A DNA stretch of 64,000 nucleotides, taken from NCBI RefSeq assembly GCF_009664085.1, contig NZ_CP039268.1, forward strand, positions 2,771,001 to 2,835,000, in the 5' to 3' direction. This DNA comes from Thermochromatium tepidum ATCC 43061. Its GTDB lineage: Bacteria > Pseudomonadota > Gammaproteobacteria > Chromatiales > Chromatiaceae. How positions within the stretch are numbered: position 1 is the stretch's first letter; the number at the start of each line of letters is the position of its first letter. The translations under genes and the position numbers were made by a program. Positions 1 through 64,000 of the stretch are shown piece by piece. The notes beneath the pieces were generated by a model that was not told the origin of the DNA, made no database searches, and saw only the letters and a program-made list of their open reading frames with translations.

Positions 1-110
1 CAGGGGCGCCCATCCTGGGGCGCGTCCTCTGTGGCTGCCAAGGCGGCGCCGGTCGCGACGAGCAGCAGCCCCGCCAGTACAGGTCGCGGAATGGAAGGGC
101 GGATAGGCAT
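1..110 (-). CDS. Exported protein, N-terminal part only
   Basis: The start codon lies at 110-108 and the frame stays open to the window edge, giving about 36 residues. They read as a signal peptide: a basic N-terminus, a hydrophobic core (VLAGLLLVATGAALA) and a probable AxA cleavage site. A GGAG sequence about 12 bases upstream supports the start. The gene follows the cytochrome b561 gene on the same strand after a 30-base gap, so it may share its transcript and act in the periplasm. Too little is visible to name it. Confidence 0.6.
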   Translation of the reverse strand, partial: MPIRPSIPRPVLAGLLLVATGAALAATEDAPQDGRP

Positions 111-140
111 GGTGTCTGTTCTCCGGGTCGCCTGAGGCAT

Positions 141-767
141 TCATTCCAGTCCTTGCCGCTTGTAGCCGCTGATCATGGCCGCGATCAGGTTCTCGCGATG
201 TAACCAGCTCGAGACCAACACCCCGGCCACATGGATCAGGATCAGGCCGAGCGTGAGATTGGCGAGCACCTCATGGGTCTCTTCTAGGACCTCGCCCCAG
301 AATGCCGGCACTCCCCGCATCACCCCGGCCAGCGGACCGGCGAACTCCTCAGCACCATAGAGCGCCAGACCGCTGATGCCGGTCGCAGCGAGTGCAATCA
401 GGAGCAGCAGGATCATGGCCCCGCCGGCCGGGTTGTGCCCCAGATAACGCGGCGCGCGCCGACTCAGGACAGCGCGCAGATAGGCCAGCACTGCCCGCGG
501 ACCGCGCACGAAGTCGCTGAAGCGGGCATGGCGCGTGCCGATCAGACCCCACACCAGACGCACAGCGACGAGGGCGAGCACCAGATAACCGGCCCAGACA
601 TGGACGCCGAGCAGGTCATCCTCGAGGATGAAGGCGGTGGCGAAGGCGCCCACCAGCGACCAGTGGAACACACGCACCAACGGATCCCAGACGCGAATCC
701 GCTCGGGTGTCTCCAGTCCGGGACGATTGGGTTGGGTGGCGGTGTCGTTCGGATAGTCGTTCGGCAT
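141..767 (-). CDS. Cytochrome b561-type membrane protein
   Basis: A 208-residue integral membrane diheme b-type cytochrome of the cytochrome b561 / Ni,Fe-hydrogenase b-subunit family. The WDPLVRVFHWSL motif near residue 26 carries the first haem-ligand histidine. Further His residues lie in membrane segments (GVHVWAGY near 54, EETHEVLANLTLGLILIHVAG near 165-180). Four hydrophobic segments are visible. In this family the protein passes electrons between quinol and periplasmic c-type cytochromes. Its position divergent from SHP and DHC matches the known association of the three proteins, so it probably feeds electrons to DHC and SHP. Confidence 0.88.
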   Translation of the reverse strand: MPNDYPNDTATQPNRPGLETPERIRVWDPLVRVFHWSLVGAFATAFILEDDLLGVHVWAGYLVLALVAVRLVWGLIGTRHARFSDFVRGPRAVLAYLRAVLSRRAPRYLGHNPAGGAMILLLLIALAATGISGLALYGAEEFAGPLAGVMRGVPAFWGEVLEETHEVLANLTLGLILIHVAGVLVSSWLHRENLIAAMISGYKRQGLE

Positions 768-984
768 GGTTCGATTCTCCGTGGAGAATTAAGTTGGTTT
801 GTCGGTTCGGACGTATCGAGGCGCCCTAAAGCGGCAGATTAACCACGGACACCTGACCAAAGGCTGGCAACCGCTGTCAGCCTCTTGTCAGGCAGCCCTC
901 CGTAAGCTGTCGGCACGGCCTGACCCAGCCGGCGGAAACCCCGACCAGCACCAGGCTGAGCGATCACCCACGGAGAACCGACCG

Positions 985-1341
985 ATGAAACGACACCTCG
1001 CCACAGTCCTGCTCAGTGCCAGCGCCCTGATCCTGCCGGCCAGGCTCTGGGCCGCCGATCCAGCCGCCGGTGCGGCGGCCTGGATCAAGGAATATCCCCA
1101 AGCCGATGGCTCTGCAGCGCGTAGCTGTGCCACCTGTCATGGTCGCGACCTGACCCAGCCCGGACGCCAGGTCAACACCGGCAAGGTCATCGAACCCATG
1201 GCGCCCTCAGTCAATCCGCAGCGCCTCAGCGATCCGGCCAAGGTCGAGAAATGGTTGACCCGCAACTGTCGCTGGACCCTGGGGCGCGAGTGCAGCGTCG
1301 ATGAAAAGGCCGATTTCATCGCCTACATCAAGACTCAATGA
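985..1341 (+). CDS. shp: SHP, oxygen-binding monohaem cytochrome c (DUF1924)
   Basis: A 118-residue secreted c-type cytochrome related to the sphaeroides haem protein. It has a signal peptide (about residues 1-23), one haem site CATCH near residue 50, and the LTRNCRWTLGREC segment, in which the Asn corresponds to the unusual sixth ligand that detaches on reduction and allows O2 or NO binding in characterised SHPs. I chose the ATG at 985, which gives a clean signal peptide and follows GGAG; an earlier in-frame start would add an unlikely 62-residue leader. It is followed by the diheme cytochrome gene, its usual electron donor. Confidence 0.88.
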   Translation: MKRHLATVLLSASALILPARLWAADPAAGAAAWIKEYPQADGSAARSCATCHGRDLTQPGRQVNTGKVIEPMAPSVNPQRLSDPAKVEKWLTRNCRWTLGRECSVDEKADFIAYIKTQ

Positions 1342-1372
1342 CATCGAGCCCAATGTGCTGGAGAATCGATCC

Positions 1373-1969
1373 ATGAACCCGTTTCCATTGAAATCCGTCC
1401 TGACCCTTCTGCTCACCGGGGCGCTGGTCATGGGCACGGCCCATCTGGCACTTGCCGATAACGATGACGGTGATGAAGAGGATGAACGCGAAGAAGGCCG
1501 CTGGTTCGAGTCGCACCGAGCACTGGGGCCGGTCGACAATGCCACCTATACCCAGGAGTGCGGCTCCTGCCACCTGGCCTACCCGCCGGGCCTGCTCCCG
1601 GCACAAGACTGGGCGCAGATCATGACGCCGGAGGCGTTGGCCAATCATTATGGTGACGATGCCAGTCTGTCCGAGGCCGTGCGTTCTGAGATCAGCGCCT
1701 TCCTGGCGGCCAACGCCGGCGATGGGGCTTGGCAGAGGGACGCAACAAGCGGCCTCAGCCACGGGGACGCGCCCCCTGGCGACCTACCTCGCATCACGGC
1801 AACCGTCCAGTTTAGACGTGAGCACAAAGAGATCCCGGCCCGTCTGGTGACGGGTAACCCCGGGGTCAAGAGTTTCAGCCAGTGCAACGCCTGTCATCGC
1901 AAGGCCACCGAGGGCCAGTACGACGAACGCTGGATCGACATCCCGGGCTATGGCCCCTGGAGTGATTGA
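1373..1969 (+). CDS. dhc: Diheme cytochrome c (DHC)
   Basis: A 198-residue exported diheme cytochrome c of the DHC family. A signal peptide is followed by an acidic stretch (DNDDGDEEDE), a first haem site CGSCH (near residue 64) and a second, CNACH (near residue 170), with a C-terminal GYGPWSD. DHC is the known electron-transfer partner of SHP. The gene lies 31 bases after shp and before a PepSY gene, so shp-dhc-pepSY-RR-HK look like one transcription unit. The start at 1373 is chosen because it opens directly with a signal peptide. Confidence 0.87.
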   Translation: MNPFPLKSVLTLLLTGALVMGTAHLALADNDDGDEEDEREEGRWFESHRALGPVDNATYTQECGSCHLAYPPGLLPAQDWAQIMTPEALANHYGDDASLSEAVRSEISAFLAANAGDGAWQRDATSGLSHGDAPPGDLPRITATVQFRREHKEIPARLVTGNPGVKSFSQCNACHRKATEGQYDERWIDIPGYGPWSD

Positions 1970-1992
1970 GCCTAGACCCCAGGCACCACACC

Positions 1993-2322
1993 ATGACACC
2001 GACCGCCACACCGCGCGCTGTCCTCCTCATCGCCCTTCTGGGCCTGGTCAGCCTTCAGGTGACGGCCGACCCGGAGGCGGATCACGAGCGCGCGCGCGCG
2101 GCGCGTCTGCGCGGCGAGGTTCGACCGATCGCTGAGATCCTGCGCCAGATCGGCGCCCAGGTACCCGGCGAGGTGATCGGGATCGAACTTGAACGCGGGA
2201 GGCGCGCCGGCCAGCCGGTCTGGATCTATGAACTCAAGATCCTGACCGCCGACGGGCGGCGGTTGGAAGTCGAGGTCGATGCCCAGGATGGACGTATCCT
2301 GGAACTGGAGGACGATGACTGA
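1993..2322 (+). CDS. Exported PepSY-domain protein
   Basis: A 109-residue small protein: a signal peptide to about residue 25, then a single PepSY domain (EIPGE-like QVPGEVIGIELERG, WIYELKILTADGR, VEVDAQDGRILELEDDD). PepSY domains in this context are thought to modulate periplasmic peptidases or sensors, and small PepSY proteins are common beside OmpR/HK pairs. Its stop overlaps the start of the response regulator (TGATG), which indicates translational coupling. A role as periplasmic partner of the kinase is inference. Confidence 0.85.
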   Translation: MTPTATPRAVLLIALLGLVSLQVTADPEADHERARAARLRGEVRPIAEILRQIGAQVPGEVIGIELERGRRAGQPVWIYELKILTADGRRLEVEVDAQDGRILELEDDD

Positions 2323-2999
2323 TGCGGCTACTGTTGGTGGAAGACGACGACCAGGTCGCCGAGACAGTGACGGCCGGTTTCACCGCCGCCGGTTTCCTGG
2401 TCGAGCGCGCACGCGACGGGCGCGAGGCCTGGTTCATGGGCGACACTGAACCCTATGCCGCCGCCATCCTGGATCTCGGGCTACCGGGACTCGATGGGCT
2501 CTCGGTCCTGCGCCAGTGGCGCGCCGCCGATCAGCGGCTGCCGGTCTTGATCCTGAGCGCGCGCGGCGACTGGACCGAGCGCGTCGAGGGGATCGAGGCC
2601 GGCGCCGACGACTATCTGCCCAAGCCTTTCCAGTTCGAGGAACTGCTTGCGCGCGTGCGGGCGCTGATCCGTCGCGCCGCCGGCCAGCCGGCGCCCGTGC
2701 TCGTCCATGGCCCCTTTAGGCTCGACACCCGGCGCCAGACCCTGAGCCGCGATGGGGTCCCCATCCATCTCTCGCCCCAGGAATACCGCCTGGTCAGCTA
2801 TCTGATGCAGCAGGCCGGACGCGTCGTCTCGCAACAGGAGCTGACCGAGCAGCTCTATGCCCAGGACTTCGAGCGCGAGTCCAACGCGATCGAGGTCCTG
2901 GTCGGGCGGGTACGGCGCAAGCTGGGGGCCGAACTGATCCGGACCCGGCGCGGATTCGGCTATCTGGTTGAGACGGATGACGCCTCGTCGTCTTCATGA
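2322..2999 (+). CDS. OmpR-family response regulator
   Basis: A 225-residue two-component regulator. The receiver domain (1-115) has the acidic cluster EDDD at 7-10, phospho-acceptor D51 (LDLGLPG) and the conserved K101 (LPKPF). A winged-helix DNA-binding domain follows (about 125-215, ending RTRRGFGYLVE). It is coupled to the PepSY gene upstream and precedes a sensor kinase. Its targets are probably the redox genes here, by position only. The QseB/PmrA/BasR-type layout is typical. Confidence 0.92.
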   Translation: MRLLLVEDDDQVAETVTAGFTAAGFLVERARDGREAWFMGDTEPYAAAILDLGLPGLDGLSVLRQWRAADQRLPVLILSARGDWTERVEGIEAGADDYLPKPFQFEELLARVRALIRRAAGQPAPVLVHGPFRLDTRRQTLSRDGVPIHLSPQEYRLVSYLMQQAGRVVSQQELTEQLYAQDFERESNAIEVLVGRVRRKLGAELIRTRRGFGYLVETDDASSSS

Positions 3000-3024
3000 T
3001 CGCGGGCCTTGGGGCCGGCATTGC

Positions 3025-4398
3025 ATGAGACCCTGCTCGCTGCGGACACGGCTCTGGCTCGGCGCCCTGATCTCGATCACGCTGGCCATATTGATCGCCT
3101 GGATAGGTCTGGCCAATCTCTTCGAGCGCCATGTCGAGCGTCATCTCGGCTTTGAACTGGAGGTGCGGCTCAATCAGCTCGCCGCCGCCGTGGCGATCGC
3201 GCCCGATGGCGCGATCCGTCTCACCCAGGAGCCCCGGGATCCGAGCTTCGCTCAGCCCCTGAGCGGTCACTACTGGCAGATCGACCGTCCTGGTCGGCCC
3301 GGGGTCCTGCGTTCACGTTCGCTGTGGGACGAGGTGCTGGTCCTCCCCGATGACGGGCTCGCCCTAGGCCAGATCCACGCCCATCGCCTGCCCGGCCCGG
3401 GTGGACAGTCGCTCCTCGTACGCGAGCGGCGCATCCGGGTCGAGGCACGGCCCGAGCCGGTCGCGCTGCGCCTGATCCTGGCCCAGGACCGCGCCGAGCT
3501 GCGCGCCGCGCGCGCCAATTTCGCCGCCGATATGCGCCCCTATCTAGGTCTGATCGCGCTCCTGCTCCTGCTGGCCACACTGATCCAGATCCAGACCGGG
3601 CTTGCCCCCCTGGAGGCGCTGCGCCATGAGATCGGCGCCATCCGTACCGGTCGTGCCGCCCGGCTCACCGTCACGGATCCCGCCGAGGTCCGCCCGCTGA
3701 TCGCCGAGATCAATGCCCTGCTGGAGGCGCGTGACCGCTCGGTCGAACGGGCGCGGGCCTGGATCGCCGACCTCGCCCATGGACTCAAGACCCCGCTTGG
3801 TGTGCTCGCCGCCGATGCCGAGCGGTTGCGCCAGGCCGGTCATCCCGACCTGGCCGCTGACCTGGACCAACTGGCCCTGACCATGCGTCGGCGCCTCGAA
3901 CGCGAGCTGATCCGCGCCCGGGTGCGCGCTGGCCATCCGCCGCATGCCGCACGCGCCGAGGTCGTCGCAAGCCTCGAACGCCTGAGGCGCACCCTGGGGC
4001 GTACCCCCGCCGGCGAAGGGCTCGACTGGCGGATCCTCGCCCCCGAGGAGGTCGCCGTGGCCCTGATGGCGGAGGATCTGCTCGAACTGCTCGGTAATCT
4101 GCTGGAGAACGCGACCAAGTGGGCGCGCGAACGGGTCGAGATCCAGGTGTCGAGGCCGCTTGGGACCAGGCGACAGGTCGAGATCCGGATCGCCGACGAT
4201 GGCCCCGGGGTGCCCCCGGAACACTGGCCAAGGCTTGGGGAGCGCGGTCTGCGGCTCGATGAGCGCGCGGCTGGAACTGGGCTCGGCTTGGCGATCGTGC
4301 GCGACCTGGTCGAGGCCTATGGGGGTACACTCGGCTTTGGACGCGCCGAGTTGGGCGGCCTGCTGGTGTGGGTCAGGTTGCCGGAGGCGACGGTCTGA
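3025..4398 (+). CDS. Sensor histidine kinase
   Basis: A 457-residue membrane kinase. TM1 lies at about 10-31, a periplasmic sensor region of about 130 residues follows, and TM2 is PYLGLIALLLLLATL. A HAMP-like linker leads to the H-box (ADLAHGLKTPLG, H252), the N-box (NLLENATKWA), the G1 box (DDGPGVP) and the G2 box (GTGLGLAIV). This is the PhoQ/QseC-like architecture. Starts at TTG 2968 or ATG 2977 would overlap the response regulator; ATG 3025 gives the usual short cytoplasmic N-terminus, but no start has a clear ribosome-binding site. Confidence 0.9.
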   Translation: MRPCSLRTRLWLGALISITLAILIAWIGLANLFERHVERHLGFELEVRLNQLAAAVAIAPDGAIRLTQEPRDPSFAQPLSGHYWQIDRPGRPGVLRSRSLWDEVLVLPDDGLALGQIHAHRLPGPGGQSLLVRERRIRVEARPEPVALRLILAQDRAELRAARANFAADMRPYLGLIALLLLLATLIQIQTGLAPLEALRHEIGAIRTGRAARLTVTDPAEVRPLIAEINALLEARDRSVERARAWIADLAHGLKTPLGVLAADAERLRQAGHPDLAADLDQLALTMRRRLERELIRARVRAGHPPHAARAEVVASLERLRRTLGRTPAGEGLDWRILAPEEVAVALMAEDLLELLGNLLENATKWARERVEIQVSRPLGTRRQVEIRIADDGPGVPPEHWPRLGERGLRLDERAAGTGLGLAIVRDLVEAYGGTLGFGRAELGGLLVWVRLPEATV

Positions 4399-4644
4399 GC
4401 AGGCGCTGCTTGAGCCCTAGTGCCCCAGCACGGCATCCACCTGCCTAGCGTCTCCACCCCTCGGACGCCTCATCGCCAAAGCCCCTGACAAGAGGCGCCA
4501 CGCACCGACCCGGATCGACTGCCCCCCAACGCCGAGGATGAACGCCTGGGGCTCGCGCCAAAGGGATTGGACTCATACAACGACGAACACGGCCGAATAT
4601 AATCGGACATCGATCCCGCATTGACCCTGGATGGCCCCTGATCC

Positions 4645-5358
4645 GTGACCACAGCAGGCAGCAACGGCTTGAGACCTCGCCTGTACCCCCTGGGTGATCG
4701 TGCCCTGCGGATTGTCTTCGGCGATCGGATTGATCCGGCGCTGAATCGACGGGTGTTGGCCTTGGCCACGGCGGTGGCGGACCTGCCCGGCATCAGCGAT
4801 CGGGTGCCGGCCTATGCCAGCCTGACCCTGCATTATGATCCGGCTTACTGGACCCTTAAGGCGCTGGAAGAGGCCCTAGGACCCGCCCTGGCCGCGAGCG
4901 ACGAGGCCCTAGCCTTGGAACCAGAACCGCGCCTGGTCACCCTCCCGGTGTGCTATGGCGGTGTGCATGGGCCGGATCTGGAGCAGGTCGCCCAGCATTG
5001 CCAACTCGACCCGGCCCAGGTGATCGCCTATCACACCGCGCCTGACTATTGGGTGTATTTCCTGGGGTTCATGCCCGGTTTCGCCTATCTGGGCGGCCTG
5101 GATCCGCGCCTGGCCACACCCCGGCTGGAGACACCCCGTCCCCAGGTACCGCCAGGGGCGGTAGGGATCGCGGGGCTCCAGACCGGGGTCTATCCCTTGG
5201 CCAGCCCGGGTGGCTGGCGACTCATCGGGCAGACCCCCCGGGTCCTATTCGATCCTCGGCGCCCGACCCCCTGTACCTTGATGCCGGGCGATCAGGTCCG
5301 CTTCGTGGCGATCGACGCCGACACCTTCGACCAGCTCAAACGGCAGAGCGACCCATGA
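4645..5358 (+). CDS. pxpB: 5-oxoprolinase subunit PxpB (KipI family)
   Basis: A 237-residue cyclophilin-fold protein of the PxpB/KipI family with the hallmark YHTAPDYWVYFLGFMPGFAYLGG segment, PRPQVPPGAVGIAG and GGWRLIGQTP. With PxpA and PxpC it forms the ATP-dependent 5-oxoprolinase that opens pyroglutamate to glutamate. It begins with GTG at 4645, overlaps pxpC by ATGA and is followed by pxpA, so the three are an operon. Confidence 0.93.
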   Translation: MTTAGSNGLRPRLYPLGDRALRIVFGDRIDPALNRRVLALATAVADLPGISDRVPAYASLTLHYDPAYWTLKALEEALGPALAASDEALALEPEPRLVTLPVCYGGVHGPDLEQVAQHCQLDPAQVIAYHTAPDYWVYFLGFMPGFAYLGGLDPRLATPRLETPRPQVPPGAVGIAGLQTGVYPLASPGGWRLIGQTPRVLFDPRRPTPCTLMPGDQVRFVAIDADTFDQLKRQSDP

Positions 5359-6335
5359 TCGTCGTGGAACAGCCTGGGCTTTACACCACCCTACAGGATC
5401 AGGGGCGCCCGGGGCTCCAGCACCTGGGGATCACCCCAGGTGGGGCGATGGATGGCTATGCGGCCTGGGTCGCCAATCGTCTGGTCGGGAATCCGGCCAC
5501 GGCGGCGGTATTGGAGATCACCCTGATGGGCCCGAGGCTCGTCGTTGAACGGGGGAGCTGGATGGCGCTCACCGGTGCGGACCTCTCCGCCACACTCGAT
5601 GGGGAGGAGCTGCCGACCTGGTGTCCGGTCTGGGTACCCGCAGGGGCGAGGCTCAATTTCGGAGAGGCGCGGCGCGGTTGCCGCGCCTATCTGGCGCTCG
5701 GCGGTGGTTTTATGGTCGATGCGATCCTCGGCAGTCGTGCTACAGATGTCCGTGCTGGCTTCGGCGGTTTGGATGGTCGACCAGTGCGGCGCGGTGACCA
5801 TCTGCCCCTGGGGCCGAGCCCCTGGCCGGCACCGCGGATGCCTGCCCGGCCCTATGCGCCATCCTGGCGCGTGAACTGGATCCATGGCCTGGCGCTTGAG
5901 CCCCCCATCCGTCTGCGTCTGGTGCCAGACCATGACTGGTGGGCGCTGCCAAGCCAGGGGCGCGCTGACTTGGAGTCTGGGGTCTATCGCATAGATCCGG
6001 CGGCCGATCGCATGGGGTTGCGTCTCCAGGGGCCGGCACTGACCCTCCCTGAGGCCGGCGCACGGGTGTCGGCCGGTGTCACCCATGGCACCCTACAGTT
6101 ACCGCCCGATGGACAGCCGATCCTGTTGGGGGTTGACCGCCAGACCGTGGGCGGTTATCCCGTCCTGGGGACGGTGGCGAGTGTCGATCATCCCTATTTG
6201 GCCCATCTGAAACCCGGCGATACCGTGCGGTTCGAGCCGATCACGGTGGCGCGCGCTCAGGCCCTGTATCGGCGCTCGCTCGCCGCGCTCCAACGTTTAG
6301 AGCTGGCCCTGGAGTCGTATCTACCGCCCACCTAG
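5355..6335 (+). CDS. pxpC: 5-oxoprolinase subunit PxpC (biotin-dependent carboxyltransferase family)
   Basis: A 326-residue protein of the PxpC/KipA (AHS2) family, recognisable from VEQPGLYTTLQDQGRPG at the N-terminus, GAMDGYAAWVANRLVGN, and RMGLRLQGPAL then GTLQLPPDGQPILL towards the C-terminus. It partners PxpB in 5-oxoprolinase. Despite the family name it has no biotin site. The start is fixed by the 4-base overlap with pxpB. Confidence 0.93.
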   Translation: MIVVEQPGLYTTLQDQGRPGLQHLGITPGGAMDGYAAWVANRLVGNPATAAVLEITLMGPRLVVERGSWMALTGADLSATLDGEELPTWCPVWVPAGARLNFGEARRGCRAYLALGGGFMVDAILGSRATDVRAGFGGLDGRPVRRGDHLPLGPSPWPAPRMPARPYAPSWRVNWIHGLALEPPIRLRLVPDHDWWALPSQGRADLESGVYRIDPAADRMGLRLQGPALTLPEAGARVSAGVTHGTLQLPPDGQPILLGVDRQTVGGYPVLGTVASVDHPYLAHLKPGDTVRFEPITVARAQALYRRSLAALQRLELALESYLPPT

Positions 6336-6355
6336 ACCTAAAACGCATCGCCGTC

Positions 6356-7150
6356 ATGCCGACCGACACCGACTACTGCATCGATCTCAATGTCGATATC
6401 GGCGAGGGGTTTGGCCCCTGGCGCCTGGGGCAGGACGCCGCGGTGCTCGAGTGGGTCACCTCGGCCAACATCGCCTGCGGCTGTCATGCTGGGGATCCGG
6501 ATGTGATGGCAGAGACGGTCCAACTCGCCCTGGCGCATGGTGTGGCCCTGGGGGCCCATCCCTCGCTCCCGGATCGCCAAGGATTCGGGCGTCGGACCAT
6601 GGGCTTGGCCCCCAAGGAGCTGGAGCATCTGGTGCTCTACCAGCTCGGTGCATTGGAGGCCTTTGTCCGTACCGCCGGGGGGCACCTGGCGCACGTCAAG
6701 CCCCACGGGGCCCTTTACCATCAGGCCGCAGCCGACCCCGAGCAGGCCCAGGCCATCGCCACGGCGGTGCGCGCCTTCGATCCATCCCTGATCCTGATTG
6801 GGCCACCTGGCTCGGCGCTCCTCCATGCCGCCGCCGCCGCCGGACTCGGATACGCATGCGAGGGCTTCGCCGATCGTCGTTACGAGCCCGATGGGACCCT
6901 GACCCCCCGCCGGCATCCCCAGTCCCTGATCCAGGATCCAGCCGAGGCGCTGTCCCAGGCGCTCCGGCTCATCGTGCACGGCGAGGTCATCGCCCGCGAT
7001 GGGACCCTGGTCAAGCTACACGTCGATACCCTCTGCATTCACGGCGACAGCCCCCAGGCGCCTGCATACGCGCGTGCCCTGCGTCAGGGACTGGGCGCCC
7101 AGGGGATCGGGTTCCGTCCGGTCGCAGGACCCAGGGCGCGGCGACCCTGA
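6356..7150 (+). CDS. pxpA: 5-oxoprolinase subunit PxpA (LamB/YcsF family)
   Basis: A 264-residue protein of the LamB/YcsF family with the motifs DLNVDIGEGFGPW, ANIACGCHAGDP, GAHPSLPDRQGFGRR, HVKPHGALYH and EGFADRRYEPDGTL. It is the third component of ATP-dependent 5-oxoprolinase, which recycles pyroglutamate in the cytoplasm. The gene starts 20 bases after pxpC and closes the operon. Confidence 0.94.
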   Translation: MPTDTDYCIDLNVDIGEGFGPWRLGQDAAVLEWVTSANIACGCHAGDPDVMAETVQLALAHGVALGAHPSLPDRQGFGRRTMGLAPKELEHLVLYQLGALEAFVRTAGGHLAHVKPHGALYHQAAADPEQAQAIATAVRAFDPSLILIGPPGSALLHAAAAAGLGYACEGFADRRYEPDGTLTPRRHPQSLIQDPAEALSQALRLIVHGEVIARDGTLVKLHVDTLCIHGDSPQAPAYARALRQGLGAQGIGFRPVAGPRARRP

Positions 7151-7342
7151 TCGATCCGGGATGGGCGCCCCCTGTTGGTGGGAGATCCCAGACCGGATGG
7201 GCCCTGGGCGGTCGGATCGGTGGCCCGCACCAAGACTGGGCTATATAGCATCGAGCACCCAGGGTGCGGGACGTTGATTCCAATCCGAGCGGTCGCATAT
7301 GCGAGGCCTAGAACATCACTCAAGAACGCGGAGCCAGGAGTC

Positions 7343-8788
<1,446 letters not shown>

Positions 8789-8812
8789 GCACGGTGTTGA
8801 ACCGCACCGGGT

Positions 8813-8850
8813 GCAAAGGATCGAGACGCCGTGTGCTGGGCGTCCTTTGC
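8813..8850 (+). promoter_or_regulatory. Stem-loop in the sufB-sufC spacer
   Basis: The 116-base gap between sufB and sufC holds nested inverted repeats: GCAAAGGA (8813-8820) with TCCTTTGC (8843-8850), and inside them GACGCC (8825-8830) with GGCGTC (8839-8844). An alternative outer pairing is AACCGCA (8800-8806) with TGCGGTT (8848-8854). No U-run follows, so it is not a classical terminator. It may tune sufB to sufC expression or protect the transcript end; this role is inference. Confidence 0.5.
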
Positions 8851-8904
8851 GGTTTGAGCCTCTCATGCCTGGTGCCCGTCGAATTGATTGCTGGAGAAGC
8901 TGTG

Positions 8905-9657
8905 ATGCTGTCTGTCAAGGGCCTGCGGGCCAACGTGGGTGATCAAGAGATCCTCAAGGGGCTGGATCTAGAGGTCGGGTCGGGCGAGGTCCATGCCATC
9001 ATGGGGCCGAACGGCTCGGGCAAGAGCACCCTGTCCCACGTCTTGGCGGGACGCGAGGGCTATCGGGTCACCGCCGGATCCGTGACCTTCGTGGGACAGG
9101 ACCTGCTCGCGCTCGAACCCGAGGAGCGGGCCCGGCTCGGACTCTTTCTGGCCTTTCAGTACCCGGTCGAGCTGCCGGGCGTCAACAACACCGCCTTCCT
9201 CAAGGCCGCGCTCAACAGCCTGCGCAAGGCGCGCGGCGAGCCCGAACTCGACGCCGTTGCCTTTTTGCGTCTGATCAAGGACAAGCTCAGGGTCCTGCAT
9301 CTCGACGAATCCCTGCTCAAACGCCCGGTCAATGTCGGTTTTTCGGGGGGCGAAAAGAAGCGCAACGAGATCTTCCAGATGGCGCTCTTGGAACCCAGGC
9401 TTGCCATCCTCGACGAGACCGACTCGGGGCTCGACATCGACGCCCTGCGCGGGGTGGCCGAGGGCATCAATGCCCTGCGCTCGCCCGAGCGCTCCATGAT
9501 CCTGGTCACCCACTATCAGCGTCTGCTCGACTACATCCAGCCGGACTATGTGCACGTCCTGGCGCAGGGTCGCATCATCCGCTCGGGTGGCAAGGAACTG
9601 GCGCTGGAGCTGGAAGAGAAGGGCTACGGCTGGATCGACGCGGAGCTGGCCGCATGA
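8905..9657 (+). CDS. sufC: Fe-S assembly ATPase SufC
   Basis: A 250-residue ABC-type ATPase with Walker A GPNGSGKST (about 33-41), ABC signature FSGGEKKR, Walker B LAILDETDSGLD and the switch histidine (ILVTHYQRLL). SufC binds SufB and SufD and drives their rearrangement during cluster assembly. It starts at ATG 8905 (a GTG lies one codon upstream) and overlaps sufD by ATGA. Confidence 0.97.
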   Translation: MLSVKGLRANVGDQEILKGLDLEVGSGEVHAIMGPNGSGKSTLSHVLAGREGYRVTAGSVTFVGQDLLALEPEERARLGLFLAFQYPVELPGVNNTAFLKAALNSLRKARGEPELDAVAFLRLIKDKLRVLHLDESLLKRPVNVGFSGGEKKRNEIFQMALLEPRLAILDETDSGLDIDALRGVAEGINALRSPERSMILVTHYQRLLDYIQPDYVHVLAQGRIIRSGGKELALELEEKGYGWIDAELAA

Positions 9658-11018
9658 ACGCCCCCTTGGCTCAGGGTCTCGAACACTGGTTGCCGGCGCC
9701 GGATGCAGGCCCGGACTGGCTCAAGGAGCGTCGCCAGCAGGCGCGTGCCTGCTTGAGTGCCCAGGCGCTGCCGCATTCCAAACAGGAGGCCTGGCGCTAC
9801 ACCAGCCTCAAGGGTCTGCTCGAACAGCGGTTCCGGGCCATCGACGCGCCGCCGAGCGCGGTTCGGCCCGAGGACCTCGCGGCGGTGTTGATCCCGGGCC
9901 TCGACGCCCATCGCGTCGTGCTGGTCAATGGCCGTTTCGCCCCCGAGCTCTCGGCCCTGGATGAGCTTCCGGACGGGGCGCGGGTTGGCGGACTGCGCGA
10001 CTGGCTCGGGCGCGATCCCGAATCCCTGCGCGATCGGCTCGATGCGGTGCGCGGTGAATCCAACGCCTACTTCGCCCTGCTCAATACCGCCGGACTCGAC
10101 GATGGTCTGGTGGTATGGCTGGGTGCCGGGGTGCGGCTTGAGCGCCCGCTCGAACTCATCCAGCTCTCGGTCGGGCTGGATGAGCCGCGCGTCGCCCAGC
10201 CGCGCCATCTGGTGCAGCTCGAGGCCGGTGCCCAGGCGACCCTGATCGAACGCTATGTCGGCCTGGGCGCCTCACCCTACTGCACCAATGCGGTCATAGA
10301 GGTCGCGCTCGGGCGCGCGGCCCGACTCAGACACGAACGGTTACAGATGGAGGGGCACAACGCCTTCCATCTCGCTGGTGTTTATGTGGTCCAGGACGCC
10401 GACAGCCACTACGCGGGTCTCCACATCGGTCTGGGCGCCCGCTGGGCGCGCACCGAGCTTAACACCCGTTTTCGGGGCGAGCATGCTGAGGCCGTGTTGC
10501 AGGGGCTCTATCTGGCCGGCGATGGTCAGTTGCTCGACTACCACCTCGACATCGAGCACGCCGTCCCACACTGTCGCAGCGCGGAGGGCTTCAAGGGGCT
10601 GCTCATCGGGCAGGGGCGGGCGGTGTTCGATGGACGGGTGCTGGTCGCCAAGGGCGCCCAAGGGAGCGATGCGGCCATGTCCAACCGCAATCTGATACTC
10701 TCCGAGCAGGCCGAGATCGACACCAAACCCCAGCTCGAGATCCAGGCCGATGACGTCAGGTGCAGTCATGGCACCACGGTCGGCCAGCTCGAGCCCGAGC
10801 TGCTGTTTTATCTGCGCTCGCGCGGCATCGACGCGGCCCAGGCGCAGCGGATGCTATGTCTCGGCTTTGCGGGTGAGATCATCGACCAGTTGGGGAGCGA
10901 GGCCGTGCGTGGGCAGGTGGCCGCGGTGATCGAACAACGGCTGGATGAGGGGAGTGGCTCAGGCGCATCCGACGATGGGGCCTTTGAGCCTGCGCCTGAT
11001 GTTTCGCGGAGGACGTGA
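9654..11018 (+). CDS. sufD: Fe-S cluster assembly subunit SufD
   Basis: A 454-residue SufD, paralogous to SufB, with HSKQEAWRYTSLKGL near the N-terminus and the C-terminal beta-helix signature (SEQAEIDTKPQLEIQADDVRCSHGTTVGQLEPELLFYLRSRGI, shown here as one family landmark ending near residue 395). It forms the SufBC2D complex. The overlap with sufC and a TGATG junction with sufT indicate tight translational coupling. Confidence 0.96.
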   Translation: MNAPLAQGLEHWLPAPDAGPDWLKERRQQARACLSAQALPHSKQEAWRYTSLKGLLEQRFRAIDAPPSAVRPEDLAAVLIPGLDAHRVVLVNGRFAPELSALDELPDGARVGGLRDWLGRDPESLRDRLDAVRGESNAYFALLNTAGLDDGLVVWLGAGVRLERPLELIQLSVGLDEPRVAQPRHLVQLEAGAQATLIERYVGLGASPYCTNAVIEVALGRAARLRHERLQMEGHNAFHLAGVYVVQDADSHYAGLHIGLGARWARTELNTRFRGEHAEAVLQGLYLAGDGQLLDYHLDIEHAVPHCRSAEGFKGLLIGQGRAVFDGRVLVAKGAQGSDAAMSNRNLILSEQAEIDTKPQLEIQADDVRCSHGTTVGQLEPELLFYLRSRGIDAAQAQRMLCLGFAGEIIDQLGSEAVRGQVAAVIEQRLDEGSGSGASDDGAFEPAPDVSRRT

Positions 11019-11446
11019 TGAACAGACTGGCCCGCTTTGCCGGTTTCGGCCGAGATCAACAAAGACCGGACGCCGCGGAGAGAGAAGAACGGGCGGCACT
11101 GGAGGCCGGAGACCAGGAGGTCCCAGTGGCGCGCCTGGACCCCGAGGAACTGCGCGAGCCGATCATCGCCGCGCTGCGCCGCGTCCATGACCCCGAGATC
11201 CCGATCAATCTCTATGACCTGGGCCTGATCTATCGCATCGACATCGACAACAAGGGCGATGTGGCGATCGAGATGACCCTGACCGCCCCCGGCTGTCCAG
11301 TCGCCGGGATGATGCCATTGATGGTCAAGCGCGCCGTGGAACAGGTCGAGGGTGTCGGGCAGGTCAGGGTTGAACTGGTCTGGGATCCACCCTGGAGCGC
11401 CGACAACATGAGCGACGAGGCGCGCTTGCAGCTTGGGTTGATGTAA
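11018..11446 (+). CDS. sufT: SufT-like DUF59 Fe-S maturation protein
   Basis: A 142-residue protein with a variable, charged N-terminus and a DUF59/MIP18 domain (HDPEIPINLYDLGLIYRI, then MTLTAPGCPVAGMMP, and VWDPPWSADNMSDEAR near the end). DUF59 proteins assist Fe-S delivery to targets. ATG 11018 follows GGAGGA and its first base is the last base of the sufD stop; a GTG one codon earlier is possible. There is no sufS or sufE/U next to it. Confidence 0.9.
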   Translation: MNRLARFAGFGRDQQRPDAAEREERAALEAGDQEVPVARLDPEELREPIIAALRRVHDPEIPINLYDLGLIYRIDIDNKGDVAIEMTLTAPGCPVAGMMPLMVKRAVEQVEGVGQVRVELVWDPPWSADNMSDEARLQLGLM

Positions 11447-11477
11447 GTCGCCTCAGACACCCGCCAAATAGATTAAT

Positions 11478-11616
11478 CCGGCCCTTTAAGATGTGGATCG
11501 CGCCTTACGGCGCCCCTACAGAGCCGCCGACCCGTTTTGCCGAGACCCACCTTGACAGGGCCAGGGCTTGAAATCGCCCTAGCGTTCACGGACCGCTCAA
11601 GGCGTGTGGCAGCCTT
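11478..11616. repeat. Dispersed intergenic repeat A, copy 1
   Basis: About 139 bases, from the CCGGCCCTTTAAGATG motif to GCAGCCTT, recur with mismatches and small indels at 39699-39840. Both copies contain the small palindrome GCGCCTTACGGCGC (11500-11513) and a conserved GCTTGAAATCG block. This copy sits between sufT and the defence genes, at the left edge of the accessory island. No convincing ORF is present. The family is unknown to me. Confidence 0.75.
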
Positions 11617-11708
11617 TTGGCCCGGTAACTATTCAGGTTCTCGGTCCAACCAAGGTGAGTGCTGGCTATTGTAGATACCGTCTTCCCGTCCTCCTCTCTT
11701 CTTGTCCC

Positions 11709-14700
11709 TCAGCCCACCTTCCAGCCCGCCTTGATCTTGCCCAGGATGCCATTGACCCGTTCGATGACTTCCTGCTCGACTTTGCCCGCTTCGCCGATCT
11801 CCACCGTCACCCGGATGCGCAGAGGATGGCCCGCAGTGGCCTCGCGCAGCGCGTCAATGTGGTCGGCAAGGTCCTGAACCTCGTGCGTCTGGAGATCCGC
11901 GCTGGCCGCCTTCGATCCGTAGTGCTTGGGCGGAGGCGGATCTTTGTCCTCGCTCTTGCGCGCCACGATCTTGACCGCCGCCGCACCGCCCAGATCACAG
12001 GGCCAGGGGCCCGAGTCGAGGGTCCGTTCGATCAGCCCCAGCCGGAAGGCCTCATCGAGTGCCGCGGCGACACGCGTCCAAGGCAGCACTTTGTCCCCCT
12101 TCGACGAGAGCGCTGCATGAATGAGATGCGCGTTGGTCGCATCGTTTTGCCACGCTGATGGCAGCTGCGCCGGCAACACATCAACGCTCGCGAGCGGAAG
12201 TGGCGGCGCGAAAAGCTGTGCCGAGTCGTTCACGAATCCCGCGGGCACGTCTTCGGCCAGCACGCTCACCGTCCCGTTCACCAACCAGACGCGGCCGCTC
12301 TTGACGGCGGCCGCCACTGCGTCGGTGATCGCCTGCGCCGTGGCCTCGGGAATCAACAGGTTCTCGGTATAGCCACCCTTGTCGACCTCGACGAAGTGCT
12401 TGCCTGAGAAGTAGGCCGAAAGATCGGCCAGGGTGAGAGGCTCCTTGTCCCAAAGACACGGCAGCCGCCCAGGGGCCAGCAGTTGCGGATCCAGTTCGGA
12501 CAGTACGGCCGCATCAGACAGCACCACTTCAAGGCTCAGGTCGTTGACGGCGTTGTCGTCCGGACGGGACATCCAGAACGTGCGCGTCGGTTTGTCGGCA
12601 CGCGTCACCCGCAGCACGAACTCGCCCGCCTCGCAGCCCTGCAACAGCGTCTCCAGGATCGCCGCCCGGTTCAGCATCTTGGGCAACTTGGCCGTCGCCG
12701 CAAAAGCGCCGACCAGATCCTTCACGAAGCGCGCCTTGTCCCCATCCGCCCACAAATCGAACGGCCCGCCAGGCAGCAGCGCCTCGGCGTTGACCGCGGT
12801 GCTCTCGATCCGCAGTCGCTTGTCCGCGACCATCTTGGGGAAGAGCGGGTCGTTGTCGACGTTGATCCGGTATGCGGCCACTTCGTTGCTGTCGTTGACC
12901 GTGACGGCGATGCAGTAGGCCATGATGACCTGCGACCCCATCTCCCCACGGGCTGCGCGAATATTGGCTTCCAGGCGCGCGGTGGTTGCGGTGTCGATGT
13001 CGCTGCGCTCCTTGAGCATCTCGCGTACCTTCTCCCAGCCCAACAGGTCACGCACCTTCTCGCGGGCGACGTCGATGCCGTCCTTGGACGGTACCGCCAG
13101 CACGACGGCGTTACGGTTCTTCGCACGCGGCCTGTCCGGGCCCGTCGTCTCGTCAATGAAGCGCCTGGCCTCGGCGCCCGGCTTGCCATTGCACGCAGCC
13201 TTGGGGCCGAGCACGGCGTAGTGGAAGTCTTCGTCGTCCTCGATGTCAGCTGGACGCGCCGGCAGCACGTGGACTTTGGCACCCAGCGTGCGAGCGCCTT
13301 CAGCGAGCTGTTTCGCCTTGGCGATTTCGGCCTCCAGAACTTCTTCCACGGCCGTCGAGCTCACGTTCTGGCGCGCGTCGTGGTGCATCTGCTTCAGGTT
13401 CGGCTTGGACCCGAGGCGCCATACCTTGGGCAGTCCACCTTCACGGTCGCCGGTGAACGTGTCATCGAGATACCAAGAGGCATCTGACCAACGCGAAAGC
13501 CCCTTGTCCAACTCGATGCGGTCCGGGGATCCGACGCCAATCAATACCTTCAGCTCGCGCGTGGTCACGCGCTGACCAATGGGCTGCGAGTGGAGGAACG
13601 TTGCCATCACCGCTTGCTCGATCTCACGGTGCTGGACACCCAGCAGACCGTCCTGTGCCTTGCGTGCATGGGCAAGTTCGGCCTCCAGGATGGCCGTCCA
13701 GTTCTGCCGGCGGCCTTCGTACTGCTCCAGCTGCGCCACGTTGGCCAGCTCGCGCGCGGCCACACTGAGCCCTTCCGACTTCGGTTCCACCAGGAAGATC
13801 TGGGCGCCGATCAGCGGTTGCTGGTCCCACTTCACCGCGTCGCGCAGTGCAGAAGCCAGGGTCTTGATGATGCCTCGCGTCTGCTGGAACCCTTCGAGCT
13901 GCGTCCACTTCTGGTACAGGGTCTCGATCAAGGCCGGGTGGAAGGGGTAGGCGTCGGTGTATCGCTTCTCCTCAGCCGCGCGGTTCTTCGCCGTGTACTC
14001 GTCGATGCTCTGAACGCCATTGAGTGCGCCAAAGACCTGGCTGGGCCACTGCGTGCGGTCGGTGTAGCTCTCCAGCTTGAGCAGCCGGCGCCGAAGGATC
14101 TCGGGCACGTCCTGGCTTTCGACGGGCTGGATGCCTTCATCGGCCACGCGTTTGAACTCGTCGTAGAGTTCCTTGCTGATCTGTTTGCCGAGCTCGTCCA
14201 TCTTGCCGGGGTCCGATGCCAGCAACGAGGCCACTAGGCAGCACTGCGGTACCTTGGCGACGGCCTGGGTCAGGCTGTGCATGAACTCGCGCACGCGGCC
14301 AATCCACGCGGGATCGGTATCTGCCATCACACGGACGAACCACAGCACCTCGTCGAACAGGATCAGCACGCCGGCCCCATCCTTGCGCGCGAGCTTGAGC
14401 AGATCCTCCATCACCCCGGTGGCCGGCGGAGTCGCGCGTTCTGTGCCGTCATCCTTCAGCAACTTCATGCCCGCAGTGCCGGCCAGCTGCCAGGCAATCG
14501 CACTCCACGGCATCTTGACCGTCGCCACGCTGCCATCGGGCGCAGTCACTTCCATGCCCTTCTCGGCATCCAGGCGGTCGAACACCACGGCGGCCACGCG
14601 CGCCTTGGGCAGCCCGCCTTCGAGTGCGCAGTGCGCCTTGAATTGCTGCACCGCCGGGATGTCAGGCAGGCTCGCGGGATCGCGCACCAAGTGCACCAGC

Positions 14701-14990
14701 GTGATCAAGGAGTGGGTCTTGCCGCCGCCGAAGGTCATGTGCAACTGGCGCACGGCCTTCTCGGACTTGCCCGAAAGGCGCCAGGTGACATCGCGCGCCA
14801 GATCGCGCAGCTTGACTGTGGGGTACGTGAGCGCGAAGAACTCCTTCGCATCGTGATAGACGCCGGGGTTGCGCCCCATCACCACGTCGTACAAATCCGC
14901 CGCAAACTGCTTCTGCGACAGTTCTTGATTGGTGATGTCGTCGCGCAGCTGCACGACCTGGTGCCAGGGTTTGGTGGTGGTCTTGGCCAT
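11709..14990 (-). CDS. DUF499-family P-loop ATPase (defence module)
   Basis: A 1093-residue cytoplasmic ATPase of the DUF499 / COG1483 family. The N-terminal AAA+-like domain has Walker A TFGGGKTHS (about 86-94) and Walker B LILFDE (209-214); a long helical and mixed C-terminal region follows. DUF499 ATPases occur with DUF1156 methyltransferases and SNF2 helicases in bacterial defence islands, and distantly resemble the BrxC/PglY ATPases of BREX. It lies 26 bases after the methyltransferase gene on the same strand and is the last gene of the operon. Its molecular role is unproven. It appears intact. Confidence 0.88.
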   Translation of the reverse strand: MAKTTTKPWHQVVQLRDDITNQELSQKQFAADLYDVVMGRNPGVYHDAKEFFALTYPTVKLRDLARDVTWRLSGKSEKAVRQLHMTFGGGKTHSLITLVHLVRDPASLPDIPAVQQFKAHCALEGGLPKARVAAVVFDRLDAEKGMEVTAPDGSVATVKMPWSAIAWQLAGTAGMKLLKDDGTERATPPATGVMEDLLKLARKDGAGVLILFDEVLWFVRVMADTDPAWIGRVREFMHSLTQAVAKVPQCCLVASLLASDPGKMDELGKQISKELYDEFKRVADEGIQPVESQDVPEILRRRLLKLESYTDRTQWPSQVFGALNGVQSIDEYTAKNRAAEEKRYTDAYPFHPALIETLYQKWTQLEGFQQTRGIIKTLASALRDAVKWDQQPLIGAQIFLVEPKSEGLSVAARELANVAQLEQYEGRRQNWTAILEAELAHARKAQDGLLGVQHREIEQAVMATFLHSQPIGQRVTTRELKVLIGVGSPDRIELDKGLSRWSDASWYLDDTFTGDREGGLPKVWRLGSKPNLKQMHHDARQNVSSTAVEEVLEAEIAKAKQLAEGARTLGAKVHVLPARPADIEDDEDFHYAVLGPKAACNGKPGAEARRFIDETTGPDRPRAKNRNAVVLAVPSKDGIDVAREKVRDLLGWEKVREMLKERSDIDTATTARLEANIRAARGEMGSQVIMAYCIAVTVNDSNEVAAYRINVDNDPLFPKMVADKRLRIESTAVNAEALLPGGPFDLWADGDKARFVKDLVGAFAATAKLPKMLNRAAILETLLQGCEAGEFVLRVTRADKPTRTFWMSRPDDNAVNDLSLEVVLSDAAVLSELDPQLLAPGRLPCLWDKEPLTLADLSAYFSGKHFVEVDKGGYTENLLIPEATAQAITDAVAAAVKSGRVWLVNGTVSVLAEDVPAGFVNDSAQLFAPPLPLASVDVLPAQLPSAWQNDATNAHLIHAALSSKGDKVLPWTRVAAALDEAFRLGLIERTLDSGPWPCDLGGAAAVKIVARKSEDKDPPPPKHYGSKAASADLQTHEVQDLADHIDALREATAGHPLRIRVTVEIGEAGKVEQEVIERVNGILGKIKAGWKVG

Positions 14991-15016
14991 CGTTGTTCTC
15001 CGGATCCTGCTTCTCT

Positions 15017-18000
15017 TTACTCAAGCCCGAGCGGCGCTTGTGCGGTGCTACCCACAGAGCGCAGGTAGTTCTGCAAGCGCTCCAGGATCGAGCACTCGTC
15101 TGTGCGGCCTTCAGCGCGACTCTTCTCGATCAAGGCCTGAATCAACTGCGCGAACACCTGGCTGCGGCGCAGCGCGCGGCTGTCGAGGTAGTCGTTGACC
15201 TTGACGACATCGCCGGCCACCCACAGCTGCATCAGCTTGTGCACCTGGTCGATCAGCGGAATCGCGCGTCCACTCGCGGTCTCCACACCCAGCGAGCGGT
15301 GCTTGCGGGCGCGCCAGTCCTTGAGCTTGTACTTGCCACCACCGCCGGTTGCTGCGGCTTCCTCGGCATCGCCGTCCTCGTCGTCGTCCGCGGGCTCCGC
15401 GTCCTCGGCTTGGGATCCCCCACCACTCTTGGCCAGCAGCTCATATTGATCGGCCAGCTCGCGCTCTGACAGCCCGCAAGACACGGCGTAGAGGATGCAC
15501 GGGCCGGCAGGGGCCTCCTTGAGGCCGAAATCATTGCGATGCAGCAGGTAGTACGTCGTCACGTCGTCCAGCGGGTGGTCGCCAGGCGCGGGCTCTGATT
15601 GCCCGTGCGAGAGCACGCGACCGACGACGAAATCCACCACGATGCGGCGCACGTGACCAAGGAAGTCGGTGACCGACATCAGCGCCCCAGGTTCGGACGC
15701 CTTCTTGACTGCCGGATAGCGGCTGTATGACTCCAATGCCGGTCCAGTGGCGGCCCAGATGAAGTCAGGGCCGCGGATGCCGGCATCCCAGAAGTCGCGC
15801 AGCTTGGTCGTGATGCTCGACTCCATCTCCTTGAGCACCTGGGTGTCCCATCCGGCGCGGGCCAGCGGGTCGCGCTTCCTGCAGACCAGCCACACCGAGG
15901 AGGCGAGGGCGGCGGAGGCCATCGCCCGCATCCGGTTGCCCATCTCGGTCTGGATGGGCCAGCTGCCATCGACGACGAAACCAGCCTGGATGATCGCTGA
16001 GACCAGCGTTTCCCAGGCGTCGGGCTGCTTGTGGGCGAAGACGATCACCAGCCGCCCCTCGGGCCTGAGCGCGGCATGGCAGGCCTTGAAGGCGCGTGCC
16101 ATGCCGGCTTCGTAGTTGCGCTTGGACGCCTCGCGATCCCCGCCAAAGCGCGAGGCGTCGTCGATCAGCTCGCCGTCGTTGGCATCGTGGTTCCACTTGG
16201 GCGCAAGCGGCGCCGCAAAGGCGGCGTCGAACTCTGGCGACACGCCCCAGAGCGTGCGGCGCAGCCAGACGTAGAAGAAGTCCATCAAGTCGGAGTACGG
16301 AATGGCATCGTAATACGGCGGGTCGGTGACCACCACGTCGAACACACCGTCGAGGATCTGAGTCGCTGATCTTTGCAACGTTTGCGCCTGCCCGCATGCG
16401 GCCGAAAGCCCATGTTCGATGTAACGGGCAACCCAGTCCAGCTGTGCCTGCCAGCCGCCACCAACGCCATTGATCGCTGTAAGTTCTGCGATGTCCCATA
16501 CCATCGGCAGCGCAAAGCGGGCGAAAGTATGGCCTATTTTTTCCCCTGAGTTATGCCATGTGCAGATGGCGGAGCTGTAATCTGCGGTCTTGTCGAACAA
16601 GATCGACAGGTACGCAAGTAGCGCCTCCCGCCACTCCGCCTCCGCGAAACTCAGTTCCCCAGGCACGGCGCGGATCGCCTTCACGAATACGCCTAGGGCC
16701 AGAAGCTGCCGCGGCGTGAACAGTTTGTGCCACTGATCGAGCCCGTAGCCGTCAACAGAGAATGCCCGCGCCGCTCCCGCGCCTCCCTTGGGAGTCTGTT
16801 CGTCTGGCAGTCCGAAAGGCATGTCTGCGAAGACACCCGCAAGCATCGACTCCGCTGAGCAAGCCATCTCGATCTCGTGCGCGGTGGGCCGCCGGTACTC
16901 TTTGCCTTCCGGGCCATCAACCACCACCGCGGTCATCACTGCACCCATCCGCCCGGCGCGGCCTTCCAGTCGCAGGTCTTCCATCGTCATGATCGTGCCG
17001 CAGCAGGGGCAGGTGACACCGGCGCGACTCATGGTCCCTTGCCCGAGTTTTTTGTCGTACTCCCGTTTCTGCGCAGCGTTGCCGCCTTTGACCGGAGGGT
17101 TGGGGTCGATGCCGAAGACCACGCCCGTCCCGTCCTCGCGGGGCTGCATGGTGAGCAGCACGCGCTTGTGGTCTTTCTTCGCCAGCCACCGGGTCTTGAG
17201 CAGCGGCACCTCGGCGCGGCAGCCTTTGCACCGGACGGTCCGCGCCCACAGGTAGGCCACCGTGGGCTTGGCCACCCAGCGCGGGTTGGCGGGGTTTTCC
17301 AAGTAGGCGGTATCGAAACCGGCGTTGAGCACCTCGACCTGCGGCTCGCCGTCATCGTTGATCGGCACGAGCTTCAACCCCTCACCCCCGGCCCCTCTCC
17401 CGTCTGCGGGAGAGGGGTGGATGTCCAATGGCACGACACGATAGGGCTTCAGGGTGCAATACTCGGCGTAGGTGGGATAAAAGCGCGCCAGGTCCTTGCG
17501 CGCCTCCTTGAGCACCCAGCGACCCCAGGCGCGCACGTGCCAGGCGAGGTCCGCATCGAGCTCCTCGGCCTCGACCTCGGGAGCCTCGAACAACTCGCGA
17601 TTGTCGTGCCGTGCCGCTTGCGCCTTGCCCGCCGCTTGCCGTGCGCGCCGTTCGGCGTCCTTAGGTCTTAGGCCGCGGGCCTTAAAGTATTCGGTGAGGA
17701 AGGCCACGTCTTGGAGCGCAAAATCCGGCAGCCGCCGCTTCTGTCCCGCAAGCTTCTGCGGATATTCCAGGGTGCATTTCAGGATGAACCAGGCCACCGG
17801 GTTGATGTCGATGGCGGTTACTTCACAACCTAGCCGCATCGCCTCCAGCGGGATCGCCCCGCCGCCGGCGAAGGGGTCGAGCACGCGGGGCGCGCGCCCC
17901 CCGTAGGCCTTGCGGATCTCCTGCCGGAACCAGTCCAGGTCGGGACTGGTCTCGCGCCCCCAATGCAGCACGCCACCCTCGGTCTCCCAGGCGTCGATCT

Positions 18001-18283
18001 CCTCCACCCGCCCGTTGGGCATTTTCTTTTTCTTGGTGGTCTTCTTGAGCGTTCCGCCCAGGCGCTTGAGGATTTCATCGCGCTTCTCTTTGTCGCCTGG
18101 GTCGGGCAGCAAGGTGGCGATGAGCGCCGCGCGCGAGGCCGCCAAGGGACGGCGCGCCGGCCAGATGTGAAGGGTGGAGATGTGCCCATGGCGCACATTC
18201 TTCTCGTGCACCGCGTCGATGGAGGTCTGCTTGAGCGGGAAGGCGACCTCAATCAGGCGTTTGTCGTTCAGGGGCATAAGCAT
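15017..18283 (-). CDS. DUF1156 adenine-specific DNA methyltransferase with Zn ribbon
   Basis: A 1088-residue protein of the COG1743 family. The N-terminal DUF1156 segment (KRLIEVAFPLKQTSIDAV, HIWPARRPLAASRAAL) is followed by the SAM-binding motif LDPFAGGGAIPLEAM (135-149), Zn-ribbon cysteines (CKGC near 351, CPCC near 424) and the catalytic motif TDPPYYDAIPYSD near 652. N6-adenine methylation is the expected activity. Residues of about 289-302 derive from a palindromic repeat inserted in frame (see 17378-17417). It sits between the helicase and DUF499 genes. It probably marks host DNA for the system; this role is inferred. Confidence 0.9.
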   Translation of the reverse strand: MLMPLNDKRLIEVAFPLKQTSIDAVHEKNVRHGHISTLHIWPARRPLAASRAALIATLLPDPGDKEKRDEILKRLGGTLKKTTKKKKMPNGRVEEIDAWETEGGVLHWGRETSPDLDWFRQEIRKAYGGRAPRVLDPFAGGGAIPLEAMRLGCEVTAIDINPVAWFILKCTLEYPQKLAGQKRRLPDFALQDVAFLTEYFKARGLRPKDAERRARQAAGKAQAARHDNRELFEAPEVEAEELDADLAWHVRAWGRWVLKEARKDLARFYPTYAEYCTLKPYRVVPLDIHPSPADGRGAGGEGLKLVPINDDGEPQVEVLNAGFDTAYLENPANPRWVAKPTVAYLWARTVRCKGCRAEVPLLKTRWLAKKDHKRVLLTMQPREDGTGVVFGIDPNPPVKGGNAAQKREYDKKLGQGTMSRAGVTCPCCGTIMTMEDLRLEGRAGRMGAVMTAVVVDGPEGKEYRRPTAHEIEMACSAESMLAGVFADMPFGLPDEQTPKGGAGAARAFSVDGYGLDQWHKLFTPRQLLALGVFVKAIRAVPGELSFAEAEWREALLAYLSILFDKTADYSSAICTWHNSGEKIGHTFARFALPMVWDIAELTAINGVGGGWQAQLDWVARYIEHGLSAACGQAQTLQRSATQILDGVFDVVVTDPPYYDAIPYSDLMDFFYVWLRRTLWGVSPEFDAAFAAPLAPKWNHDANDGELIDDASRFGGDREASKRNYEAGMARAFKACHAALRPEGRLVIVFAHKQPDAWETLVSAIIQAGFVVDGSWPIQTEMGNRMRAMASAALASSVWLVCRKRDPLARAGWDTQVLKEMESSITTKLRDFWDAGIRGPDFIWAATGPALESYSRYPAVKKASEPGALMSVTDFLGHVRRIVVDFVVGRVLSHGQSEPAPGDHPLDDVTTYYLLHRNDFGLKEAPAGPCILYAVSCGLSERELADQYELLAKSGGGSQAEDAEPADDDEDGDAEEAAATGGGGKYKLKDWRARKHRSLGVETASGRAIPLIDQVHKLMQLWVAGDVVKVNDYLDSRALRRSQVFAQLIQALIEKSRAEGRTDECSILERLQNYLRSVGSTAQAPLGLE
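17378..17417. repeat. REP-like palindromic repeat inside the methyltransferase gene
   Basis: The segment begins CCCTCACCCCCGGCCCCTCT and contains a perfect 11-bp stem (CCCCTCTCCCG at 17392-17402, CGGGAGAGGGG at 17407-17417) with a TCTG loop. This is the look of a widespread proteobacterial intergenic palindrome. Here it lies within the reading frame and encodes a Pro/Gly-rich stretch (SPADGRGAGGEG on the minus strand) without breaking the frame. Confidence 0.8.
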
Positions 18284-18371
18284 CTCCTAACGCCAGCTTT
18301 TCGGGCGGGTGAGGACAAAGCCGTCGTCACGCGTGATGCACTCGGGCAACTGACAACGGCGAAAGGCGGTT

Positions 18372-21300
18372 TCATTCGACGTCCTCCGATGCGTTGGCAA
18401 TGTCGCGGTACGCGATGGCCACGCTGCCCCGCTTCTTGGCGATCAGCTTGGCAAAGGGATCCTGCACCCTCAGCAGCCGTGGCTGGGCGCTACCGCAATC
18501 GAACACGGCATACAGCCAGTAGCGCTCACGCAGGATGCAGGCGCGCGCCCATTCGTTCTCGGTCAGCTCGATCTCGCCGACGCCTACACGCCCTTTGACT
18601 TCGATGCCACGCTCTTCACCCGGCCGTTTGGAGAGCAGGTCAAATCCCGGGTAGTCGGTGAGCCCAGCCAGACGGGCTTTGTCGGGCGTTGAGACGTCGC
18701 GCACGTCCGCACCCTGCGCCGATTCAAAGGCGATCGCCACTTCCATGGCGATGCGCTCGATCTCGGCGTCGCGCGCCTTGATGTCTTCGGGATCGGTAGA
18801 GGGTTGCACCAGCGCGGTGGCCAGGATTTCCACGCGGCCAGGCTGGATCAGCTCGACCTCGCGGCGCGCTTGAAGCAAGGCCTGCTCACGGCGCTGTGCG
18901 AGGCTTCTCTGCTGCGCCTTGATCCGCTCCAGCTCTGCATGGGCGGCCCGGTTGCCGTCACGGGCCTTCTCGGTGAAGCGCTTGCGCGCAGCGGCCAGCT
19001 CCGACTCCTGGTAGTCGAACGCCCGTTGCAGATACTCCCGGGTCTCCGCGAGGCGCTGGGTCGCTTTCATGCGCTGTCGCTCAGCCATCTGGCCGACGAT
19101 GCTGCGCTGGATGTGTTCCTGCGCAGCCAACCGCCACGTGTCGCTTTGGGCGAGAAACACCACGCTGCCAGGGCTGGGCTTGTCGGCGGGTTTGAGGAGC
19201 AGCAGATGCTCAACGGGCGCCTCGATCAGCCGGCCATCGGCGTATTGCTTGAGACCGACGAGGCGTTGTTCGATGACCTCAGGTTGAAGAAACGCGGGAA
19301 AGCCGGGATCCACGCCGCGCTCCACGCTGACGCGGGCGACATGGAACAGGTAGGGTGCTGCGGCGCTGACGTCTGTGAAGATGGCGCCACGCAAGGCATC
19401 GTGACGGGCGCGCTCAATGGCTATGGCCGAGAGACGCTCGAAGACGGGCTCACCCGGATGCAGAAAGACAGCATCACGCCCGTCGTCCGGGCGGTACACG
19501 GTGAAGCGGTTGCGCGCCGACTCTGGGTAGGCCTCGAGCAGCGGGAGGAGGCTGTCGAGGCCCCCCCGCTTGCGTGGCCGGATGAAGAAGACACCATCGA
19601 GATCGCCGACAAGGTCGATGCCAATGACCGGCGCGGCGTGCTCGAGATACCGCCGAACGTACCCCGGCAAAAGCCGGCGCATCTCCTCGATGGCCATGGA
19701 CTCGCGCAGTGGGGGCAGGCCCATGCGGACGTCGCCGCCTTTGCCGTAAATGGTCGCCTCGCGTGCTTCGAGGGCCTTGATCTGCTCGGGTGTAAGCTGG
19801 CCGGCGAGTTCGAGCGCCTTCTTGTCCGCTTCGTCATCCGACTCGATGGCCCGCTGGATGTACTCGGTGATGGCCATGCCCTCGAAGATGCGGCCGACCA
19901 CGTCGAACACCTTGTCCGAGCCGAGCTGCTTGCGGATCTCCTCCAGCTTGTCCAGCAGGGTCTTGATGACCCGGCCTTCTCGCGTCTTGCCCGCAACGAG
20001 GTTGATGATGGCAACGCGGTCTCGCTTCTGGCCGTAGCGGTGAATCCGCCCCATGCGCTGTTCCAGACGCGCCGGGTTCCAGGGCACGTCGTAGTTGATC
20101 AGGATCCAGCAGAACTGCAGGTTGATGCCCTCGGCCGCCGCGTCGGTGCCGATGAAGAAGCGCGCTCCCTTGCCCTCGGCGTTGTGCGGGCGGCGGAAGC
20201 GCTCGACCTGAGCGTCGCGCTCCTCGAAACCCAGGCCGCCGTGGATGTAGGCCACCTGGTCGGCGTAGCCCATGCCTTCGAGGCGTCGAACGAGAAATTC
20301 CAGCGTGTCGCGGTGCTCGGTGTAGATGATGACCTTCTGGTCACGATATTGCGGCGAGCGCAGCAGTTCCGCCATCCGCTCGAACTTTGACTCCTGTCCG
20401 CTGGCGTGGACCGCCTCGGCCAGTGCGATCAGCTCCTGCACCTGGTTGCGCTCGTCGATGAGCTCCGCGAGGCTGGTGGCGATGAAGGCGCCCAGCGCCT
20501 CCGCCTCGCTCTCCTCGTGCTCTTCGACGCCTGCCGATTCGGTTTCCTCATCGGCGGTCTTCGCGGCTAGCACGTCCACCAGCTTTCCTTCGCGCACCTT
20601 GCGGTTCAGGCGCTCTTGCTGGCTGCGCAGCTCTTCATCGGGCACCCGACCGGATTGGATGTCATCGATCAAAGCGTCGAGCTTGGCCAGGCGGTTGCGG
20701 AAGGAGCAGAGCAGCGCCCAGGTGCTGCTGGCCATACGCCGCTGGAACACGGTCATGGCGAACCGTGCAGCCTGACGGTTCAAGAGCCGCGCCTGGTTGT
20801 AGTAGTGGCGGATGTACGTCGTCGTGCGGTCGTAGAGTGCCTGTTCGCTGACTTCCCCCTGGGAGAGGTCGTAGCTCACGGTGTCGCAAAGGCGCTCGGG
20901 GTAAAGGGCCTTGCCACGGAGATCGACCATCTCCTCCTTGACGCGGCGGATGAAGTAGCGGTCGCGGGACTCACGCGGGAACTTGGCAAACGCCGTCTCG
21001 GTGCTGAACAGCTCGGGCTCCAGCAGCCGCCACAGACAGTAGTACGGGTATTCCTTGCCCATGTGGGGGGTCGCAGTGAGCAGCAGGAGGTGGTGCGCGG
21101 CCCAGGGCATGCGCCAGTCCTCCGGCAGCTCGCGCACGCCAGCGATTGCCTCGGCAAGGCGGTAGCGGTCCGTCGCCCGGAACGTCCCGTCCAGATCGCG
21201 GTTCGCGGAGAGCTTGTGCGCCTCGTCGAACACGACCAGGTCGTAGGGCACGACCTGAGGATCGCGTAGGGCGTTGAACAGCCGGGCGCTGCGCAGGCTG

Positions 21301-21959
21301 TCGATGCTCACCACGACGAGATCGCTGCCGGCGCCGACAAACGGGTTGCCGTCCTTGGTGTCGCCGCCGGTCACAATCTTGAACTGCAGCTGGAACAGCT
21401 TGTGCAGTTCGCGGTACCAGTTGCCCACCAGGCCGGCAGGCGCCACCACCATGACACGGCGGATCGTCCTGCGCGACAGGCTCTCGCGGACGTAGAGGCC
21501 GGTCATGATTGTCTTGCCGGCGCCAGCGTCATCGGCCAGCAGGAAGCGCAGGCGATGCTGAGGCAGCATGCGTTGGTAGACCGCAATCCGCTGATGGGGC
21601 AGCGGGTCGATTTCGCTGATCTCGGTCGCGAACGCCGGGTTGAACAGATGCCCGTAGGACAGTCGCTCGCCCTCGACCAGCACGCGCAGCGCGTTCGCGT
21701 CCCCCAGGAAATCGAGCCGGGGCGTCGCATCGCCCTTGTCGGAAGCCGCCGTACTCCCGCTGGGCTCCCCCGCCTCCGCCAAATGTCCGCCTGACCGACC
21801 CGCAAGCGCCTGCAACTTGGCCTGCCCCATCGCGGAGGGCTTGGATTGACCGTTCTCCCACCGATTCAGCGTGACGAACGAGACGCCCAACAGCTCGGCG
21901 AACTGCTGCTGAGTGAGGCTCAGTGTTTTGCGAAGCTGTCGGATCTCGTGGGGGGTCAT
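18372..21959 (-). CDS. HTH-SNF2 helicase-DUF3883 fusion protein
   Basis: A 1195-residue protein. An XRE-type helix-turn-helix occupies about 1-52 (LSLTQQQFAELLGVSFVTLNRWENG). The SNF2/SF2 helicase follows with motif I DDAGAGKT (144-151), DEAH box (245-248), TATPHMGKE, and motifs V/VI (TDAAAEGINLQ, LEQRMGRIHRYGQ). A C-terminal DUF3883-like domain (about 1085-1170, YPGFDLLSK, RGIEVKGR) has an E-x-K nuclease-like core. It is the first gene of the three-gene operon. The fused DNA-binding domain and the palindrome just upstream suggest autoregulation. DISARM DrmD is a distant relative, but drmA, drmB and drmC are absent here. Confidence 0.9.
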   Translation of the reverse strand: MTPHEIRQLRKTLSLTQQQFAELLGVSFVTLNRWENGQSKPSAMGQAKLQALAGRSGGHLAEAGEPSGSTAASDKGDATPRLDFLGDANALRVLVEGERLSYGHLFNPAFATEISEIDPLPHQRIAVYQRMLPQHRLRFLLADDAGAGKTIMTGLYVRESLSRRTIRRVMVVAPAGLVGNWYRELHKLFQLQFKIVTGGDTKDGNPFVGAGSDLVVVSIDSLRSARLFNALRDPQVVPYDLVVFDEAHKLSANRDLDGTFRATDRYRLAEAIAGVRELPEDWRMPWAAHHLLLLTATPHMGKEYPYYCLWRLLEPELFSTETAFAKFPRESRDRYFIRRVKEEMVDLRGKALYPERLCDTVSYDLSQGEVSEQALYDRTTTYIRHYYNQARLLNRQAARFAMTVFQRRMASSTWALLCSFRNRLAKLDALIDDIQSGRVPDEELRSQQERLNRKVREGKLVDVLAAKTADEETESAGVEEHEESEAEALGAFIATSLAELIDERNQVQELIALAEAVHASGQESKFERMAELLRSPQYRDQKVIIYTEHRDTLEFLVRRLEGMGYADQVAYIHGGLGFEERDAQVERFRRPHNAEGKGARFFIGTDAAAEGINLQFCWILINYDVPWNPARLEQRMGRIHRYGQKRDRVAIINLVAGKTREGRVIKTLLDKLEEIRKQLGSDKVFDVVGRIFEGMAITEYIQRAIESDDEADKKALELAGQLTPEQIKALEAREATIYGKGGDVRMGLPPLRESMAIEEMRRLLPGYVRRYLEHAAPVIGIDLVGDLDGVFFIRPRKRGGLDSLLPLLEAYPESARNRFTVYRPDDGRDAVFLHPGEPVFERLSAIAIERARHDALRGAIFTDVSAAAPYLFHVARVSVERGVDPGFPAFLQPEVIEQRLVGLKQYADGRLIEAPVEHLLLLKPADKPSPGSVVFLAQSDTWRLAAQEHIQRSIVGQMAERQRMKATQRLAETREYLQRAFDYQESELAAARKRFTEKARDGNRAAHAELERIKAQQRSLAQRREQALLQARREVELIQPGRVEILATALVQPSTDPEDIKARDAEIERIAMEVAIAFESAQGADVRDVSTPDKARLAGLTDYPGFDLLSKRPGEERGIEVKGRVGVGEIELTENEWARACILRERYWLYAVFDCGSAQPRLLRVQDPFAKLIAKKRGSVAIAYRDIANASEDVE

Positions 21960-21984
21960 CTGGTATCGTGTACGTGTTTCTTGG

Positions 21985-22006
21985 CTTTATATCACGCGAT
22001 ATAAAG
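21985..22006 (-). promoter_or_regulatory. Palindromic operator/promoter of the defence operon
   Basis: A perfect inverted repeat, CTTTATATC-N4-GATATAAAG, lies 26 bases upstream of the helicase start codon. On the minus strand it overlaps a minus-10-like TATAAA (21991-21986), so a bound repressor would block transcription. It is AT-rich in a GC-rich setting and has the size expected for a dimeric XRE regulator. The HTH domain encoded by the first gene is the obvious candidate ligand (inference). No clear Shine-Dalgarno sequence follows. Confidence 0.7.
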
Positions 22007-22091
22007 AGGTTGAAAGCACACGCGATCCTTGGCTTCCTCTTGCCAGAATGGCCTTAGGGGCTCTCTGCCCCCTGCTCGCAAGCATAGGATC

Positions 22092-22276
22092 CATGACTCT
22101 GACTCTGTCGCCCGAGCAGTTGCAGGCGCTGTTGCGTTCTCTGCCGGATGACGATGGCGCTGCGGTCGTTCGCGTTGCGCGATGGCTGGGCCGGGGTGAG
22201 TCTGGGTTGTGCCACCATGTCCATCGGCGACACCGATCCTGCCGACGTCCTGCGGCGGGCTGACCCGGTGCGCGGC
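22092..22276 (+). pseudogene. Remnant of a GGDEF diguanylate cyclase
   Basis: Two pieces in different frames match the part of a GGDEF domain that follows the signature: LRSLPDDDGAAVVRVARWL (near 22122-22180), then VSLGCATMSIGDTDPADVL plus RRAD (22196-22264). Between and after them the frame is broken, and the usual ALYxAK end is replaced by the start of the IS200/IS605-like element. The upstream part of the gene is gone; the defence operon lies there instead. This looks like a gene destroyed when the island arrived. Confidence 0.5.
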
Positions 22277-22514
22277 AAGCCTTGGCCTGAAGGCCAAGGA
22301 AGGATCGCGCGGACGGCGCAGCCGTCCTACAATCATGTTGTCGCCGATACCCAAGGCGACCGACGGCGGGGCACGCCAGAAGTCACGCCTGGGGAGAGAC
22401 GAGCAGCGGTTGCGCACTCGGCCCAGGAACCCATCGAAGCGACTTAAGGGCGGCTCAATGCCGCGCCTGAAGCGCCGTAGGAATCTCCGGACAGAAGGCC
22501 GGGGAGGACGTCAA
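22277..22514. mobile_element. IS200/IS605-like non-autonomous element (right part = repeat C copy 1)
   Basis: The left end carries a 9-bp perfect hairpin (CCTTGGCCT 22280-22288, AGGCCAAGG 22291-22299), a second hairpin (GGACGGC-GCA-GCCGTCC, 22311-22327) and a minus-10-like TACAAT (22328-22333). The right 110 bases (22405-22514) recur at 40131-40240 and end with a CTCCGG...GGGGAGGACGTCAA right end of the type found after tnpB genes. No transposase gene remains. The element abuts the ribosome-binding site of the MEMO1 gene. Confidence 0.6.
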
Positions 22515-22526
22515 GAGGAAACACCC

Positions 22527-23327
22527 ATGCCAAAAATTCGACAGACCGCCGTGGCCAATCAATTCTACCCGGGCGATCCTGCCGAGTTGGTCCGGACGCT
22601 CGATACCCTGCTCGCCGAACCCCTGCATTCGGTTTCGGTTCGACACGAGGCGCCGCCCAAGGCGCTGATCGTGCCCCATGCCGGTTATGTCTATTCCGGT
22701 CCCATCGCCGCCACTGCCTATGCCACCCTGGAACCAGTCCGGGACCGGATCCGGCGCGTGGTGTTGCTCGGTCCGTCGCATCGGGTGCCCTTCTTCGGGC
22801 TGGCCGCAAGCAGCGACGAGGTCTTCTCTACCCCGCTTGGCCCGGTCCCCATCGATCTGGAGTCCGTCGAGCGCGCCCTGACCCTGCCCCAGGTCAGGCT
22901 GTTCGATGCGGCCCATGCCAAAGAGCACAGTCTGGAGGTCCAGTTGCCCTTCCTACAACGGGTGCTCGACGACTTCAGTCTGGTGCCGCTTGTGGTCGGC
23001 GAGGCCGCGCCCGAATCCGTGGCCGAGGTGCTGGACCTGCTCTGGGGCGGCCCCGAGACCCTGATCCTCATCAGCTCGGACCTAAGTCACTATCTGGACT
23101 ACCACAGCGCCCAGCATCTAGATGCTGCGACCTCAGCGGCCATCGAGGCCCTGCGTCCCGAAGCGATCGGCCATGACCAGGCCTGCGGCCGCATCCCCGT
23201 GAACGGGCTCTTGACCCTGGCGCGTCGGCGCGGGCTGACGGCCAAGACCCTGGACCTGCGCAACTCAGGGGATACGGCCGGATCGCGCGCTCAGGTGGTC
23301 GGCTATGGCGCCTATGCATTCCACTGA
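22527..23327 (+). CDS. amrB: MEMO1-family protein (AmmeMemoRadiSam system B)
   Basis: A 266-residue MEMO1 homologue with VPHAGYVYSGPIAATAY, LLGPSHRVPF, EHSLEVQLPFLQ and ISSDLSHYLDY, which supply the His/Asp/Cys-type metal-site residues of this dioxygenase-like fold. It is encoded with an AMMECR1 protein and normally with a radical SAM enzyme, which is absent here. ATG 22527 follows AGAGGAA, which lies immediately after the mobile-element right end, so the element may influence its expression. Confidence 0.9.
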   Translation: MPKIRQTAVANQFYPGDPAELVRTLDTLLAEPLHSVSVRHEAPPKALIVPHAGYVYSGPIAATAYATLEPVRDRIRRVVLLGPSHRVPFFGLAASSDEVFSTPLGPVPIDLESVERALTLPQVRLFDAAHAKEHSLEVQLPFLQRVLDDFSLVPLVVGEAAPESVAEVLDLLWGGPETLILISSDLSHYLDYHSAQHLDAATSAAIEALRPEAIGHDQACGRIPVNGLLTLARRRGLTAKTLDLRNSGDTAGSRAQVVGYGAYAFH

Positions 23328-23928
23328 GCCGGCTGCAGCCGCAATCTACACCGCCGGCGAGCGCGCCATCCTGCTTGAGGTCGCCGCACGCTCGATCGCA
23401 CATGGGTTGGAGCACCGACGCCCGCTCGATCTCGACCCGGACACCTATCCCGAACCGCTGCGCGCGATCCGGGCCACCTTCGTCACCCTGGAGCGCCGTG
23501 CCGCTCTGCGTGGCTGCATTGGCGTGCTGGAGGCCTGCCGTCCACTGGTCGCGGACGTGGCCCAAAACGCCTTTGCCGCCGCCTTCGAGGATCCACGCTT
23601 CCCGCCGCTAAACGCTGAGGAATATCCAGATCTGGTGATCAAGCTCTCGATCCTGACCCCCGCCGAGCCCTTGGTCTTTGGCTCCGAATCCGAGCTCCTC
23701 GCCCAGCTCAGGCCCGGTATCGACGGGCTCATCCTGAGCGATCAAGGCCGGCGCGGCACCTTCTTGCCCTCGGTCTGGGAACAGCTCCCCAACCCGCGCG
23801 ACTTCCTCGCCCATCTCAAGCGCAAGGCCGGACTGCCGTCGGGCCACTGGTCAGAGACGCTGCGCGTCGCCCGCTATGAAACCGAGTCCTTCGGTGCACC
23901 CATCGCCCAGCTCCAGCTACAGGTCTGA
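23305..23928 (+). CDS. amrA: AMMECR1-domain protein (AmmeMemoRadiSam system A)
   Basis: A 207-residue AMMECR1 protein with the family signature RGCIGVLEACRPL and the DPRFPPLNAEEYPDLVIKLSIL segment, then FLPSVWEQLPNPRDFLAHLKRKAGL. The function of the AmmeMemoRadiSam set is unsettled; radical-SAM-dependent modification has been suggested. It overlaps the MEMO1 gene by 23 bases. ATG 23305 is preceded by AGGTGG at good spacing; ATG 23314 is the alternative. Confidence 0.9.
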   Translation: MAPMHSTEPAAAAIYTAGERAILLEVAARSIAHGLEHRRPLDLDPDTYPEPLRAIRATFVTLERRAALRGCIGVLEACRPLVADVAQNAFAAAFEDPRFPPLNAEEYPDLVIKLSILTPAEPLVFGSESELLAQLRPGIDGLILSDQGRRGTFLPSVWEQLPNPRDFLAHLKRKAGLPSGHWSETLRVARYETESFGAPIAQLQLQV

Positions 23929-23957
23929 ACGCCAAGGGCCGACCGGAGGCCCCTGAC

Positions 23958-24794
23958 TCAAGCCGCGAATGGATCGAGCCGGGCGATCAGTTCCAGGCCG
24001 CGTGCCTTGTCGGGGCAGAGGATCAGGGCGACACGGTCGGGGGTGTGCAGGTCGGGGCGAGGGGTCGCCCCGGCGGATGCGATCAGGGCCTGCTGCGCCT
24101 CGGTGAGCGGCGCGGTGCCAAAGACTGAGATCACCAGTCCACCCGGCACTGGTGGCGGTGGGGCGAACGGCTCGTTGTCCATGAGCGCGACCCAGGCCGG
24201 TACGAATCCGGGTCCATAGAGCTCGAAAAAACCGTTTGAACCGCGCAGATGGGCCTCGATCGGGCGCCCCCCGATCAGTTCTAGATTGCAAAGCCCGGTA
24301 TAGCCAGTCAGATGGCGCCCAACCCAGTCGCGGACGTATCCATCGAGCTCGGGGCGCTCGACGCCCACCTCCCAGTAGATCGGGCGCGCATGATCCTTGC
24401 GCTCTGAGGCGCTGGTGTGGGCCAGCCAGACGACCTCGCCCGCGCGTACCAGACAGTCGGTGCTGGTGTGCTCGCCCTCGAGTCGCTCGCACCAGAACAG
24501 CCCGGGGTCGTTGGGCACGGCCTCGGCACGGACCGCGTGTGCCTGGAGCGCCATACCGGCCAGGTTGACGATCGGCTTGACGAACACCCAGTCGTCCGGC
24601 GCCAGCCCGTAGGCACGCGGATCGACCCCGCAGGGCGCGGCGCGCAGTCCGGCGGCGAGCGCGATCCCGAGCTTGTCATAGATATGGCGATGGGCGGGGT
24701 TGAGCCGCCAGGCGGCGGCATCATTGACCGCGACCTCGGATCTCGGCTCGGGTTGGAAGAGGTGTGCGCGTTCTGGAAGGACGCCGATGAACAT
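23958..24794 (-). CDS. ATP-grasp-like protein
   Basis: A 278-residue protein not assigned to a named family. The middle part looks like an ATP-grasp domain: a lysine strand (DDWVFVKPIVNLAGMAL, about 67-83), an ERLEGEHTSTDCLV segment (about 103-116) and GLCNLELIGGRPIEAHLRGSNG (about 168-190), where Glu and Asn/Arg would bind Mg-ATP. No carrier-protein or second catalytic domain is seen. It lies 109 bases downstream of the molybdopterin oxidoreductase gene on the same strand, so a ligase-type role linked to that enzyme is possible but unproven. Confidence 0.6.
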   Translation of the reverse strand: MFIGVLPERAHLFQPEPRSEVAVNDAAAWRLNPAHRHIYDKLGIALAAGLRAAPCGVDPRAYGLAPDDWVFVKPIVNLAGMALQAHAVRAEAVPNDPGLFWCERLEGEHTSTDCLVRAGEVVWLAHTSASERKDHARPIYWEVGVERPELDGYVRDWVGRHLTGYTGLCNLELIGGRPIEAHLRGSNGFFELYGPGFVPAWVALMDNEPFAPPPPVPGGLVISVFGTAPLTEAQQALIASAGATPRPDLHTPDRVALILCPDKARGLELIARLDPFAA

Positions 24795-24849
24795 GGGGCT
24801 GGACCGCTCGTTTGGGTGGGTTGATCGACAGGCGATGTCGTCCGACCAG

Positions 24850-24886
24850 TTTCAACCCCCTCACCGCCAAATGAGAGGGGTTGAGA
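24850..24886. repeat. Inverted repeat between oxidoreductase and ATP-grasp genes
   Basis: CAACCCCCTCA (24853-24863) pairs with TGAGAGGGGTTG (24872-24883), with flanking bases extending the stem. No T-run follows on the minus strand, so it reads as a REP-like palindrome rather than an intrinsic terminator. It lies in the 109-base gap between two co-directional genes. Confidence 0.55.
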
Positions 24887-24903
24887 CCGGCGGGTGCGGG
24901 CGG

Positions 24904-26982
24904 TCAACCCAGGGGCACGACCTCACACAGGCTGGACTTGAACGGTGGAAAGCCGCTGATCGGGTCGAGATGTCGGTCATCGGTCAGCTCGTTGACATTG
25001 GCGCTGTTCCAACCATGGACGCAGTGGACCACACCGGGCTTGATGCGCTCGGTGACACAGGCCACGAACCGTACCGCCCCGCGCGGTGAACGGACCTCGA
25101 CCCATTGACCATCCTGGATCCCGCGCGGCCCGGCGTCGCTCGGATGGATCTCGACCAAGGGGTTGGGGATGGCCAGGCGCAGGCGCTGGATGTACTGATG
25201 CTGCGAATGGGTGGCGAACTTGGTGCGCGCACCACTGGTCAGGACCAGCGGATAGTCGCGGGCGATCTCGGGTGTCGCGATCGGACTCTCGGCCGGTTCG
25301 CGATAGACCGGCAGGCCGTCGTGTCCGGCCGCGCGCAGTTCGGACGCGTCGAACTCGACCTTGCCGCTGGCGGTCGGAAAACCGCGCAGCCGATAGAGCC
25401 GGTCGGCATCGAGAAAGCCATGCTCGACCAGGTCCTCGATGGCCTGGGCATAGACGGTGACGCCATCGGGGTTGTTATAGACCTCCTCGCGGATCTCTTC
25501 CGGGATGCCCTCGGCGGCCTCGGCCCAGGCGGCCTCCAGATCGCCGTGCCAGAACTGCTCGGCCATGCCCAGCCGCACGCCGATTTCGAGGAAGATCTCG
25601 CCATCCGGACGCGCCTCGCCGCGCGGCGCGACCACAGCGCGCCGATAACGCAGCTCGCCCTGATAGGCACAGCCCGGATAGGCGATCAGCGCCGGGCGTT
25701 CGAGATTGGTCGCCGCCGGCAGCACGATGTCGGCTTGGAGTGTGGCCGGGTTATGGAAAAAGTCCGTGGCGGCGAAGAAGTCGAGCGACCCGAGCGCCCG
25801 TTCCATGCGCTTGGAATTGGGCCACATGGCGGTGTTGATGCCCATGGCCAGGAGCGCACGCACCCGTTGCGGACGCCCGTCGAGGATACAGTCGGGCAGC
25901 AACATGCTCTGCCCCGCCGGCCAATACCTGGTCCAGACCGGATAGACCTCCTCGCCGATGCGCGGCGGAAGATGCTGGCGACAGTGCTCGAACAGGTCGA
26001 TCGGTTTGGGCAGCACCTTGTCGTTAAAAAAGCGGTTGCCACCCTCGCGATCCAGATTGCCGGTGACGGCCGAGAGCAGGATGATGGCGCGGTGATTCTG
26101 AAAGCCGTTGCTGTGCTGGACAGTCGCGGTCGGCGACAGCGTGATCTGGGCCGGGGCTGTGGTGGCAAAGAGTTCGGCCGCCGCGCGCAGGTCGGACTCG
26201 GCGATGCCGCAGATGGCGGCGACCCGCTCGGGGGGGAACCCGGTCACATAGTCCCGGAAGGACTCGACACCCGAGCACCATTGATCGAGAAATTCCTGAT
26301 CCTGCCAGCCATTGGCGAAGATCAGATGATGGAACCCGAGCGCCAGCGCGCCATCGGTGCCGGGGCGGATCTGGAGATGGATGTCGGCCTGATCGACCAT
26401 GGGCGTGCGGCGCGGATCGACCACGATCATGCGTCTTCCGGGCTTGAGTGTCACCAGACCATGGGTGTCGAACGGCGGGATCGAGCCGCGCGGGTTGGTC
26501 GACCAGATCAGATGACAGCGGGTCTTGGGCGAGACCACGGTCGAGGTGGTCTTGATCCGATAGCCGAAGGTGACCTTCTCGGCCACCAGGGTCGCCGAGA
26601 AACAACAGCCGCTCTCGGTCAGATAGTTGGGGGAGCCGAAGGCATGGGCGAGGCGCTGGAGCAGCGGGCGCCCCTCCTTGGTGTAGCCGGCAAAGAAGGC
26701 GACCGCCGGGGCACCATGCGCGTCACGGGTGGCACTCAGTCGCGCGGCGATGGTATCGAGCGCCTCGTCCCAGGAGATGCGCTCGAACTGACCGCTGCCG
26801 CGCGGTCCGACCCGCTTGAGCGGATAGAGCAGACGCTCGGGATGGTTGCGCCGGTCGAGCTGGGCGATGCAGCGCGGACAGTCCGGCCCCTGGATGGCGA
26901 TCGGTTCGCCGGCCTCATCGAATTCGACCTGGATCGGGCAGTTGGCATCGCATTCATAGCAGGTGCTGGGCTTGGTGGACAT
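24904..26982 (-). CDS. Molybdopterin oxidoreductase catalytic subunit
   Basis: A 692-residue enzyme of the DMSO-reductase superfamily. The N-terminal 4Fe-4S site has C8, C11, C15 and C35 or C38 (CYECDANC, CPRC). The bis-MGD-binding regions follow, and the C-terminal MopB domain contains GARTKFATHSQHQYIQRL. A Cys pair (ESGCC, 126-127) falls where the Mo/W ligand is usually found, suggesting a Cys ligand. There is no Tat signal, so it is cytoplasmic, and no Fe-S or membrane subunit is encoded nearby. The substrate cannot be told. It is divergent from the phosphodiesterase gene with only 17 bases between starts. Confidence 0.88.
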   Translation of the reverse strand: MSTKPSTCYECDANCPIQVEFDEAGEPIAIQGPDCPRCIAQLDRRNHPERLLYPLKRVGPRGSGQFERISWDEALDTIAARLSATRDAHGAPAVAFFAGYTKEGRPLLQRLAHAFGSPNYLTESGCCFSATLVAEKVTFGYRIKTTSTVVSPKTRCHLIWSTNPRGSIPPFDTHGLVTLKPGRRMIVVDPRRTPMVDQADIHLQIRPGTDGALALGFHHLIFANGWQDQEFLDQWCSGVESFRDYVTGFPPERVAAICGIAESDLRAAAELFATTAPAQITLSPTATVQHSNGFQNHRAIILLSAVTGNLDREGGNRFFNDKVLPKPIDLFEHCRQHLPPRIGEEVYPVWTRYWPAGQSMLLPDCILDGRPQRVRALLAMGINTAMWPNSKRMERALGSLDFFAATDFFHNPATLQADIVLPAATNLERPALIAYPGCAYQGELRYRRAVVAPRGEARPDGEIFLEIGVRLGMAEQFWHGDLEAAWAEAAEGIPEEIREEVYNNPDGVTVYAQAIEDLVEHGFLDADRLYRLRGFPTASGKVEFDASELRAAGHDGLPVYREPAESPIATPEIARDYPLVLTSGARTKFATHSQHQYIQRLRLAIPNPLVEIHPSDAGPRGIQDGQWVEVRSPRGAVRFVACVTERIKPGVVHCVHGWNSANVNELTDDRHLDPISGFPPFKSSLCEVVPLG

Positions 26983-26999
26983 CTCGATGGTCTCGCGCG

Positions 27000-28250
27000 A
27001 TGAGGGCTGTTCGTGGTTTCATGCCGGATGATCCCCAAGATGACGCCCGATTCATGGAAACCAAGCACACCACACCCGACTACAGCGGCGGCGGCCTGCT
27101 GAATCTGATGAGCAGCCTGATCCAGGCGCGCGGCGGACGGTGTGAGCATCCGCCGCTCACTGGGTTGGCGCTGGACGATCTGACGTGCGCGACCAATCTG
27201 GTGCTGCTGATCGTCGACGGCCTGGGCGCCAACTGGCTGGAGCGTCACGCACCCGACGGCCTGCTGAGTCGGGGGCGCTGGGGGGTGATCAGTTCTGTGT
27301 TTCCATCGACGACGGCCGCGGCGATCCCGACCGTTCTTACTGGGCTGTCGCCGCTCCAGCATGGTCTGACCGGCTGGTTTACCTATTTTGGCGAGTTGGG
27401 ATCTGTGCTGGCGGTCCTACCCGGGCGGCCGCGTTACGGTGGGGTATCCTATCGTGCGGCCGGGATCGATCCGCTCCGACTCTTTACCCATCGCTCGATC
27501 TTCGACCGTATCGACACGCGCGGCCTTGCCGTCTCGCCGCGCTTCATCGCCTATTCGGACTTCAATCGCGCGCATCAGGGACGCGGCGAGTTGCGTCCGT
27601 TCGAGTCGCTGACGGAGATGTTCCAACAGACGCTACGTGCGCTTCGACCCCGCCGGCGTTGGGGGCGTCCATCCGCGACACCCGAGCGGAATTATCTCTA
27701 TCTGTACTGGCCGGAACTCGATCGCATCGGGCATGAGCACGGCATAGAGAGTGCGGCGGCACTTGCCCATCTGACCGAGATCGAGCAGGCGCTGGAGTCC
27801 TTTCTGATTGCAGCGGCTGGGACGGACACAGTGCTGTTGGTCTGCGCCGACCATGGTCAGATCGACACAAGGCCCGAGGATATTATCGACCTTGCGCACC
27901 ACCCCGAGTTGGTCGAGTGTCTGACCCTGCCACTATGCGGTGAGCCACGCGCCGCCTGGGCACATGTCCGCGCCGACTGCGCACGACGCTTCGAGTCATA
28001 TTGCATCAGCGAGCTGGGCGATGCCGTGGCGCTGATGCCAAGCTCGCAGGTGATCGAGGCGGGATTGCTCGGCCCCGGACCGGCGCATCCACGCATCCAT
28101 GATCGGGTGGGGGATTACTGTCTGCTGCCAAACGCGCGCTATGTCCTGCGCCAGACGCTGCCCTTCGAGGATCCGCCCACCCATGTGGGCGTCCATGGCG
28201 GGCTGAGCGACTCCGAAATTCAGGTGCCGCTTTGTTTGTTTAGGCCCTAA
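27000..28250 (+). CDS. Nucleotide pyrophosphatase/phosphodiesterase family protein
   Basis: A protein of up to 416 residues in the alkaline phosphatase superfamily (type I phosphodiesterase). Metal and nucleophile landmarks are LLIVDGLG (Asp), FPSTTAAAIPTVLTG (Thr nucleophile region), ELDRIGHEHG, CADHGQ and HVGVHGG. It has no signal peptide. The physiological substrate is unknown. The start is uncertain: ATG at 27000, 27021 and 27054 are all possible and none has a strong ribosome-binding site. Confidence 0.82.
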   Translation: MRAVRGFMPDDPQDDARFMETKHTTPDYSGGGLLNLMSSLIQARGGRCEHPPLTGLALDDLTCATNLVLLIVDGLGANWLERHAPDGLLSRGRWGVISSVFPSTTAAAIPTVLTGLSPLQHGLTGWFTYFGELGSVLAVLPGRPRYGGVSYRAAGIDPLRLFTHRSIFDRIDTRGLAVSPRFIAYSDFNRAHQGRGELRPFESLTEMFQQTLRALRPRRRWGRPSATPERNYLYLYWPELDRIGHEHGIESAAALAHLTEIEQALESFLIAAAGTDTVLLVCADHGQIDTRPEDIIDLAHHPELVECLTLPLCGEPRAAWAHVRADCARRFESYCISELGDAVALMPSSQVIEAGLLGPGPAHPRIHDRVGDYCLLPNARYVLRQTLPFEDPPTHVGVHGGLSDSEIQVPLCLFRP

Positions 28251-28368
28251 GCCGCTCGGTGCGTTTCGGTCCCCAGGGCAAACGCCCCCGCGGACAAGGG
28301 GCGCGGATGGCCACCCGCCAAGACAGTCCAGGGCGGATCAGGACGGACAGGACTCAGCTTGGCAAGGG

Positions 28369-28881
28369 TCAAACGCGACCGTCCGTCATCAATTCGACCG
28401 CCAGGATGAGCGCATCCTCGCGCCCCTGCGGTGCTGGGTAATAGTGGCGCCGCCGACCGACCTCACAGAACCCCTCGGAACGATAGAGCGCCAGCGCCGG
28501 CGCGTTCGAGACCCGCACCTCCAGAAACGCCGTTGCGGCCGCACGCTGCCGCGCCAGCCGCAGCAGATGGCGCAACATCTGGCGTCCCAGCCCCTGCCCC
28601 TGCCAATCGGGATGGACGCCGAGATTGAAGATCTGACACTCCCCAGCTGCGACCGCCATCACACCATGCGCGACGATGGCCGCGTCGATCGCGCCGAGCC
28701 AGCAGCTATAGCCGGCCCGCAGACAGTCTTCGAAGATCTCACGACTCCAGGGAAAGGCATAGGCCGCGCGCTCGACCGCGAGCACCGCGTCCAGATCCTC
28801 CCGAGCCATGGGCCGTAGGCGTAGAGGTGCGCCTGCCGTCCCCGGGATCCTACCTGGACCCCGCCCCGCAGCGGTATTCAC
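28369..28881 (-). CDS. rimI: Ribosomal protein S18-alanine N-acetyltransferase RimI
   Basis: A GNAT acetyltransferase of the RimI type: the N-terminal LRLRPMAREDLDAVLAVE, then FPWSREIFEDCL, the acetyl-CoA-binding loop HPDWQGQGLGRQMLRHLL, and EVRVSNAPALALYRSEGF with a C-terminal GRRRHYYP. RimI acetylates the N-terminus of S18. I chose GTG 28881, preceded by a G-rich stretch, giving 170 residues; an ATG at 28932 would add 17 residues of unusual composition. tsaB, its frequent neighbour, is not here. Confidence 0.85.
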   Translation of the reverse strand: MNTAAGRGPGRIPGTAGAPLRLRPMAREDLDAVLAVERAAYAFPWSREIFEDCLRAGYSCWLGAIDAAIVAHGVMAVAAGECQIFNLGVHPDWQGQGLGRQMLRHLLRLARQRAAATAFLEVRVSNAPALALYRSEGFCEVGRRRHYYPAPQGREDALILAVELMTDGRV

Positions 28882-29100
28882 TCGATTCCGTCCCCCAAGA
28901 TTTGAACCCAGGCCCCAATCATCGCTCAACACCCGCTAGACGCGCACCTGGTCGCGAGCGGGAGGACACCGATCGGGGCGCCGCTCGTCGAGCACCTTCA
29001 CCACCGCGACCGGTTTTCGGTCTATAGTGTGCCCCTGAGTGCCGCGCTCGGCATCTCGCATCGCGGTCATCCCGTTCCACCTCCACCAATGGACAGTCCG

Positions 29101-32100
29101 ATGTCGCACAAGAGCCTGGTCACACTCGACGGCAATGAGGCCGCCGCTTACGTTGCGCACCTGACCAACGAGGTCATCGCCATCTATCCCATCACGCCCT
29201 CCTCCAACATGGGCGAATGGGCCGACGAATGGTCTTCGCTGGGGGTCAAGAATCTATGGGGCACGGTCCCCGATGTCATCGAGATGCAGAGCGAGGGCGG
29301 CGCCGCCGGCGCCATCCACGGTGCACTCCAGGGCGGGTCGCTGGCGACCACCTTCACCGCCTCGCAGGGTCTGCTGTTGATGATCCCGAACATGTACAAG
29401 ATCGCCGGGGAACTGACCCCGACGGTGTTCCATGTCTCGGCGCGGGCGCTCGCGGCTCAGGCCCTCTCGATCTTCGGCGACCACTCGGACGTCATGGCCT
29501 GTCGTGCCACCGGCTTTGCCATGCTGTGCGCCAGCTCGGTCCAGGAGGTGATGGACTTCGCCCTCATCGCCCAGGCCGCGACGCTCGAAAGCCGCCTGCC
29601 CTTCCTGCACTTCTTCGACGGTTTCCGCACCTCGCACGAGGTCAATAAGATCGAACGCCTGTCGGTTGAGACCATCCGCGCCCTGATCGACGAGGAACTG
29701 GTCAAGGCCCATCGCGCACGCGCCCTCAATCCCGATCACCCCAAGCTGCGCGGTACCTCGCAGAACCCGGACGTCTATTTCCAGGGACGCGAGAGTGTCA
29801 ATCCCTATTACGCCGCCGCGCCCGGGATCGTGCAGGGTGTGATGGATCGCTTCGCCGCCCTGACTGGGCGTCAATACCGGTTGTTCGAATACCTCGGGGC
29901 TGCGGATGCCGAACGGGTAGTGATACTGATAGGGTCTGGGATCGGCGCCGCCGAGGAGACGGTCGAGCATCTGACCGCGCGCGGCGAGAAGGTAGGGCTC
30001 GTCAAGGTGCGGCTGTTCCGGCCCTTTGATGCCGCCGCCCTCATCGCCGCCCTGCCCGCCAGCGCGAACCGGATCGCCGTGCTCGATCGCACCAAGGAGC
30101 CCGGATCCGATGGCGAGCCGCTCTACAAGGACGTGACCACGGCGCTCGCGCGCGCCTTTTCCGCCGGCACGCTCCCGATCATGCCGCGGGTGATCGGCGG
30201 GCGCTATGGCCTGGGCTCCAAGGAATTCACGCCCGCGATGGTGAAGGCGGTGTTCGACGAGCTGGGTCGGGAACACCCCAAGAACCCCTTCACCATCGGC
30301 ATCCTCGACGACCTCAGCCACACCAGTCTGGCCTGGGATCCGGACTTCAAGGTCGATGCGCTGGAGGGGGTGACCGCCTGCGTCTTCTATGGCCTGGGCT
30401 CGGACGGTACCGTCTCGGCCAACAAGAACTCGATCAAGATCATCGCCGAGGAGACGTCCAACTATGGCCAAGGCTATTTCGAGTACGACTCCAAGAAGGC
30501 CGGTGCGGTCACCATCAGCCATCTGCGCTTCGGACCCAAACCCATCCGCAGCACCTATCTGATCGGCGATAACGAGGCCAGCTTCGTCGCCTGTCATCAG
30601 CCGACCTTCCTGACGCGCTATGACATGCTCGATCGGGCCAAACCCGGCGGGGTCTTTCTGCTCAACTCGCCGACGCCACCCGATCGGGTCTGGGACGACC
30701 TACCTCGCCGGATGCAGCGCACCCTCATCGAAAAGGGCCTGCGTTTCTATGTCATCGACGCCTATGGCATCGCGGCGGCGACCGGCATGGGGCGGCGCAT
30801 CAACACCATCATGCAGACCTGCTTCTTCGCCATCTCGGGCATCCTGCCGAAAGACGAGGCCATCGCCCACATCAAGCAGGCGGTCGAGAAGACCTATGGC
30901 AAGAAGGGACAGGGGCTGCTGGAGCGCAACTATCGGGCCATCGACGCGGCGCTCACCGGTCTGCACCAGGTCCAGGTGCCAAACCAGGTTACGAGCACCT
31001 TCGATCGCCCGCCGGTGGTCCCCGAAAACGCACCCGAGTTCGTGCGCCGGGTCACGGCCATCCTCATGGCCGGGCAAGGCAATCAGCTCCCGGTCAGCCT
31101 GATGCCCGCCGATGGCACCTGGCCGACCGGTACGGCGCGCTTCGAGAAGCGCCAACTGGCGCTGCAACTGCCCAAGTGGGACGCGGCGCTCTGCACCCAG
31201 TGTGGCAAGTGTCCACTGGTCTGCCCGCACGCGGCGATCCGCGCCAAGGTCTATCCGGCGACGCTGATCGAGCAGGCCCCGGCGGGTTTCAAGCACGCCG
31301 CGATCAAGGGCAAGGACTTCCCCGAAGGTTATCGCGTCAGCTATCAGATCGCACCCGACGACTGCACCGGCTGCGGGCTGTGCGCCGAGGTCTGCCCGAT
31401 CCGCGACCGCACCAACCCCGAGCACAAGGCGCTCGATATGGTGCCGGCCGGCGAGATCCAGGAACCCGAACGCGCCAACTGGGACTTTTTCTTGACCCTC
31501 CCGGACTACGACCGTACCCAGCTCGATGCGACCAAGATCAAGCACGCCATGATGATGCAGCCCCTGTTCGAGTTCTCGGGCGCCTGTGTCGGGTGCGGCG
31601 AGACCCCCTACATCAAGCTCGCCACCCAGCTGTTCGGCGACCGGATGCTGATCGCCAATGCCACCGGCTGCTCATCGATCTATGGCGGCAACCTGCCGAC
31701 CACGCCCTACACCACCAATGCCGAGGGACGCGGCCCGAGCTGGAACAACTCGCTGTTTGAGGACAATGCCGAGTTCGGTCTGGGTCTGCGGCTGGCGGTC
31801 GACAAGCAGACCGAACAGGCCCGCGAGCTGCTCGTTCAGTTGGCCGGACAGATCGGCGAGGCCCTGGTCGAGGGGCTGCTGAACGCCGACCAGTCGAGTG
31901 AGTCCGGCATCCACGCGCAACGCGAGCGGGTCGCAGCGCTCAAGTCCAGGCTGGCCGGGATCGACTCGGACGCGGCGCGCCGCCTGCTGATCCTCGCCGA
32001 CAATCTGGTCAAGCGCAGCGTCTGGATCATCGGCGGCGATGGCTGGGCCTATGACATCGGCTATGGCGGGGTCGACCATGTCCTTGCCAGCGGGCGCAAC

Positions 32101-32682
32101 GTCAATCTGCTGATCCTCGACACCGAGGTCTATTCCAACACCGGCGGCCAGAGATCCAAGGCCACCCCGCTCGGCGCCGTGGCCAAGTTCGCCGCCGGCG
32201 GCAAGTCGACCTTCAAAAAGGATCTGGCCATGATGGCCATGGCCTACGAGACCGTCTATGTCGCCCAGGTCGCCTTCGGGGCCAAGGACGTGCAGACGGT
32301 GCGCGCCTTTCTGGAGGCCGAATCCTACGACGGCCCCTCGATCATCATCGCCTACTCGCCCTGTATCGCGCATGGCGTGGACCTGTCCAACAACCTGCGC
32401 CAGCAAGACCTGGCGGTCAACTCGGGGCACTGGCCGTTGCTGCGCTACGACCCGCGCCGCACGGCGCGCGGCGAGAATCCGCTCATCATCGACAGCAAGG
32501 CGCCGAGCATCCCCTATCGCGACTTCATCAATACCGAGACCCGCTTCAGCCTGCTGACCCGGACCCATCCCGAGGCCGCCGAGCGCTTCCTGCAGCTAGC
32601 GCAGAAGCATGTGAACACACGCTTTGGCCTTTATGAGCAGCTTGCGCATCTGGCGGTGCAAAAGGGGCCGATCTCCGAGTAA
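29101..32682 (+). CDS. nifJ: Pyruvate:ferredoxin (flavodoxin) oxidoreductase
   Basis: A 1193-residue single-chain PFOR that interconverts pyruvate + CoA and acetyl-CoA + CO2 with ferredoxin or flavodoxin. The pyruvate domain comes first (EVIAIYPITPSSNMGEW), then two 4Fe-4S clusters (CTQCGKCPLVCPHAA and CTGCGLCAEVCP), the proximal cluster/TPP region CVGCGETPY, and the TPP-Mg motif GGDGWAYDIGYGG. The start at 29101 matches the family N-terminus; ATG 29089 is four codons earlier. Such an enzyme suits a phototroph or anaerobe, for pyruvate synthesis, N2 fixation or fermentation. It is followed by its usual DHODH-like companion. Confidence 0.96.
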   Translation: MSHKSLVTLDGNEAAAYVAHLTNEVIAIYPITPSSNMGEWADEWSSLGVKNLWGTVPDVIEMQSEGGAAGAIHGALQGGSLATTFTASQGLLLMIPNMYKIAGELTPTVFHVSARALAAQALSIFGDHSDVMACRATGFAMLCASSVQEVMDFALIAQAATLESRLPFLHFFDGFRTSHEVNKIERLSVETIRALIDEELVKAHRARALNPDHPKLRGTSQNPDVYFQGRESVNPYYAAAPGIVQGVMDRFAALTGRQYRLFEYLGAADAERVVILIGSGIGAAEETVEHLTARGEKVGLVKVRLFRPFDAAALIAALPASANRIAVLDRTKEPGSDGEPLYKDVTTALARAFSAGTLPIMPRVIGGRYGLGSKEFTPAMVKAVFDELGREHPKNPFTIGILDDLSHTSLAWDPDFKVDALEGVTACVFYGLGSDGTVSANKNSIKIIAEETSNYGQGYFEYDSKKAGAVTISHLRFGPKPIRSTYLIGDNEASFVACHQPTFLTRYDMLDRAKPGGVFLLNSPTPPDRVWDDLPRRMQRTLIEKGLRFYVIDAYGIAAATGMGRRINTIMQTCFFAISGILPKDEAIAHIKQAVEKTYGKKGQGLLERNYRAIDAALTGLHQVQVPNQVTSTFDRPPVVPENAPEFVRRVTAILMAGQGNQLPVSLMPADGTWPTGTARFEKRQLALQLPKWDAALCTQCGKCPLVCPHAAIRAKVYPATLIEQAPAGFKHAAIKGKDFPEGYRVSYQIAPDDCTGCGLCAEVCPIRDRTNPEHKALDMVPAGEIQEPERANWDFFLTLPDYDRTQLDATKIKHAMMMQPLFEFSGACVGCGETPYIKLATQLFGDRMLIANATGCSSIYGGNLPTTPYTTNAEGRGPSWNNSLFEDNAEFGLGLRLAVDKQTEQARELLVQLAGQIGEALVEGLLNADQSSESGIHAQRERVAALKSRLAGIDSDAARRLLILADNLVKRSVWIIGGDGWAYDIGYGGVDHVLASGRNVNLLILDTEVYSNTGGQRSKATPLGAVAKFAAGGKSTFKKDLAMMAMAYETVYVAQVAFGAKDVQTVRAFLEAESYDGPSIIIAYSPCIAHGVDLSNNLRQQDLAVNSGHWPLLRYDPRRTARGENPLIIDSKAPSIPYRDFINTETRFSLLTRTHPEAAERFLQLAQKHVNTRFGLYEQLAHLAVQKGPISE

Positions 32683-32760
32683 CTCCAGGGGTAGACGGCA
32701 GTACAAGCCTCTGCCGGCCCAGCCGATTTCACTGTTTCCAAACACGAGGTTTCGACGCTC

Positions 32761-33777
32761 ATGAATCTGAAGACTGAGTATCTCGGACTGACGCTCAAAA
32801 ATCCCCTGGTTCCATCCGCCTCACCACTCTCAAGAAGCCTGAGCTCGGCGCGCGAGCTGGAGGACAGCGGTGCGGCGGCCATCATCATGTATTCGCTGTT
32901 CGAGGAGGCGATCACCGCCGAGGCCGAATCCATGGCCCGCTTCCTGCACCACCAGGAGACTGGATTCGCCGAGTCGAGCGACGGTTTCCTGCCCGATCAT
33001 CACGACTTCGAGAATGGACTTACGCGCTATCTGGAACAGATCCGACGGCTCAAGGAGAGCCTGGACATCCCAGTGATCGCCAGTCTCAATGGGGTCACGA
33101 CGGGTGGCTGGATCAAGCACGCACTCGAACTCCAGCAGGCCGGCGCCGACGCGCTCGAGCTCAATGTCTATTACATCGCGGGCGACATCCACCAGAGCGG
33201 CGAGCAGGTCGAGCAGAGGTATCTGGATCTCTTAGCCGAGCTCCGAGGCCAGATCCAGATCCCGATCAACATGAAGCTCTCGCCCAGTTTCAGCTCGCTC
33301 GGCCACTTCATCGGACGACTGGCGGCAGCCGGCGCCAATGGGGTCTCGCTGTTCAACCGTTTCTATCAACCGGATATCAACATCGAGGCACTGCGGCTCC
33401 AGATGCGGCTGCATCCATCCACCTCTGCTGAGGTACTTCCGGCCATGCGCTGGATCGCGCTGCTATACGGCCGGATCCCTGGACTGTCGCTGGGCGCCAC
33501 CGGCGGTGTCCATACGGCAGAGGATGCCATCAAGCTGCTACTCGCCGGGGCGGATGTGGTCCATCTGTGCAGCGTGCTGCTGCAGAAGGGACCGGCCTAT
33601 CTCGGATTGATCCTGCGTGGCATCGAGGACTGGATGGAGGAACAGGGCTTCGAGTCGGTCACGGACTTTCGGGGACGGGTCAGTGCCCTGACCGTGCCCA
33701 ACCCGGCCGAGTTCGAGCGCACCAACTACATCCATGTGCTCGACAGCTACAGCGTCGCGCCTGGTGTCATGGCTTGA
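32761..33777 (+). CDS. Dihydroorotate dehydrogenase-like flavoprotein
   Basis: A 338-residue TIM-barrel protein of the class 1 DHODH fold (TEYLGLTLKNPLVPSASPLS, MKLSPSFSSLGHF, GVSLFNRFYQPD, LGATGGVHTAEDAIKLLLAGADVV). It lacks the neighbourhood and some landmarks of true PyrD, and a genuine quinone-type pyrD lies at 42075-43103. This subgroup is commonly encoded next to nifJ, as here (78 bases). A role as an FMN oxidoreductase tied to pyruvate or ferredoxin metabolism is inferred; its substrate is unknown. Confidence 0.85.
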   Translation: MNLKTEYLGLTLKNPLVPSASPLSRSLSSARELEDSGAAAIIMYSLFEEAITAEAESMARFLHHQETGFAESSDGFLPDHHDFENGLTRYLEQIRRLKESLDIPVIASLNGVTTGGWIKHALELQQAGADALELNVYYIAGDIHQSGEQVEQRYLDLLAELRGQIQIPINMKLSPSFSSLGHFIGRLAAAGANGVSLFNRFYQPDINIEALRLQMRLHPSTSAEVLPAMRWIALLYGRIPGLSLGATGGVHTAEDAIKLLLAGADVVHLCSVLLQKGPAYLGLILRGIEDWMEEQGFESVTDFRGRVSALTVPNPAEFERTNYIHVLDSYSVAPGVMA

Positions 33778-33832
33778 GTCCTTGGCCCCAACCAGCCGCC
33801 TCGGTGAGGCGGACTGGCCCAGGTCGGGGCGC

Positions 33833-34396
33833 TCAGAGCTGGCGGCAGGACTCGAGGACCACCGGCACCCGGGTGCGACCCGAGGGGCTGCCCTGCTGTT
33901 CCATAGCGCGCACCACCTCCATGCCCTCGACCACCCTGCCGAAGACCACGTGCCGGCCGTCGAGCCAAGGCGTCGCCTCGACCGTGATGAAGAATTGCGA
34001 GCCATTGGTATTGGGACCGGCATTGGCCATGGATAGGGTGCCAGCCGCCTCGTGCTTGAGTCTGAAGTTTTCGTCCTCGAACCGCTCGCCGTAGATCGAC
34101 TTGCCCCCGGTGCCATTGCCGCGGGTGAAGTCGCCCCCCTGGATCATGAAGCCCGGGATGATGCGATGGAAGGGGCTGCCGGCATAGGACAGCCCTTCGC
34201 CCTTCTCGCCGGTGCAGAGTGCGCGGAAGTTCTCGGCGGTCTTGGGCACCACATCGGCGAAGAGTTCCAGGGTGATGGTCCCTGCAGGCTTGCCGTCGAT
34301 GCTGACGTCGAGCGCGACCCTGGGATTGGCGGCCAGGACCGGCGTCACGGCAGCGATCAGCAGGACGGTGGCGAGCAGGCGTTGAGGATGCTTCAT
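33833..34396 (-). CDS. Periplasmic cyclophilin-type peptidyl-prolyl isomerase
   Basis: A 187-residue cyclophilin with a signal peptide (about 1-22, ending LAA), then [46 protein letters not shown] and [19 protein letters not shown], which include the catalytic Arg and the cyclosporin-type pocket. It should assist proline isomerisation in the periplasm. Its start codon and its GGAGGG ribosome-binding site lie inside the 260-bp mobile repeat at 34391-34650, which was probably placed there by insertion. Confidence 0.93.
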
Positions 34397-34650
34397 AGAC
34401 CCTCCGCAAGGAAACCCGCGACTTGAGTCGCGGGAGGAATTGCGGGTGCGCGAAGCGCACCATGTGGTATATAATACAGTGTGGTCTCCGGGCGCACGCC
34501 GACTGCAACGCCAGTCGAAACCTGGCCCGGATTGGCAGTGGAGCCCCGCTGCCAAGGGCGGCTGTAAACACGCCCAATGTTGGGGATGTGGTCAACCATG
34601 TTTGCTGCGTCTCACAATAAAGCCTTCGACTTCAGTTGAGGGTTGTTTAC
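34391..34650. mobile_element. 260-bp MITE-like repeat B, copy 1
   Basis: It matches 39854-40113 over the same length, with 7 mismatches by hand count. Near its left end are a 9-bp hairpin (CCCGCGACT 34415-34423, AGTCGCGGG 34426-34434), a second hairpin GGTGCGC-GAA-GCGCACC (34445-34461) and a consensus minus-10 TATAAT (34470-34475). The right end has an imperfect hairpin (CCTTCGACTTCAGTTGAGGG) and ends GTTTAC. This is the layout of IS200/IS605 ends without a transposase. The left tip carries a Shine-Dalgarno sequence and ATG pointing outward, used by the cyclophilin gene. Confidence 0.75.
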
Positions 34651-34711
34651 CGGATTTCTTCCTCGTGATTGGTTGTAGAGGGGTGAGGGTCGGAACGACG
34701 GATGGACCGCC

Positions 34712-35152
34712 TCAACAGTCGGTACAGCGCTCGATCGGAAGACCGCGTCTGATCCAGCCCGGACCCAAGCGATTGCCCAACACGCCTTCGGGGACGTCAT
34801 AGACCTGGCTGAATCCCAGCTTGCGCAGCTGTTGCTGCACATAGCCACTGCGGTTGCCGGTCCGGCAGATCAGGGCGATGGGCGCCGACCTGTTACCGCC
34901 CATCGTCTGGAGCAGACGCTCGATGAACCTAGGGTCGGTCATGTCGATCCGATGGGCCTCGGCAGGTACCCCGGTCTCGCGCCACTCCTCCGGGGTACGG
35001 ATATCGATCAACAGGATCTCGCCAGAGCGCGCCTTGGTGAGCGCCTCCTCCGGGCTGAGATCCAACCCAGCCGACTGGGCGCTGTAGACAAAGACGAGAC
35101 CTGTGAGGATGAGCGCGGCAAGGCGTAGCAGGGTTTGGTACAGCATGGTCAT
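34712..35152 (-). CDS. Exported rhodanese-domain protein
   Basis: A 146-residue protein with an N-terminal signal or anchor (LLRLAALILTGLVFVYSAQSA) and a single rhodanese domain: ILLIDIRTPEEWRETGVP, the active-site loop ICRTGNRSGYVQQQL with the catalytic Cys, and GFSQVYDVPEGVLGN. It should carry persulfide sulfur in the periplasm, or bind it, which suits a sulfur-oxidising lifestyle (inference). A C-terminal CTDC pair is notable. Confidence 0.9.
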   Translation of the reverse strand: MTMLYQTLLRLAALILTGLVFVYSAQSAGLDLSPEEALTKARSGEILLIDIRTPEEWRETGVPAEAHRIDMTDPRFIERLLQTMGGNRSAPIALICRTGNRSGYVQQQLRKLGFSQVYDVPEGVLGNRLGPGWIRRGLPIERCTDC

Positions 35153-35230
35153 TGCAATGGACTGGGTTGATGGGTCTTATCGATGGGTCTTCTCAAGGAG
35201 ATGACCCAGTGCGCGGCTAGGACCTGCCCC

Positions 35231-38200
35231 TCAGGGGTCGAGCATGGGGGCCTGGGGTGCGCTGGGTTCAGCGCCGCTCCGCGGCAAGGCACGGCCATGT
35301 ACCCATTCGCGCAGCCGCTGGAACACCACATAGAGCATCGGGATCAGAAAGATCCCGATCAAGGCCGCCGCCAGCATTCCGCCGAAGACCGCCGTGCCGA
35401 CCGCGCGCTGACTGGCCTCTCCCGCTCCACTGGCCAGGATCAAGGGTACCAGCCCCAGGATGAAGGCGAAACTGGTCATGAGCACCGCCCGGATGCGCAG
35501 CCGCGCGCCCGTGACGGCAGCCTCTAGGATGGATCGGCCCGCGGAGCGCTGTTCCATGGCGAACTCGATGATGAGGATGGCGTTCTTGCTCGCCAGACCG
35601 ATCAGCACCACCAGACCAACCTGGGCATAGAGGTCATTAGGCAGATGGCTGATGAGCAGGGCGAGCAGGGACCCCAGTACCCCAACCGTGACCGAGAGCA
35701 GTACCGCCGCCGGCATCGACCAGCTCTCGTAGAGCCCCACCAGGAATAGATAGGCAAAGAGTACCGCCAGACCCAGCACGATCGGGGTCTTGCCACCGGC
35801 CTCCTTCTCTTGCTGGGCCGTTCCGGTCCAGTCGAAGCCATAGCCGTTCGGCAGTGTCCGGCCCGAGACGCGCTCCATGGCCGCGATCGCCTCGCCCGAG
35901 CTATAGCCTGGTCTGGGGCCACCCTGGAGCGTGACACTGCGATAGTTGTTGTAGCGCTGGATGAGCTGGGGACCGACGATCAGCTCGGCCGACATCAGGG
36001 CACGCAGCGGGACCATCTTGCCCTCGGTGTTACGCACATGGATGCGATAGACGTCCTCGAAGGCCTTGCGGTCGGAGGCCTCGCCTTGGATCTGGACCCG
36101 CCATACCCGGCCAAAACGGTTGAAGTCGTTGACATAGTAGCCGCCGAGGGTCGACTGGAGCGCATTGAAGAGACTGTTGATCGGCACCCCGAGCATCTGC
36201 GCCTTCTCGCGGTCGAGCTTGAGATCGACCTGCGGATTGGTGGTGGTCCAGGTCGAATAGACGCGCGCGAGTACCGGATCCTGATTGGCCGCCAGCACCA
36301 GGGCGCGCATCACCGCCGCCAGAGCGGCCGGCTCGTGTCCCTGGAGATCGAGCAGCTGATACTCGAAGCCGCCGCTCGTACCCAAACCCACGATCGGCGG
36401 CAGGTTGAAGGGCATCGTGCGCGCCGCCGGCAGACCGGCGGACGCGACGGCGATGCGCCGGATGACCGCGGTCACCGCGAGATCCGGCGTGGTGCGTTCC
36501 TCAAACGGCTTGAGCCGCCCGATGATCGTCGCCGCGTTGGATTGAACGCTGCCATCGATGATGTTGAAACCTGGGATGGCGATCACATGCTCCACCGCTG
36601 GGTCGGCGAGCACGATCTTTTCGATCTGCTCGACGGCCGCCAGGGTGCGGTTGAGCGAGGCGCCCTCGGGCAGCTGGAAATGGGCCATGAAGGCCCCCTG
36701 ATCCTCGTTCGGCAGGAAGCCGGTCGGTGTGACCTTGAACAGCCAGCCGGTCGCCACGCCGACCCCAGCCACCAACACCAAGGCCAAAACCGAAAAACGC
36801 ACCAGACGCCGTACCACAGACGCATAGCCATCGCGCACCCGGTCGATGCCGCCCATGACAGAGCGCATGAGCCCGCGCTGGTGATGGGTCGGCTTGAGCA
36901 GGAGGGCGCACAGCGCCGGCGAGAGCGTGAGCGCATTGAGGGCCGAGATCAACATCGAAAAGGTCACCACGGCCGCAAACTGCTGGAACAACTGCCCGGT
37001 GATGCCGGGGATGAAGGCCACCGGCAGGAACACCGACAGCAGCACCAGGGTGATGGCGATGATGGGGCCGGTGATCTGGCCCATCGCCTTCTTGGCCGCC
37101 GCGCGCGGCGACAACCCTTCCTCTTCCATGATCCGTTCGACGTTCTCGACCACCACGATGGCATCGTCGACCACGATACCGATGGCCAGCACCATGGCCA
37201 GCAGCGAGATGGTGTTGAGCGAGAAGCCGATCAGGAGCAGAAAGGTCAGGGAACCGATCAGGGCCACGGGCACCGCGATCAGCGGGATCAGGGTCGCGCG
37301 CCAACTGCCCAGGAACAAAAACACCACCAGGATGACCAGCACGAAGGCCTCGAACAGGGTATGGACGACCTTCTCCAGACTGGCCTTGACGAAGTCGGTG
37401 GTGTCATAGACCACGGCATACTCGAGATCGTCTGGAAAACGCGCAGCGAGCTTCTGCATGGCCGACTCGACGCCGTCGGCCACCGCCACCGCATTCGCGC
37501 CCGGCGCCAGATAGATGGCCAAGGCCGCCATCGGCCGGCCATCGAGCCGGCTGATGACGTCGAACTGCTGGGCACCGAGCTCCACCCGCCCGAGGTCGCG
37601 CACCAGGATCCGCGAGCCGTCCGGGTTGGCGCGCACCAGGATGCGTTCAAATTCCTCGACCTCGGTCAGCCGGCCCTGGGTCTGGAGCGTGATCTGGAAC
37701 TGCTGATCCGAGGCCATGGGCTGGGCGCCGATGCGCCCGACGGCGGCCTGGACGTTCTGGCTCTGGATCGCCGAGACGACATCCGAGGGCGTCAGACCGA
37801 GCGCGGTCAGCCGGTCGGAATCGAGCCAGATGCGCATGCTGTAATCAAGCGGCCCGAACGGCGAGACCTCGCCGACACCGGGCACGCGCGCCAGGGTGTC
37901 GATGATGTTGATGGCGGCGTAGTTACTCAAAAACAGCCCGTCATAGGTGTCCTTGGGCGAATAGATCGCCACCACCTGCAACATCGCCGAGGACTTCTTC
38001 TTGACCGTCAGACCCTGGCGCTTGACCTCCTCCGGGAGCTGGGGGAGGGCCAGATTGACGCGGTTCTGGACGTTGACCGTGTTGAGGTCCGGGTCGGTGC
38101 CGAGCGCGAAGGTGACGGTGAGGCTATAGCTGCCATCGTTGTTGCTCGAGGACTTCATGTAGAGCATGTTGTCGACGCCGTTGATGCGCGACTCCAGCGG

Positions 38201-38392
38201 CTGGGCGACGGTCGACTCGACCACGGCGGCGCTTGCGCCCGGATAGCTGGTGCTCACCGCGACCTGGGGCGGGACGATGTCGGGAAACTGGGCGAGGGGA
38301 AGCTGGGTGAGGGCCACCAGACCGACCAGGGTCAGCACCACCGAGAGGACGATCGCCAGCCGTGGGCGATCGATGAAGACGTCCGAGATCAT
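35231..38392 (-). CDS. RND efflux pump inner-membrane subunit (HAE1 type)
   Basis: A 1053-residue AcrB-like transporter: TM1 in the first 30 residues ([20 protein letters not shown]), two large periplasmic loops, the proton-relay pair in [21 protein letters not shown], and the second TM bundle ([21 protein letters not shown]). The [11 protein letters not shown] and [21 protein letters not shown] motifs are typical of multidrug HAE1 pumps. It overlaps the adaptor gene by 4 bases. No outer-membrane factor gene is present, so a TolC encoded elsewhere is expected. Confidence 0.95.
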
Positions 38393-39618
38393 GGCTTGGT
38401 CCCCGTCTCAGATTTCTGGGGCGGCGCAGCCTTGACCAGGCGGCCCGGGGTGACGCCCTGGGTGCCCTCGACGATGACCAGATCACCGACGTTCAGACCC
38501 TGGGTGATGGCGATCTCGGCGCCCTTGGTCTGGCCGGTCTGGACGCGGCGGATCCGAGCCGTGTTGTCCGCATCGACGATCAGCACATAGAGCCCTTGCT
38601 GATCGACCTGAAGCGCCGACTGGGGGATCAGGATCGCTGCCTCTGGCTCACCGCTCTGCACCACCACGCCGACATACTGACCATCGACCAGCAGACCCTC
38701 TGGGTTGGGCAAGCTGGCACGTAGGGTGACCGAATCGGTCGTGCGGTCTGTGGTGACATCGACGAAATCCAGATGCCCGGAATGCGCGTAAAGCTGGCCG
38801 TCGGGTAGGCGCACCTGGATCACGACCTTACGCGGATCGCCGCCCTTGGACTCGATCTGACGGCGCGCGGCGAGCAGGTCGCGCTGGGTCACGGGGAACT
38901 GGACATAGATCGGATCGCGGCTGACGATGGTGGCCAGCACGCCTGAGGATGGCCCGACCAGATTGCCGACGCTCAGTTTGGAAAGACCAATGCGACCGGC
39001 GATCGGGGCCGTGATCTGGGTATAGCTGAGATCCAATCGCGCCGCGGTGAGCGCGGCCTCGGCCTGGGCGATACTGGCCTTGGCAACGGCGGCGGCGGCC
39101 TGGAGTTCGTCGACCTTGGCCTGGGCGATGTTCTTCTGATCGAGCAGCTCCTGCCCGCGTTTGAGCTGGGCCTCGGCATTCTGCGCATCCGCCTTGGCCT
39201 TCTCCAGGTCGGCCTCGCGCTGCTTGACCACGGCTTGGTACTGATCGGGTTCGATCACGAACAGCACCTCGCCGACCGCGACCGCTTGTCCTTCCTGAAA
39301 ACGCCGCTCCTTGAGGAAACCCTCGACCCGGGCGCGCAGCTCGACCCGATCGACTGCAACCACCCGCCCGACGAACCTGGCCTCTTCCTCGATGGTCTTG
39401 GTCTCGGCGGCAACCGCGATCACGCTCGGCGGGGGTAGTTCGTGTTGGGCGGGCGGGGTCGGGGCCGGTTCGCAGCCGGTGAGCGTCAGTGTCAGGACGG
39501 CCCACAATACCTCTGCCTGGACGCAGCGGGAAGATACCGAGATGGGCAGGGGCAGACGAGAGAACCAAGACGAGCGAGTAGTCGAGAGCTGGCGTTCCGA
39601 CATGGCATGAGCAGGCAT
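38389..39618 (-). CDS. RND efflux periplasmic adaptor lipoprotein
   Basis: A 409-residue membrane-fusion protein. A lipobox (LTLTGC, Cys near 49) follows the signal region, then a barrel-sandwich half motif ([19 protein letters not shown]), a long coiled-coil hairpin (about 130-190) and the second lipoyl half ([18 protein letters not shown]). It bridges the RND pump to an outer-membrane channel. The long N-terminus (start at 39618 or ATG 39603) makes the exact start uncertain. It is the first gene of the pump operon. Confidence 0.92.
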
Positions 39619-39698
39619 CGAAAGATCCTCGTCGGCCGTAAGCGAGGCTGTATAGTAAACCGGACTCAGTGGGTCCGGTAGCGCCGGAGCTCTTTTAC

Positions 39699-39840
39699 CC
39701 GGCCCTTAAGATGTGGATCGCGCCTTACGGCGCCCCTAAAAAACCCGCCGACCCGTTCCTCCGAGATCCACCTTCAATACAGGGCCAGTGCTTGAAATCG
39801 TCCTATCGTTCACGGACTGCTCGATGCGTGTTGCAGCCTT
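39699..39840. repeat. Dispersed intergenic repeat A, copy 2
   Basis: It is homologous to 11478-11616, sharing a TTAAGATGTGGATCGCGCCT core, the small palindrome GCGCCTTACGGCGC, and a CTTGAAATCG block, and ending GCAGCCTT. Several mismatches and short indels separate the copies, so this repeat is older than repeat B. It has no coding potential that I can support. Confidence 0.75.
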
Positions 39841-39853
39841 CGAGCCCGAGGGT

Positions 39854-40113
39854 CTTCATAGACCCTCCGCAAGGAAACCCGCGACTTGAGTCGCGGGAGG
39901 AATGGCGGGTGCGCGAAGCGCACCATGTGGTGTATAATACAGTGTGGTCTCCGGGCGCATGCCGACTGCAACGCCAGTCGAAACCTGGCCCGGATTGGCA
40001 GCGGAGCCCCGCTGCCAAGGGCGGCTGTAAACACGCCCAATGTTGGGGATGCGGTCAACCATGTTTGCTGCGTCTTACAATAAAGCCTTCGACTTCAGTC
40101 GAGGGTTGTTTAC
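39854..40113. mobile_element. 260-bp MITE-like repeat B, copy 2
   Basis: It is nearly identical to 34391-34650. All hairpins and the TATAAT are kept; one mismatch changes GTATATAAT to GTGTATAAT upstream of the minus-10 hexamer, and another restores a better right-end stem (CCTTCGACTTCAGTCGAGGG). The outward-facing GGAGGGTCTATGAAG is kept too, but here it opens only an 18-codon frame into repeat A. The flanks differ from copy 1, which is evidence for movement. Confidence 0.75.
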
Positions 40114-40130
40114 GGGCCACCTTGAATAAT

Positions 40131-40240
40131 AGCGGTTACGTACTCGGCCCAGGGACCCACCGAAGCGACTTAAGGGGTAGTTCAATGCCGCACCTGATCG
40201 CCCTAGGAATCTCCGGACGGAAGGCCAGGGAGGATGTCAA
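40131..40240. repeat. Repeat C, copy 2: IS200/IS605-type right end
   Basis: It matches 22405-22514 over 110 bases, sharing ACTCGGCCCAGG, CGAAGCGACTTAAG, TCAATGCCGC and the terminal GGAATCTCCGGAC...GGGAGGATGTCAA. That ending is the usual right end of tnpB-bearing IS200/IS605 elements. No left end of this type is present, so it is a truncated copy. It ends 11 bases downstream of the asnB stop codon. Confidence 0.6.
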
Positions 40241-40250
40241 CCGAAGGGAT

Positions 40251-42068
40251 TCAGATCCAGTCGAGCGGGTCCTCGTCCGGGGCGGGCCTGAGCCCGGGCT
40301 GTTCGATGAACAGCCGGTACCAGATGGCAAACTGCATCAGCCCAAACAGCTCGCGTCCACCGCCGCGACCGGCCTGACGCGCAGCGACCAGCTTGGGGAT
40401 GGCGCCGACCTCGAACCAGTCACGCACACCTGGATTGATCGCCAGCCGTCGCCCGACCTCGGCGGCCATATCGCCGCGCAGCCAGTCGCCGACCGGGACA
40501 TGGAAGCCGCGCTTGGGACGCTCCAGGTGACCGGGCGGCAGCCTCGGCTCGGCCCAGCGCCGCACCAGCCATTTGCCCTGATGGTCCTGGACCTTGAGCG
40601 CGTCCGGCAGCGCCAGCCCGAACTCAACGATCCGGTGATCGAGAAAGGGCACCCGCCCCTCGACTCCAAAACCCATCAACAGCCGGTCGGTCTTGACCAG
40701 CAGGTTATCGGGCAGGGCCGTGACCAGATCGGTGTATTGGCGCCGCTGAAGATCCGACCAGTGGCGTGGCGTCGCGCGCCAGGCGTTGAGCACCGGGGCG
40801 CGATCGGCCGCGGCGACCGCCCGCAGTGCCGGCCCCATCAGGTGTCGCGTCCAGCGTCCGGCCCACTGTCCCCGGGTGCGGAATCCGCCGCTGCCCGGAT
40901 GCAGGATCGATTTCAGCAGCCGCTCGACCAGTGGCGGACGATAGCGCCCATAGCCGGCAAACGCCTCATCCCCCCCTTCACCCGAGAACACCACCTTGAG
41001 CTCCGCGCCTGCGGTCTCGGCCAGGATCGAGGTCGGCAGACAGGCGTAATCGCGCATCAGTTCATCGACGCACCAGACCGTATGCGGCAGGCGTCCGAAG
41101 ACCTTGGCCAGATCCAGTTCGAGCGGGTGATGCTCGAAGCCGAAATGCGCCGCTACGCGCGCGGCCTCGTCCAACTCATGCGCCAGGGTCGTGCCGCGAT
41201 AGCCGACCGAATAGCTCTTGAGGCGTCCGGCACCCTGTTCGGCGAGCTTGGCGGCCAGGACCGCCGAATCCAGTCCGCCGGAGAGAAACAGCCCGAAGGG
41301 TACGTCCGAACGTCGATGCTCGCGCATGACAGCGTCTAGCAGGGCGTCGAGTTCGGCGCACGCCTCCTCGAGGCCGATCCGGCGCGGTTCCACCTCCAGC
41401 GCTGACCAGTAGCGATGGGTGCGGATGTTCAGATCGGCGTCGATCAGGAACGCGGTACCTGGCGGGACGCGCCGGATGCCTTCGATCAGGGTCTCCTCGC
41501 CACCGGCAAACTGGTTCTGGAGAAACTGGCGCAGCGCGCTGGACGAGATCCGGGGCGACTGGGGCAGGACCGCCAAGAGCGCCTTGATCTCGGAGGCAAA
41601 CGCGATGCGGTCGGGGAGCCGGACATAGAACAGCGGCTTGATGCCGAGCCGGTCGCGTCCCAGGATCAGGCTGCCTTCGCGCGCGTCATGGAGCGCGAAG
41701 GCAAACATCCCGCGCAGACGGGCGAGCGCCTTGAGCCCATCGGCGGCATAGACATTGAGGATGGTCTCCGAGTCCGAGCCGGTGCGCGGCGCTCGGCCGA
41801 GCGCCCGCAGTTCGGCGTTCAGCTCGATGTAGTTGTAGATCTCACCATTGGCGACCAGCGCCAGCCGCCCATCCGCCGACAGCAACGGCTGATGGCCGCT
41901 TTCAAGCCCGATGATCGAGAGGCGCGTCTGCACCAACCCGACCGGCCCGGCACAATACCGGCCCCGGTCGTCGGGCCCCCGGTGCGCAAGCCGTTCGGCC
42001 ATCCGGTCGAGCAGCTCTGGCTCGGGGCGCTGTCCCCGCGCCAGGATGAATCCGGCGATTCCACACAT
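40251..42068 (-). CDS. asnB: Asparagine synthetase (glutamine-hydrolysing)
   Basis: A 605-residue AsnB-family protein. The N-terminal class II glutaminase has the catalytic Cys2 (MCGIAGF), LAHRGPDD, RLSIIGL and NGEIYNY. The synthetase domain (from about 220) has the PP-loop FLSGGLDSAV and FSGEGGDEAFAGYGRY. It makes Asn from Asp and Gln. AsnB paralogues also act in polysaccharide or lasso-peptide loci, and this one may equally be an exopolysaccharide-linked amidotransferase. It ends next to a mobile-element remnant and lies 6 bases after pyrD. Confidence 0.9.
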   Translation of the reverse strand: MCGIAGFILARGQRPEPELLDRMAERLAHRGPDDRGRYCAGPVGLVQTRLSIIGLESGHQPLLSADGRLALVANGEIYNYIELNAELRALGRAPRTGSDSETILNVYAADGLKALARLRGMFAFALHDAREGSLILGRDRLGIKPLFYVRLPDRIAFASEIKALLAVLPQSPRISSSALRQFLQNQFAGGEETLIEGIRRVPPGTAFLIDADLNIRTHRYWSALEVEPRRIGLEEACAELDALLDAVMREHRRSDVPFGLFLSGGLDSAVLAAKLAEQGAGRLKSYSVGYRGTTLAHELDEAARVAAHFGFEHHPLELDLAKVFGRLPHTVWCVDELMRDYACLPTSILAETAGAELKVVFSGEGGDEAFAGYGRYRPPLVERLLKSILHPGSGGFRTRGQWAGRWTRHLMGPALRAVAAADRAPVLNAWRATPRHWSDLQRRQYTDLVTALPDNLLVKTDRLLMGFGVEGRVPFLDHRIVEFGLALPDALKVQDHQGKWLVRRWAEPRLPPGHLERPKRGFHVPVGDWLRGDMAAEVGRRLAINPGVRDWFEVGAIPKLVAARQAGRGGGRELFGLMQFAIWYRLFIEQPGLRPAPDEDPLDWI

Positions 42069-42074
42069 GGCCGT

Positions 42075-43103
42075 CTAAAGCCCGCGCAGCAGCTCGCGCA
42101 CGAATCCGGGGCCACGATAGATGAGTCCGGTATAGACCTGGATCAGATCGGCGCCGGCCATGAGCTTGGCGCGCGCGCCCTCGGGGTCGAGGATCCCACC
42201 GACACCGATGAGGACCGGCTCGGGACCGAGCGCCGCGCGTACCCTGGCCAACAACTCGGTCGAGCGCGCGAACAACGGACGGCCCGAGAGCCCGCCGCTC
42301 ATCCCCTCGGTCGAACTCCTGAGACCCTCGAAGCGAATGGTGGTATTGGTCAGAATCAGCCCGGTCGCGCCGGCCTCAAGCGCCGCGCGCGCACAGGCGA
42401 TGGCCTCGTCATCGGCCAGATCCGGGGCCAGCTTGATGAGGATTGGGCGGGGACGGCTCAGGCGCTGGTTGGGTCCCTGGATCGCCTCTAGGATCCGCGC
42501 GACCTCATCCACCCGTTGCAGATCGCGCAACCCCGGCGTGTTTGGGCTGGAGAGGTTGACCACCACATAGTCGGCCAGCTCACCCAGCTGCTCGAAGCCC
42601 TGGCGATAGTCCTCGGCGGCCCGCTCAACCGGTGTCACCTTGGATTTCCCCAGATTCACCCCAAGCGGGATCTCCGGCAGATTGCGCGCGCGCAGACGCT
42701 GGAGCCGGCGTGCCATGGCCTCGGCCCCGTCGTTGTTGAAGCCCATGCGATTGATCAGGGCCTCGTCGCTCCTGAGTCGAAACAGTCGCGGACGCGGATT
42801 GCCGGGTTGGGGCAGGGCGGTCACGGTCCCGACCTCGACGAAGCCGAAACCGAGCGCCTGCCAGGCCGGGATGGCCTCGCCCCGCTTGTCCAGCCCGGCG
42901 GCCAGACCGATGGGGTTGGGGAAATGCAGACCCATGCGCTCACGCGCCAGCGCCGGATGGCGTGCAGGGTCTGTGTCCTTGAGCCTGCCGTCGAAGAGCG
43001 CCGACCAGCGTGCCAGCAGCCCGAGCGTGAGCCTGTGGGCCAGCTCAGGATCGAGTGCGAACAGGGCCGCGCGCGCCAACGGCCAGGGCGGGGTGACGAA
43101 CAT
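42075..43103 (-). CDS. pyrD: Dihydroorotate dehydrogenase (quinone), class 2
   Basis: A 342-residue membrane-associated PyrD of pyrimidine synthesis. The N-terminal helical extension (ARAALFALDPELAHRLTL) is typical of quinone-linked enzymes, followed by NPIGLAAGLDKRG, FNNDG, GVNLGKSK, VVNLSSPNTPGLR with the catalytic Ser, KLAPDL, TNTT and GGI...GADLIQVYTG. It lies upstream of asnB on the same strand and is divergent from the DJ-1-like gene. Confidence 0.96.
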   Translation of the reverse strand: MFVTPPWPLARAALFALDPELAHRLTLGLLARWSALFDGRLKDTDPARHPALARERMGLHFPNPIGLAAGLDKRGEAIPAWQALGFGFVEVGTVTALPQPGNPRPRLFRLRSDEALINRMGFNNDGAEAMARRLQRLRARNLPEIPLGVNLGKSKVTPVERAAEDYRQGFEQLGELADYVVVNLSSPNTPGLRDLQRVDEVARILEAIQGPNQRLSRPRPILIKLAPDLADDEAIACARAALEAGATGLILTNTTIRFEGLRSSTEGMSGGLSGRPLFARSTELLARVRAALGPEPVLIGVGGILDPEGARAKLMAGADLIQVYTGLIYRGPGFVRELLRGL

Positions 43104-43143
43104 GGGTCTTAAAGGCTCCTAGGTCGAGGCGGGGCGGGAGCGC

Positions 43144-43181
43144 TGACGCATGCGCGTCACGGCGATCCTCAATGCTATAGT
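43144..43181 (+). promoter_or_regulatory. Probable promoter with palindrome before the DJ-1-like gene
   Basis: A minus-10-like TATAGT (43176-43181) is preceded by the inverted repeat TGACGC-ATGC-GCGTCA (43144-43159), which would overlap the minus-35 region. A strong AAGGAGG follows just before the start codon at 43231. The palindrome could be an operator for either divergent gene. Confidence 0.4.
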
Positions 43182-43230
43182 TTGAGCTTTCCAATCGCAG
43201 CGATCCTTAAAGACAAGGAGGACAGCCCTC

Positions 43231-43818
43231 ATGGCGGTCAAGAAGATACTGATGCTGGTTGGTGACTATGTTGAGGACTACGAGGCGATGGTGCCGTTCC
43301 AGATGCTACAGATGGTCGGGCACCAGGTCCACGCCGTCTGCCCGGGCAAACAACCAGGCGACCCTGTGCGCACCGCCATCCATGACTTCGAGGGCGACCA
43401 GACCTACAGCGAGAAGCCCGGACACAATTTTGCCATCACGTCCGACTTCGCCACCGTCGATCCAGCCAAGTACGATGCCCTGGTGATCCCAGGCGGACGC
43501 GCGCCCGAGTATCTAAGGCTCAATCCGCGTGTCATCGAGATCGTGCGCCACTTCGCCGCCGGCGACAAGCCGATCGCCTCCATCGGCCACGGTCAGCAGA
43601 TCCTAGCCGCCGCCGGCGTGCTCGACAGGCGCCGGTGCACCGCCTATCCGACCGTACGCCCCGAGCTGGAGCGTGCCGGCGGCACCTGGTGCGAGGTCAA
43701 CGAGGGCGTCTCCAACGCCTATGTCGACGGCAAGCTGGTCACGGCCCCGGCCTGGCCGGCCCATCCGGAATGGATGCGCAAGTTCCTGGAACTCCTGGGC
43801 AGTCGCATTGAACCCTGA
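43231..43818 (+). CDS. DJ-1/PfpI-family protein lacking the nucleophilic Cys
   Basis: A 195-residue protein of the DJ-1/PfpI superfamily, closest in motifs to the plant DJ-1D/PfpI group ([47 protein letters not shown]). The nucleophile elbow normally reads ICHGxQ, but here it is SIGHGQQ, with Gly119 in place of Cys. Glu15 and His120 are kept. Glyoxalase or protease chemistry is therefore unlikely; a binding, chaperone or different hydrolytic role is possible. Its expression signals look strong. It is followed by an OsmC-like gene 23 bases on. Confidence 0.88.
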
Positions 43819-43841
43819 TCTCCAGCCTCGAGGTGCCTTAG

Positions 43842-44303
43842 ATGTCCGAGGAAGGCCGTTTCACCATCCATCTCCAGCAACGGGAAGGCTTCCTGATCAA
43901 TGTCGCCTTCGACTGGAAACGCACGCCAGACCTCTTGATGGACGAGCCGCCGCCGCTCGGTGAGCAACGGGGGCCGAATGCCTCGCGGATGCTGGCCGCC
44001 GCCGCCGCCAACTGTCTGAGCGCCAGCCTGCTCTACTGTGTCTTCAAGGAAGAACCACCCGAGAACTGTCTGCGCGCCGAGGCCACCTGCATCATGGTGC
44101 GCAACGAGCGCAAGCGGCTGCGTATCGGTTCACTGGAGGTCCGGCTGATCGTCGGCGAGGCAGTCACGCAGTCGGCGCGTTTCGCCCGCTGCAAGGGGCT
44201 GTTCGAGGACTTTTGCGTGGTCTCGGCCAGCATCCGTCAGGGGGTCCCGATGCGGGTGACGATCCTGAATGAGGCCGGCGAGGTCCTCCATACCTCATCC
44301 TGA
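43842..44303 (+). CDS. OsmC-family protein
   Basis: A 153-residue OsmC/Ohr-fold protein. The two family cysteines are present: one in AAAAANCLSASLLYCV (the peroxidatic position) and one in FEDFCVVSASIRQGVPMRV. Members reduce organic hydroperoxides or handle reactive sulfur or electrophiles. It is probably co-transcribed with the preceding DJ-1-like gene, suggesting a shared stress role (inference). Confidence 0.87.
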   Translation: MSEEGRFTIHLQQREGFLINVAFDWKRTPDLLMDEPPPLGEQRGPNASRMLAAAAANCLSASLLYCVFKEEPPENCLRAEATCIMVRNERKRLRIGSLEVRLIVGEAVTQSARFARCKGLFEDFCVVSASIRQGVPMRVTILNEAGEVLHTSS

Positions 44304-44304
44304 G

Positions 44305-44402
44305 GTCACTGGACCAGTGACATGCTGAATCAAGGGTCTCAAACCCTGGACTCAGACAACCCATCCCGGACCTGGAGCGGGATGCGTCACGCTGAATCAA
44401 GG
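44305..44402. repeat. Palindromes and direct repeat after the OsmC gene
   Basis: Directly after the stop codon is a 17-bp palindrome, GTCACTGG-A-CCAGTGAC (44305-44321). It is followed by the direct repeat GCTGAATCAAGG (44324-44335 and 44391-44402) and the inverted repeat CATCCCG/CGGGATG (44362-44368, 44378-44384). The first hairpin may end transcription or protect the mRNA; the rest has no assigned role. Confidence 0.5.
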
Positions 44403-44502
44403 CCATGGATGGGTTTTTCAGCCTTTGCCTAGGCCACGAGACCCTACTCGGGCCGCAGACCGTTTAGAATGACCACCTCAGTGTTGAGTGGAGGAGTGTG
44501 TC

Positions 44503-46488
44503 ATGCTGGTCCAACACGATGCGACTGACGCGGAACGGTTCGAGCAAGTCATCGTGGAGTCGGTTCGATACATCCTGGAGCATCAAGATCCGCGTGACTA
44601 TATCGACTGGGCCGACGGCTATATCCCCGCGACCCTGGGGCTGTGGGATTCCAGCCTTGACCCCGTTGAGATCACGCGGCTGACGCGCCTGCTTGCCACC
44701 CTGATCTGGAACGCCACGCCGCTACCCTCCAATGCCTTCCAACCGCGCCCGCTCCCCCAGCCGGCACCCCAGGGGCCCTGCCCCTGCGGTTCAGGGTTCA
44801 CCTACGGCCAATGCTGCGGCAATCTCGACGAACTGCCGCAGCTCTCAGCCGAGCTGGTCTGGGACATCGTCATCGAGCAGCTGTCTGAGGATGGGATACG
44901 CGCGGCCCTGGCCAGCAGGGCCGTCCCCCAGCCGCTGTTGGCGCGCATCGCCGATCGCTGGCTCGACGAGGATCGGCCCGGACGGGTCGTGGCCCTGCTG
45001 GAGCCACTCTTTGCCGGTTCACTGGAGTCGCTCGATGGGCGTTACGAACCGGCGCTCGATCTGCTCTGCGACGCCTACGACCGGCTCGATCACTGGCGCA
45101 AGAAGCTCGGGCTGCTCCAGCATGTCTGCGAGGAGGCTGGGCGTGCGCTGCGTGCAGCGGCCTGGCAGCGGCTCGGCATCATGCATATCGATTCCGGCGA
45201 CTACCATCTGGCCCAGATGGCCTTCACCGCTGCCCAACGCAGTGATCCGGACAGCCCAGGCACGGCCCTGCTCGAGATCACCCTGCTGGTGGCCCAGCAC
45301 AAAGACGACCTGGCGCGTGAGCGGGCCCGGTTCTGGATGCACAGATTCCGGCGGCTCGGTGTCGAGTCCGAGCGCTTATGGGCGTTTTTTCAACAGGTCA
45401 TCGTTGATCCGCAGGCGGCCATGGTCAACACCCAGTCCGACGTGCTCGACCCGGCGCTGGTCGATCTGCATGATTGGGTCAAGGTCGCCATGGCCCGTCC
45501 GCTGCCCGACTATGGTCGGGTCAAGCGCCGCGCGCCGCGCGCCCAAACACCGATGTCGCCGCACAGCACGCAGTTTGAGCTCTTTGCGGAACTGGACGCG
45601 CACACGCCCCCATCCGGCGATACCGATGACGCCGAGGCCCTACCCGATGCCTGGAGCGATACCGGACAACCGGTCAGTTTGCGCGCCCCGTCCGAGGTCC
45701 GGGCGTCCGAAGCCCTCTGGCGTAGGCTCTATCCAGGTGGCAAGCCGTACTCGATCCACCTGACCCTGGCTGAAGGGATCGATGTCTGGTCCGAACCGGG
45801 TTGGCTCGACCATCTGCTCGGCCATCCCGAACTGGCCGACAGTCTGGACGTGCTCGACGATCTGGCCACGGCGCTCTATGTCCATCCCGACAGCAGCCTG
45901 CCCTGGATCGCCCATGCACTGCTCACACCCGTACTGGATCGTGCCTGGTCGATCCTGCAACAGGTGCTGCCGCCGGACGCGGGCCGACAGCTGCCCTGGT
46001 CGATCGAGGCCAACCGCCCGGCCCTGCGGCTGCTGTTCCGGCGCTATCTGGCGCACGCCCAGGCGGGCTGCTCCAAGGAGGCGCGGCACACCCTTGAGAC
46101 CCTGCTGCGTCTTAATCCTCAGGACAATCACGGGGCGCGTGCTGAACTCATGAACCTCTATCTACGCGACGGCGAGGATGAACGCGCCCTGGCCCTGGCA
46201 CGGCGCTTCCCGGGCGACCGGCTCGCCGACCTGGCCTATGGCGAGGTGCTGGCGCTCTATCGGCTCGGACGCGAGGAGCGGGCGCGTACCGTGCTTCAGA
46301 GCGTCGTTCGGCGGCTGCCCCGCATCCCGCGCTATCTGACGCGCAAACGCATCAAGCGTCCACGCCTCGATCCGCTCGGCGTCACGCTCGGCGGCGAGGA
46401 TCAGGCCTGGCTGTATCGCGAGGCCATGCGCGACGTCTGGGCCGCCGAGCCGGGCGCGCTCGACTGGTTGAAACGCTGTCTGGTCTAA
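44503..46488 (+). CDS. SEC-C motif protein with TPR-like helical repeats
   Basis: A 661-residue cytoplasmic protein. A Zn-binding SEC-C motif (PCPCGSGFTYGQCCG) lies near residues 91-105. The rest is helical with TPR-like segments (YHLAQMAFTAAQRSDPDSP, LLRLNPQDNHGARAELMNLYLRDG, ALALARRFPGDRLADLAYGEVLALYRLG). No catalytic domain is evident, so it may be a scaffold or adaptor. ATG 44503 follows GGAGGAG at ideal spacing; a GTG five codons earlier is less likely. Confidence 0.85.
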   Translation: MLVQHDATDAERFEQVIVESVRYILEHQDPRDYIDWADGYIPATLGLWDSSLDPVEITRLTRLLATLIWNATPLPSNAFQPRPLPQPAPQGPCPCGSGFTYGQCCGNLDELPQLSAELVWDIVIEQLSEDGIRAALASRAVPQPLLARIADRWLDEDRPGRVVALLEPLFAGSLESLDGRYEPALDLLCDAYDRLDHWRKKLGLLQHVCEEAGRALRAAAWQRLGIMHIDSGDYHLAQMAFTAAQRSDPDSPGTALLEITLLVAQHKDDLARERARFWMHRFRRLGVESERLWAFFQQVIVDPQAAMVNTQSDVLDPALVDLHDWVKVAMARPLPDYGRVKRRAPRAQTPMSPHSTQFELFAELDAHTPPSGDTDDAEALPDAWSDTGQPVSLRAPSEVRASEALWRRLYPGGKPYSIHLTLAEGIDVWSEPGWLDHLLGHPELADSLDVLDDLATALYVHPDSSLPWIAHALLTPVLDRAWSILQQVLPPDAGRQLPWSIEANRPALRLLFRRYLAHAQAGCSKEARHTLETLLRLNPQDNHGARAELMNLYLRDGEDERALALARRFPGDRLADLAYGEVLALYRLGREERARTVLQSVVRRLPRIPRYLTRKRIKRPRLDPLGVTLGGEDQAWLYREAMRDVWAAEPGALDWLKRCLV

Positions 46489-46513
46489 AGGCTCGCAACG
46501 CACCATTGGGGGT

Positions 46514-47563
46514 ATGCAGTTGGACACTCGCTATCGCATCATCTATACAGGCCGGCTGGCGCCGGGCCACAGTCATCACGAGGTCGTGGAACAGCTCGCG
46601 CGCCAGTTCAACATGACCGAGGCGGAGGCGCGCGGGCTGGTGATGAACGGCGGCGGGCGGGTCATCAAGCATGATCTGAGTGCCGCCAAGGCCGAGCGTT
46701 ATCGGGAGGCACTGGCCTCGGTGGGGCTGGAGGTCGATGTCGAGGCCCAGTCGGGTGCATCCGGGCCGCCGCTCGACAAGCCAGCGGCGTCGGGCTCCAG
46801 GGCGTCGTCACCGATCGATCTCAACGCCGCCTCGGATCGACTCGGAGAACCGAACGCCGTCGAGGCCGGTCGGGGCTGGGGCTGGATCCAGGACGCCTGG
46901 GGGCTGTTCAAGCAGGCGCCCTGGGCCTGGATCGGCGCCCTGCTGGTATTCTCTCTGATCATGATCCTGGTCGGTCTGGTACCCCTGATCGGTGGATTGG
47001 CAACGACCGTCCTCGGCCCGATGTTCACCGCCGGGCTCATGCTCGGCGCCCGGGCTCAGGATCGCGGCGAGGGGTTTGGCGTCGGCCATCTCTTCGCCGG
47101 TTTCTCGGTGCGACCGGGTCCGCTGGCGCTCGTCGGTGTCGTCTATCTGGGGCTGACGTTGCTCATCGCGTTGGTGATCGCTCTGCTCTTCATCCTCATG
47201 GTGGGGAGTTCGGGGATGATGGCCCCGAGCCCGACCCTGACACCCGAGCCATTCGAGGCCCTGGCCGCCGGTCCACCGTTCATGCTGCCGGTGCTGATCG
47301 CGCTGCTGCTCGGTATTCCACTGGCCATGGCCATGTTCTTTGCCCCGGCGCTCGTGGCCCTGGACGCCGTGCCCGTCATGCAGGCCTTCAGGCTCAGCTT
47401 CATGGGCTGTCTGAAGAACATCCTGCCGTTTTTGGTCTTCGGTCTGATCGCATTCGTCCTGCTCTTCGTCGGCGCCATCCCCTTCTTGTTGGGCTGGATC
47501 GTGCTCTTGCCCGTGCTGACCATCGCGGTCTATACCGCCTATCGCGACATCTTCCAGTCCTGA
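46514..47563 (+). CDS. BPSS1780-family membrane protein
   Basis: A 349-residue protein with a soluble N-terminal domain (about 1-85; YRIIYTGRLAPGHSHHEVVEQLARQF), a linker, and a membrane domain starting at GWGWIQDAWGLFKQAPWAWIG. Five to six hydrophobic segments follow, as in BPSS1780 and related DUF families of unknown function. The N-terminal half resembles small domains that bind partners (GGGRVIKHDLSAAKAERY...ALASVGLEV). It starts 25 bases after the SEC-C gene and may be co-expressed with it. Confidence 0.82.
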   Translation: MQLDTRYRIIYTGRLAPGHSHHEVVEQLARQFNMTEAEARGLVMNGGGRVIKHDLSAAKAERYREALASVGLEVDVEAQSGASGPPLDKPAASGSRASSPIDLNAASDRLGEPNAVEAGRGWGWIQDAWGLFKQAPWAWIGALLVFSLIMILVGLVPLIGGLATTVLGPMFTAGLMLGARAQDRGEGFGVGHLFAGFSVRPGPLALVGVVYLGLTLLIALVIALLFILMVGSSGMMAPSPTLTPEPFEALAAGPPFMLPVLIALLLGIPLAMAMFFAPALVALDAVPVMQAFRLSFMGCLKNILPFLVFGLIAFVLLFVGAIPFLLGWIVLLPVLTIAVYTAYRDIFQS

Positions 47564-47610
47564 GGCTCGAGTAACAGCTGGCTGCCGTCGTGAACGGTGG
47601 GCGCGTGGTT

Positions 47611-48468
47611 TCAGGTTCGGCGCAGACGCCAGACCAGCCGTCGCAGCGGGGCCGTGATCCGCCAGGAGGTCGAGTGCTCGATGGCGGCGAGTCGGGCCTC
47701 GAAGTCGCCGCATGGCCGGCGCAGTGACTCGGCCAGATCCTTCAGCGAACACGCGGGCGAGGGGCGCATCCGATCCCAGGGTGGGGCGCGCAGTTCATCG
47801 CGACTCAGGAGCCGGTAGGCCTCGGCTGAGTGGATCTCGGGTGGAAGGGTATAGGCGCGAAAGCTGTTCAGCCCGGCGACATGGTGGGCATAGTCCTGCT
47901 GGGCCATCTGGGTCGTGAAACAGGCCATGGCTGCCTGCTTGCGCTCAGTCAGGTCCGTGATGTCGAGCAGTCGATTCGGCCACAGTGGCGAGCCGACCTC
48001 ATAGAACGCCAGCCGGATCGGACGCTCACAGCGTCGCACCGCCTCGGCGCTCGCCAGTGCCAGCGTCAGATGATCGGGGTGGATCTCCCACCAGGACGGG
48101 GCATACACCAGATCCGCCGACCAGGCGGTGATCGCCTCCAGGATCTGTCCGATCAAGGGCTCGCCATAGATCAGGCCGCGATCCGGCCAAGCCCAGAAGA
48201 TCGGATCGGTGTAGCCTAGGACTGCCGCCGCGCGCCTGGTCTCGTCCTGACGGGTCCCGATCGGATCGGGTTGATCCGGCCCCACGCCCAGCGCACCATC
48301 CGTGACCACGATGACCCGGACTGGGTCTCCCGCCGCGAGATGGCGCATAATGGCACCCCCGCTGCCGAAGACCTCGTCGTCGGGGTGCGGTGCCAGCACC
48401 AGCACCCGACCGTGCGCCAGACAGTGCTCGGCGTGATAGGGGATGAATTCGTGTTCAGTCAAGCTCAT
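47611..48468 (-). CDS. PIG-L/LmbE-family deacetylase
   Basis: A 285-residue Zn-dependent deacetylase-like protein with the family motif VLAPHPDDEVFGSGG near residue 25 and the second metal motif IHPDHLTLALA. The family removes acetyl groups from GlcNAc-type sugars. The C-terminus carries AIEHSTSWRITAPLRRLVWRL, a tail often seen on glycosyltransferases and tail-containing enzymes of surface-glycan clusters. It is divergent from the O-GlcNAc-transferase gene with 14 bases between starts. Confidence 0.88.
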   Translation of the reverse strand: MSLTEHEFIPYHAEHCLAHGRVLVLAPHPDDEVFGSGGAIMRHLAAGDPVRVIVVTDGALGVGPDQPDPIGTRQDETRRAAAVLGYTDPIFWAWPDRGLIYGEPLIGQILEAITAWSADLVYAPSWWEIHPDHLTLALASAEAVRRCERPIRLAFYEVGSPLWPNRLLDITDLTERKQAAMACFTTQMAQQDYAHHVAGLNSFRAYTLPPEIHSAEAYRLLSRDELRAPPWDRMRPSPACSLKDLAESLRRPCGDFEARLAAIEHSTSWRITAPLRRLVWRLRRT

Positions 48469-48482
48469 CGTCAGGTATCGTC

Positions 48483-51029
48483 TTGATCAATTACTCGGTC
48501 TCCTGGTCGTCCCAGCCCACCCCAGCCGCCACGAAACCGGACGATCCGCTCGCCACCGGGCTCGATGCCCATCTGCGAGGCGAGCCGGAACGCGCCATCG
48601 CCGATTATGTGCGCGCCCTGCGCGCCCGGCCCCAGCGCATCCTCGCCGCCTACAACCTGGGCGTAGCCCTGATCGACGCCGGTTGCGGGCTGAGTTCGAT
48701 CCCACTGTTTGCGCGCACTGTTCGACAATGGCCGAATTCGGCCGTGTTACGCGGCGCCTGGATCTATAGTCTGGTGCGCGCCGGGCGTCATCCCGAAGCC
48801 GCGCAACGGCTGGCGGAGGCCGAATCTCTGGGCCTTGCGCCCGCGACCCTGGCACGTTGGCACGCCTGGATTGAGGCATCCACACCCGAGGCGTATGAGG
48901 CCGAGGCACACCCGACACCGGCCCAGGTCGGTGCCGAACCGCCGGATACGCCCCTGAATCTTCCAACCGGCTCGGCCGTACAGGCCCGGCTCCAGGAGCA
49001 CTTTGCCCGCCTGATCCAGCTCTATCAGTCCGGTCAGGTCGAGACCCTGCTTGCCGAGTTGGAGCACGCGCTTGCCGATCAGCCCTCCTGGGCTGAGGCC
49101 CACCATCTGCGTGGTCTCACCGCCATGGCCCAGGGTGACTTCGAGACGGCGTACCGCTCGCTCATGCGCGCCACCGAGCTCATCCCTGGCCGCGCTGAGA
49201 TCTGGGATCATCTGGGCGTGGCCTATTCGCGGCTTGGGGATGCCGAGGGCGCGCAGCGGGCCATCGAGCAGTCACTGTGTCTAAACCCGCTGCGCGCCGA
49301 GACTTGGAACAATGCCGCCGATATTGCGCTGCGTTTCGACCAATTGGAAGCCGCTTTTCAATACGCACTCCAGTCGTTGCGATGCGATCCCAAACTCTTG
49401 ATCGCCGGTTATTCGCTGCTGCAAGCCGCCTACAAGCGGCTCGAACGCGACCGGCCCGGGACCGAGCCGGCCGAGGATCGGACTGGACCCCTGGCGTTTG
49501 CCGCCCAGACCCTCAAATCCAAAGCAAACGACCCTGAGGGCGCCCTGACGATCGCCAGTTGGCTATCGGATCTGGGACGCTTCGAGGATGCCGTCGAGAT
49601 CCTCGCGCGTGCCTACGAGTCCCAAGAACCCCAGCCGCCCCGACTGCTTGCCGAACTGATCCGCAACCAGCTCCATGTCTGCGACTGGCGCCGGTTCGAT
49701 GAGCGTTGCGCGGACCTAATCGAACGGATCCGGACATCCGATCAGGCCGTGATCCGGCCATTCGCCGCGCTGGCGATCCCCGGGCTCACGGCCATCGATC
49801 AGCTGCGCATCGCGCGCCAGCAGGCCGCCGAATATGCGCCCTGGTCGGCGCGCGCCCAGGCGTTGCCGCCAACTCTGCCCAAGCCGCCCGGCGCGCGTCT
49901 GCGCATCGGCTATCTCTCCGACGACTTCCAGGAGCACGCCACCGCCTATCTCACCGCCGCGCTCTTTGAGCGTCATGATCGCACGCAGTTCGAGGTCTTC
50001 GCCTACTCGACCGGCCAGGACGATGGCGGCCCCATGCGCCGGCGTCTGCGCGCGGCCATCGAGCACTTCGTCGACATCCGCGATCTGCCCCATGACGCCG
50101 CGGCACGACGCATCCGCGAGGACGGCATCGACATCCTCGTCGACCTCAAGGGCTACACGCGCAACGCGCGCCTCGAGATCCTGGCCCAGCGTCCGAGTCC
50201 CATCCAGGTGACCTGGCTCGGCTTTCCGGGTGGGCTGGGGAGCGGTTTCATCGACTATCTGATCGCTGACCCGATCGTGGTTCCACCCGAGTCTGTCGCC
50301 GCCTATGACGAGACCATCGTCTATCTGCCCGACGTCTATGCGCCGGTCGACGACCGGCGTCAGGTCGGCGCACGACCTAGGCGCGCCGAGGTTGGACTGC
50401 CTGAGGACGCCTTCGTCTTCGCCTGTTTCAACGATCCCTACAAGATCACGCCTGCCGTCTTCGAACGCTGGTGCCGGCTGCTCCAGTCCGTCCCCGGCTC
50501 GGTGCTCTGGCTCTATGCGCGCACCGAGGCCATCCGGCGCAATCTCACGCATGAGGCCGAGCGGCACGGACTCACCGCCGAGCGGCTGATCTTTGCGCCC
50601 AAGCGTCCTCAGTCCGAGCATCTGGCGCGTCTGCCGCTGGCCGATCTCATGCTCGACACGCTTCCGGTCAATGCCCACACCACGGCCTCAGATGCACTCT
50701 GGATGGGCGTTCCACTCGTGACCTGTCAGGGTGAGACCTTCGCCGCGCGCGTGGCCTCCAGTCTGCTTACCGCTTGCGGCCTGAGCGAGCTGATCGCCAC
50801 GGATCTCGACCGCTATCAGGCGCTGGCGCTCGATCTGGCCACCCACCCGGCGCGTCTCCAGGAGCTGCGGACACGCCTGAGCGAGGCCAAGACGCACGCG
50901 CCCTTCTTCGACGGCGAGCGCTTCGCCCGCCGGCTTGAAGAGCTCTATCGGTGCCTGTGGGCGCGTCACCTCCAGGGAGGCCGGTCAGCTCGGCTCGATG
51001 CCCACGCAGGCTCAGGTGCGCAGGAATAA
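48483..51029 (+). CDS. SPINDLY-type TPR O-GlcNAc transferase-like protein
   Basis: An 848-residue protein. The N-terminal half is TPR repeats (AHHLRGLTAMAQGDFETAYRS, EIWDHLGVAYSRLGDAEGAQR, then another); the C-terminal half (from about 470) is the GT41 catalytic region: RIGYLSDDFQEHATAYL, DILVDLKGYTRNARLEI, TWLGFPGGLGSGFIDYLI, FNDPYKITP, LDTLPVNAHTTASDALWMG. Such proteins transfer GlcNAc or fucose to Ser/Thr of proteins. The start is a TTG at 48483 and is uncertain. No ribosome-binding site is obvious and its control region must overlap the deacetylase gene. Confidence 0.87.
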   Translation: MINYSVSWSSQPTPAATKPDDPLATGLDAHLRGEPERAIADYVRALRARPQRILAAYNLGVALIDAGCGLSSIPLFARTVRQWPNSAVLRGAWIYSLVRAGRHPEAAQRLAEAESLGLAPATLARWHAWIEASTPEAYEAEAHPTPAQVGAEPPDTPLNLPTGSAVQARLQEHFARLIQLYQSGQVETLLAELEHALADQPSWAEAHHLRGLTAMAQGDFETAYRSLMRATELIPGRAEIWDHLGVAYSRLGDAEGAQRAIEQSLCLNPLRAETWNNAADIALRFDQLEAAFQYALQSLRCDPKLLIAGYSLLQAAYKRLERDRPGTEPAEDRTGPLAFAAQTLKSKANDPEGALTIASWLSDLGRFEDAVEILARAYESQEPQPPRLLAELIRNQLHVCDWRRFDERCADLIERIRTSDQAVIRPFAALAIPGLTAIDQLRIARQQAAEYAPWSARAQALPPTLPKPPGARLRIGYLSDDFQEHATAYLTAALFERHDRTQFEVFAYSTGQDDGGPMRRRLRAAIEHFVDIRDLPHDAAARRIREDGIDILVDLKGYTRNARLEILAQRPSPIQVTWLGFPGGLGSGFIDYLIADPIVVPPESVAAYDETIVYLPDVYAPVDDRRQVGARPRRAEVGLPEDAFVFACFNDPYKITPAVFERWCRLLQSVPGSVLWLYARTEAIRRNLTHEAERHGLTAERLIFAPKRPQSEHLARLPLADLMLDTLPVNAHTTASDALWMGVPLVTCQGETFAARVASSLLTACGLSELIATDLDRYQALALDLATHPARLQELRTRLSEAKTHAPFFDGERFARRLEELYRCLWARHLQGGRSARLDAHAGSGAQE

Positions 51030-51070
51030 AGCACTTGCTGGACGCGGGTCTTCCGCTAGATAATCCGTCG

Positions 51071-52030
51071 ATGGATCGATATCAACTGCGCGCTGCCGAG
51101 TCCGACGACGAGTCCAGGCTGCGCGAGCTCTTCGCGACCGTTTTCGGTGAGCAACGGACATCCGAGCAATGGCGCTGGAAGTATGGCGCAAGTTGCGCGC
51201 TTGCCAGGAGTGCCGGATACAAGTGCGCCGACTCGGTCGTCGCGCTCGACGAGACCGGAAGGCTGGTCGCCCACGCCGGTGCCCTGACCTTGCCCGGCTG
51301 GCGTGAGGGCGCGCCCATTCCGATCGTCCAGGTCTGCGACGTGATGGTGCATCCCGAGCATCGGGGCGGACTGGGTCGCAACAACCTCTTCACGCTCATG
51401 CTGCGCGATCTGCTCGCGCGCATCGCCGAGCGGTTGCCGACGGCGTTTCGTTACGGTTTTCCAGGGCGGCGCCCCTATCTCATCGGCGAGCGTTCGGGCG
51501 TCTACGAGCGTCTGGAGATCGCCCTGGAGTCGCGTCTCACCGGGCCGCGCGGCTGGAACAACCTCTGGCGCGCTGCGCCGCTGGACTGGCAGGATGCGCG
51601 CCTCGATGCGCTCTGGGAGCGTCTGAGCAGTCAGTGTCGTCTGGGGCTCATCCGCGATCGCGCCTATCTGCGTTGGCGCTATGCCGACAATCCCAGTCGT
51701 CGCTATCGTCTCTATGGTCTGAGCCGGTTGGGGCGGTTGGCGGGTTGGGGCGTCTGTTCGCAGGACGGTTCCGAGCCGAGTCTGGTCGACCTTTGGCTAC
51801 CATCGGCTGCCGCGGGGCCTGGCTTGCGCGCGCTAGTGGCGCGTCTGGAGTCGGATCTGGGGCGGGTCGGTATTCGCGCCTGGCTTCCGGGTGACTATCG
51901 GATGGCCCTGGGCGTCTCAGGTACCGAGACCCAGGTCGTGGTGGCCAACATGCGTTGGGAGTCGGCGATCTCGGCTGAGGTTGCGCGCAATCTTTTGTAT
52001 TATACGATGGGCGATGTAGATATCTTCTGA
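51071..52030 (+). CDS. GNAT-family N-acetyltransferase (surface-glycan type)
   Basis: A 319-residue double-length GNAT-fold protein. The acetyl-CoA loop region VMVHPEHRGGLGRNNLFTLML lies near 95-115, and RDRAYLRWRYADNPSRRYRLYG (near 200) is a signature of GNATs in polysaccharide loci. It may acylate an amino sugar, which would fit the adjacent PIG-L deacetylase. ATG 51071 gives the family N-terminus (MDRYQLRAAESDDESRLRELF); an upstream in-frame start would overlap the preceding gene. Confidence 0.8.
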   Translation: MDRYQLRAAESDDESRLRELFATVFGEQRTSEQWRWKYGASCALARSAGYKCADSVVALDETGRLVAHAGALTLPGWREGAPIPIVQVCDVMVHPEHRGGLGRNNLFTLMLRDLLARIAERLPTAFRYGFPGRRPYLIGERSGVYERLEIALESRLTGPRGWNNLWRAAPLDWQDARLDALWERLSSQCRLGLIRDRAYLRWRYADNPSRRYRLYGLSRLGRLAGWGVCSQDGSEPSLVDLWLPSAAAGPGLRALVARLESDLGRVGIRAWLPGDYRMALGVSGTETQVVVANMRWESAISAEVARNLLYYTMGDVDIF

Positions 52031-52172
52031 AGCGCTCCGAGTCCTCGCCGCCGTCGGAGACGACGACCTCGCTGTCTCGTGCGATCCGGGTCACTGTGGC
52101 GTAAAAGCCACGCAAATCGGCTTGAGCGACATTTTCGTCAGTCGTTGTCAATTTGCAACAAGGGAGGCGGAC

Positions 52173-52271
52173 ATGCTTGAAAATCAGTCTAACAGACTCG
52201 TTTTTAAGCCTTTTTTTGGTGCGTTCCGCTGGCGCGGATCCAGCTGGGCGTCGCTAAATTTACGGATGTAG
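52173..52271 (+). CDS. Candidate 32-residue small protein
   Basis: It begins with ATG after a near-consensus GGGAGG (52162-52167) at 5 bases spacing. The peptide is basic and aromatic (LVFKPFFGAFRWRGSSWA), with neither a signal peptide nor a full membrane span. Its stop is followed 1 base later by the minus-35 box of the next promoter. It could be a leader peptide or a real small protein; there is no homology evidence. Confidence 0.35.
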   Translation: MLENQSNRLVFKPFFGAFRWRGSSWASLNLRM

Positions 52272-52272
52272 G

Positions 52273-52300
52273 TTGACAACAACAATTTGTGGTGTAGACT
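52273..52300 (+). promoter_or_regulatory. Sigma-70-type promoter of the abundant exported protein
   Basis: A consensus minus-35 TTGACA (52273-52278), a 16-base spacer and minus-10 TAGACT (52295-52300, 4 of 6 matches). It predicts a 5' leader of about 135 bases ending with AGGAGA (52428-52433) before the ATG at 52443. It is one of the best promoter matches in the window. Confidence 0.6.
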
Positions 52301-52442
52301 CCTGGACGAGCCGCGAGCCAGCGTGGCATGCGTTTCGGATGGGCGGCGCCTCCGCTAACTCCAGCACGAGTAGTCCAAGAGATCCGGAATACTCAACCCT
52401 TTGGTCAGTTTGTAACGTGTGAATCACAGGAGAACTCCAACG

Positions 52443-53609
52443 ATGTTCGCAAAAAATACCCTCGCATCCGCGGTCGCGGCAGCCATCGGCGTTTCGGCGG
52501 TTGGCGTGGCGCAGGCCGATACCGTCTTCTTCCCCTATGCAGCCCTGAGCCCGACCGTCACCACCATCGTCAGTGTCATCAATACCACTGATGATAATTG
52601 GAATCAGTCCGGTGCTTATGCGGCCACTCACCTGCACTACCGCTTCTACTACAAGAACATCGCTGCTGGCGAAGGTCTGCTCAACAACTGCGAAGAGTAC
52701 AACGAGTACCTGCCGACCAGCCGTAATGACATCCAGACCATTGATCTGGGTGGCGTCTTCGGTTCCAACACGGCGGGTGTTCTCTTCAACGACCCGAGCG
52801 TCAATAATCGGTGGCAGCAGTCTGGTCGTGACTATGCCCTGGGCCGCAATGTCCAGCCGGCTCGCGGCTATCTGACCGTCGACAACAGCGATGGCACCAT
52901 TGTCGACCTGGATGGTGATGACGGCGAGACCCTCGCTGGCGAAGCCTTCGTGTTCGAGTTCGGGAGTGGCGCAGCTTGGGGCTACCAGGCTTACAGCTCC
53001 GATGATGCCGACTTCCGCTTCGCAGCTTCGCAGAGCCCCTCGCCGGTTGCTCTGATGCCATTCAACGAGATCACGACCGCTTTCTTTGTGACCCCGGTAT
53101 CCATCGATCAGACTCCTGATTTCGCGAACGACTATCGTGCTCGCATCGAGTTCGTGACCACGGCCCGGGGTGACCTGTACGATCGTGACGAGAACCTGAT
53201 CTCCGGTACCGTTCCTCAGGATGTCGTGTGCGTCGGACGCATCAACGCCTCTAGCCTGCTGAGCGATGGTACCGCTGCTCGTCTCGTGAACGGTGGCTGG
53301 GGCCAGCTGTGGAACTATCGTTTGGTTTTCGATGCTGCCGCCCAGAAGTGGGTACGGGCTAGCTTCGAACTCGGTGGCGTGGTACTTGACCACAACTACA
53401 ATCCTACTACAGCCACGTTTAATCCTACTGGTAGCAGTGATTCGGCCAACCTTCCTAAGGCCCTTAACAATGTCAGAGAAAACGCGACTCCGGGCGCTGT
53501 GGTCATCAAGCTCGAGTACAACACCAGTGGCACCTTCAACGGCGAGGCTGTGGGTGGAACCTATAACAACGCCATCCTGTTCACCCCTGACGAAAACAAC
53601 CCCTTCTGA
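52443..53609 (+). CDS. Abundant-looking exported protein of unknown family
   Basis: A 388-residue protein with a clear signal peptide (MFAKNTLASAVAAAIGVSA..., cleavage after AQA about residue 25). The mature part is acidic and rich in Asn, Thr, Asp, Gly and aromatic residues, and almost free of Lys, as in S-layer or other secreted beta-structured proteins. Two or three Cys are present (NNCEEY, VVCVG). A strong promoter, a clear ribosome-binding site and a strong terminator suggest high expression. I recognise no domain; a surface-layer or matrix role is a guess. It lies in a glycosylation-gene neighbourhood. Confidence 0.85.
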   Translation: MFAKNTLASAVAAAIGVSAVGVAQADTVFFPYAALSPTVTTIVSVINTTDDNWNQSGAYAATHLHYRFYYKNIAAGEGLLNNCEEYNEYLPTSRNDIQTIDLGGVFGSNTAGVLFNDPSVNNRWQQSGRDYALGRNVQPARGYLTVDNSDGTIVDLDGDDGETLAGEAFVFEFGSGAAWGYQAYSSDDADFRFAASQSPSPVALMPFNEITTAFFVTPVSIDQTPDFANDYRARIEFVTTARGDLYDRDENLISGTVPQDVVCVGRINASSLLSDGTAARLVNGGWGQLWNYRLVFDAAAQKWVRASFELGGVVLDHNYNPTTATFNPTGSSDSANLPKALNNVRENATPGAVVIKLEYNTSGTFNGEAVGGTYNNAILFTPDENNPF

Positions 53610-53690
53610 CGTCTAGCTCGCTCCTTGAGCGATCAAACCGTCAGTTCCTGGTAGGACTGGCCAACACCAGTCCTAACCAAAGACAAAAAA

Positions 53691-53712
53691 GCCGCCCTCG
53701 GGCGGCTTTTTT
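53691..53712 (+). terminator. Rho-independent terminator
   Basis: A GCCGCCCTCGGGCGGC hairpin (53691-53706) is followed by six Ts and preceded by six As, so it could work on both strands. A second hairpin (GGACTGG 53654-53660 with CCAGTCC 53667-53673) lies just upstream. It ends the exported-protein transcript. Confidence 0.92.
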
Positions 53713-53794
53713 ATGGAGGTATCGTAAGCCTCTTGCTTCTTCGATTGCCTTACAATGGGCCTGGATTCAAACAATTGGCTATCGGGGATTCAAA

Positions 53795-55609
53795 GTGATC
53801 GTTCAAAGATTCAAGGCCCTTGGCCTAAGCTGTGTCCTGGGTGTATTCGTTACAGGCGGCGCGTCGTTCGCTGCTGATCGAGTCGAATCCTCGGCGTCCT
53901 ATGAGACGCTGAGCCATTCGACCATGGCGGCCACGAGTGGCTGGGAATACGCCCTAGACGCCTCGGGGCAACGCTGGCTCGCCTACTATGATCGTGATCG
54001 TCTGCTCAGATTGCGCGAGCCCGAAGGCCAGGAACGTCTTCTGGTTCCAGACGACCGCGCTCAGGCACCCTCTGGGCTGGCGCTATCTGCGACTGACAAG
54101 GGGCCGCTCGTACTCTGGCGCGACAAGCATCCTAAAAAGGGTCTCTATCTGCTCGACACCGAGCACCTGTCCCCGGATGCAACATCGATCAAGCCGCTGG
54201 AGATCGGTGGCGACACAGAGGCTTTAGCGCGCTTCGTGGTCCAATCCGATGCCAAGGGCCTGACCCATCTGCTCTGGTACGGCGAGAAGGCCAACCAGCC
54301 GACCGGCAGCATCCACAATCTCTATTATCGGAATCTCGACCGCTCCAAGCAGGAGCTTTCGCCGATCGAACTGGTGATGGCCGGCATCTATCCGGTCATG
54401 GCCTCAGATCCGCAAGGCAATCTGATCGTCTTTAGTTGGCAGGGCGATGTCGAGGGACGGCGCATCGTCTCGCGCTTCCGTCCGGCAGGTGGTGAGTTCG
54501 CCGACACGGTGACGGTTGCGGACGATGTGTCCGAAGTCACGCCGATCTTCGAGTCCTTCCGCTCCGGTTCGCGCTGGTTCGTGATCTGGCTGTCTCAGCG
54601 CGGCCTCGACAAGCGTGACTTCCACCTTGAAGGGGCGCACTCCGACGACAACGGCAAGACCTGGAGGCGCTTCGATTTCGAGGATCTGCGCGGGTACGAC
54701 ATCGCCAGCTTAAACATCGCGGCGGATGACGAGGGCCATATCCTGCTCGCCGTCAGCGGGCGCAATCGTAGCGAGCACGATCAGGACAAGCAGGATGTCT
54801 ATGTCATCCATTCGAGCGACCGCGGCGAGACCTGGTCCAAGGTCGTCAGGCCGCGCACCGGCGACCAGGAACTCCTGTCCCTGTTCCATGCGCGCAACCC
54901 CTCGGTCGCCTTTGGCCGGAAGCCCGGACAGGTGCTGCTGGTCTGGGAGGACTGGCGCAACATCCGCTCCGGCCTCTACGCCAGCCTCTCCATCGACTAT
55001 GGCGCGACCTGGACGATCGCCGACGTGCCGCTGCCGCGCGAGCCGGGCGTCAACCTGGGCCTGCGCTATGAGCCGAACGCGGTCTATGCCGCCGGCGATG
55101 GTTTTCGTGTGATCGCCGAGCGCTACACCGACGACAGGCTCGAGGGCAAGCAGCTCGTCGAGCTGGCAGTCGACGAATCTAGCCTGAAGTCGCTCGCCGA
55201 GTCCGCGCGCACCGAACGCGAGCGCCTGGCCAAGACCAGCGAGGCGGACCTGCGCAAGCGGGTCGAGGGCTATTGGAAGGCGATGCAGGCCGAGGATTAC
55301 AAGACGACTTACAGCTATCTCGACCCCTTCTTCAGGGCCGCCAACCCGCTCGACATCTATCTGTCCAAGATGGGCAAGATCAAGTACAGCGAGGTCAAGA
55401 TCGACGCGATCACCATCGAGGGTCCGATCGCCGAGGTCGTCACCACCATCCGCGCCCATGTACCCGAGTTCAAGGCCCCCAAGACCGGCGAGGTCATCAA
55501 GCAGCCCGAGCGCGTGGTTCCAGTCAAGAACCGCTGGCTATGGATCGATGGCGAGTGGGTGAGCGAATTCCGGATCGAGTCGCAGGACATCGTCTTTACG
55601 CGCTATTGA
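53795..55609 (+). CDS. Exported Asp-box (BNR/sialidase-like) protein with NTF2-like tail
   Basis: A 604-residue protein starting at GTG 53795, with a signal peptide (to about 27, ending SFAAD). The propeller region carries three Asp-boxes of the S-x-D-x-G-x-T-W type: SDDNGKTWRRF (near 284), SSDRGETWSKV (near 341) and SIDYGATWTI (near 402). The last ~130 residues (LRKRVEGYWKAMQAEDYKTTYSYLDPFF) look NTF2-like. The sialidase catalytic Arg triad is not evident, so it is more probably a binding or scaffold protein. It precedes glycosyltransferase genes. Confidence 0.78.
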   Translation: MIVQRFKALGLSCVLGVFVTGGASFAADRVESSASYETLSHSTMAATSGWEYALDASGQRWLAYYDRDRLLRLREPEGQERLLVPDDRAQAPSGLALSATDKGPLVLWRDKHPKKGLYLLDTEHLSPDATSIKPLEIGGDTEALARFVVQSDAKGLTHLLWYGEKANQPTGSIHNLYYRNLDRSKQELSPIELVMAGIYPVMASDPQGNLIVFSWQGDVEGRRIVSRFRPAGGEFADTVTVADDVSEVTPIFESFRSGSRWFVIWLSQRGLDKRDFHLEGAHSDDNGKTWRRFDFEDLRGYDIASLNIAADDEGHILLAVSGRNRSEHDQDKQDVYVIHSSDRGETWSKVVRPRTGDQELLSLFHARNPSVAFGRKPGQVLLVWEDWRNIRSGLYASLSIDYGATWTIADVPLPREPGVNLGLRYEPNAVYAAGDGFRVIAERYTDDRLEGKQLVELAVDESSLKSLAESARTERERLAKTSEADLRKRVEGYWKAMQAEDYKTTYSYLDPFFRAANPLDIYLSKMGKIKYSEVKIDAITIEGPIAEVVTTIRAHVPEFKAPKTGEVIKQPERVVPVKNRWLWIDGEWVSEFRIESQDIVFTRY

Positions 55610-55682
55610 TCCTAAAGCACCCTTGGGTTGGGTGCTCCTGGTGTGCCCAGCCCAGCCTTTCGACCGGCTGACGGTTCTCTCA

Positions 55683-56834
55683 ATGCACCTGCTGATCCTG
55701 CATCTGGCCACGGTGTTCGGGGGCGCCGAGCGCACGACGAGCAATCTGATCACCCATCTCGATCGCCGCGTCGTGCGCCGGATCACGCTCGCCGCCCCCG
55801 CTGCCCTGCGCGAGCTGGTCCCGCCCGACTACGACGGTTTCCTCGACACCGCCGCGCATCTGTCGCGTGGTTGGTTCACTACCCTGGATGAACTGCGCGA
55901 CGACGCGCGCATCATCGGCGCCCTGATCGCGCGTGCCAAGCCAGATCTGGTGCTCGGGATGATGCACTACCCCTCAGCGCTCGCCGTGTTCGGGACGCGG
56001 CTTCAACGTCTGTCCATCAAGACGGTCGCCAGCTTTCGCGGGCCGGTGTACGAGCACATGCGCCGCTACGAGCACGGACGCAAACGTCACCTGTTCCTGC
56101 GGCTGGCCATCGTCGCCACGGCATGGTGGGCCGATCGCATCATCGTCCCCTCCGAGGGTACCGCGCGCGAACTGAGCCGGCGCTTTCTCGGCCCGACCCG
56201 GCGCACGGTGGTCGTCCCGAATGGGATCGCCAGCGCCGAGGTCGCCCGTCTCGCCGCCGAAGCCGCGCCTGGACTGGAGACATTGCCGCCCGATCTGCCT
56301 CGTCTATGCACCGCTGCACGTCTGTCGCCTGAGAAGGATCTCGGCCTGCTGCTTGCTGCCTTCCGGCGTCTGCAAGCGATCCGGCCCGCCGCCCTGGTCC
56401 TGGTCGGGGACGGACCGGATCGCGCGATGCTTGAGCGCCAGCTCGCCGACTGGGGGCTGGCCGATCGTGTCTGTTTCGTCGGCCATCGCAAGAACGTCTA
56501 TCCCTATATCCGCCAGGCCGATCTCTATGTGCACACCTGTCAGTTCGAGGGCTTTGGCTATACCATGCTAGAGGCGCTGGCCTGCGGCACCCCGGTGGTC
56601 GCGACCGATTGCCCCTATGGCCCGCGCGAGGTGCTGGGACAGAACGAATATGGTCTGCTGACCCCAATGGAGGACGCCGAGGCGCTCGCGCATGCCATCG
56701 GCTCTCTGCTTGCCGATCCTGAGCGTCGACACCGTCTGGCCGAACGGGGACGCGAGCGTGCCGAACAACTCTCGATCGAGCGCATGGTGCGCGGGTATGA
56801 GCGCGTCTTTATCGATCTCATGGAGCGCGATTGA
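55683..56834 (+). CDS. Glycosyltransferase, GT4 family
   Basis: A 383-residue GT-B enzyme: N-terminal VFGGAERTTSNL, then C-terminal nucleotide-sugar site motifs RLSPEKDLGLLLAAFRRL, LVLVGDGPDRAMLERQL, FEGFGYTMLEALACGTPVVATD with the E-x7-E pattern, and YGLLTPMEDAEALAHAI. It transfers a sugar during surface-glycan assembly; donor and acceptor are unknown. ATG 55683 is chosen, as the longer frame upstream lacks the family N-terminus. Confidence 0.9.
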   Translation: MHLLILHLATVFGGAERTTSNLITHLDRRVVRRITLAAPAALRELVPPDYDGFLDTAAHLSRGWFTTLDELRDDARIIGALIARAKPDLVLGMMHYPSALAVFGTRLQRLSIKTVASFRGPVYEHMRRYEHGRKRHLFLRLAIVATAWWADRIIVPSEGTARELSRRFLGPTRRTVVVPNGIASAEVARLAAEAAPGLETLPPDLPRLCTAARLSPEKDLGLLLAAFRRLQAIRPAALVLVGDGPDRAMLERQLADWGLADRVCFVGHRKNVYPYIRQADLYVHTCQFEGFGYTMLEALACGTPVVATDCPYGPREVLGQNEYGLLTPMEDAEALAHAIGSLLADPERRHRLAERGRERAEQLSIERMVRGYERVFIDLMERD

Positions 56835-56837
56835 GCC

Positions 56838-58046
56838 TTGAATCACTCGACTCTGCAAACCTGCGGGTATCGTCCGCTCGCCCTGGTCGCTGCGCTGCTC
56901 GGCGCCACCCTGGGTCTGTGTCTGCTGCTCGCCGGGGTCTATCTGTGGGCTGAGGATCCAGCGCGGCCGACCGTGCGGATCGAGTCCTCAGGGTTGCAGA
57001 TCACGGCGGGCGAGGGTGTCCAGAGCGAACGTGGGCTGCGCGTCGAGCGCGCGGCGTCCAATGGTCTGATCCTGGTCCAGGGTGCGATCCGTCCCTTCGA
57101 GGCGCGCGACTATCACGGGCTGGGCTGGCGGATCGCCGGGTTGGATGCGAGGCACGAGCTGCGCGTCATCTGGGCCACGGCCCAGACCACCCGCAAACCC
57201 TTCGATCACCTGGTCTCAGCCGACGAACGCCGCGCGGGTTTCGTTGACCTGAGCGATGATCCGAACTGGGCGGGGCTGATCGTCGGCATCGGTCTGGCCG
57301 TCATCGGATCCGCCCCCAAGGCCGAGCCCCTGGTGTTTGAGTCGCTGGCACTCCAGCCGCATCGCCCAGCCCTGTCTGCAATCCCCGCCCTTGCCTGGAA
57401 CGACTGGATACGCGACCTTGGCTGGACGGGGCGCTCGATCAACTTCACGGATTCGGCAGCGGGCGCGGGCCGGATCCGTCCGCTGATCCCGGTGGTCGTC
57501 TGGTGCGCGCTGGCGGCGCTGATCCATGTGGTGCTTGCACCACCCTGGGCTGGATTTCGGTCCTGGAGGCCCTATGGACTCATCCTGCTCGTCGGCTGGT
57601 TGGTGTTGGATGCGCGCTGGCAGTGGTTGTTGCTGGGGCGTCTCGATCAGACCCGGTCGCTTTATGCCGGACTCGCGGGTGAGGACCGTCAGCGAGTCGG
57701 GTCAGACCAGGGTTTTTATCCCTTCATCGCAGACATCCGCACCCGACTTGGGGTCAAGCCAGCGCGGGTCTTTCTCGTCGCGCCCGATCCGACGGGCTAT
57801 GGTCCCAATCGCGCGCGCTACCATCTGCTCCCGCACAACGTGCGTCTGAGCGCCACCCTGGACGCCGCGACTGGGGTCAAGCCCGGTGACGCCGTGGTCT
57901 TGTTAAGCCCGCTCGATCGCACGGCCTATGATCGCCTCCGCTCCGAACTGGTGTTTGGCGACTGGCGTCTGGCCGTGTCGAGTGAGCTGTCCCAGCCGGG
58001 TCTGGGTACGCTGTTTCGGGTCAGGCCAGTCGCGCTCGAGGACTGA
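56838..58046 (+). CDS. Membrane protein of unknown function
   Basis: A 402-residue protein starting at TTG 56838, 3 bases after the glycosyltransferase stop. One TM segment lies near the N-terminus (ALVAALLGATLGLCLLLAGVYLW), followed by an extracytoplasmic domain of about 170 residues, two more hydrophobic segments (about 215-265: IPVVVWCALAALIHVVLAPPW, YGLILLVGWLVLDARW) and a C-terminal soluble domain (VFLVAPDPTGYG). I recognise no family. Position and spacing tie it to the polytopic protein that follows. Confidence 0.75.
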   Translation: MNHSTLQTCGYRPLALVAALLGATLGLCLLLAGVYLWAEDPARPTVRIESSGLQITAGEGVQSERGLRVERAASNGLILVQGAIRPFEARDYHGLGWRIAGLDARHELRVIWATAQTTRKPFDHLVSADERRAGFVDLSDDPNWAGLIVGIGLAVIGSAPKAEPLVFESLALQPHRPALSAIPALAWNDWIRDLGWTGRSINFTDSAAGAGRIRPLIPVVVWCALAALIHVVLAPPWAGFRSWRPYGLILLVGWLVLDARWQWLLLGRLDQTRSLYAGLAGEDRQRVGSDQGFYPFIADIRTRLGVKPARVFLVAPDPTGYGPNRARYHLLPHNVRLSATLDAATGVKPGDAVVLLSPLDRTAYDRLRSELVFGDWRLAVSSELSQPGLGTLFRVRPVALED

Positions 58047-58051
58047 AAGAC

Positions 58052-59491
58052 ATGGAAACTGTTCAAACCCTGGCCTGGTTCGCCGTCGCACTGTCGCTGC
58101 TATTGCCATGGCTTGCGGGCGCCTTGCTGCTGCGGCGGCTATGGCCGGACAAGAGTCCGGGTAGCTGGCCACTGGTGTTGGGCTATGGCTATTGGTTGGC
58201 CTTGTTCGTCGGCGCGATGCTGCTCTATCCGCTGTCGATCCTCGGCCTGCGGGTCGCGTTCTGGGTGCTGATGCTGGGCTTTGCGCTAGTACTCGGTTGG
58301 ACGCTGCGCGGCCTGCATCCGTCCGGTCGGGAGGTCTTCCAGTCGTTCCGGTCAGTCTGGGCGCGAGACGCGCGTGAACTCGGAGCGCGACTGCTCTTCG
58401 CGCTCCTGCTCGGCTGGATCGGACTGCGTTTCGCGGTGCTGGCGCTGGAGGTCTGGTGGCAGCCGCTGTATCCCTGGGATGCCTGGACCACCTGGGCGGT
58501 ACGGGCGCGCGTCTGGTCCGAGCTGGGTCGGCTGGTGCCCTTTGTCGCACCCGAGGTCTGGGCGGGCGAGGGCACGGGCGCAGTCTATACCATCGAGGCC
58601 TGGAACTATCCGGCGCTGGTCTCATACCTGGCGCTGTGGCCGACGCTGGCCGCCGGCGGATGGAACGAGACCGCCGCCAATCTGCCCTGGCTCGGTGCCG
58701 CGATGGCGCTGGCGCTGGGGTTCTATGGCCAGGCGCGTCTCTGGACTGATTCGGCACCGGCGAGTCTGGCTGCGCTCTGGGGGCTGATCTCGCTGCCCCT
58801 GCTCGACACCCATGTGGCCCTGGCCGGGTATGCCGATCTCTGGCTGGCCGGGGCGCTGGGGTTGAGTCTGATGGCCTTTATGCAGTGGACGCGCACCGGT
58901 GACAGGCGTCAGGCGGCGCTCTGTCTGGCCTTGGCCGCGACCTGGCCGCTCCTCAAGCTGGAGGGTGCAGCCTGGCTGGTGCTCCTGGTCCCGGCCTGGA
59001 TGCTCGTTCAGGTGCGCCGACCTTGGATCAGTCTGAGCCTGATCGCGGCAGCCGTCCTAGGGCTGGGACTCGCCTGGCTGATCGGTCTAAGGCTTGAGCT
59101 ACCGATCATCGGTCTGATCGAGATCAGCGCCGAGGCGATCCAGTTGCCCCTCATCGGGCGCCTCGAGTTGGGCTATCACGATACCTGGGCGGCCTTCGCC
59201 CGGACGTTTTGGGGGCTTGAGAACTGGCACCTACTCGGTTATCTGCTGTTGATCGGACTGATCGTGGCCATCGGGCGGGTCGTGCGCGGCGAACGAGCAC
59301 CCTGGTTGGTTTCGGGGCTGGCGCTCGTGCTCGGCAGCCTGCTGCTGCTGTGGGGGCTGTTCTTTCTCACCGACGCCCATCGCTGGGCCGAGCAGGGCAC
59401 CAGCCTAGGCCGGTTGCTGCTGCACTTTGTGCCCTTCTATGTCTTTTTCTTGCTGACGCTCTGGGGGCGTGCGTCGAGCACTTCGACATAG
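58052..59491 (+). CDS. Polytopic membrane protein, GT-C-like
   Basis: A 479-residue protein with about 11-13 predicted membrane segments. The first periplasmic loop contains YPWDAWTTWAVRARVW with acidic residues, in the position where GT-C transferases bear their catalytic Asp. Short Trp-rich loops and LPLLDTHVALAGYADLWLAG resemble lipid-linked-sugar transferases. The assignment as a glycosyltransferase is inference. It starts 5 bases after the previous gene and overlaps the convergent GT4 gene by 55 bases. Confidence 0.72.
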   Translation: METVQTLAWFAVALSLLLPWLAGALLLRRLWPDKSPGSWPLVLGYGYWLALFVGAMLLYPLSILGLRVAFWVLMLGFALVLGWTLRGLHPSGREVFQSFRSVWARDARELGARLLFALLLGWIGLRFAVLALEVWWQPLYPWDAWTTWAVRARVWSELGRLVPFVAPEVWAGEGTGAVYTIEAWNYPALVSYLALWPTLAAGGWNETAANLPWLGAAMALALGFYGQARLWTDSAPASLAALWGLISLPLLDTHVALAGYADLWLAGALGLSLMAFMQWTRTGDRRQAALCLALAATWPLLKLEGAAWLVLLVPAWMLVQVRRPWISLSLIAAAVLGLGLAWLIGLRLELPIIGLIEISAEAIQLPLIGRLELGYHDTWAAFARTFWGLENWHLLGYLLLIGLIVAIGRVVRGERAPWLVSGLALVLGSLLLLWGLFFLTDAHRWAEQGTSLGRLLLHFVPFYVFFLLTLWGRASSTST

Positions 59492-60630
59492 CCCCGCGCG
59501 ATCTGCTCGGCGACGCGCGCGATGCCGAAGTGCGTCTCAAGCGCCTGGGCGCCCGCCTGGCCGAGCCGCCGGGCCTGGGCGGGATCCTGACCGAGCTGCT
59601 CGATTGCGGCGGCCAGTGCCTTCGGGTCACCCGGTGGGACCATCAAGCCATGGCCCGCCTGACGCACCACCCAGCCGGTCCCCGAGCCGGGGATGTCGCT
59701 GACCACCACCGGCTTGCCGAAGCGCATCGCCTCCAGCTGCACCAGTCCGAATGCCTCGGTGCGCTCGATCGAGGGCAGACAGAGCAGATCGCACCCATCG
59801 ATGAGCGCATGGACCAGCGGGTCCGGTTGCTGACCCAAGAGCTGGACGCGCCCCTCGAGACCGAGCGAGCGGATCAGGGCATGCAGCGACCCGGCCAGCT
59901 CGCCGGCGCCGACAATGAGCACGTGCGTCTCAGGCCGTTGCGCCGCGGCCTGGATCAGGATCTCGTATCCCTTGTAATAGGTCAGGCGGCCAATGGCGAG
60001 GATCCGCAACCCCTGGTTGGCCCCCCAAAGTTGCTCGGCCCGGGCGCGGCTCTCGGGGTCGGGATCCGGAAGACGGGCGGGATCTAGACCGAGCGGAATG
60101 ACGACACAGCGCGCGCGCCAGGGCGCCAGCGCCTGACTGGCGTCCAGATAGTCCGGCGAGGTGACGATGATCCGCGCGGCGCGGGCGAGCAGCGCCTGCT
60201 CCCAGGGTCGATAGAGTCCATAGGCCAGTTTCAGCCGCCGGTCGAGCGTCGAGGCGACCACGTCCGAATGCCAGTGCACCACCCAGGGCAAACGGCGTGC
60301 CCGGGGTAAGGCAAGCGCCCAGAAGGCCGAGGTGTTGGGCAGGTGCAGATGCAAAAGATCGGGCCGCCACTCGCCGATGAGTCGAGCGAGCCACCACGGG
60401 AAGGTGGGACTGAGCGGGGCATAGAGCAGTCGCCCATAGGTCGGGGCGCGATACACCGGCGGATCCTCAGGCGTCGTTGGCAGTGCTCCGCGCCAGCCGG
60501 GTCGTTCATGATGCACGAGTGCACTGGACTCGACCCCGTGCGCGGCCAGTGCCGGCAGCAGGTCGGCGAGGAAATGCTCCATGCCGCCCGCGAAGGGTGG
60601 AAAATACTTGCCGAGGTGCAGGACGCGCAT
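59437..60630 (-). CDS. Glycosyltransferase, GT4 family
   Basis: A 397-residue GT-B enzyme with FPPFAGGMEHFLADLLPAL at the start, LHLHLPNTSAFWAL and WHSDVVAS, then GRLTYYKGYEILIQAA, VGAGELAGSLHALI and ERTEAFGLVQLEAMRFGKPVV with the E-x7-E motif. It probably adds a sugar in O-antigen or exopolysaccharide synthesis. Its 3' end overlaps the convergent GT-C-like gene by 55 bases, and it lies 3 bases after the DUF2304 gene on its strand. Confidence 0.92.
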   Translation of the reverse strand: MRVLHLGKYFPPFAGGMEHFLADLLPALAAHGVESSALVHHERPGWRGALPTTPEDPPVYRAPTYGRLLYAPLSPTFPWWLARLIGEWRPDLLHLHLPNTSAFWALALPRARRLPWVVHWHSDVVASTLDRRLKLAYGLYRPWEQALLARAARIIVTSPDYLDASQALAPWRARCVVIPLGLDPARLPDPDPESRARAEQLWGANQGLRILAIGRLTYYKGYEILIQAAAQRPETHVLIVGAGELAGSLHALIRSLGLEGRVQLLGQQPDPLVHALIDGCDLLCLPSIERTEAFGLVQLEAMRFGKPVVVSDIPGSGTGWVVRQAGHGLMVPPGDPKALAAAIEQLGQDPAQARRLGQAGAQALETHFGIARVAEQIARGYVEVLDARPQSVSKKKT

Positions 60631-60633
60631 GGG

Positions 60634-61008
60634 TCAGGGGGCGGGGGACTGGGTCCGGTCGTCTGGACCGTCCGAATCCAGCGGTTTGCGCGCCTCCAAC
60701 ATCGCCAGCCGCTGGGCCAGCCGCCGGATCTGGCGCTCCTGACGCGAGCGCTCGAGGTCCATGGTCAGGATCTTGATCAGCAGCAGGGCAAAACCCAGCA
60801 CCATGGCCAGCATCGGTGGATAGCTGACCCCGAGATAGGCGCCAAGACGATCGAAGATGCTCGGAAAGAAGCCCAGCACCATGACGGTCGCTGCTGCGCC
60901 GATCCACCAGACCGCGTAGGGCCCATGCAGATGATCGCGGCGCACCAGCCACAGGATCGTGGCAGCGAGCACCAGCCCGATCACCATCGAGGTCATTTGA
61001 TACGTCAT
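60634..61008 (-). CDS. DUF2304-family membrane protein
   Basis: A 124-residue protein with three hydrophobic segments (TSMVIGLVLAATILWLV, VWWIGAAATVMVLGFFPSIF, PPMLAMVLGFALLLIKILTMDLE) and a charged C-terminal coiled-coil-like tail (about 87-112). DUF2304 proteins accompany dolichyl-phosphate-mannose-like synthases and are thought to anchor or assist them. It starts 7 bases after the GT2 gene. The ATG at 61008 gives the family-typical length. Confidence 0.88.
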   Translation of the reverse strand: MTYQMTSMVIGLVLAATILWLVRRDHLHGPYAVWWIGAAATVMVLGFFPSIFDRLGAYLGVSYPPMLAMVLGFALLLIKILTMDLERSRQERQIRRLAQRLAMLEARKPLDSDGPDDRTQSPAP

Positions 61009-61015
61009 GGTGCCG

Positions 61016-61801
61016 TCAATTCCATCCTGATGCCTCTGAGTGCGTCCGCCGGTCGCGCGCGCGGCCATGGCCGATGCGTGCCAGACAGAGCAGAGAGGTC
61101 TGAAGCATATAGTTTCCCACTGTCCACCAGGATTTAAACACCCTGGAGACACCCTGCAGACGCGGCTGCATCGTTACGGGCTTTTCGATCACGCGCAAGC
61201 CGTGCCGATGGAGTGTCAGCAGCACGCCGACGTCCTGATAGTCGAGCAGAGTTGCCTCACGCGAGGCCAACAGTCGGATGGCCCGTTCATCATAGGCGCG
61301 AAAGCCGGAGGTAATATCCTCCAGGCCGAGCCCGGTCAACCAGCGGAAATAGCGCCAGGCGAGGCGTCGTGCTGAGCTGGCGCGGCTCGGAAAGGCCCCG
61401 ATCACCACATTCGCTTGGCCGGCGAGCAGCGGGGCAAGCAGGGTGCCGATCTGGGTCGGTTCATGCTGACCGTCGGCATCCAGGGTGACGGCCAGCCGAT
61501 AGCCGTTGCGCTCGGCATAGCGCAATCCGGTCTGGAGCGCACCCCAGGCACCCAGTTGCAGCGGCAGCGACAGCAGGGTCGCACCAGCGGCATAGGCGAC
61601 CTCGGCTGTATCGTCAGTGCTACAGTCGTCGATCACGACCACTGGATAGCCCCAGTGCCGGCGCACCTCGCGCACGATGGCACCCACAGTCGCCGCTTCA
61701 TTGTGGGCCGGGATCAGGATCAGGAGGTCTGATGGTGACGGGGGCGAGACTGGCCCGCTGGGCGGATCGCACGGTGTTGGTTCAAGAAGGCTGGTGGACA
61801 C
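61016..61801 (-). CDS. Glycosyltransferase, GT2 family (dolichyl/polyprenyl-phosphate type)
   Basis: A 261-residue GT-A enzyme: ILIPAHNEAATVGAIV, VVVIDDCSTDDTAEVA, a donor-site region near GAWGALQTGLRYAERNGYRL, the metal-binding motif TLDADGQHEP, and SGFRAYDERAIRLLAS. It resembles DPM1-like synthases that charge a polyprenyl phosphate with a sugar, which a GT-C enzyme such as the one at 58052 could use. It is the first gene of the minus-strand group GT2-DUF2304-GT4. Confidence 0.9.
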   Translation of the reverse strand: MSTSLLEPTPCDPPSGPVSPPSPSDLLILIPAHNEAATVGAIVREVRRHWGYPVVVIDDCSTDDTAEVAYAAGATLLSLPLQLGAWGALQTGLRYAERNGYRLAVTLDADGQHEPTQIGTLLAPLLAGQANVVIGAFPSRASSARRLAWRYFRWLTGLGLEDITSGFRAYDERAIRLLASREATLLDYQDVGVLLTLHRHGLRVIEKPVTMQPRLQGVSRVFKSWWTVGNYMLQTSLLCLARIGHGRARDRRTHSEASGWN

Positions 61802-62155
61802 AAGTCACCCCATAGAGTCTCAGCTTTGAGCGGCAAACGACTTGATCGCGCGGTATGTTGGGATAAACTTCAGTGCAGACGTATCTGGTGCCCAAAGTTG
61901 CGTTCAAGACGAAAGTGTTACTTTTATGGTACGCCACAGGGCATGGCCTGGGTATGGGAGCTAAAGGGGCGATTCACGAGGTCTTGGGGAGTCGAGCCGC
62001 GCCCAGGGGCAGAGACAGCGCGCCAAGCGAGCCGATCGCTCGCGGTGATGCAAATCCAGGATGGGTGTTGATTGCGAGCGACAATGTTGCACCCCTGATC
62101 CAGATTCACCCATCCAAAACACTTTAATCAACTCGACGACGAAGGAACGAAAGCC
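61802..62155. other. 354-base intergenic region between divergent genes
   Basis: No gene is supported. It should hold promoters for the minus-strand GT2 group and the plus-strand exported protein. A possible minus-35/minus-10 pair is TTGATC (from 61842) with TAAACT. A GAAGGA ribosome-binding site lies just before the ATG at 62156. No strong repeat was seen. Confidence 0.5.
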
Positions 62156-63775
62156 ATGAAACCCCTGATGTATCCTGTAGCCGGGCTTGCGCTCCTGCTG
62201 CCCATCGCGCTGAATGCGGCCTCGCTCGGTGGTTATCCCCCTGAGGAGACATGTAAGGCGGATCGTGAAGCGAGCTATGCCCAAGGGTATGCCGCAGGTC
62301 AGGCCAATGGCTGGAATCTGGGCCATCAGGCCGGTCACGACTATGGGATTCGCTCATGCGTCGCCAATCCGTTGCAGTTTGGGGTCACGCTCGCCTCGGT
62401 CATCCCGCCCGCCACCTATGGCGAGACCGAGCCGAACGACAATTTCATCTCGGCCGATCCGCTGGTCCAGGGGGCGAATTTCTGGGGACAGCTCTACGGT
62501 CTGTCCGACCAGGATTGGTTCTATACCCAGACCACCGCAGCCAATCAGAACATCCTGGTCACCTTCTCGGTCCCGTCTTGGATCAACGATGTCAATCTGC
62601 TGGAGGGTAAACCGGCCATCTGGAACATCTCGGTCCGCGATGCAGCCGGCAATATCTTTGCCAACTACAATACCAACGTCATGGGCGCGATCGATTCTTA
62701 TGATAAGGATCGCGAAACCTATTACTCCATGACCTATAGCGTCACGGCCGGGCTGGCCGGTAGCTACTATATCGTCGTCAAACCGGCGGATGGAACCTTG
62801 ACCAGCATACCGGCCACGAATGCGACGATCTATCCCTATTCGGTCGCGGTCGTAGTCCAGGATTCACCGCTTCCCGGAAAGCAGCCCATCGTCGGTTTCT
62901 ATGACTCTGAGGTCGAGCCGAACGATGTGCCGAGTCGCGCCAATCCCTTGGCGACCGGGGTCACGATGTATGGCTTGATCAATCTGACCTTCAATGTGCC
63001 CCTCCCGGGTGGCGGTGACAATAGTGACTATGTCTGGGGGCAGGGCGAGGACGATTGGTTCGTCTATAAGAGCAATGGCAATGAGATCGCCACCCTCAAT
63101 TTCTGTGCAAAGGAGTCCTGTGGACCTGGTAATTGGTTTGTCGAGGTCTATGATCAGGCGATGGCCAGTCGTTTCGAGGCCGGCGAGCGGCGTGAGAACC
63201 TGAGGCCTCTGCTGTCGATTAACACAGATACGACCAATGATCCGCGCGCGACCTTCCGGGTCGGTCTAAGGGATCCCGGCTACTACTTCATGCGGGTCAA
63301 CCACAAACGACTCTTTACGGCGCCCTGTTTGGTTCATCAATTCGTCTCGACGACCTCGGAGACCGGATTTGTGGGCGCCTGTGAATGCGAGGGTGGAGGC
63401 GGGGGCTCTTGCGACGTGCCAACCAATGACTGCAGCGATCCTGCGCTGGGATTGGTCTGCAAGAACAAGACCATTACTTGCAGTGCCGGTATCGATCCAG
63501 GGTGTCAGATCGCAGACGGTCAGGGTGGACGGCCGAGATTTCCTGCGGATTGTCCAATTAAAGACGAGACTGGGGCGATCACAACGCCCTGCGCCACCTA
63601 CCAGACTTTGGCGCGGTGTAGTTGCAGCCAATACGGCGGTACCGTCGAGGTCCCCAAGAACGAGTACACCAGCCCCTACAACTTCACCTGGCACGGCACC
63701 CAACTGCCGCCCAGCACCCTGGACACCGACGCCTATGAGGACTTTCTGAAGCGCCCGAATCCCTATACGCCGTAA
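62156..63775 (+). CDS. Large exported protein with PPC-like repeats and Cys-rich tail
   Basis: A 539-residue protein. It has a signal peptide (to about residue 21) and a short Ala/Gln helical stretch (SYAQGYAAGQANGWNLGHQAG). Two pre-peptidase-C-like segments follow, each starting with EPND (ETEPNDNFISADPLVQG near 90; EVEPNDVPSRANPLATG near 260) and each followed by a QDW or EDDWF motif. The last ~140 residues are rich in Cys and start after an ACECEGGGGGSC segment. Function is unknown; adhesion or matrix binding is plausible. A terminator follows. Confidence 0.8.
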   Translation: MKPLMYPVAGLALLLPIALNAASLGGYPPEETCKADREASYAQGYAAGQANGWNLGHQAGHDYGIRSCVANPLQFGVTLASVIPPATYGETEPNDNFISADPLVQGANFWGQLYGLSDQDWFYTQTTAANQNILVTFSVPSWINDVNLLEGKPAIWNISVRDAAGNIFANYNTNVMGAIDSYDKDRETYYSMTYSVTAGLAGSYYIVVKPADGTLTSIPATNATIYPYSVAVVVQDSPLPGKQPIVGFYDSEVEPNDVPSRANPLATGVTMYGLINLTFNVPLPGGGDNSDYVWGQGEDDWFVYKSNGNEIATLNFCAKESCGPGNWFVEVYDQAMASRFEAGERRENLRPLLSINTDTTNDPRATFRVGLRDPGYYFMRVNHKRLFTAPCLVHQFVSTTSETGFVGACECEGGGGGSCDVPTNDCSDPALGLVCKNKTITCSAGIDPGCQIADGQGGRPRFPADCPIKDETGAITTPCATYQTLARCSCSQYGGTVEVPKNEYTSPYNFTWHGTQLPPSTLDTDAYEDFLKRPNPYTP

Positions 63776-63830
63776 GCCACGCCTGTCGGGGCAGGGCTGG
63801 GTCGGCTTTTTGAGATCAAGCCCTAAAATA

Positions 63831-63864
63831 AAACCGCTCTCGGCCGTGCCGCGGGCGGTTTTTT
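63831..63864 (+). terminator. Rho-independent terminator
   Basis: AACCGC (63832-63837) pairs with GCGGTT (63855-63860), with an inner CGGC/GCCG stem (63841-63844, 63848-63851), followed by a T-run. A-rich sequence upstream means it may serve both the plus-strand gene and the convergent gene to the right. Confidence 0.85.
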
Positions 63865-63902
63865 CGTGCTTGACCAATAAGTTGCGATCGACGCGCGTCG
63901 CT

Positions 63903-64000
63903 TCAGACGCGCCTTAGACCGCAGCCATAGCGCTCGATCCCGATCTCGGCGGCGGTGACGGCGCGAAAGATCGCGCGGCCTTTGTTCATGGTCTCCTGCC
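63903..64000 (-). CDS. C-terminal end of a gene cut by the window edge
   Basis: The minus-strand frame is open from the window edge to a stop at 63905-63903. The visible residues are NKGRAIFRAVTAAEIGIERYG followed by CGLRRV. An internal ATG at 63986-63984 is preceded by AGGAG, but the spacing of 3 bases is short; a 28-codon gene is possible but less likely. No family is recognised from so short a piece. Confidence 0.4.
   Translation of the reverse strand, partial: QETMNKGRAIFRAVTAAEIGIERYGCGLRRV

Follow-up and report, generated by a model that had tools for sequence, protein, structure and literature searches.

The window, a 64,000-nucleotide stretch of the Thermochromatium tepidum ATCC 43061 chromosome, carries what we consider, with a probability of roughly 0.78, to be a complete operon of a divergent Hma type (BREX-related), resembling restriction-modification systems and carrying its own repressor. 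Its gene content, motifs and selection, as well as the conservation of an operator and its link with a helix-turn-helix (HTH) head, were computed here, the nuclease fold comes from a structural model, and we infer methylation, cutting, repression and any release on infection.

Organization and integrity of the operon

All three genes are encoded on the minus strand, the helicase first, followed by the methylase and the ATPase. hmaA (18372..21959) encodes a 1195 aa protein with an HTH, an SNF2 helicase and a predicted C-terminal PD-(D/E)XK nuclease (NOV_C/DUF3883), hmaB (15017..18283) a predicted DUF1156 adenine methylase of 1088 aa, and hmaC (11709..14990) a DUF499 AAA+ ATPase of 1093 aa without HEPN head. 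PADLOC profiles assigned these adjacent genes, in canonical order, to HmaA (524.6 bits), HmaB (420.4 bits) and HmaC (257.3 bits, over aa 6-791). No further ORF was present inside either junction (88 nt between hmaA and hmaB, 26 nt between hmaB and hmaC). All three ORFs were open, with 1195, 1088 and 1093 codons, just as the original prediction had placed them. The dN/dS values of hmaA, hmaB and hmaC against five relatives were 0.07-0.18; therefore, the three ORFs are genes under constraint and not chance ORFs, and purifying selection acts on all three. Catalytic motifs were kept with small variations in 21 hmaA, 28 hmaB and 36 hmaC lineage rows and in nine canonical loci, the exceptions being DPFAGGR in one hmaB row and a gapped Walker A in one hmaC row. 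Protein rows used for trees were checked and none had an internal stop; L009, in which hmaA is split into two ORFs, was left out of the HmaA tree and motif rows, while its start was counted in the operator test.

Domains of HmaA, HmaB and HmaC

Pfam analysis of HmaA revealed HTH_3, SNF2/ResIII, Helicase_C and NOV_C matches, the last of which we take to be identical with DUF3883. The HTH_3 head (aa 6-43; 21831..21944, minus strand; 42.4 bits) includes SFVTLNRWENG, presumably the recognition helix, and such a head was found in 21/21 relatives with the hmaA start inside the locus, plus L106-L108. The SNF2 core (Pfam, aa 118-643; 20031..21608, minus strand) possessed Walker A and DEAH motifs, and its closest solved relative by sequence was RapA (E 3.8e-22). 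In the NOV_C tail (aa 1067-1161; 18477..18761, minus strand; 52.8 bits) the motif GFD...EVK was invariant in 25/25 rows. The best Foldseek matches of the tail model were Hjc resolvases (E 1.3e-3, prob 1.00), and no match reached E 0.001 or better. Motif and model together support a predicted PD-(D/E)XK nuclease. Thus the DNA-binding head and the DUF3883 tail predicted for the helicase were both recovered, the tail as a plausible nuclease. A DUF3883 tail was termed a novel REase domain already in 2013 (PMC3710099, accessible part).

HmaB matched DUF1156 (aa 14-65; 18089..18244, minus strand; 64.6 bits) along with methylase families, and both DPFAGGG and TDPPYYDA motifs were found. Two C-x2-C pairs are present at aa 352/355 and aa 425/428, the first of which is missing from four of nine canonical HmaB rows in the alignment used. 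The DPPY motif supports HmaB as a predicted adenine methylase, and the Cys pairs agree with the Zn-ribbon expected by the original prediction; this reading conflicts with the accessible text of Payne 2021 (PMC8565338), where HmaB is called an m5C methylase. A hypervariable region (aa 541-660, in two blocks; 16304..16663, minus strand) showed 32-51% identity in five relatives, other parts mostly being 70-100% identical, and is probably the target-recognition part.

The predicted P-loop ATPase was confirmed in HmaC by a DUF499 match (59.2 bits, over aa 158-383 only) and by GGGKT and DE motifs. Its C-terminal part, modelled with a mean pLDDT of 84, gave only weak matches (best E 0.048), several of them to winged-helix regulators, and no RRM was named among the best 50 structure matches.

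A palindrome before hmaA tracks the HTH head

A 22-bp palindrome, CTTTATATCGCGTGATATAAAG (21985..22006, minus strand), is proposed to be the HmaA operator on the basis of its conservation across HTH-headed loci. Its core, TATATC-N4-GATATA, was present before hmaA in 23/25 HTH-headed loci from several host families (20/22, plus 3/3 from a later search), related loci in these counts not being independent samples. The count required the 12 fixed bases upstream of hmaA with at most two mismatches, and L066 was left out since only an HTH-bearing fragment remains. Two loci, L028 (3 mismatches) and L029 (5 mismatches), have an HTH head and lack a clear operator, while none of nine Hma loci without the HTH (0/9) carried the palindrome before hmaA. 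For 20/22 loci, the 285-300 random 300-nt segments drawn from the same locus all scored worse, and the 12 operator columns were 96% conserved as against 47% in the flanks. The 2.96-Mb genome has one such site at up to three mismatches, and that site is a perfect match.

A proposed -10 element, TATAAA (21986..21991, minus strand), lies inside the palindrome and matches TATAAT in 5/6 positions, a match that is partly built in as TATA belongs to the palindrome half-site. The -35 candidate TTTCAA (22010-22015, minus strand) is weak and a poor match; the mean -35 score across loci was 3.39 as compared to 2.62 for shuffles. Judging by operator conservation and the link with the HTH, autorepression of the operon by HmaA is very probable. 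The description of the set as self-regulated thus gains support from a palindrome that is associated with the HTH head and is single in the genome. Our literature search did not find the pair of HTH-headed HmaA and operator as published. The nearest parallel is RptR of an E. coli defence island, where, in the accessible part of PMC12255303, palindromes at the -10 box serve as binding sites for a repressor that the operon itself encodes. The two cases are alike in a palindrome overlapping the -10 and a repressor encoded in its own operon, but RptR is a separate 9-kDa protein whereas the proposed HmaA repressor would be the head of the effector itself.

RptR also demonstrates that regulators of defence operons can be separate proteins, and the operon could accordingly be an ordinary Hma operon in which the HTH head serves DNA targeting or structure only and the palindrome is bound by another, host-encoded regulator. 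The two HTH-headed loci without a clear site would fit such an arrangement. We consider it unlikely, as the site follows the HTH head and a regulator with other targets should have a second copy of the site in this genome, which has none.

Embedded genes, the NYN scar and the genomic setting

A tblastn comparison revealed a remnant of a lost embedded gene at 18287..18364 (minus strand), consisting of the last 25 codons and stop of an NYN-domain gene. Across 44 loci, the only matches under E 0.01 were to the ends of NYN genes in L019, L024, L021, L022 and L036, which indicates that an NYN-domain gene formerly stood between hmaA and hmaB and is now lost. Most relatives hold embedded genes at this position, including CBASS-like, HEC-07 (650.3 bits in L011), NYN and others. 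Profiles were run on 20/92 candidate embedded ORFs, from 12 loci, the others being judged by matching starts or equal spacer length; L038, with the hmaA 3' end outside the view, was left out of the spacer count. Among the profiled ORFs, L035:9417-9977 had no match in either profile library, L006:6052-6729 only a marginal PADLOC match (15.7 bits) and L022:5942-6793 only a PDC-S31 match. The term compact, used in the original prediction, is therefore misleading, since the window copy has lost a gene of a kind that most relatives keep. Gene embedding in Hma is already published (HEC, Payne et al. 2024, via the accessible text of PMC12988326 and PMC12111858): these Hma-embedded candidates are accessory defence genes between Hma genes, as in the relatives here, whereas the window copy retains a scar only.

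Six flanking ORFs scanned with Pfam comprised three Suf-type genes, Memo, a molybdopterin oxidoreductase and a phosphodiesterase. In three genus-mates (G002, G005, G006) the memo block stands 0.1-13.8 kb beyond the suf genes and is inverted; the locus thus lies at a rearrangement, and the comparison yields no clean empty site. No mobile context emerged for the window copy: Pfam gave no integrase or transposase match for 16 other ORFs of the window, and the window has no tRNA. The plasmid collection yielded no match of at least 60% identity (57 HmaA records at E 1e-50, 54 HmaC records at E 1e-30). Elsewhere in the genome, a broken HmaA piece (L062) lies near an IS66 transposase.

The scar and the broken HmaA piece might suggest that restriction has been lost in this lineage, leaving either a cassette for methylation or regulation or a decaying remnant without its NYN effector. 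This appears quite improbable, as all core reading frames are intact, their motifs are conserved, dN/dS is about 0.1 against close relatives, and the nuclease tail retains the D and ExK.

Relation to Hma, BREX-related systems, BREX and DISARM

Hma was named in 2021 (Payne et al., PMC8565338) and recast in 2026 as a DUF499-centred BREX-related (BR) system (Rakesh and Krishnan, PMC12839542), as far as the accessible parts of both papers go. Our Hma call is based on the bit scores of the PADLOC profiles. The same chromosome also holds a canonical Hma, which scored 1678.9, 1582.7 and 1170.9 bits with the three profiles, three to five times higher. The window operon is, by these comparisons, a distant lineage of Hma, and its functions are presumed from those of far-removed relatives. 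It shares with canonical Hma three adjacent genes (helicase, methylase, ATPase), their order and matches to all three profiles; extra genes between core genes, seen in 5/8 plasmid copies of canonical Hma examined, recall those of the window's relatives. Identity with canonical Hma was about 24-37% over aligned parts, and the window lineage differs in the HTH head on HmaA, the unaligned C-terminal part of HmaC and a separate long HmaC branch. Among 30 of 54 records listed, no canonical HmaC alignment extended past aa 805 of 1093. In an HmaC tree built without Type-3 BR and BrxC rows, the 36 lineage rows formed one group (SH-aLRT 100; branch 3.11) beside nine canonical Hma rows that are not united in a single group. 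A new system outside the named types, as the original prediction had proposed, was rejected on the PADLOC matches to HmaA, HmaB and HmaC, profile matches to a characterised system being an outcome that the prediction itself had named as refuting it.

The accessible description of Type-1 BR (PMC12839542) agrees with the window operon in the DUF499 ATPase, the DUF1156 methylase with a 4-Cys element and the SNF2 helicase with C-terminal PD-(D/E)XK, the last seen here by motif and model fold with predicted activity. HmaC differs in having no HEPN, described there as one of two Type-1 forms. That description, however, gives the helicase an N-terminal TUDOR, a claim it makes for canonical helicase heads, in place of which HmaA has the HTH and a linker; it also gives the ATPase a C-terminal wHTH and RRM, of which the RRM was not recovered on HmaC. 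Genes for PglZ, iSTAND and DUF3780 were absent from the junctions and from the six flanking ORFs. Because the TUDOR is replaced by an HTH, we file the operon as a variant and not as a strict Type-1 BR member. A Type-2 BR (DUF499-DUF3780-DUF1156-PLD helicase), L061, occurs in the same genome; its ATPase and methylase are homologous to those of the window, but it has the reverse gene order, DUF3780 and a PLD helicase.

As predicted, PglZ, BrxA/B/L, DrmB and DrmC were lacking among the matches listed for the nine ORFs scanned (for HmaA, the best 25 of 54 and 25 of 28 matches), and membership of BREX was rejected, as was that of DISARM, for which DrmD (323.2 bits) fell below the cut-off of 610. 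A cut-down member of either is hardly tenable: HmaA does match DrmD (NCBIfam 323.2, PADLOC 307.3 bits), BrxHI (317.6 bits) and DrmA (185.8 bits), HmaB matches PglX (38.5 bits) and HmaC matches BrxC (19.1 bits), but every such score is below that of the Hma profile on the same protein, DrmD stays under its NCBIfam cut-off, DrmA, BrxHI, PglX and BrxC occur only as cross-matches on Hma proteins, and the six flanking ORFs have no PglZ, BrxA/B/L or Drm match.

Proposed mechanism and significance

In the Hma-type operon with built-in repressor that we favour, HmaB would mark self by methylating adenine within a host motif, and the HmaC AAA+ ATPase would assemble or gate a complex on DNA. The SNF2 motor of HmaA would travel along unmarked DNA, which its PD-(D/E)XK tail would cut; defence by a Snf2-nuclease of the HmaA kind was reported by Liu et al. 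2024, as cited in the accessible text of PMC12839542. In the resting state, HmaA would bind the palindrome overlapping the -10 through its HTH head, probably as a dimer, and keep the operon low.

It is possible, and we propose it only tentatively, that the effector is its own inducer. Unmarked invading DNA would draw HmaA dimers off the operator to act on it as motor and nuclease, and the promoter would open, so that the whole operon and any embedded gene would be induced in proportion to foreign DNA; the HTH-headed lineage would then be a fourth DUF499 subtype, in which a phage-responsive promoter drives whatever embedded genes (CBASS-like, HEC-07, NYN and others) are exchanged into the operon.

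Little is known about the means by which defence operons detect infection and adjust their dose. In this operon, repressor, motor and nuclease appear to be combined in a single polypeptide. If foreign DNA lifts the repression, this would account for the silence of a costly effector, and of the exchangeable partners embedded with it, until they are needed. The Hma profiles cover at least two very distant lineages, able to coexist in one cell, and in the lineage described here the helicase-nuclease seems to have a gene switch of its own, through which the weapon would control its dose.

The hmaABC operon and its neighbours

The genome is a single contig of 2.96 Mb, on which the window occupies positions 2,771,001-2,835,000. 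Three adjacent open frames on the minus strand form the operon: hmaA (18372-21959), encoding an SNF2 helicase with a helix-turn-helix (HTH) head and a C-terminal NOV_C/DUF3883 nuclease tail; hmaB (15017-18283), encoding a DUF1156 methylase; and hmaC (11709-14990), encoding a DUF499 ATPase. These matched the PADLOC HmaA, HmaB and HmaC models at 524.6, 420.4 and 257.3 bits, respectively, and all NCBIfam matches were under the cut-off. The three proteins retain catalytic motifs, and dN/dS was 0.07-0.18 for each gene in comparison with L007, L017, L018, L019 and L021, loci with homologous operons.

To one side of the operon lie Suf-type Fe-S genes, to the other a Memo-family gene. The suf segment (7270-11624, 4355 bp) has a 99.98% identical second copy at ~495 kb; since that copy has the left flank found in genus-mates, the one adjoining the defence operon is probably a recent duplicate. 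A dispersed repeat of ~147 bp (11478-11624 and 39699-39848), the first copy of which stops 84 bp short of the hmaC 3' end, has 31 genome matches including the window's own, many of them partial. The stretch separating the operon from the Memo gene has another dispersed repeat of ~260 bp (22258-22515), with copies 92-93% identical in loci L089 and L095; the start listed for the Memo ORF, 22209, probably falls too early. G+C content falls to 0.56 at 52001-54000 and 0.58 at 62001-64000, against 0.63-0.69 in other 2-kb steps. These stretches are possible islands; the ORFs scanned in them (52263-53393, 52419-53606 and 62156-63772) had no Pfam match at E 1e-4.

System class

Hma was proposed in 2021 as a helicase, methylase and ATPase system with 1,638 instances and a spread over 26 phyla, its HmaB being labelled an m5C methylase (PMC8565338). 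An adenine methylase is indicated instead by the DPPY motif, by the name of the PADLOC model and by a 2026 survey (PMC12839542). That survey reclassifies such loci as DUF499-centred BREX-related (BR) systems of Types 1-3 and describes the Type 1 helicase as an SNF2 protein with an N-terminal TUDOR domain; in 79% of taxa it also has a PD-(D/E)XK nuclease at its C-terminus. The DUF3883 tail appears as a novel REase domain already in 2013 (PMC3710099), and genes embedded between Hma genes are described as Hma-embedded candidates, HECs (PMC12988326, PMC12111858). Given these earlier publications, neither the class nor the nuclease tail nor the embedding is new.

An HTH head and a candidate operator

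Where the Type 1 BR helicase carries TUDOR according to the survey, the window HmaA carries an HTH. The HTH was present in the window and in 21/21 relatives whose locus includes the hmaA start, and HmaA was also HTH-headed in three loci from a separate search (L106-L108). In contrast, nine HTH-less Hma loci (L060 and L096-L103) have a different N-terminus at this place.

The palindrome TATATC-N4-GATATA is common to the HTH-headed loci: 20 of 22 have it, with no more than 2 mismatches, within 300 nt upstream of the hmaA start, at a distance of 42-56 nt in 19 and of 89 nt in L033. It also precedes hmaA in all three of L106-L108. L028 and L029 are HTH-headed but had no palindrome within these limits. 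None of the nine HTH-less loci had it upstream of hmaA, and three of them had 2-mismatch matches elsewhere. Over 23 sites, the 12 fixed columns were 96% conserved as against 47% for the flanks. A -10-like hexamer (4 or 5 of 6 consensus matches; TATAAA in 15) overlaps the right half-site in 23/23, which by itself says little because the half-site supplies TATA. When the whole genome was searched with up to 3 mismatches, TATATCNNGTGATATAAA matched perfectly at one place, once per strand; the reversed control pattern gave 3 matches, so the weight falls on the missing second genomic site. Together, head and palindrome fit a dimeric autorepressor with its operator, which would repress its own operon. 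No HTH-operator switch of such kind was seen in the literature listings searched or in 12 of 40 matching passages of PMC12839542.

Nuclease tail and variable part of the methylase

The GFD and EVK residues were invariant in 25/25 HmaA tails. The predicted structure of the window tail had a mean pLDDT of 73, with the first 27 residues poor. The model most resembled Holliday-junction resolvases of the archaeal Hjc type (lowest E 1.3e-3, probability 1.00, TM up to 0.62 by target), which places the modelled tail in the PD-(D/E)XK fold; no match had an E of 0.001 or better.

In five comparisons, HmaB residues 541-660 showed 32-51% identity, the remainder of the protein being mostly at 70-100%; identity dips again at residues 181-240 (31-73%). 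HmaA and HmaC were 74-93% identical overall. The variable part fits a putative fast-changing target-recognition part.

A gene slot between hmaA and hmaB

The 88-nt hmaA-hmaB junction of the window codes for FRRCQLPECITRDDGFVLTRPKSWR followed by a stop. Among 44 loci, tblastn matches below 0.01 to this peptide were found only at NYN gene ends, in L019 (1.6e-7), L024, L021, L022 and L036. The NYN end lies directly before hmaB in L019, L021 and L024, as in the window, while another gene intervenes in L022 and L036. At the DNA level, the junction matched L019 over 137 columns (72%, E 1e-13), hmaB start included. The window has thus lost most of a NYN gene.

The spacer was at least 777 nt in 23 of 26 relatives with both the hmaA end and the hmaB start visible (L038 having been dropped from 27); the short ones were L025 (495 nt), L029 (316 nt) and L034 (10 nt). 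Contents were assigned by profile, and in some relatives by like start sequences or equal spacer length. The L007 slot (5227-6738; host Luteimonas) holds a two-gene CBASS-like set of CD-NTase and Cap15-type 2TM effector, and like start sequences place the same CD-NTase gene in L008, L009, L018 and L031. Profiles further gave HEC-07 in L011, whose 1,637-nt spacer length recurs in L012, L013, L015 and L017; PDC-M48B, with weak matches to metallo-beta-lactamase-type models as well, alongside another protein with no clear match in L006; YhcG nuclease in L018; NYN in L019 and L021, and NYN followed by PDC-S31 in L022; DUF5343 and Ymh in L028; DUF3800 in L035; DUF2971 and DUF6791/ThiF in L040; and PHP/AAA in L041. 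At the hmaB-hmaC junction, some relatives likewise carry a gene: RhuM in L016, Fic in L028, an AAA ATPase in L035 and a 23S-intervening-sequence protein in L019.

Distance from canonical Hma and spread of the lineage

The same 2.96-Mb genome holds, besides the window operon, a canonical Hma locus at 1.55 Mb (L060; 1678.9, 1582.7 and 1170.9 bits for A, B and C), whose hmaB and hmaC are separated by an MNT-HEPN pair, as well as a Type-2 BR locus at 1.73 Mb (L061; PLD helicase, DUF1156, DUF3780 and DUF499). A further locus at 1.12 Mb (L062) has a broken HmaA piece, a 258-codon ORF; an IS66 transposase lies ~2.6 kb away, and the stretch between the two contains a weak HmaC-like match. In aligned parts, the window proteins differ strongly from canonical L060, identity being 30.5% (A), 31.0% (B) and 26.4% (C).

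In a quick HmaC tree of 48 rows, with three Type-2 rows serving as outgroup, the window grouped with 35 relatives (SH-aLRT 100). Their branch measured 3.11 changes per column and adjoined nine canonical rows, which did not group together. The exact position of the lineage is provisional, since long branches meet (as the program warned), Type-3 BR rows were left out, and the HTH is seen only in rows whose locus includes the hmaA start. The relatives were drawn from 41 loci of one scan (best-segment identity 46-92%), with hosts in Gamma-, Beta- and Alphaproteobacteria and, going by record titles, in other phyla (names given to MAGs could be mistaken). Of 398 genomes drawn evenly from the phylum, 4 carried an HmaA at E 1e-200 or better, the window's being counted and the other three belonging to one genus. 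Within its own genus, full-length HmaA of the lineage was confined to the window's genome (1/8); genus-mate G004 has an HTH-bearing HmaA fragment, and the copies in G003 and G005 are more distant (33-34% identity).

Proposed role

Most likely, the window operon is a defence operon related to BREX and resembling restriction-modification systems, and its effector, the helicase-nuclease, would also repress its own promoter. We infer that the products methylate and cut DNA, that expression is repressed, and that invaders induce it. Its other features being known in kind, the putative switch would be the point of interest.
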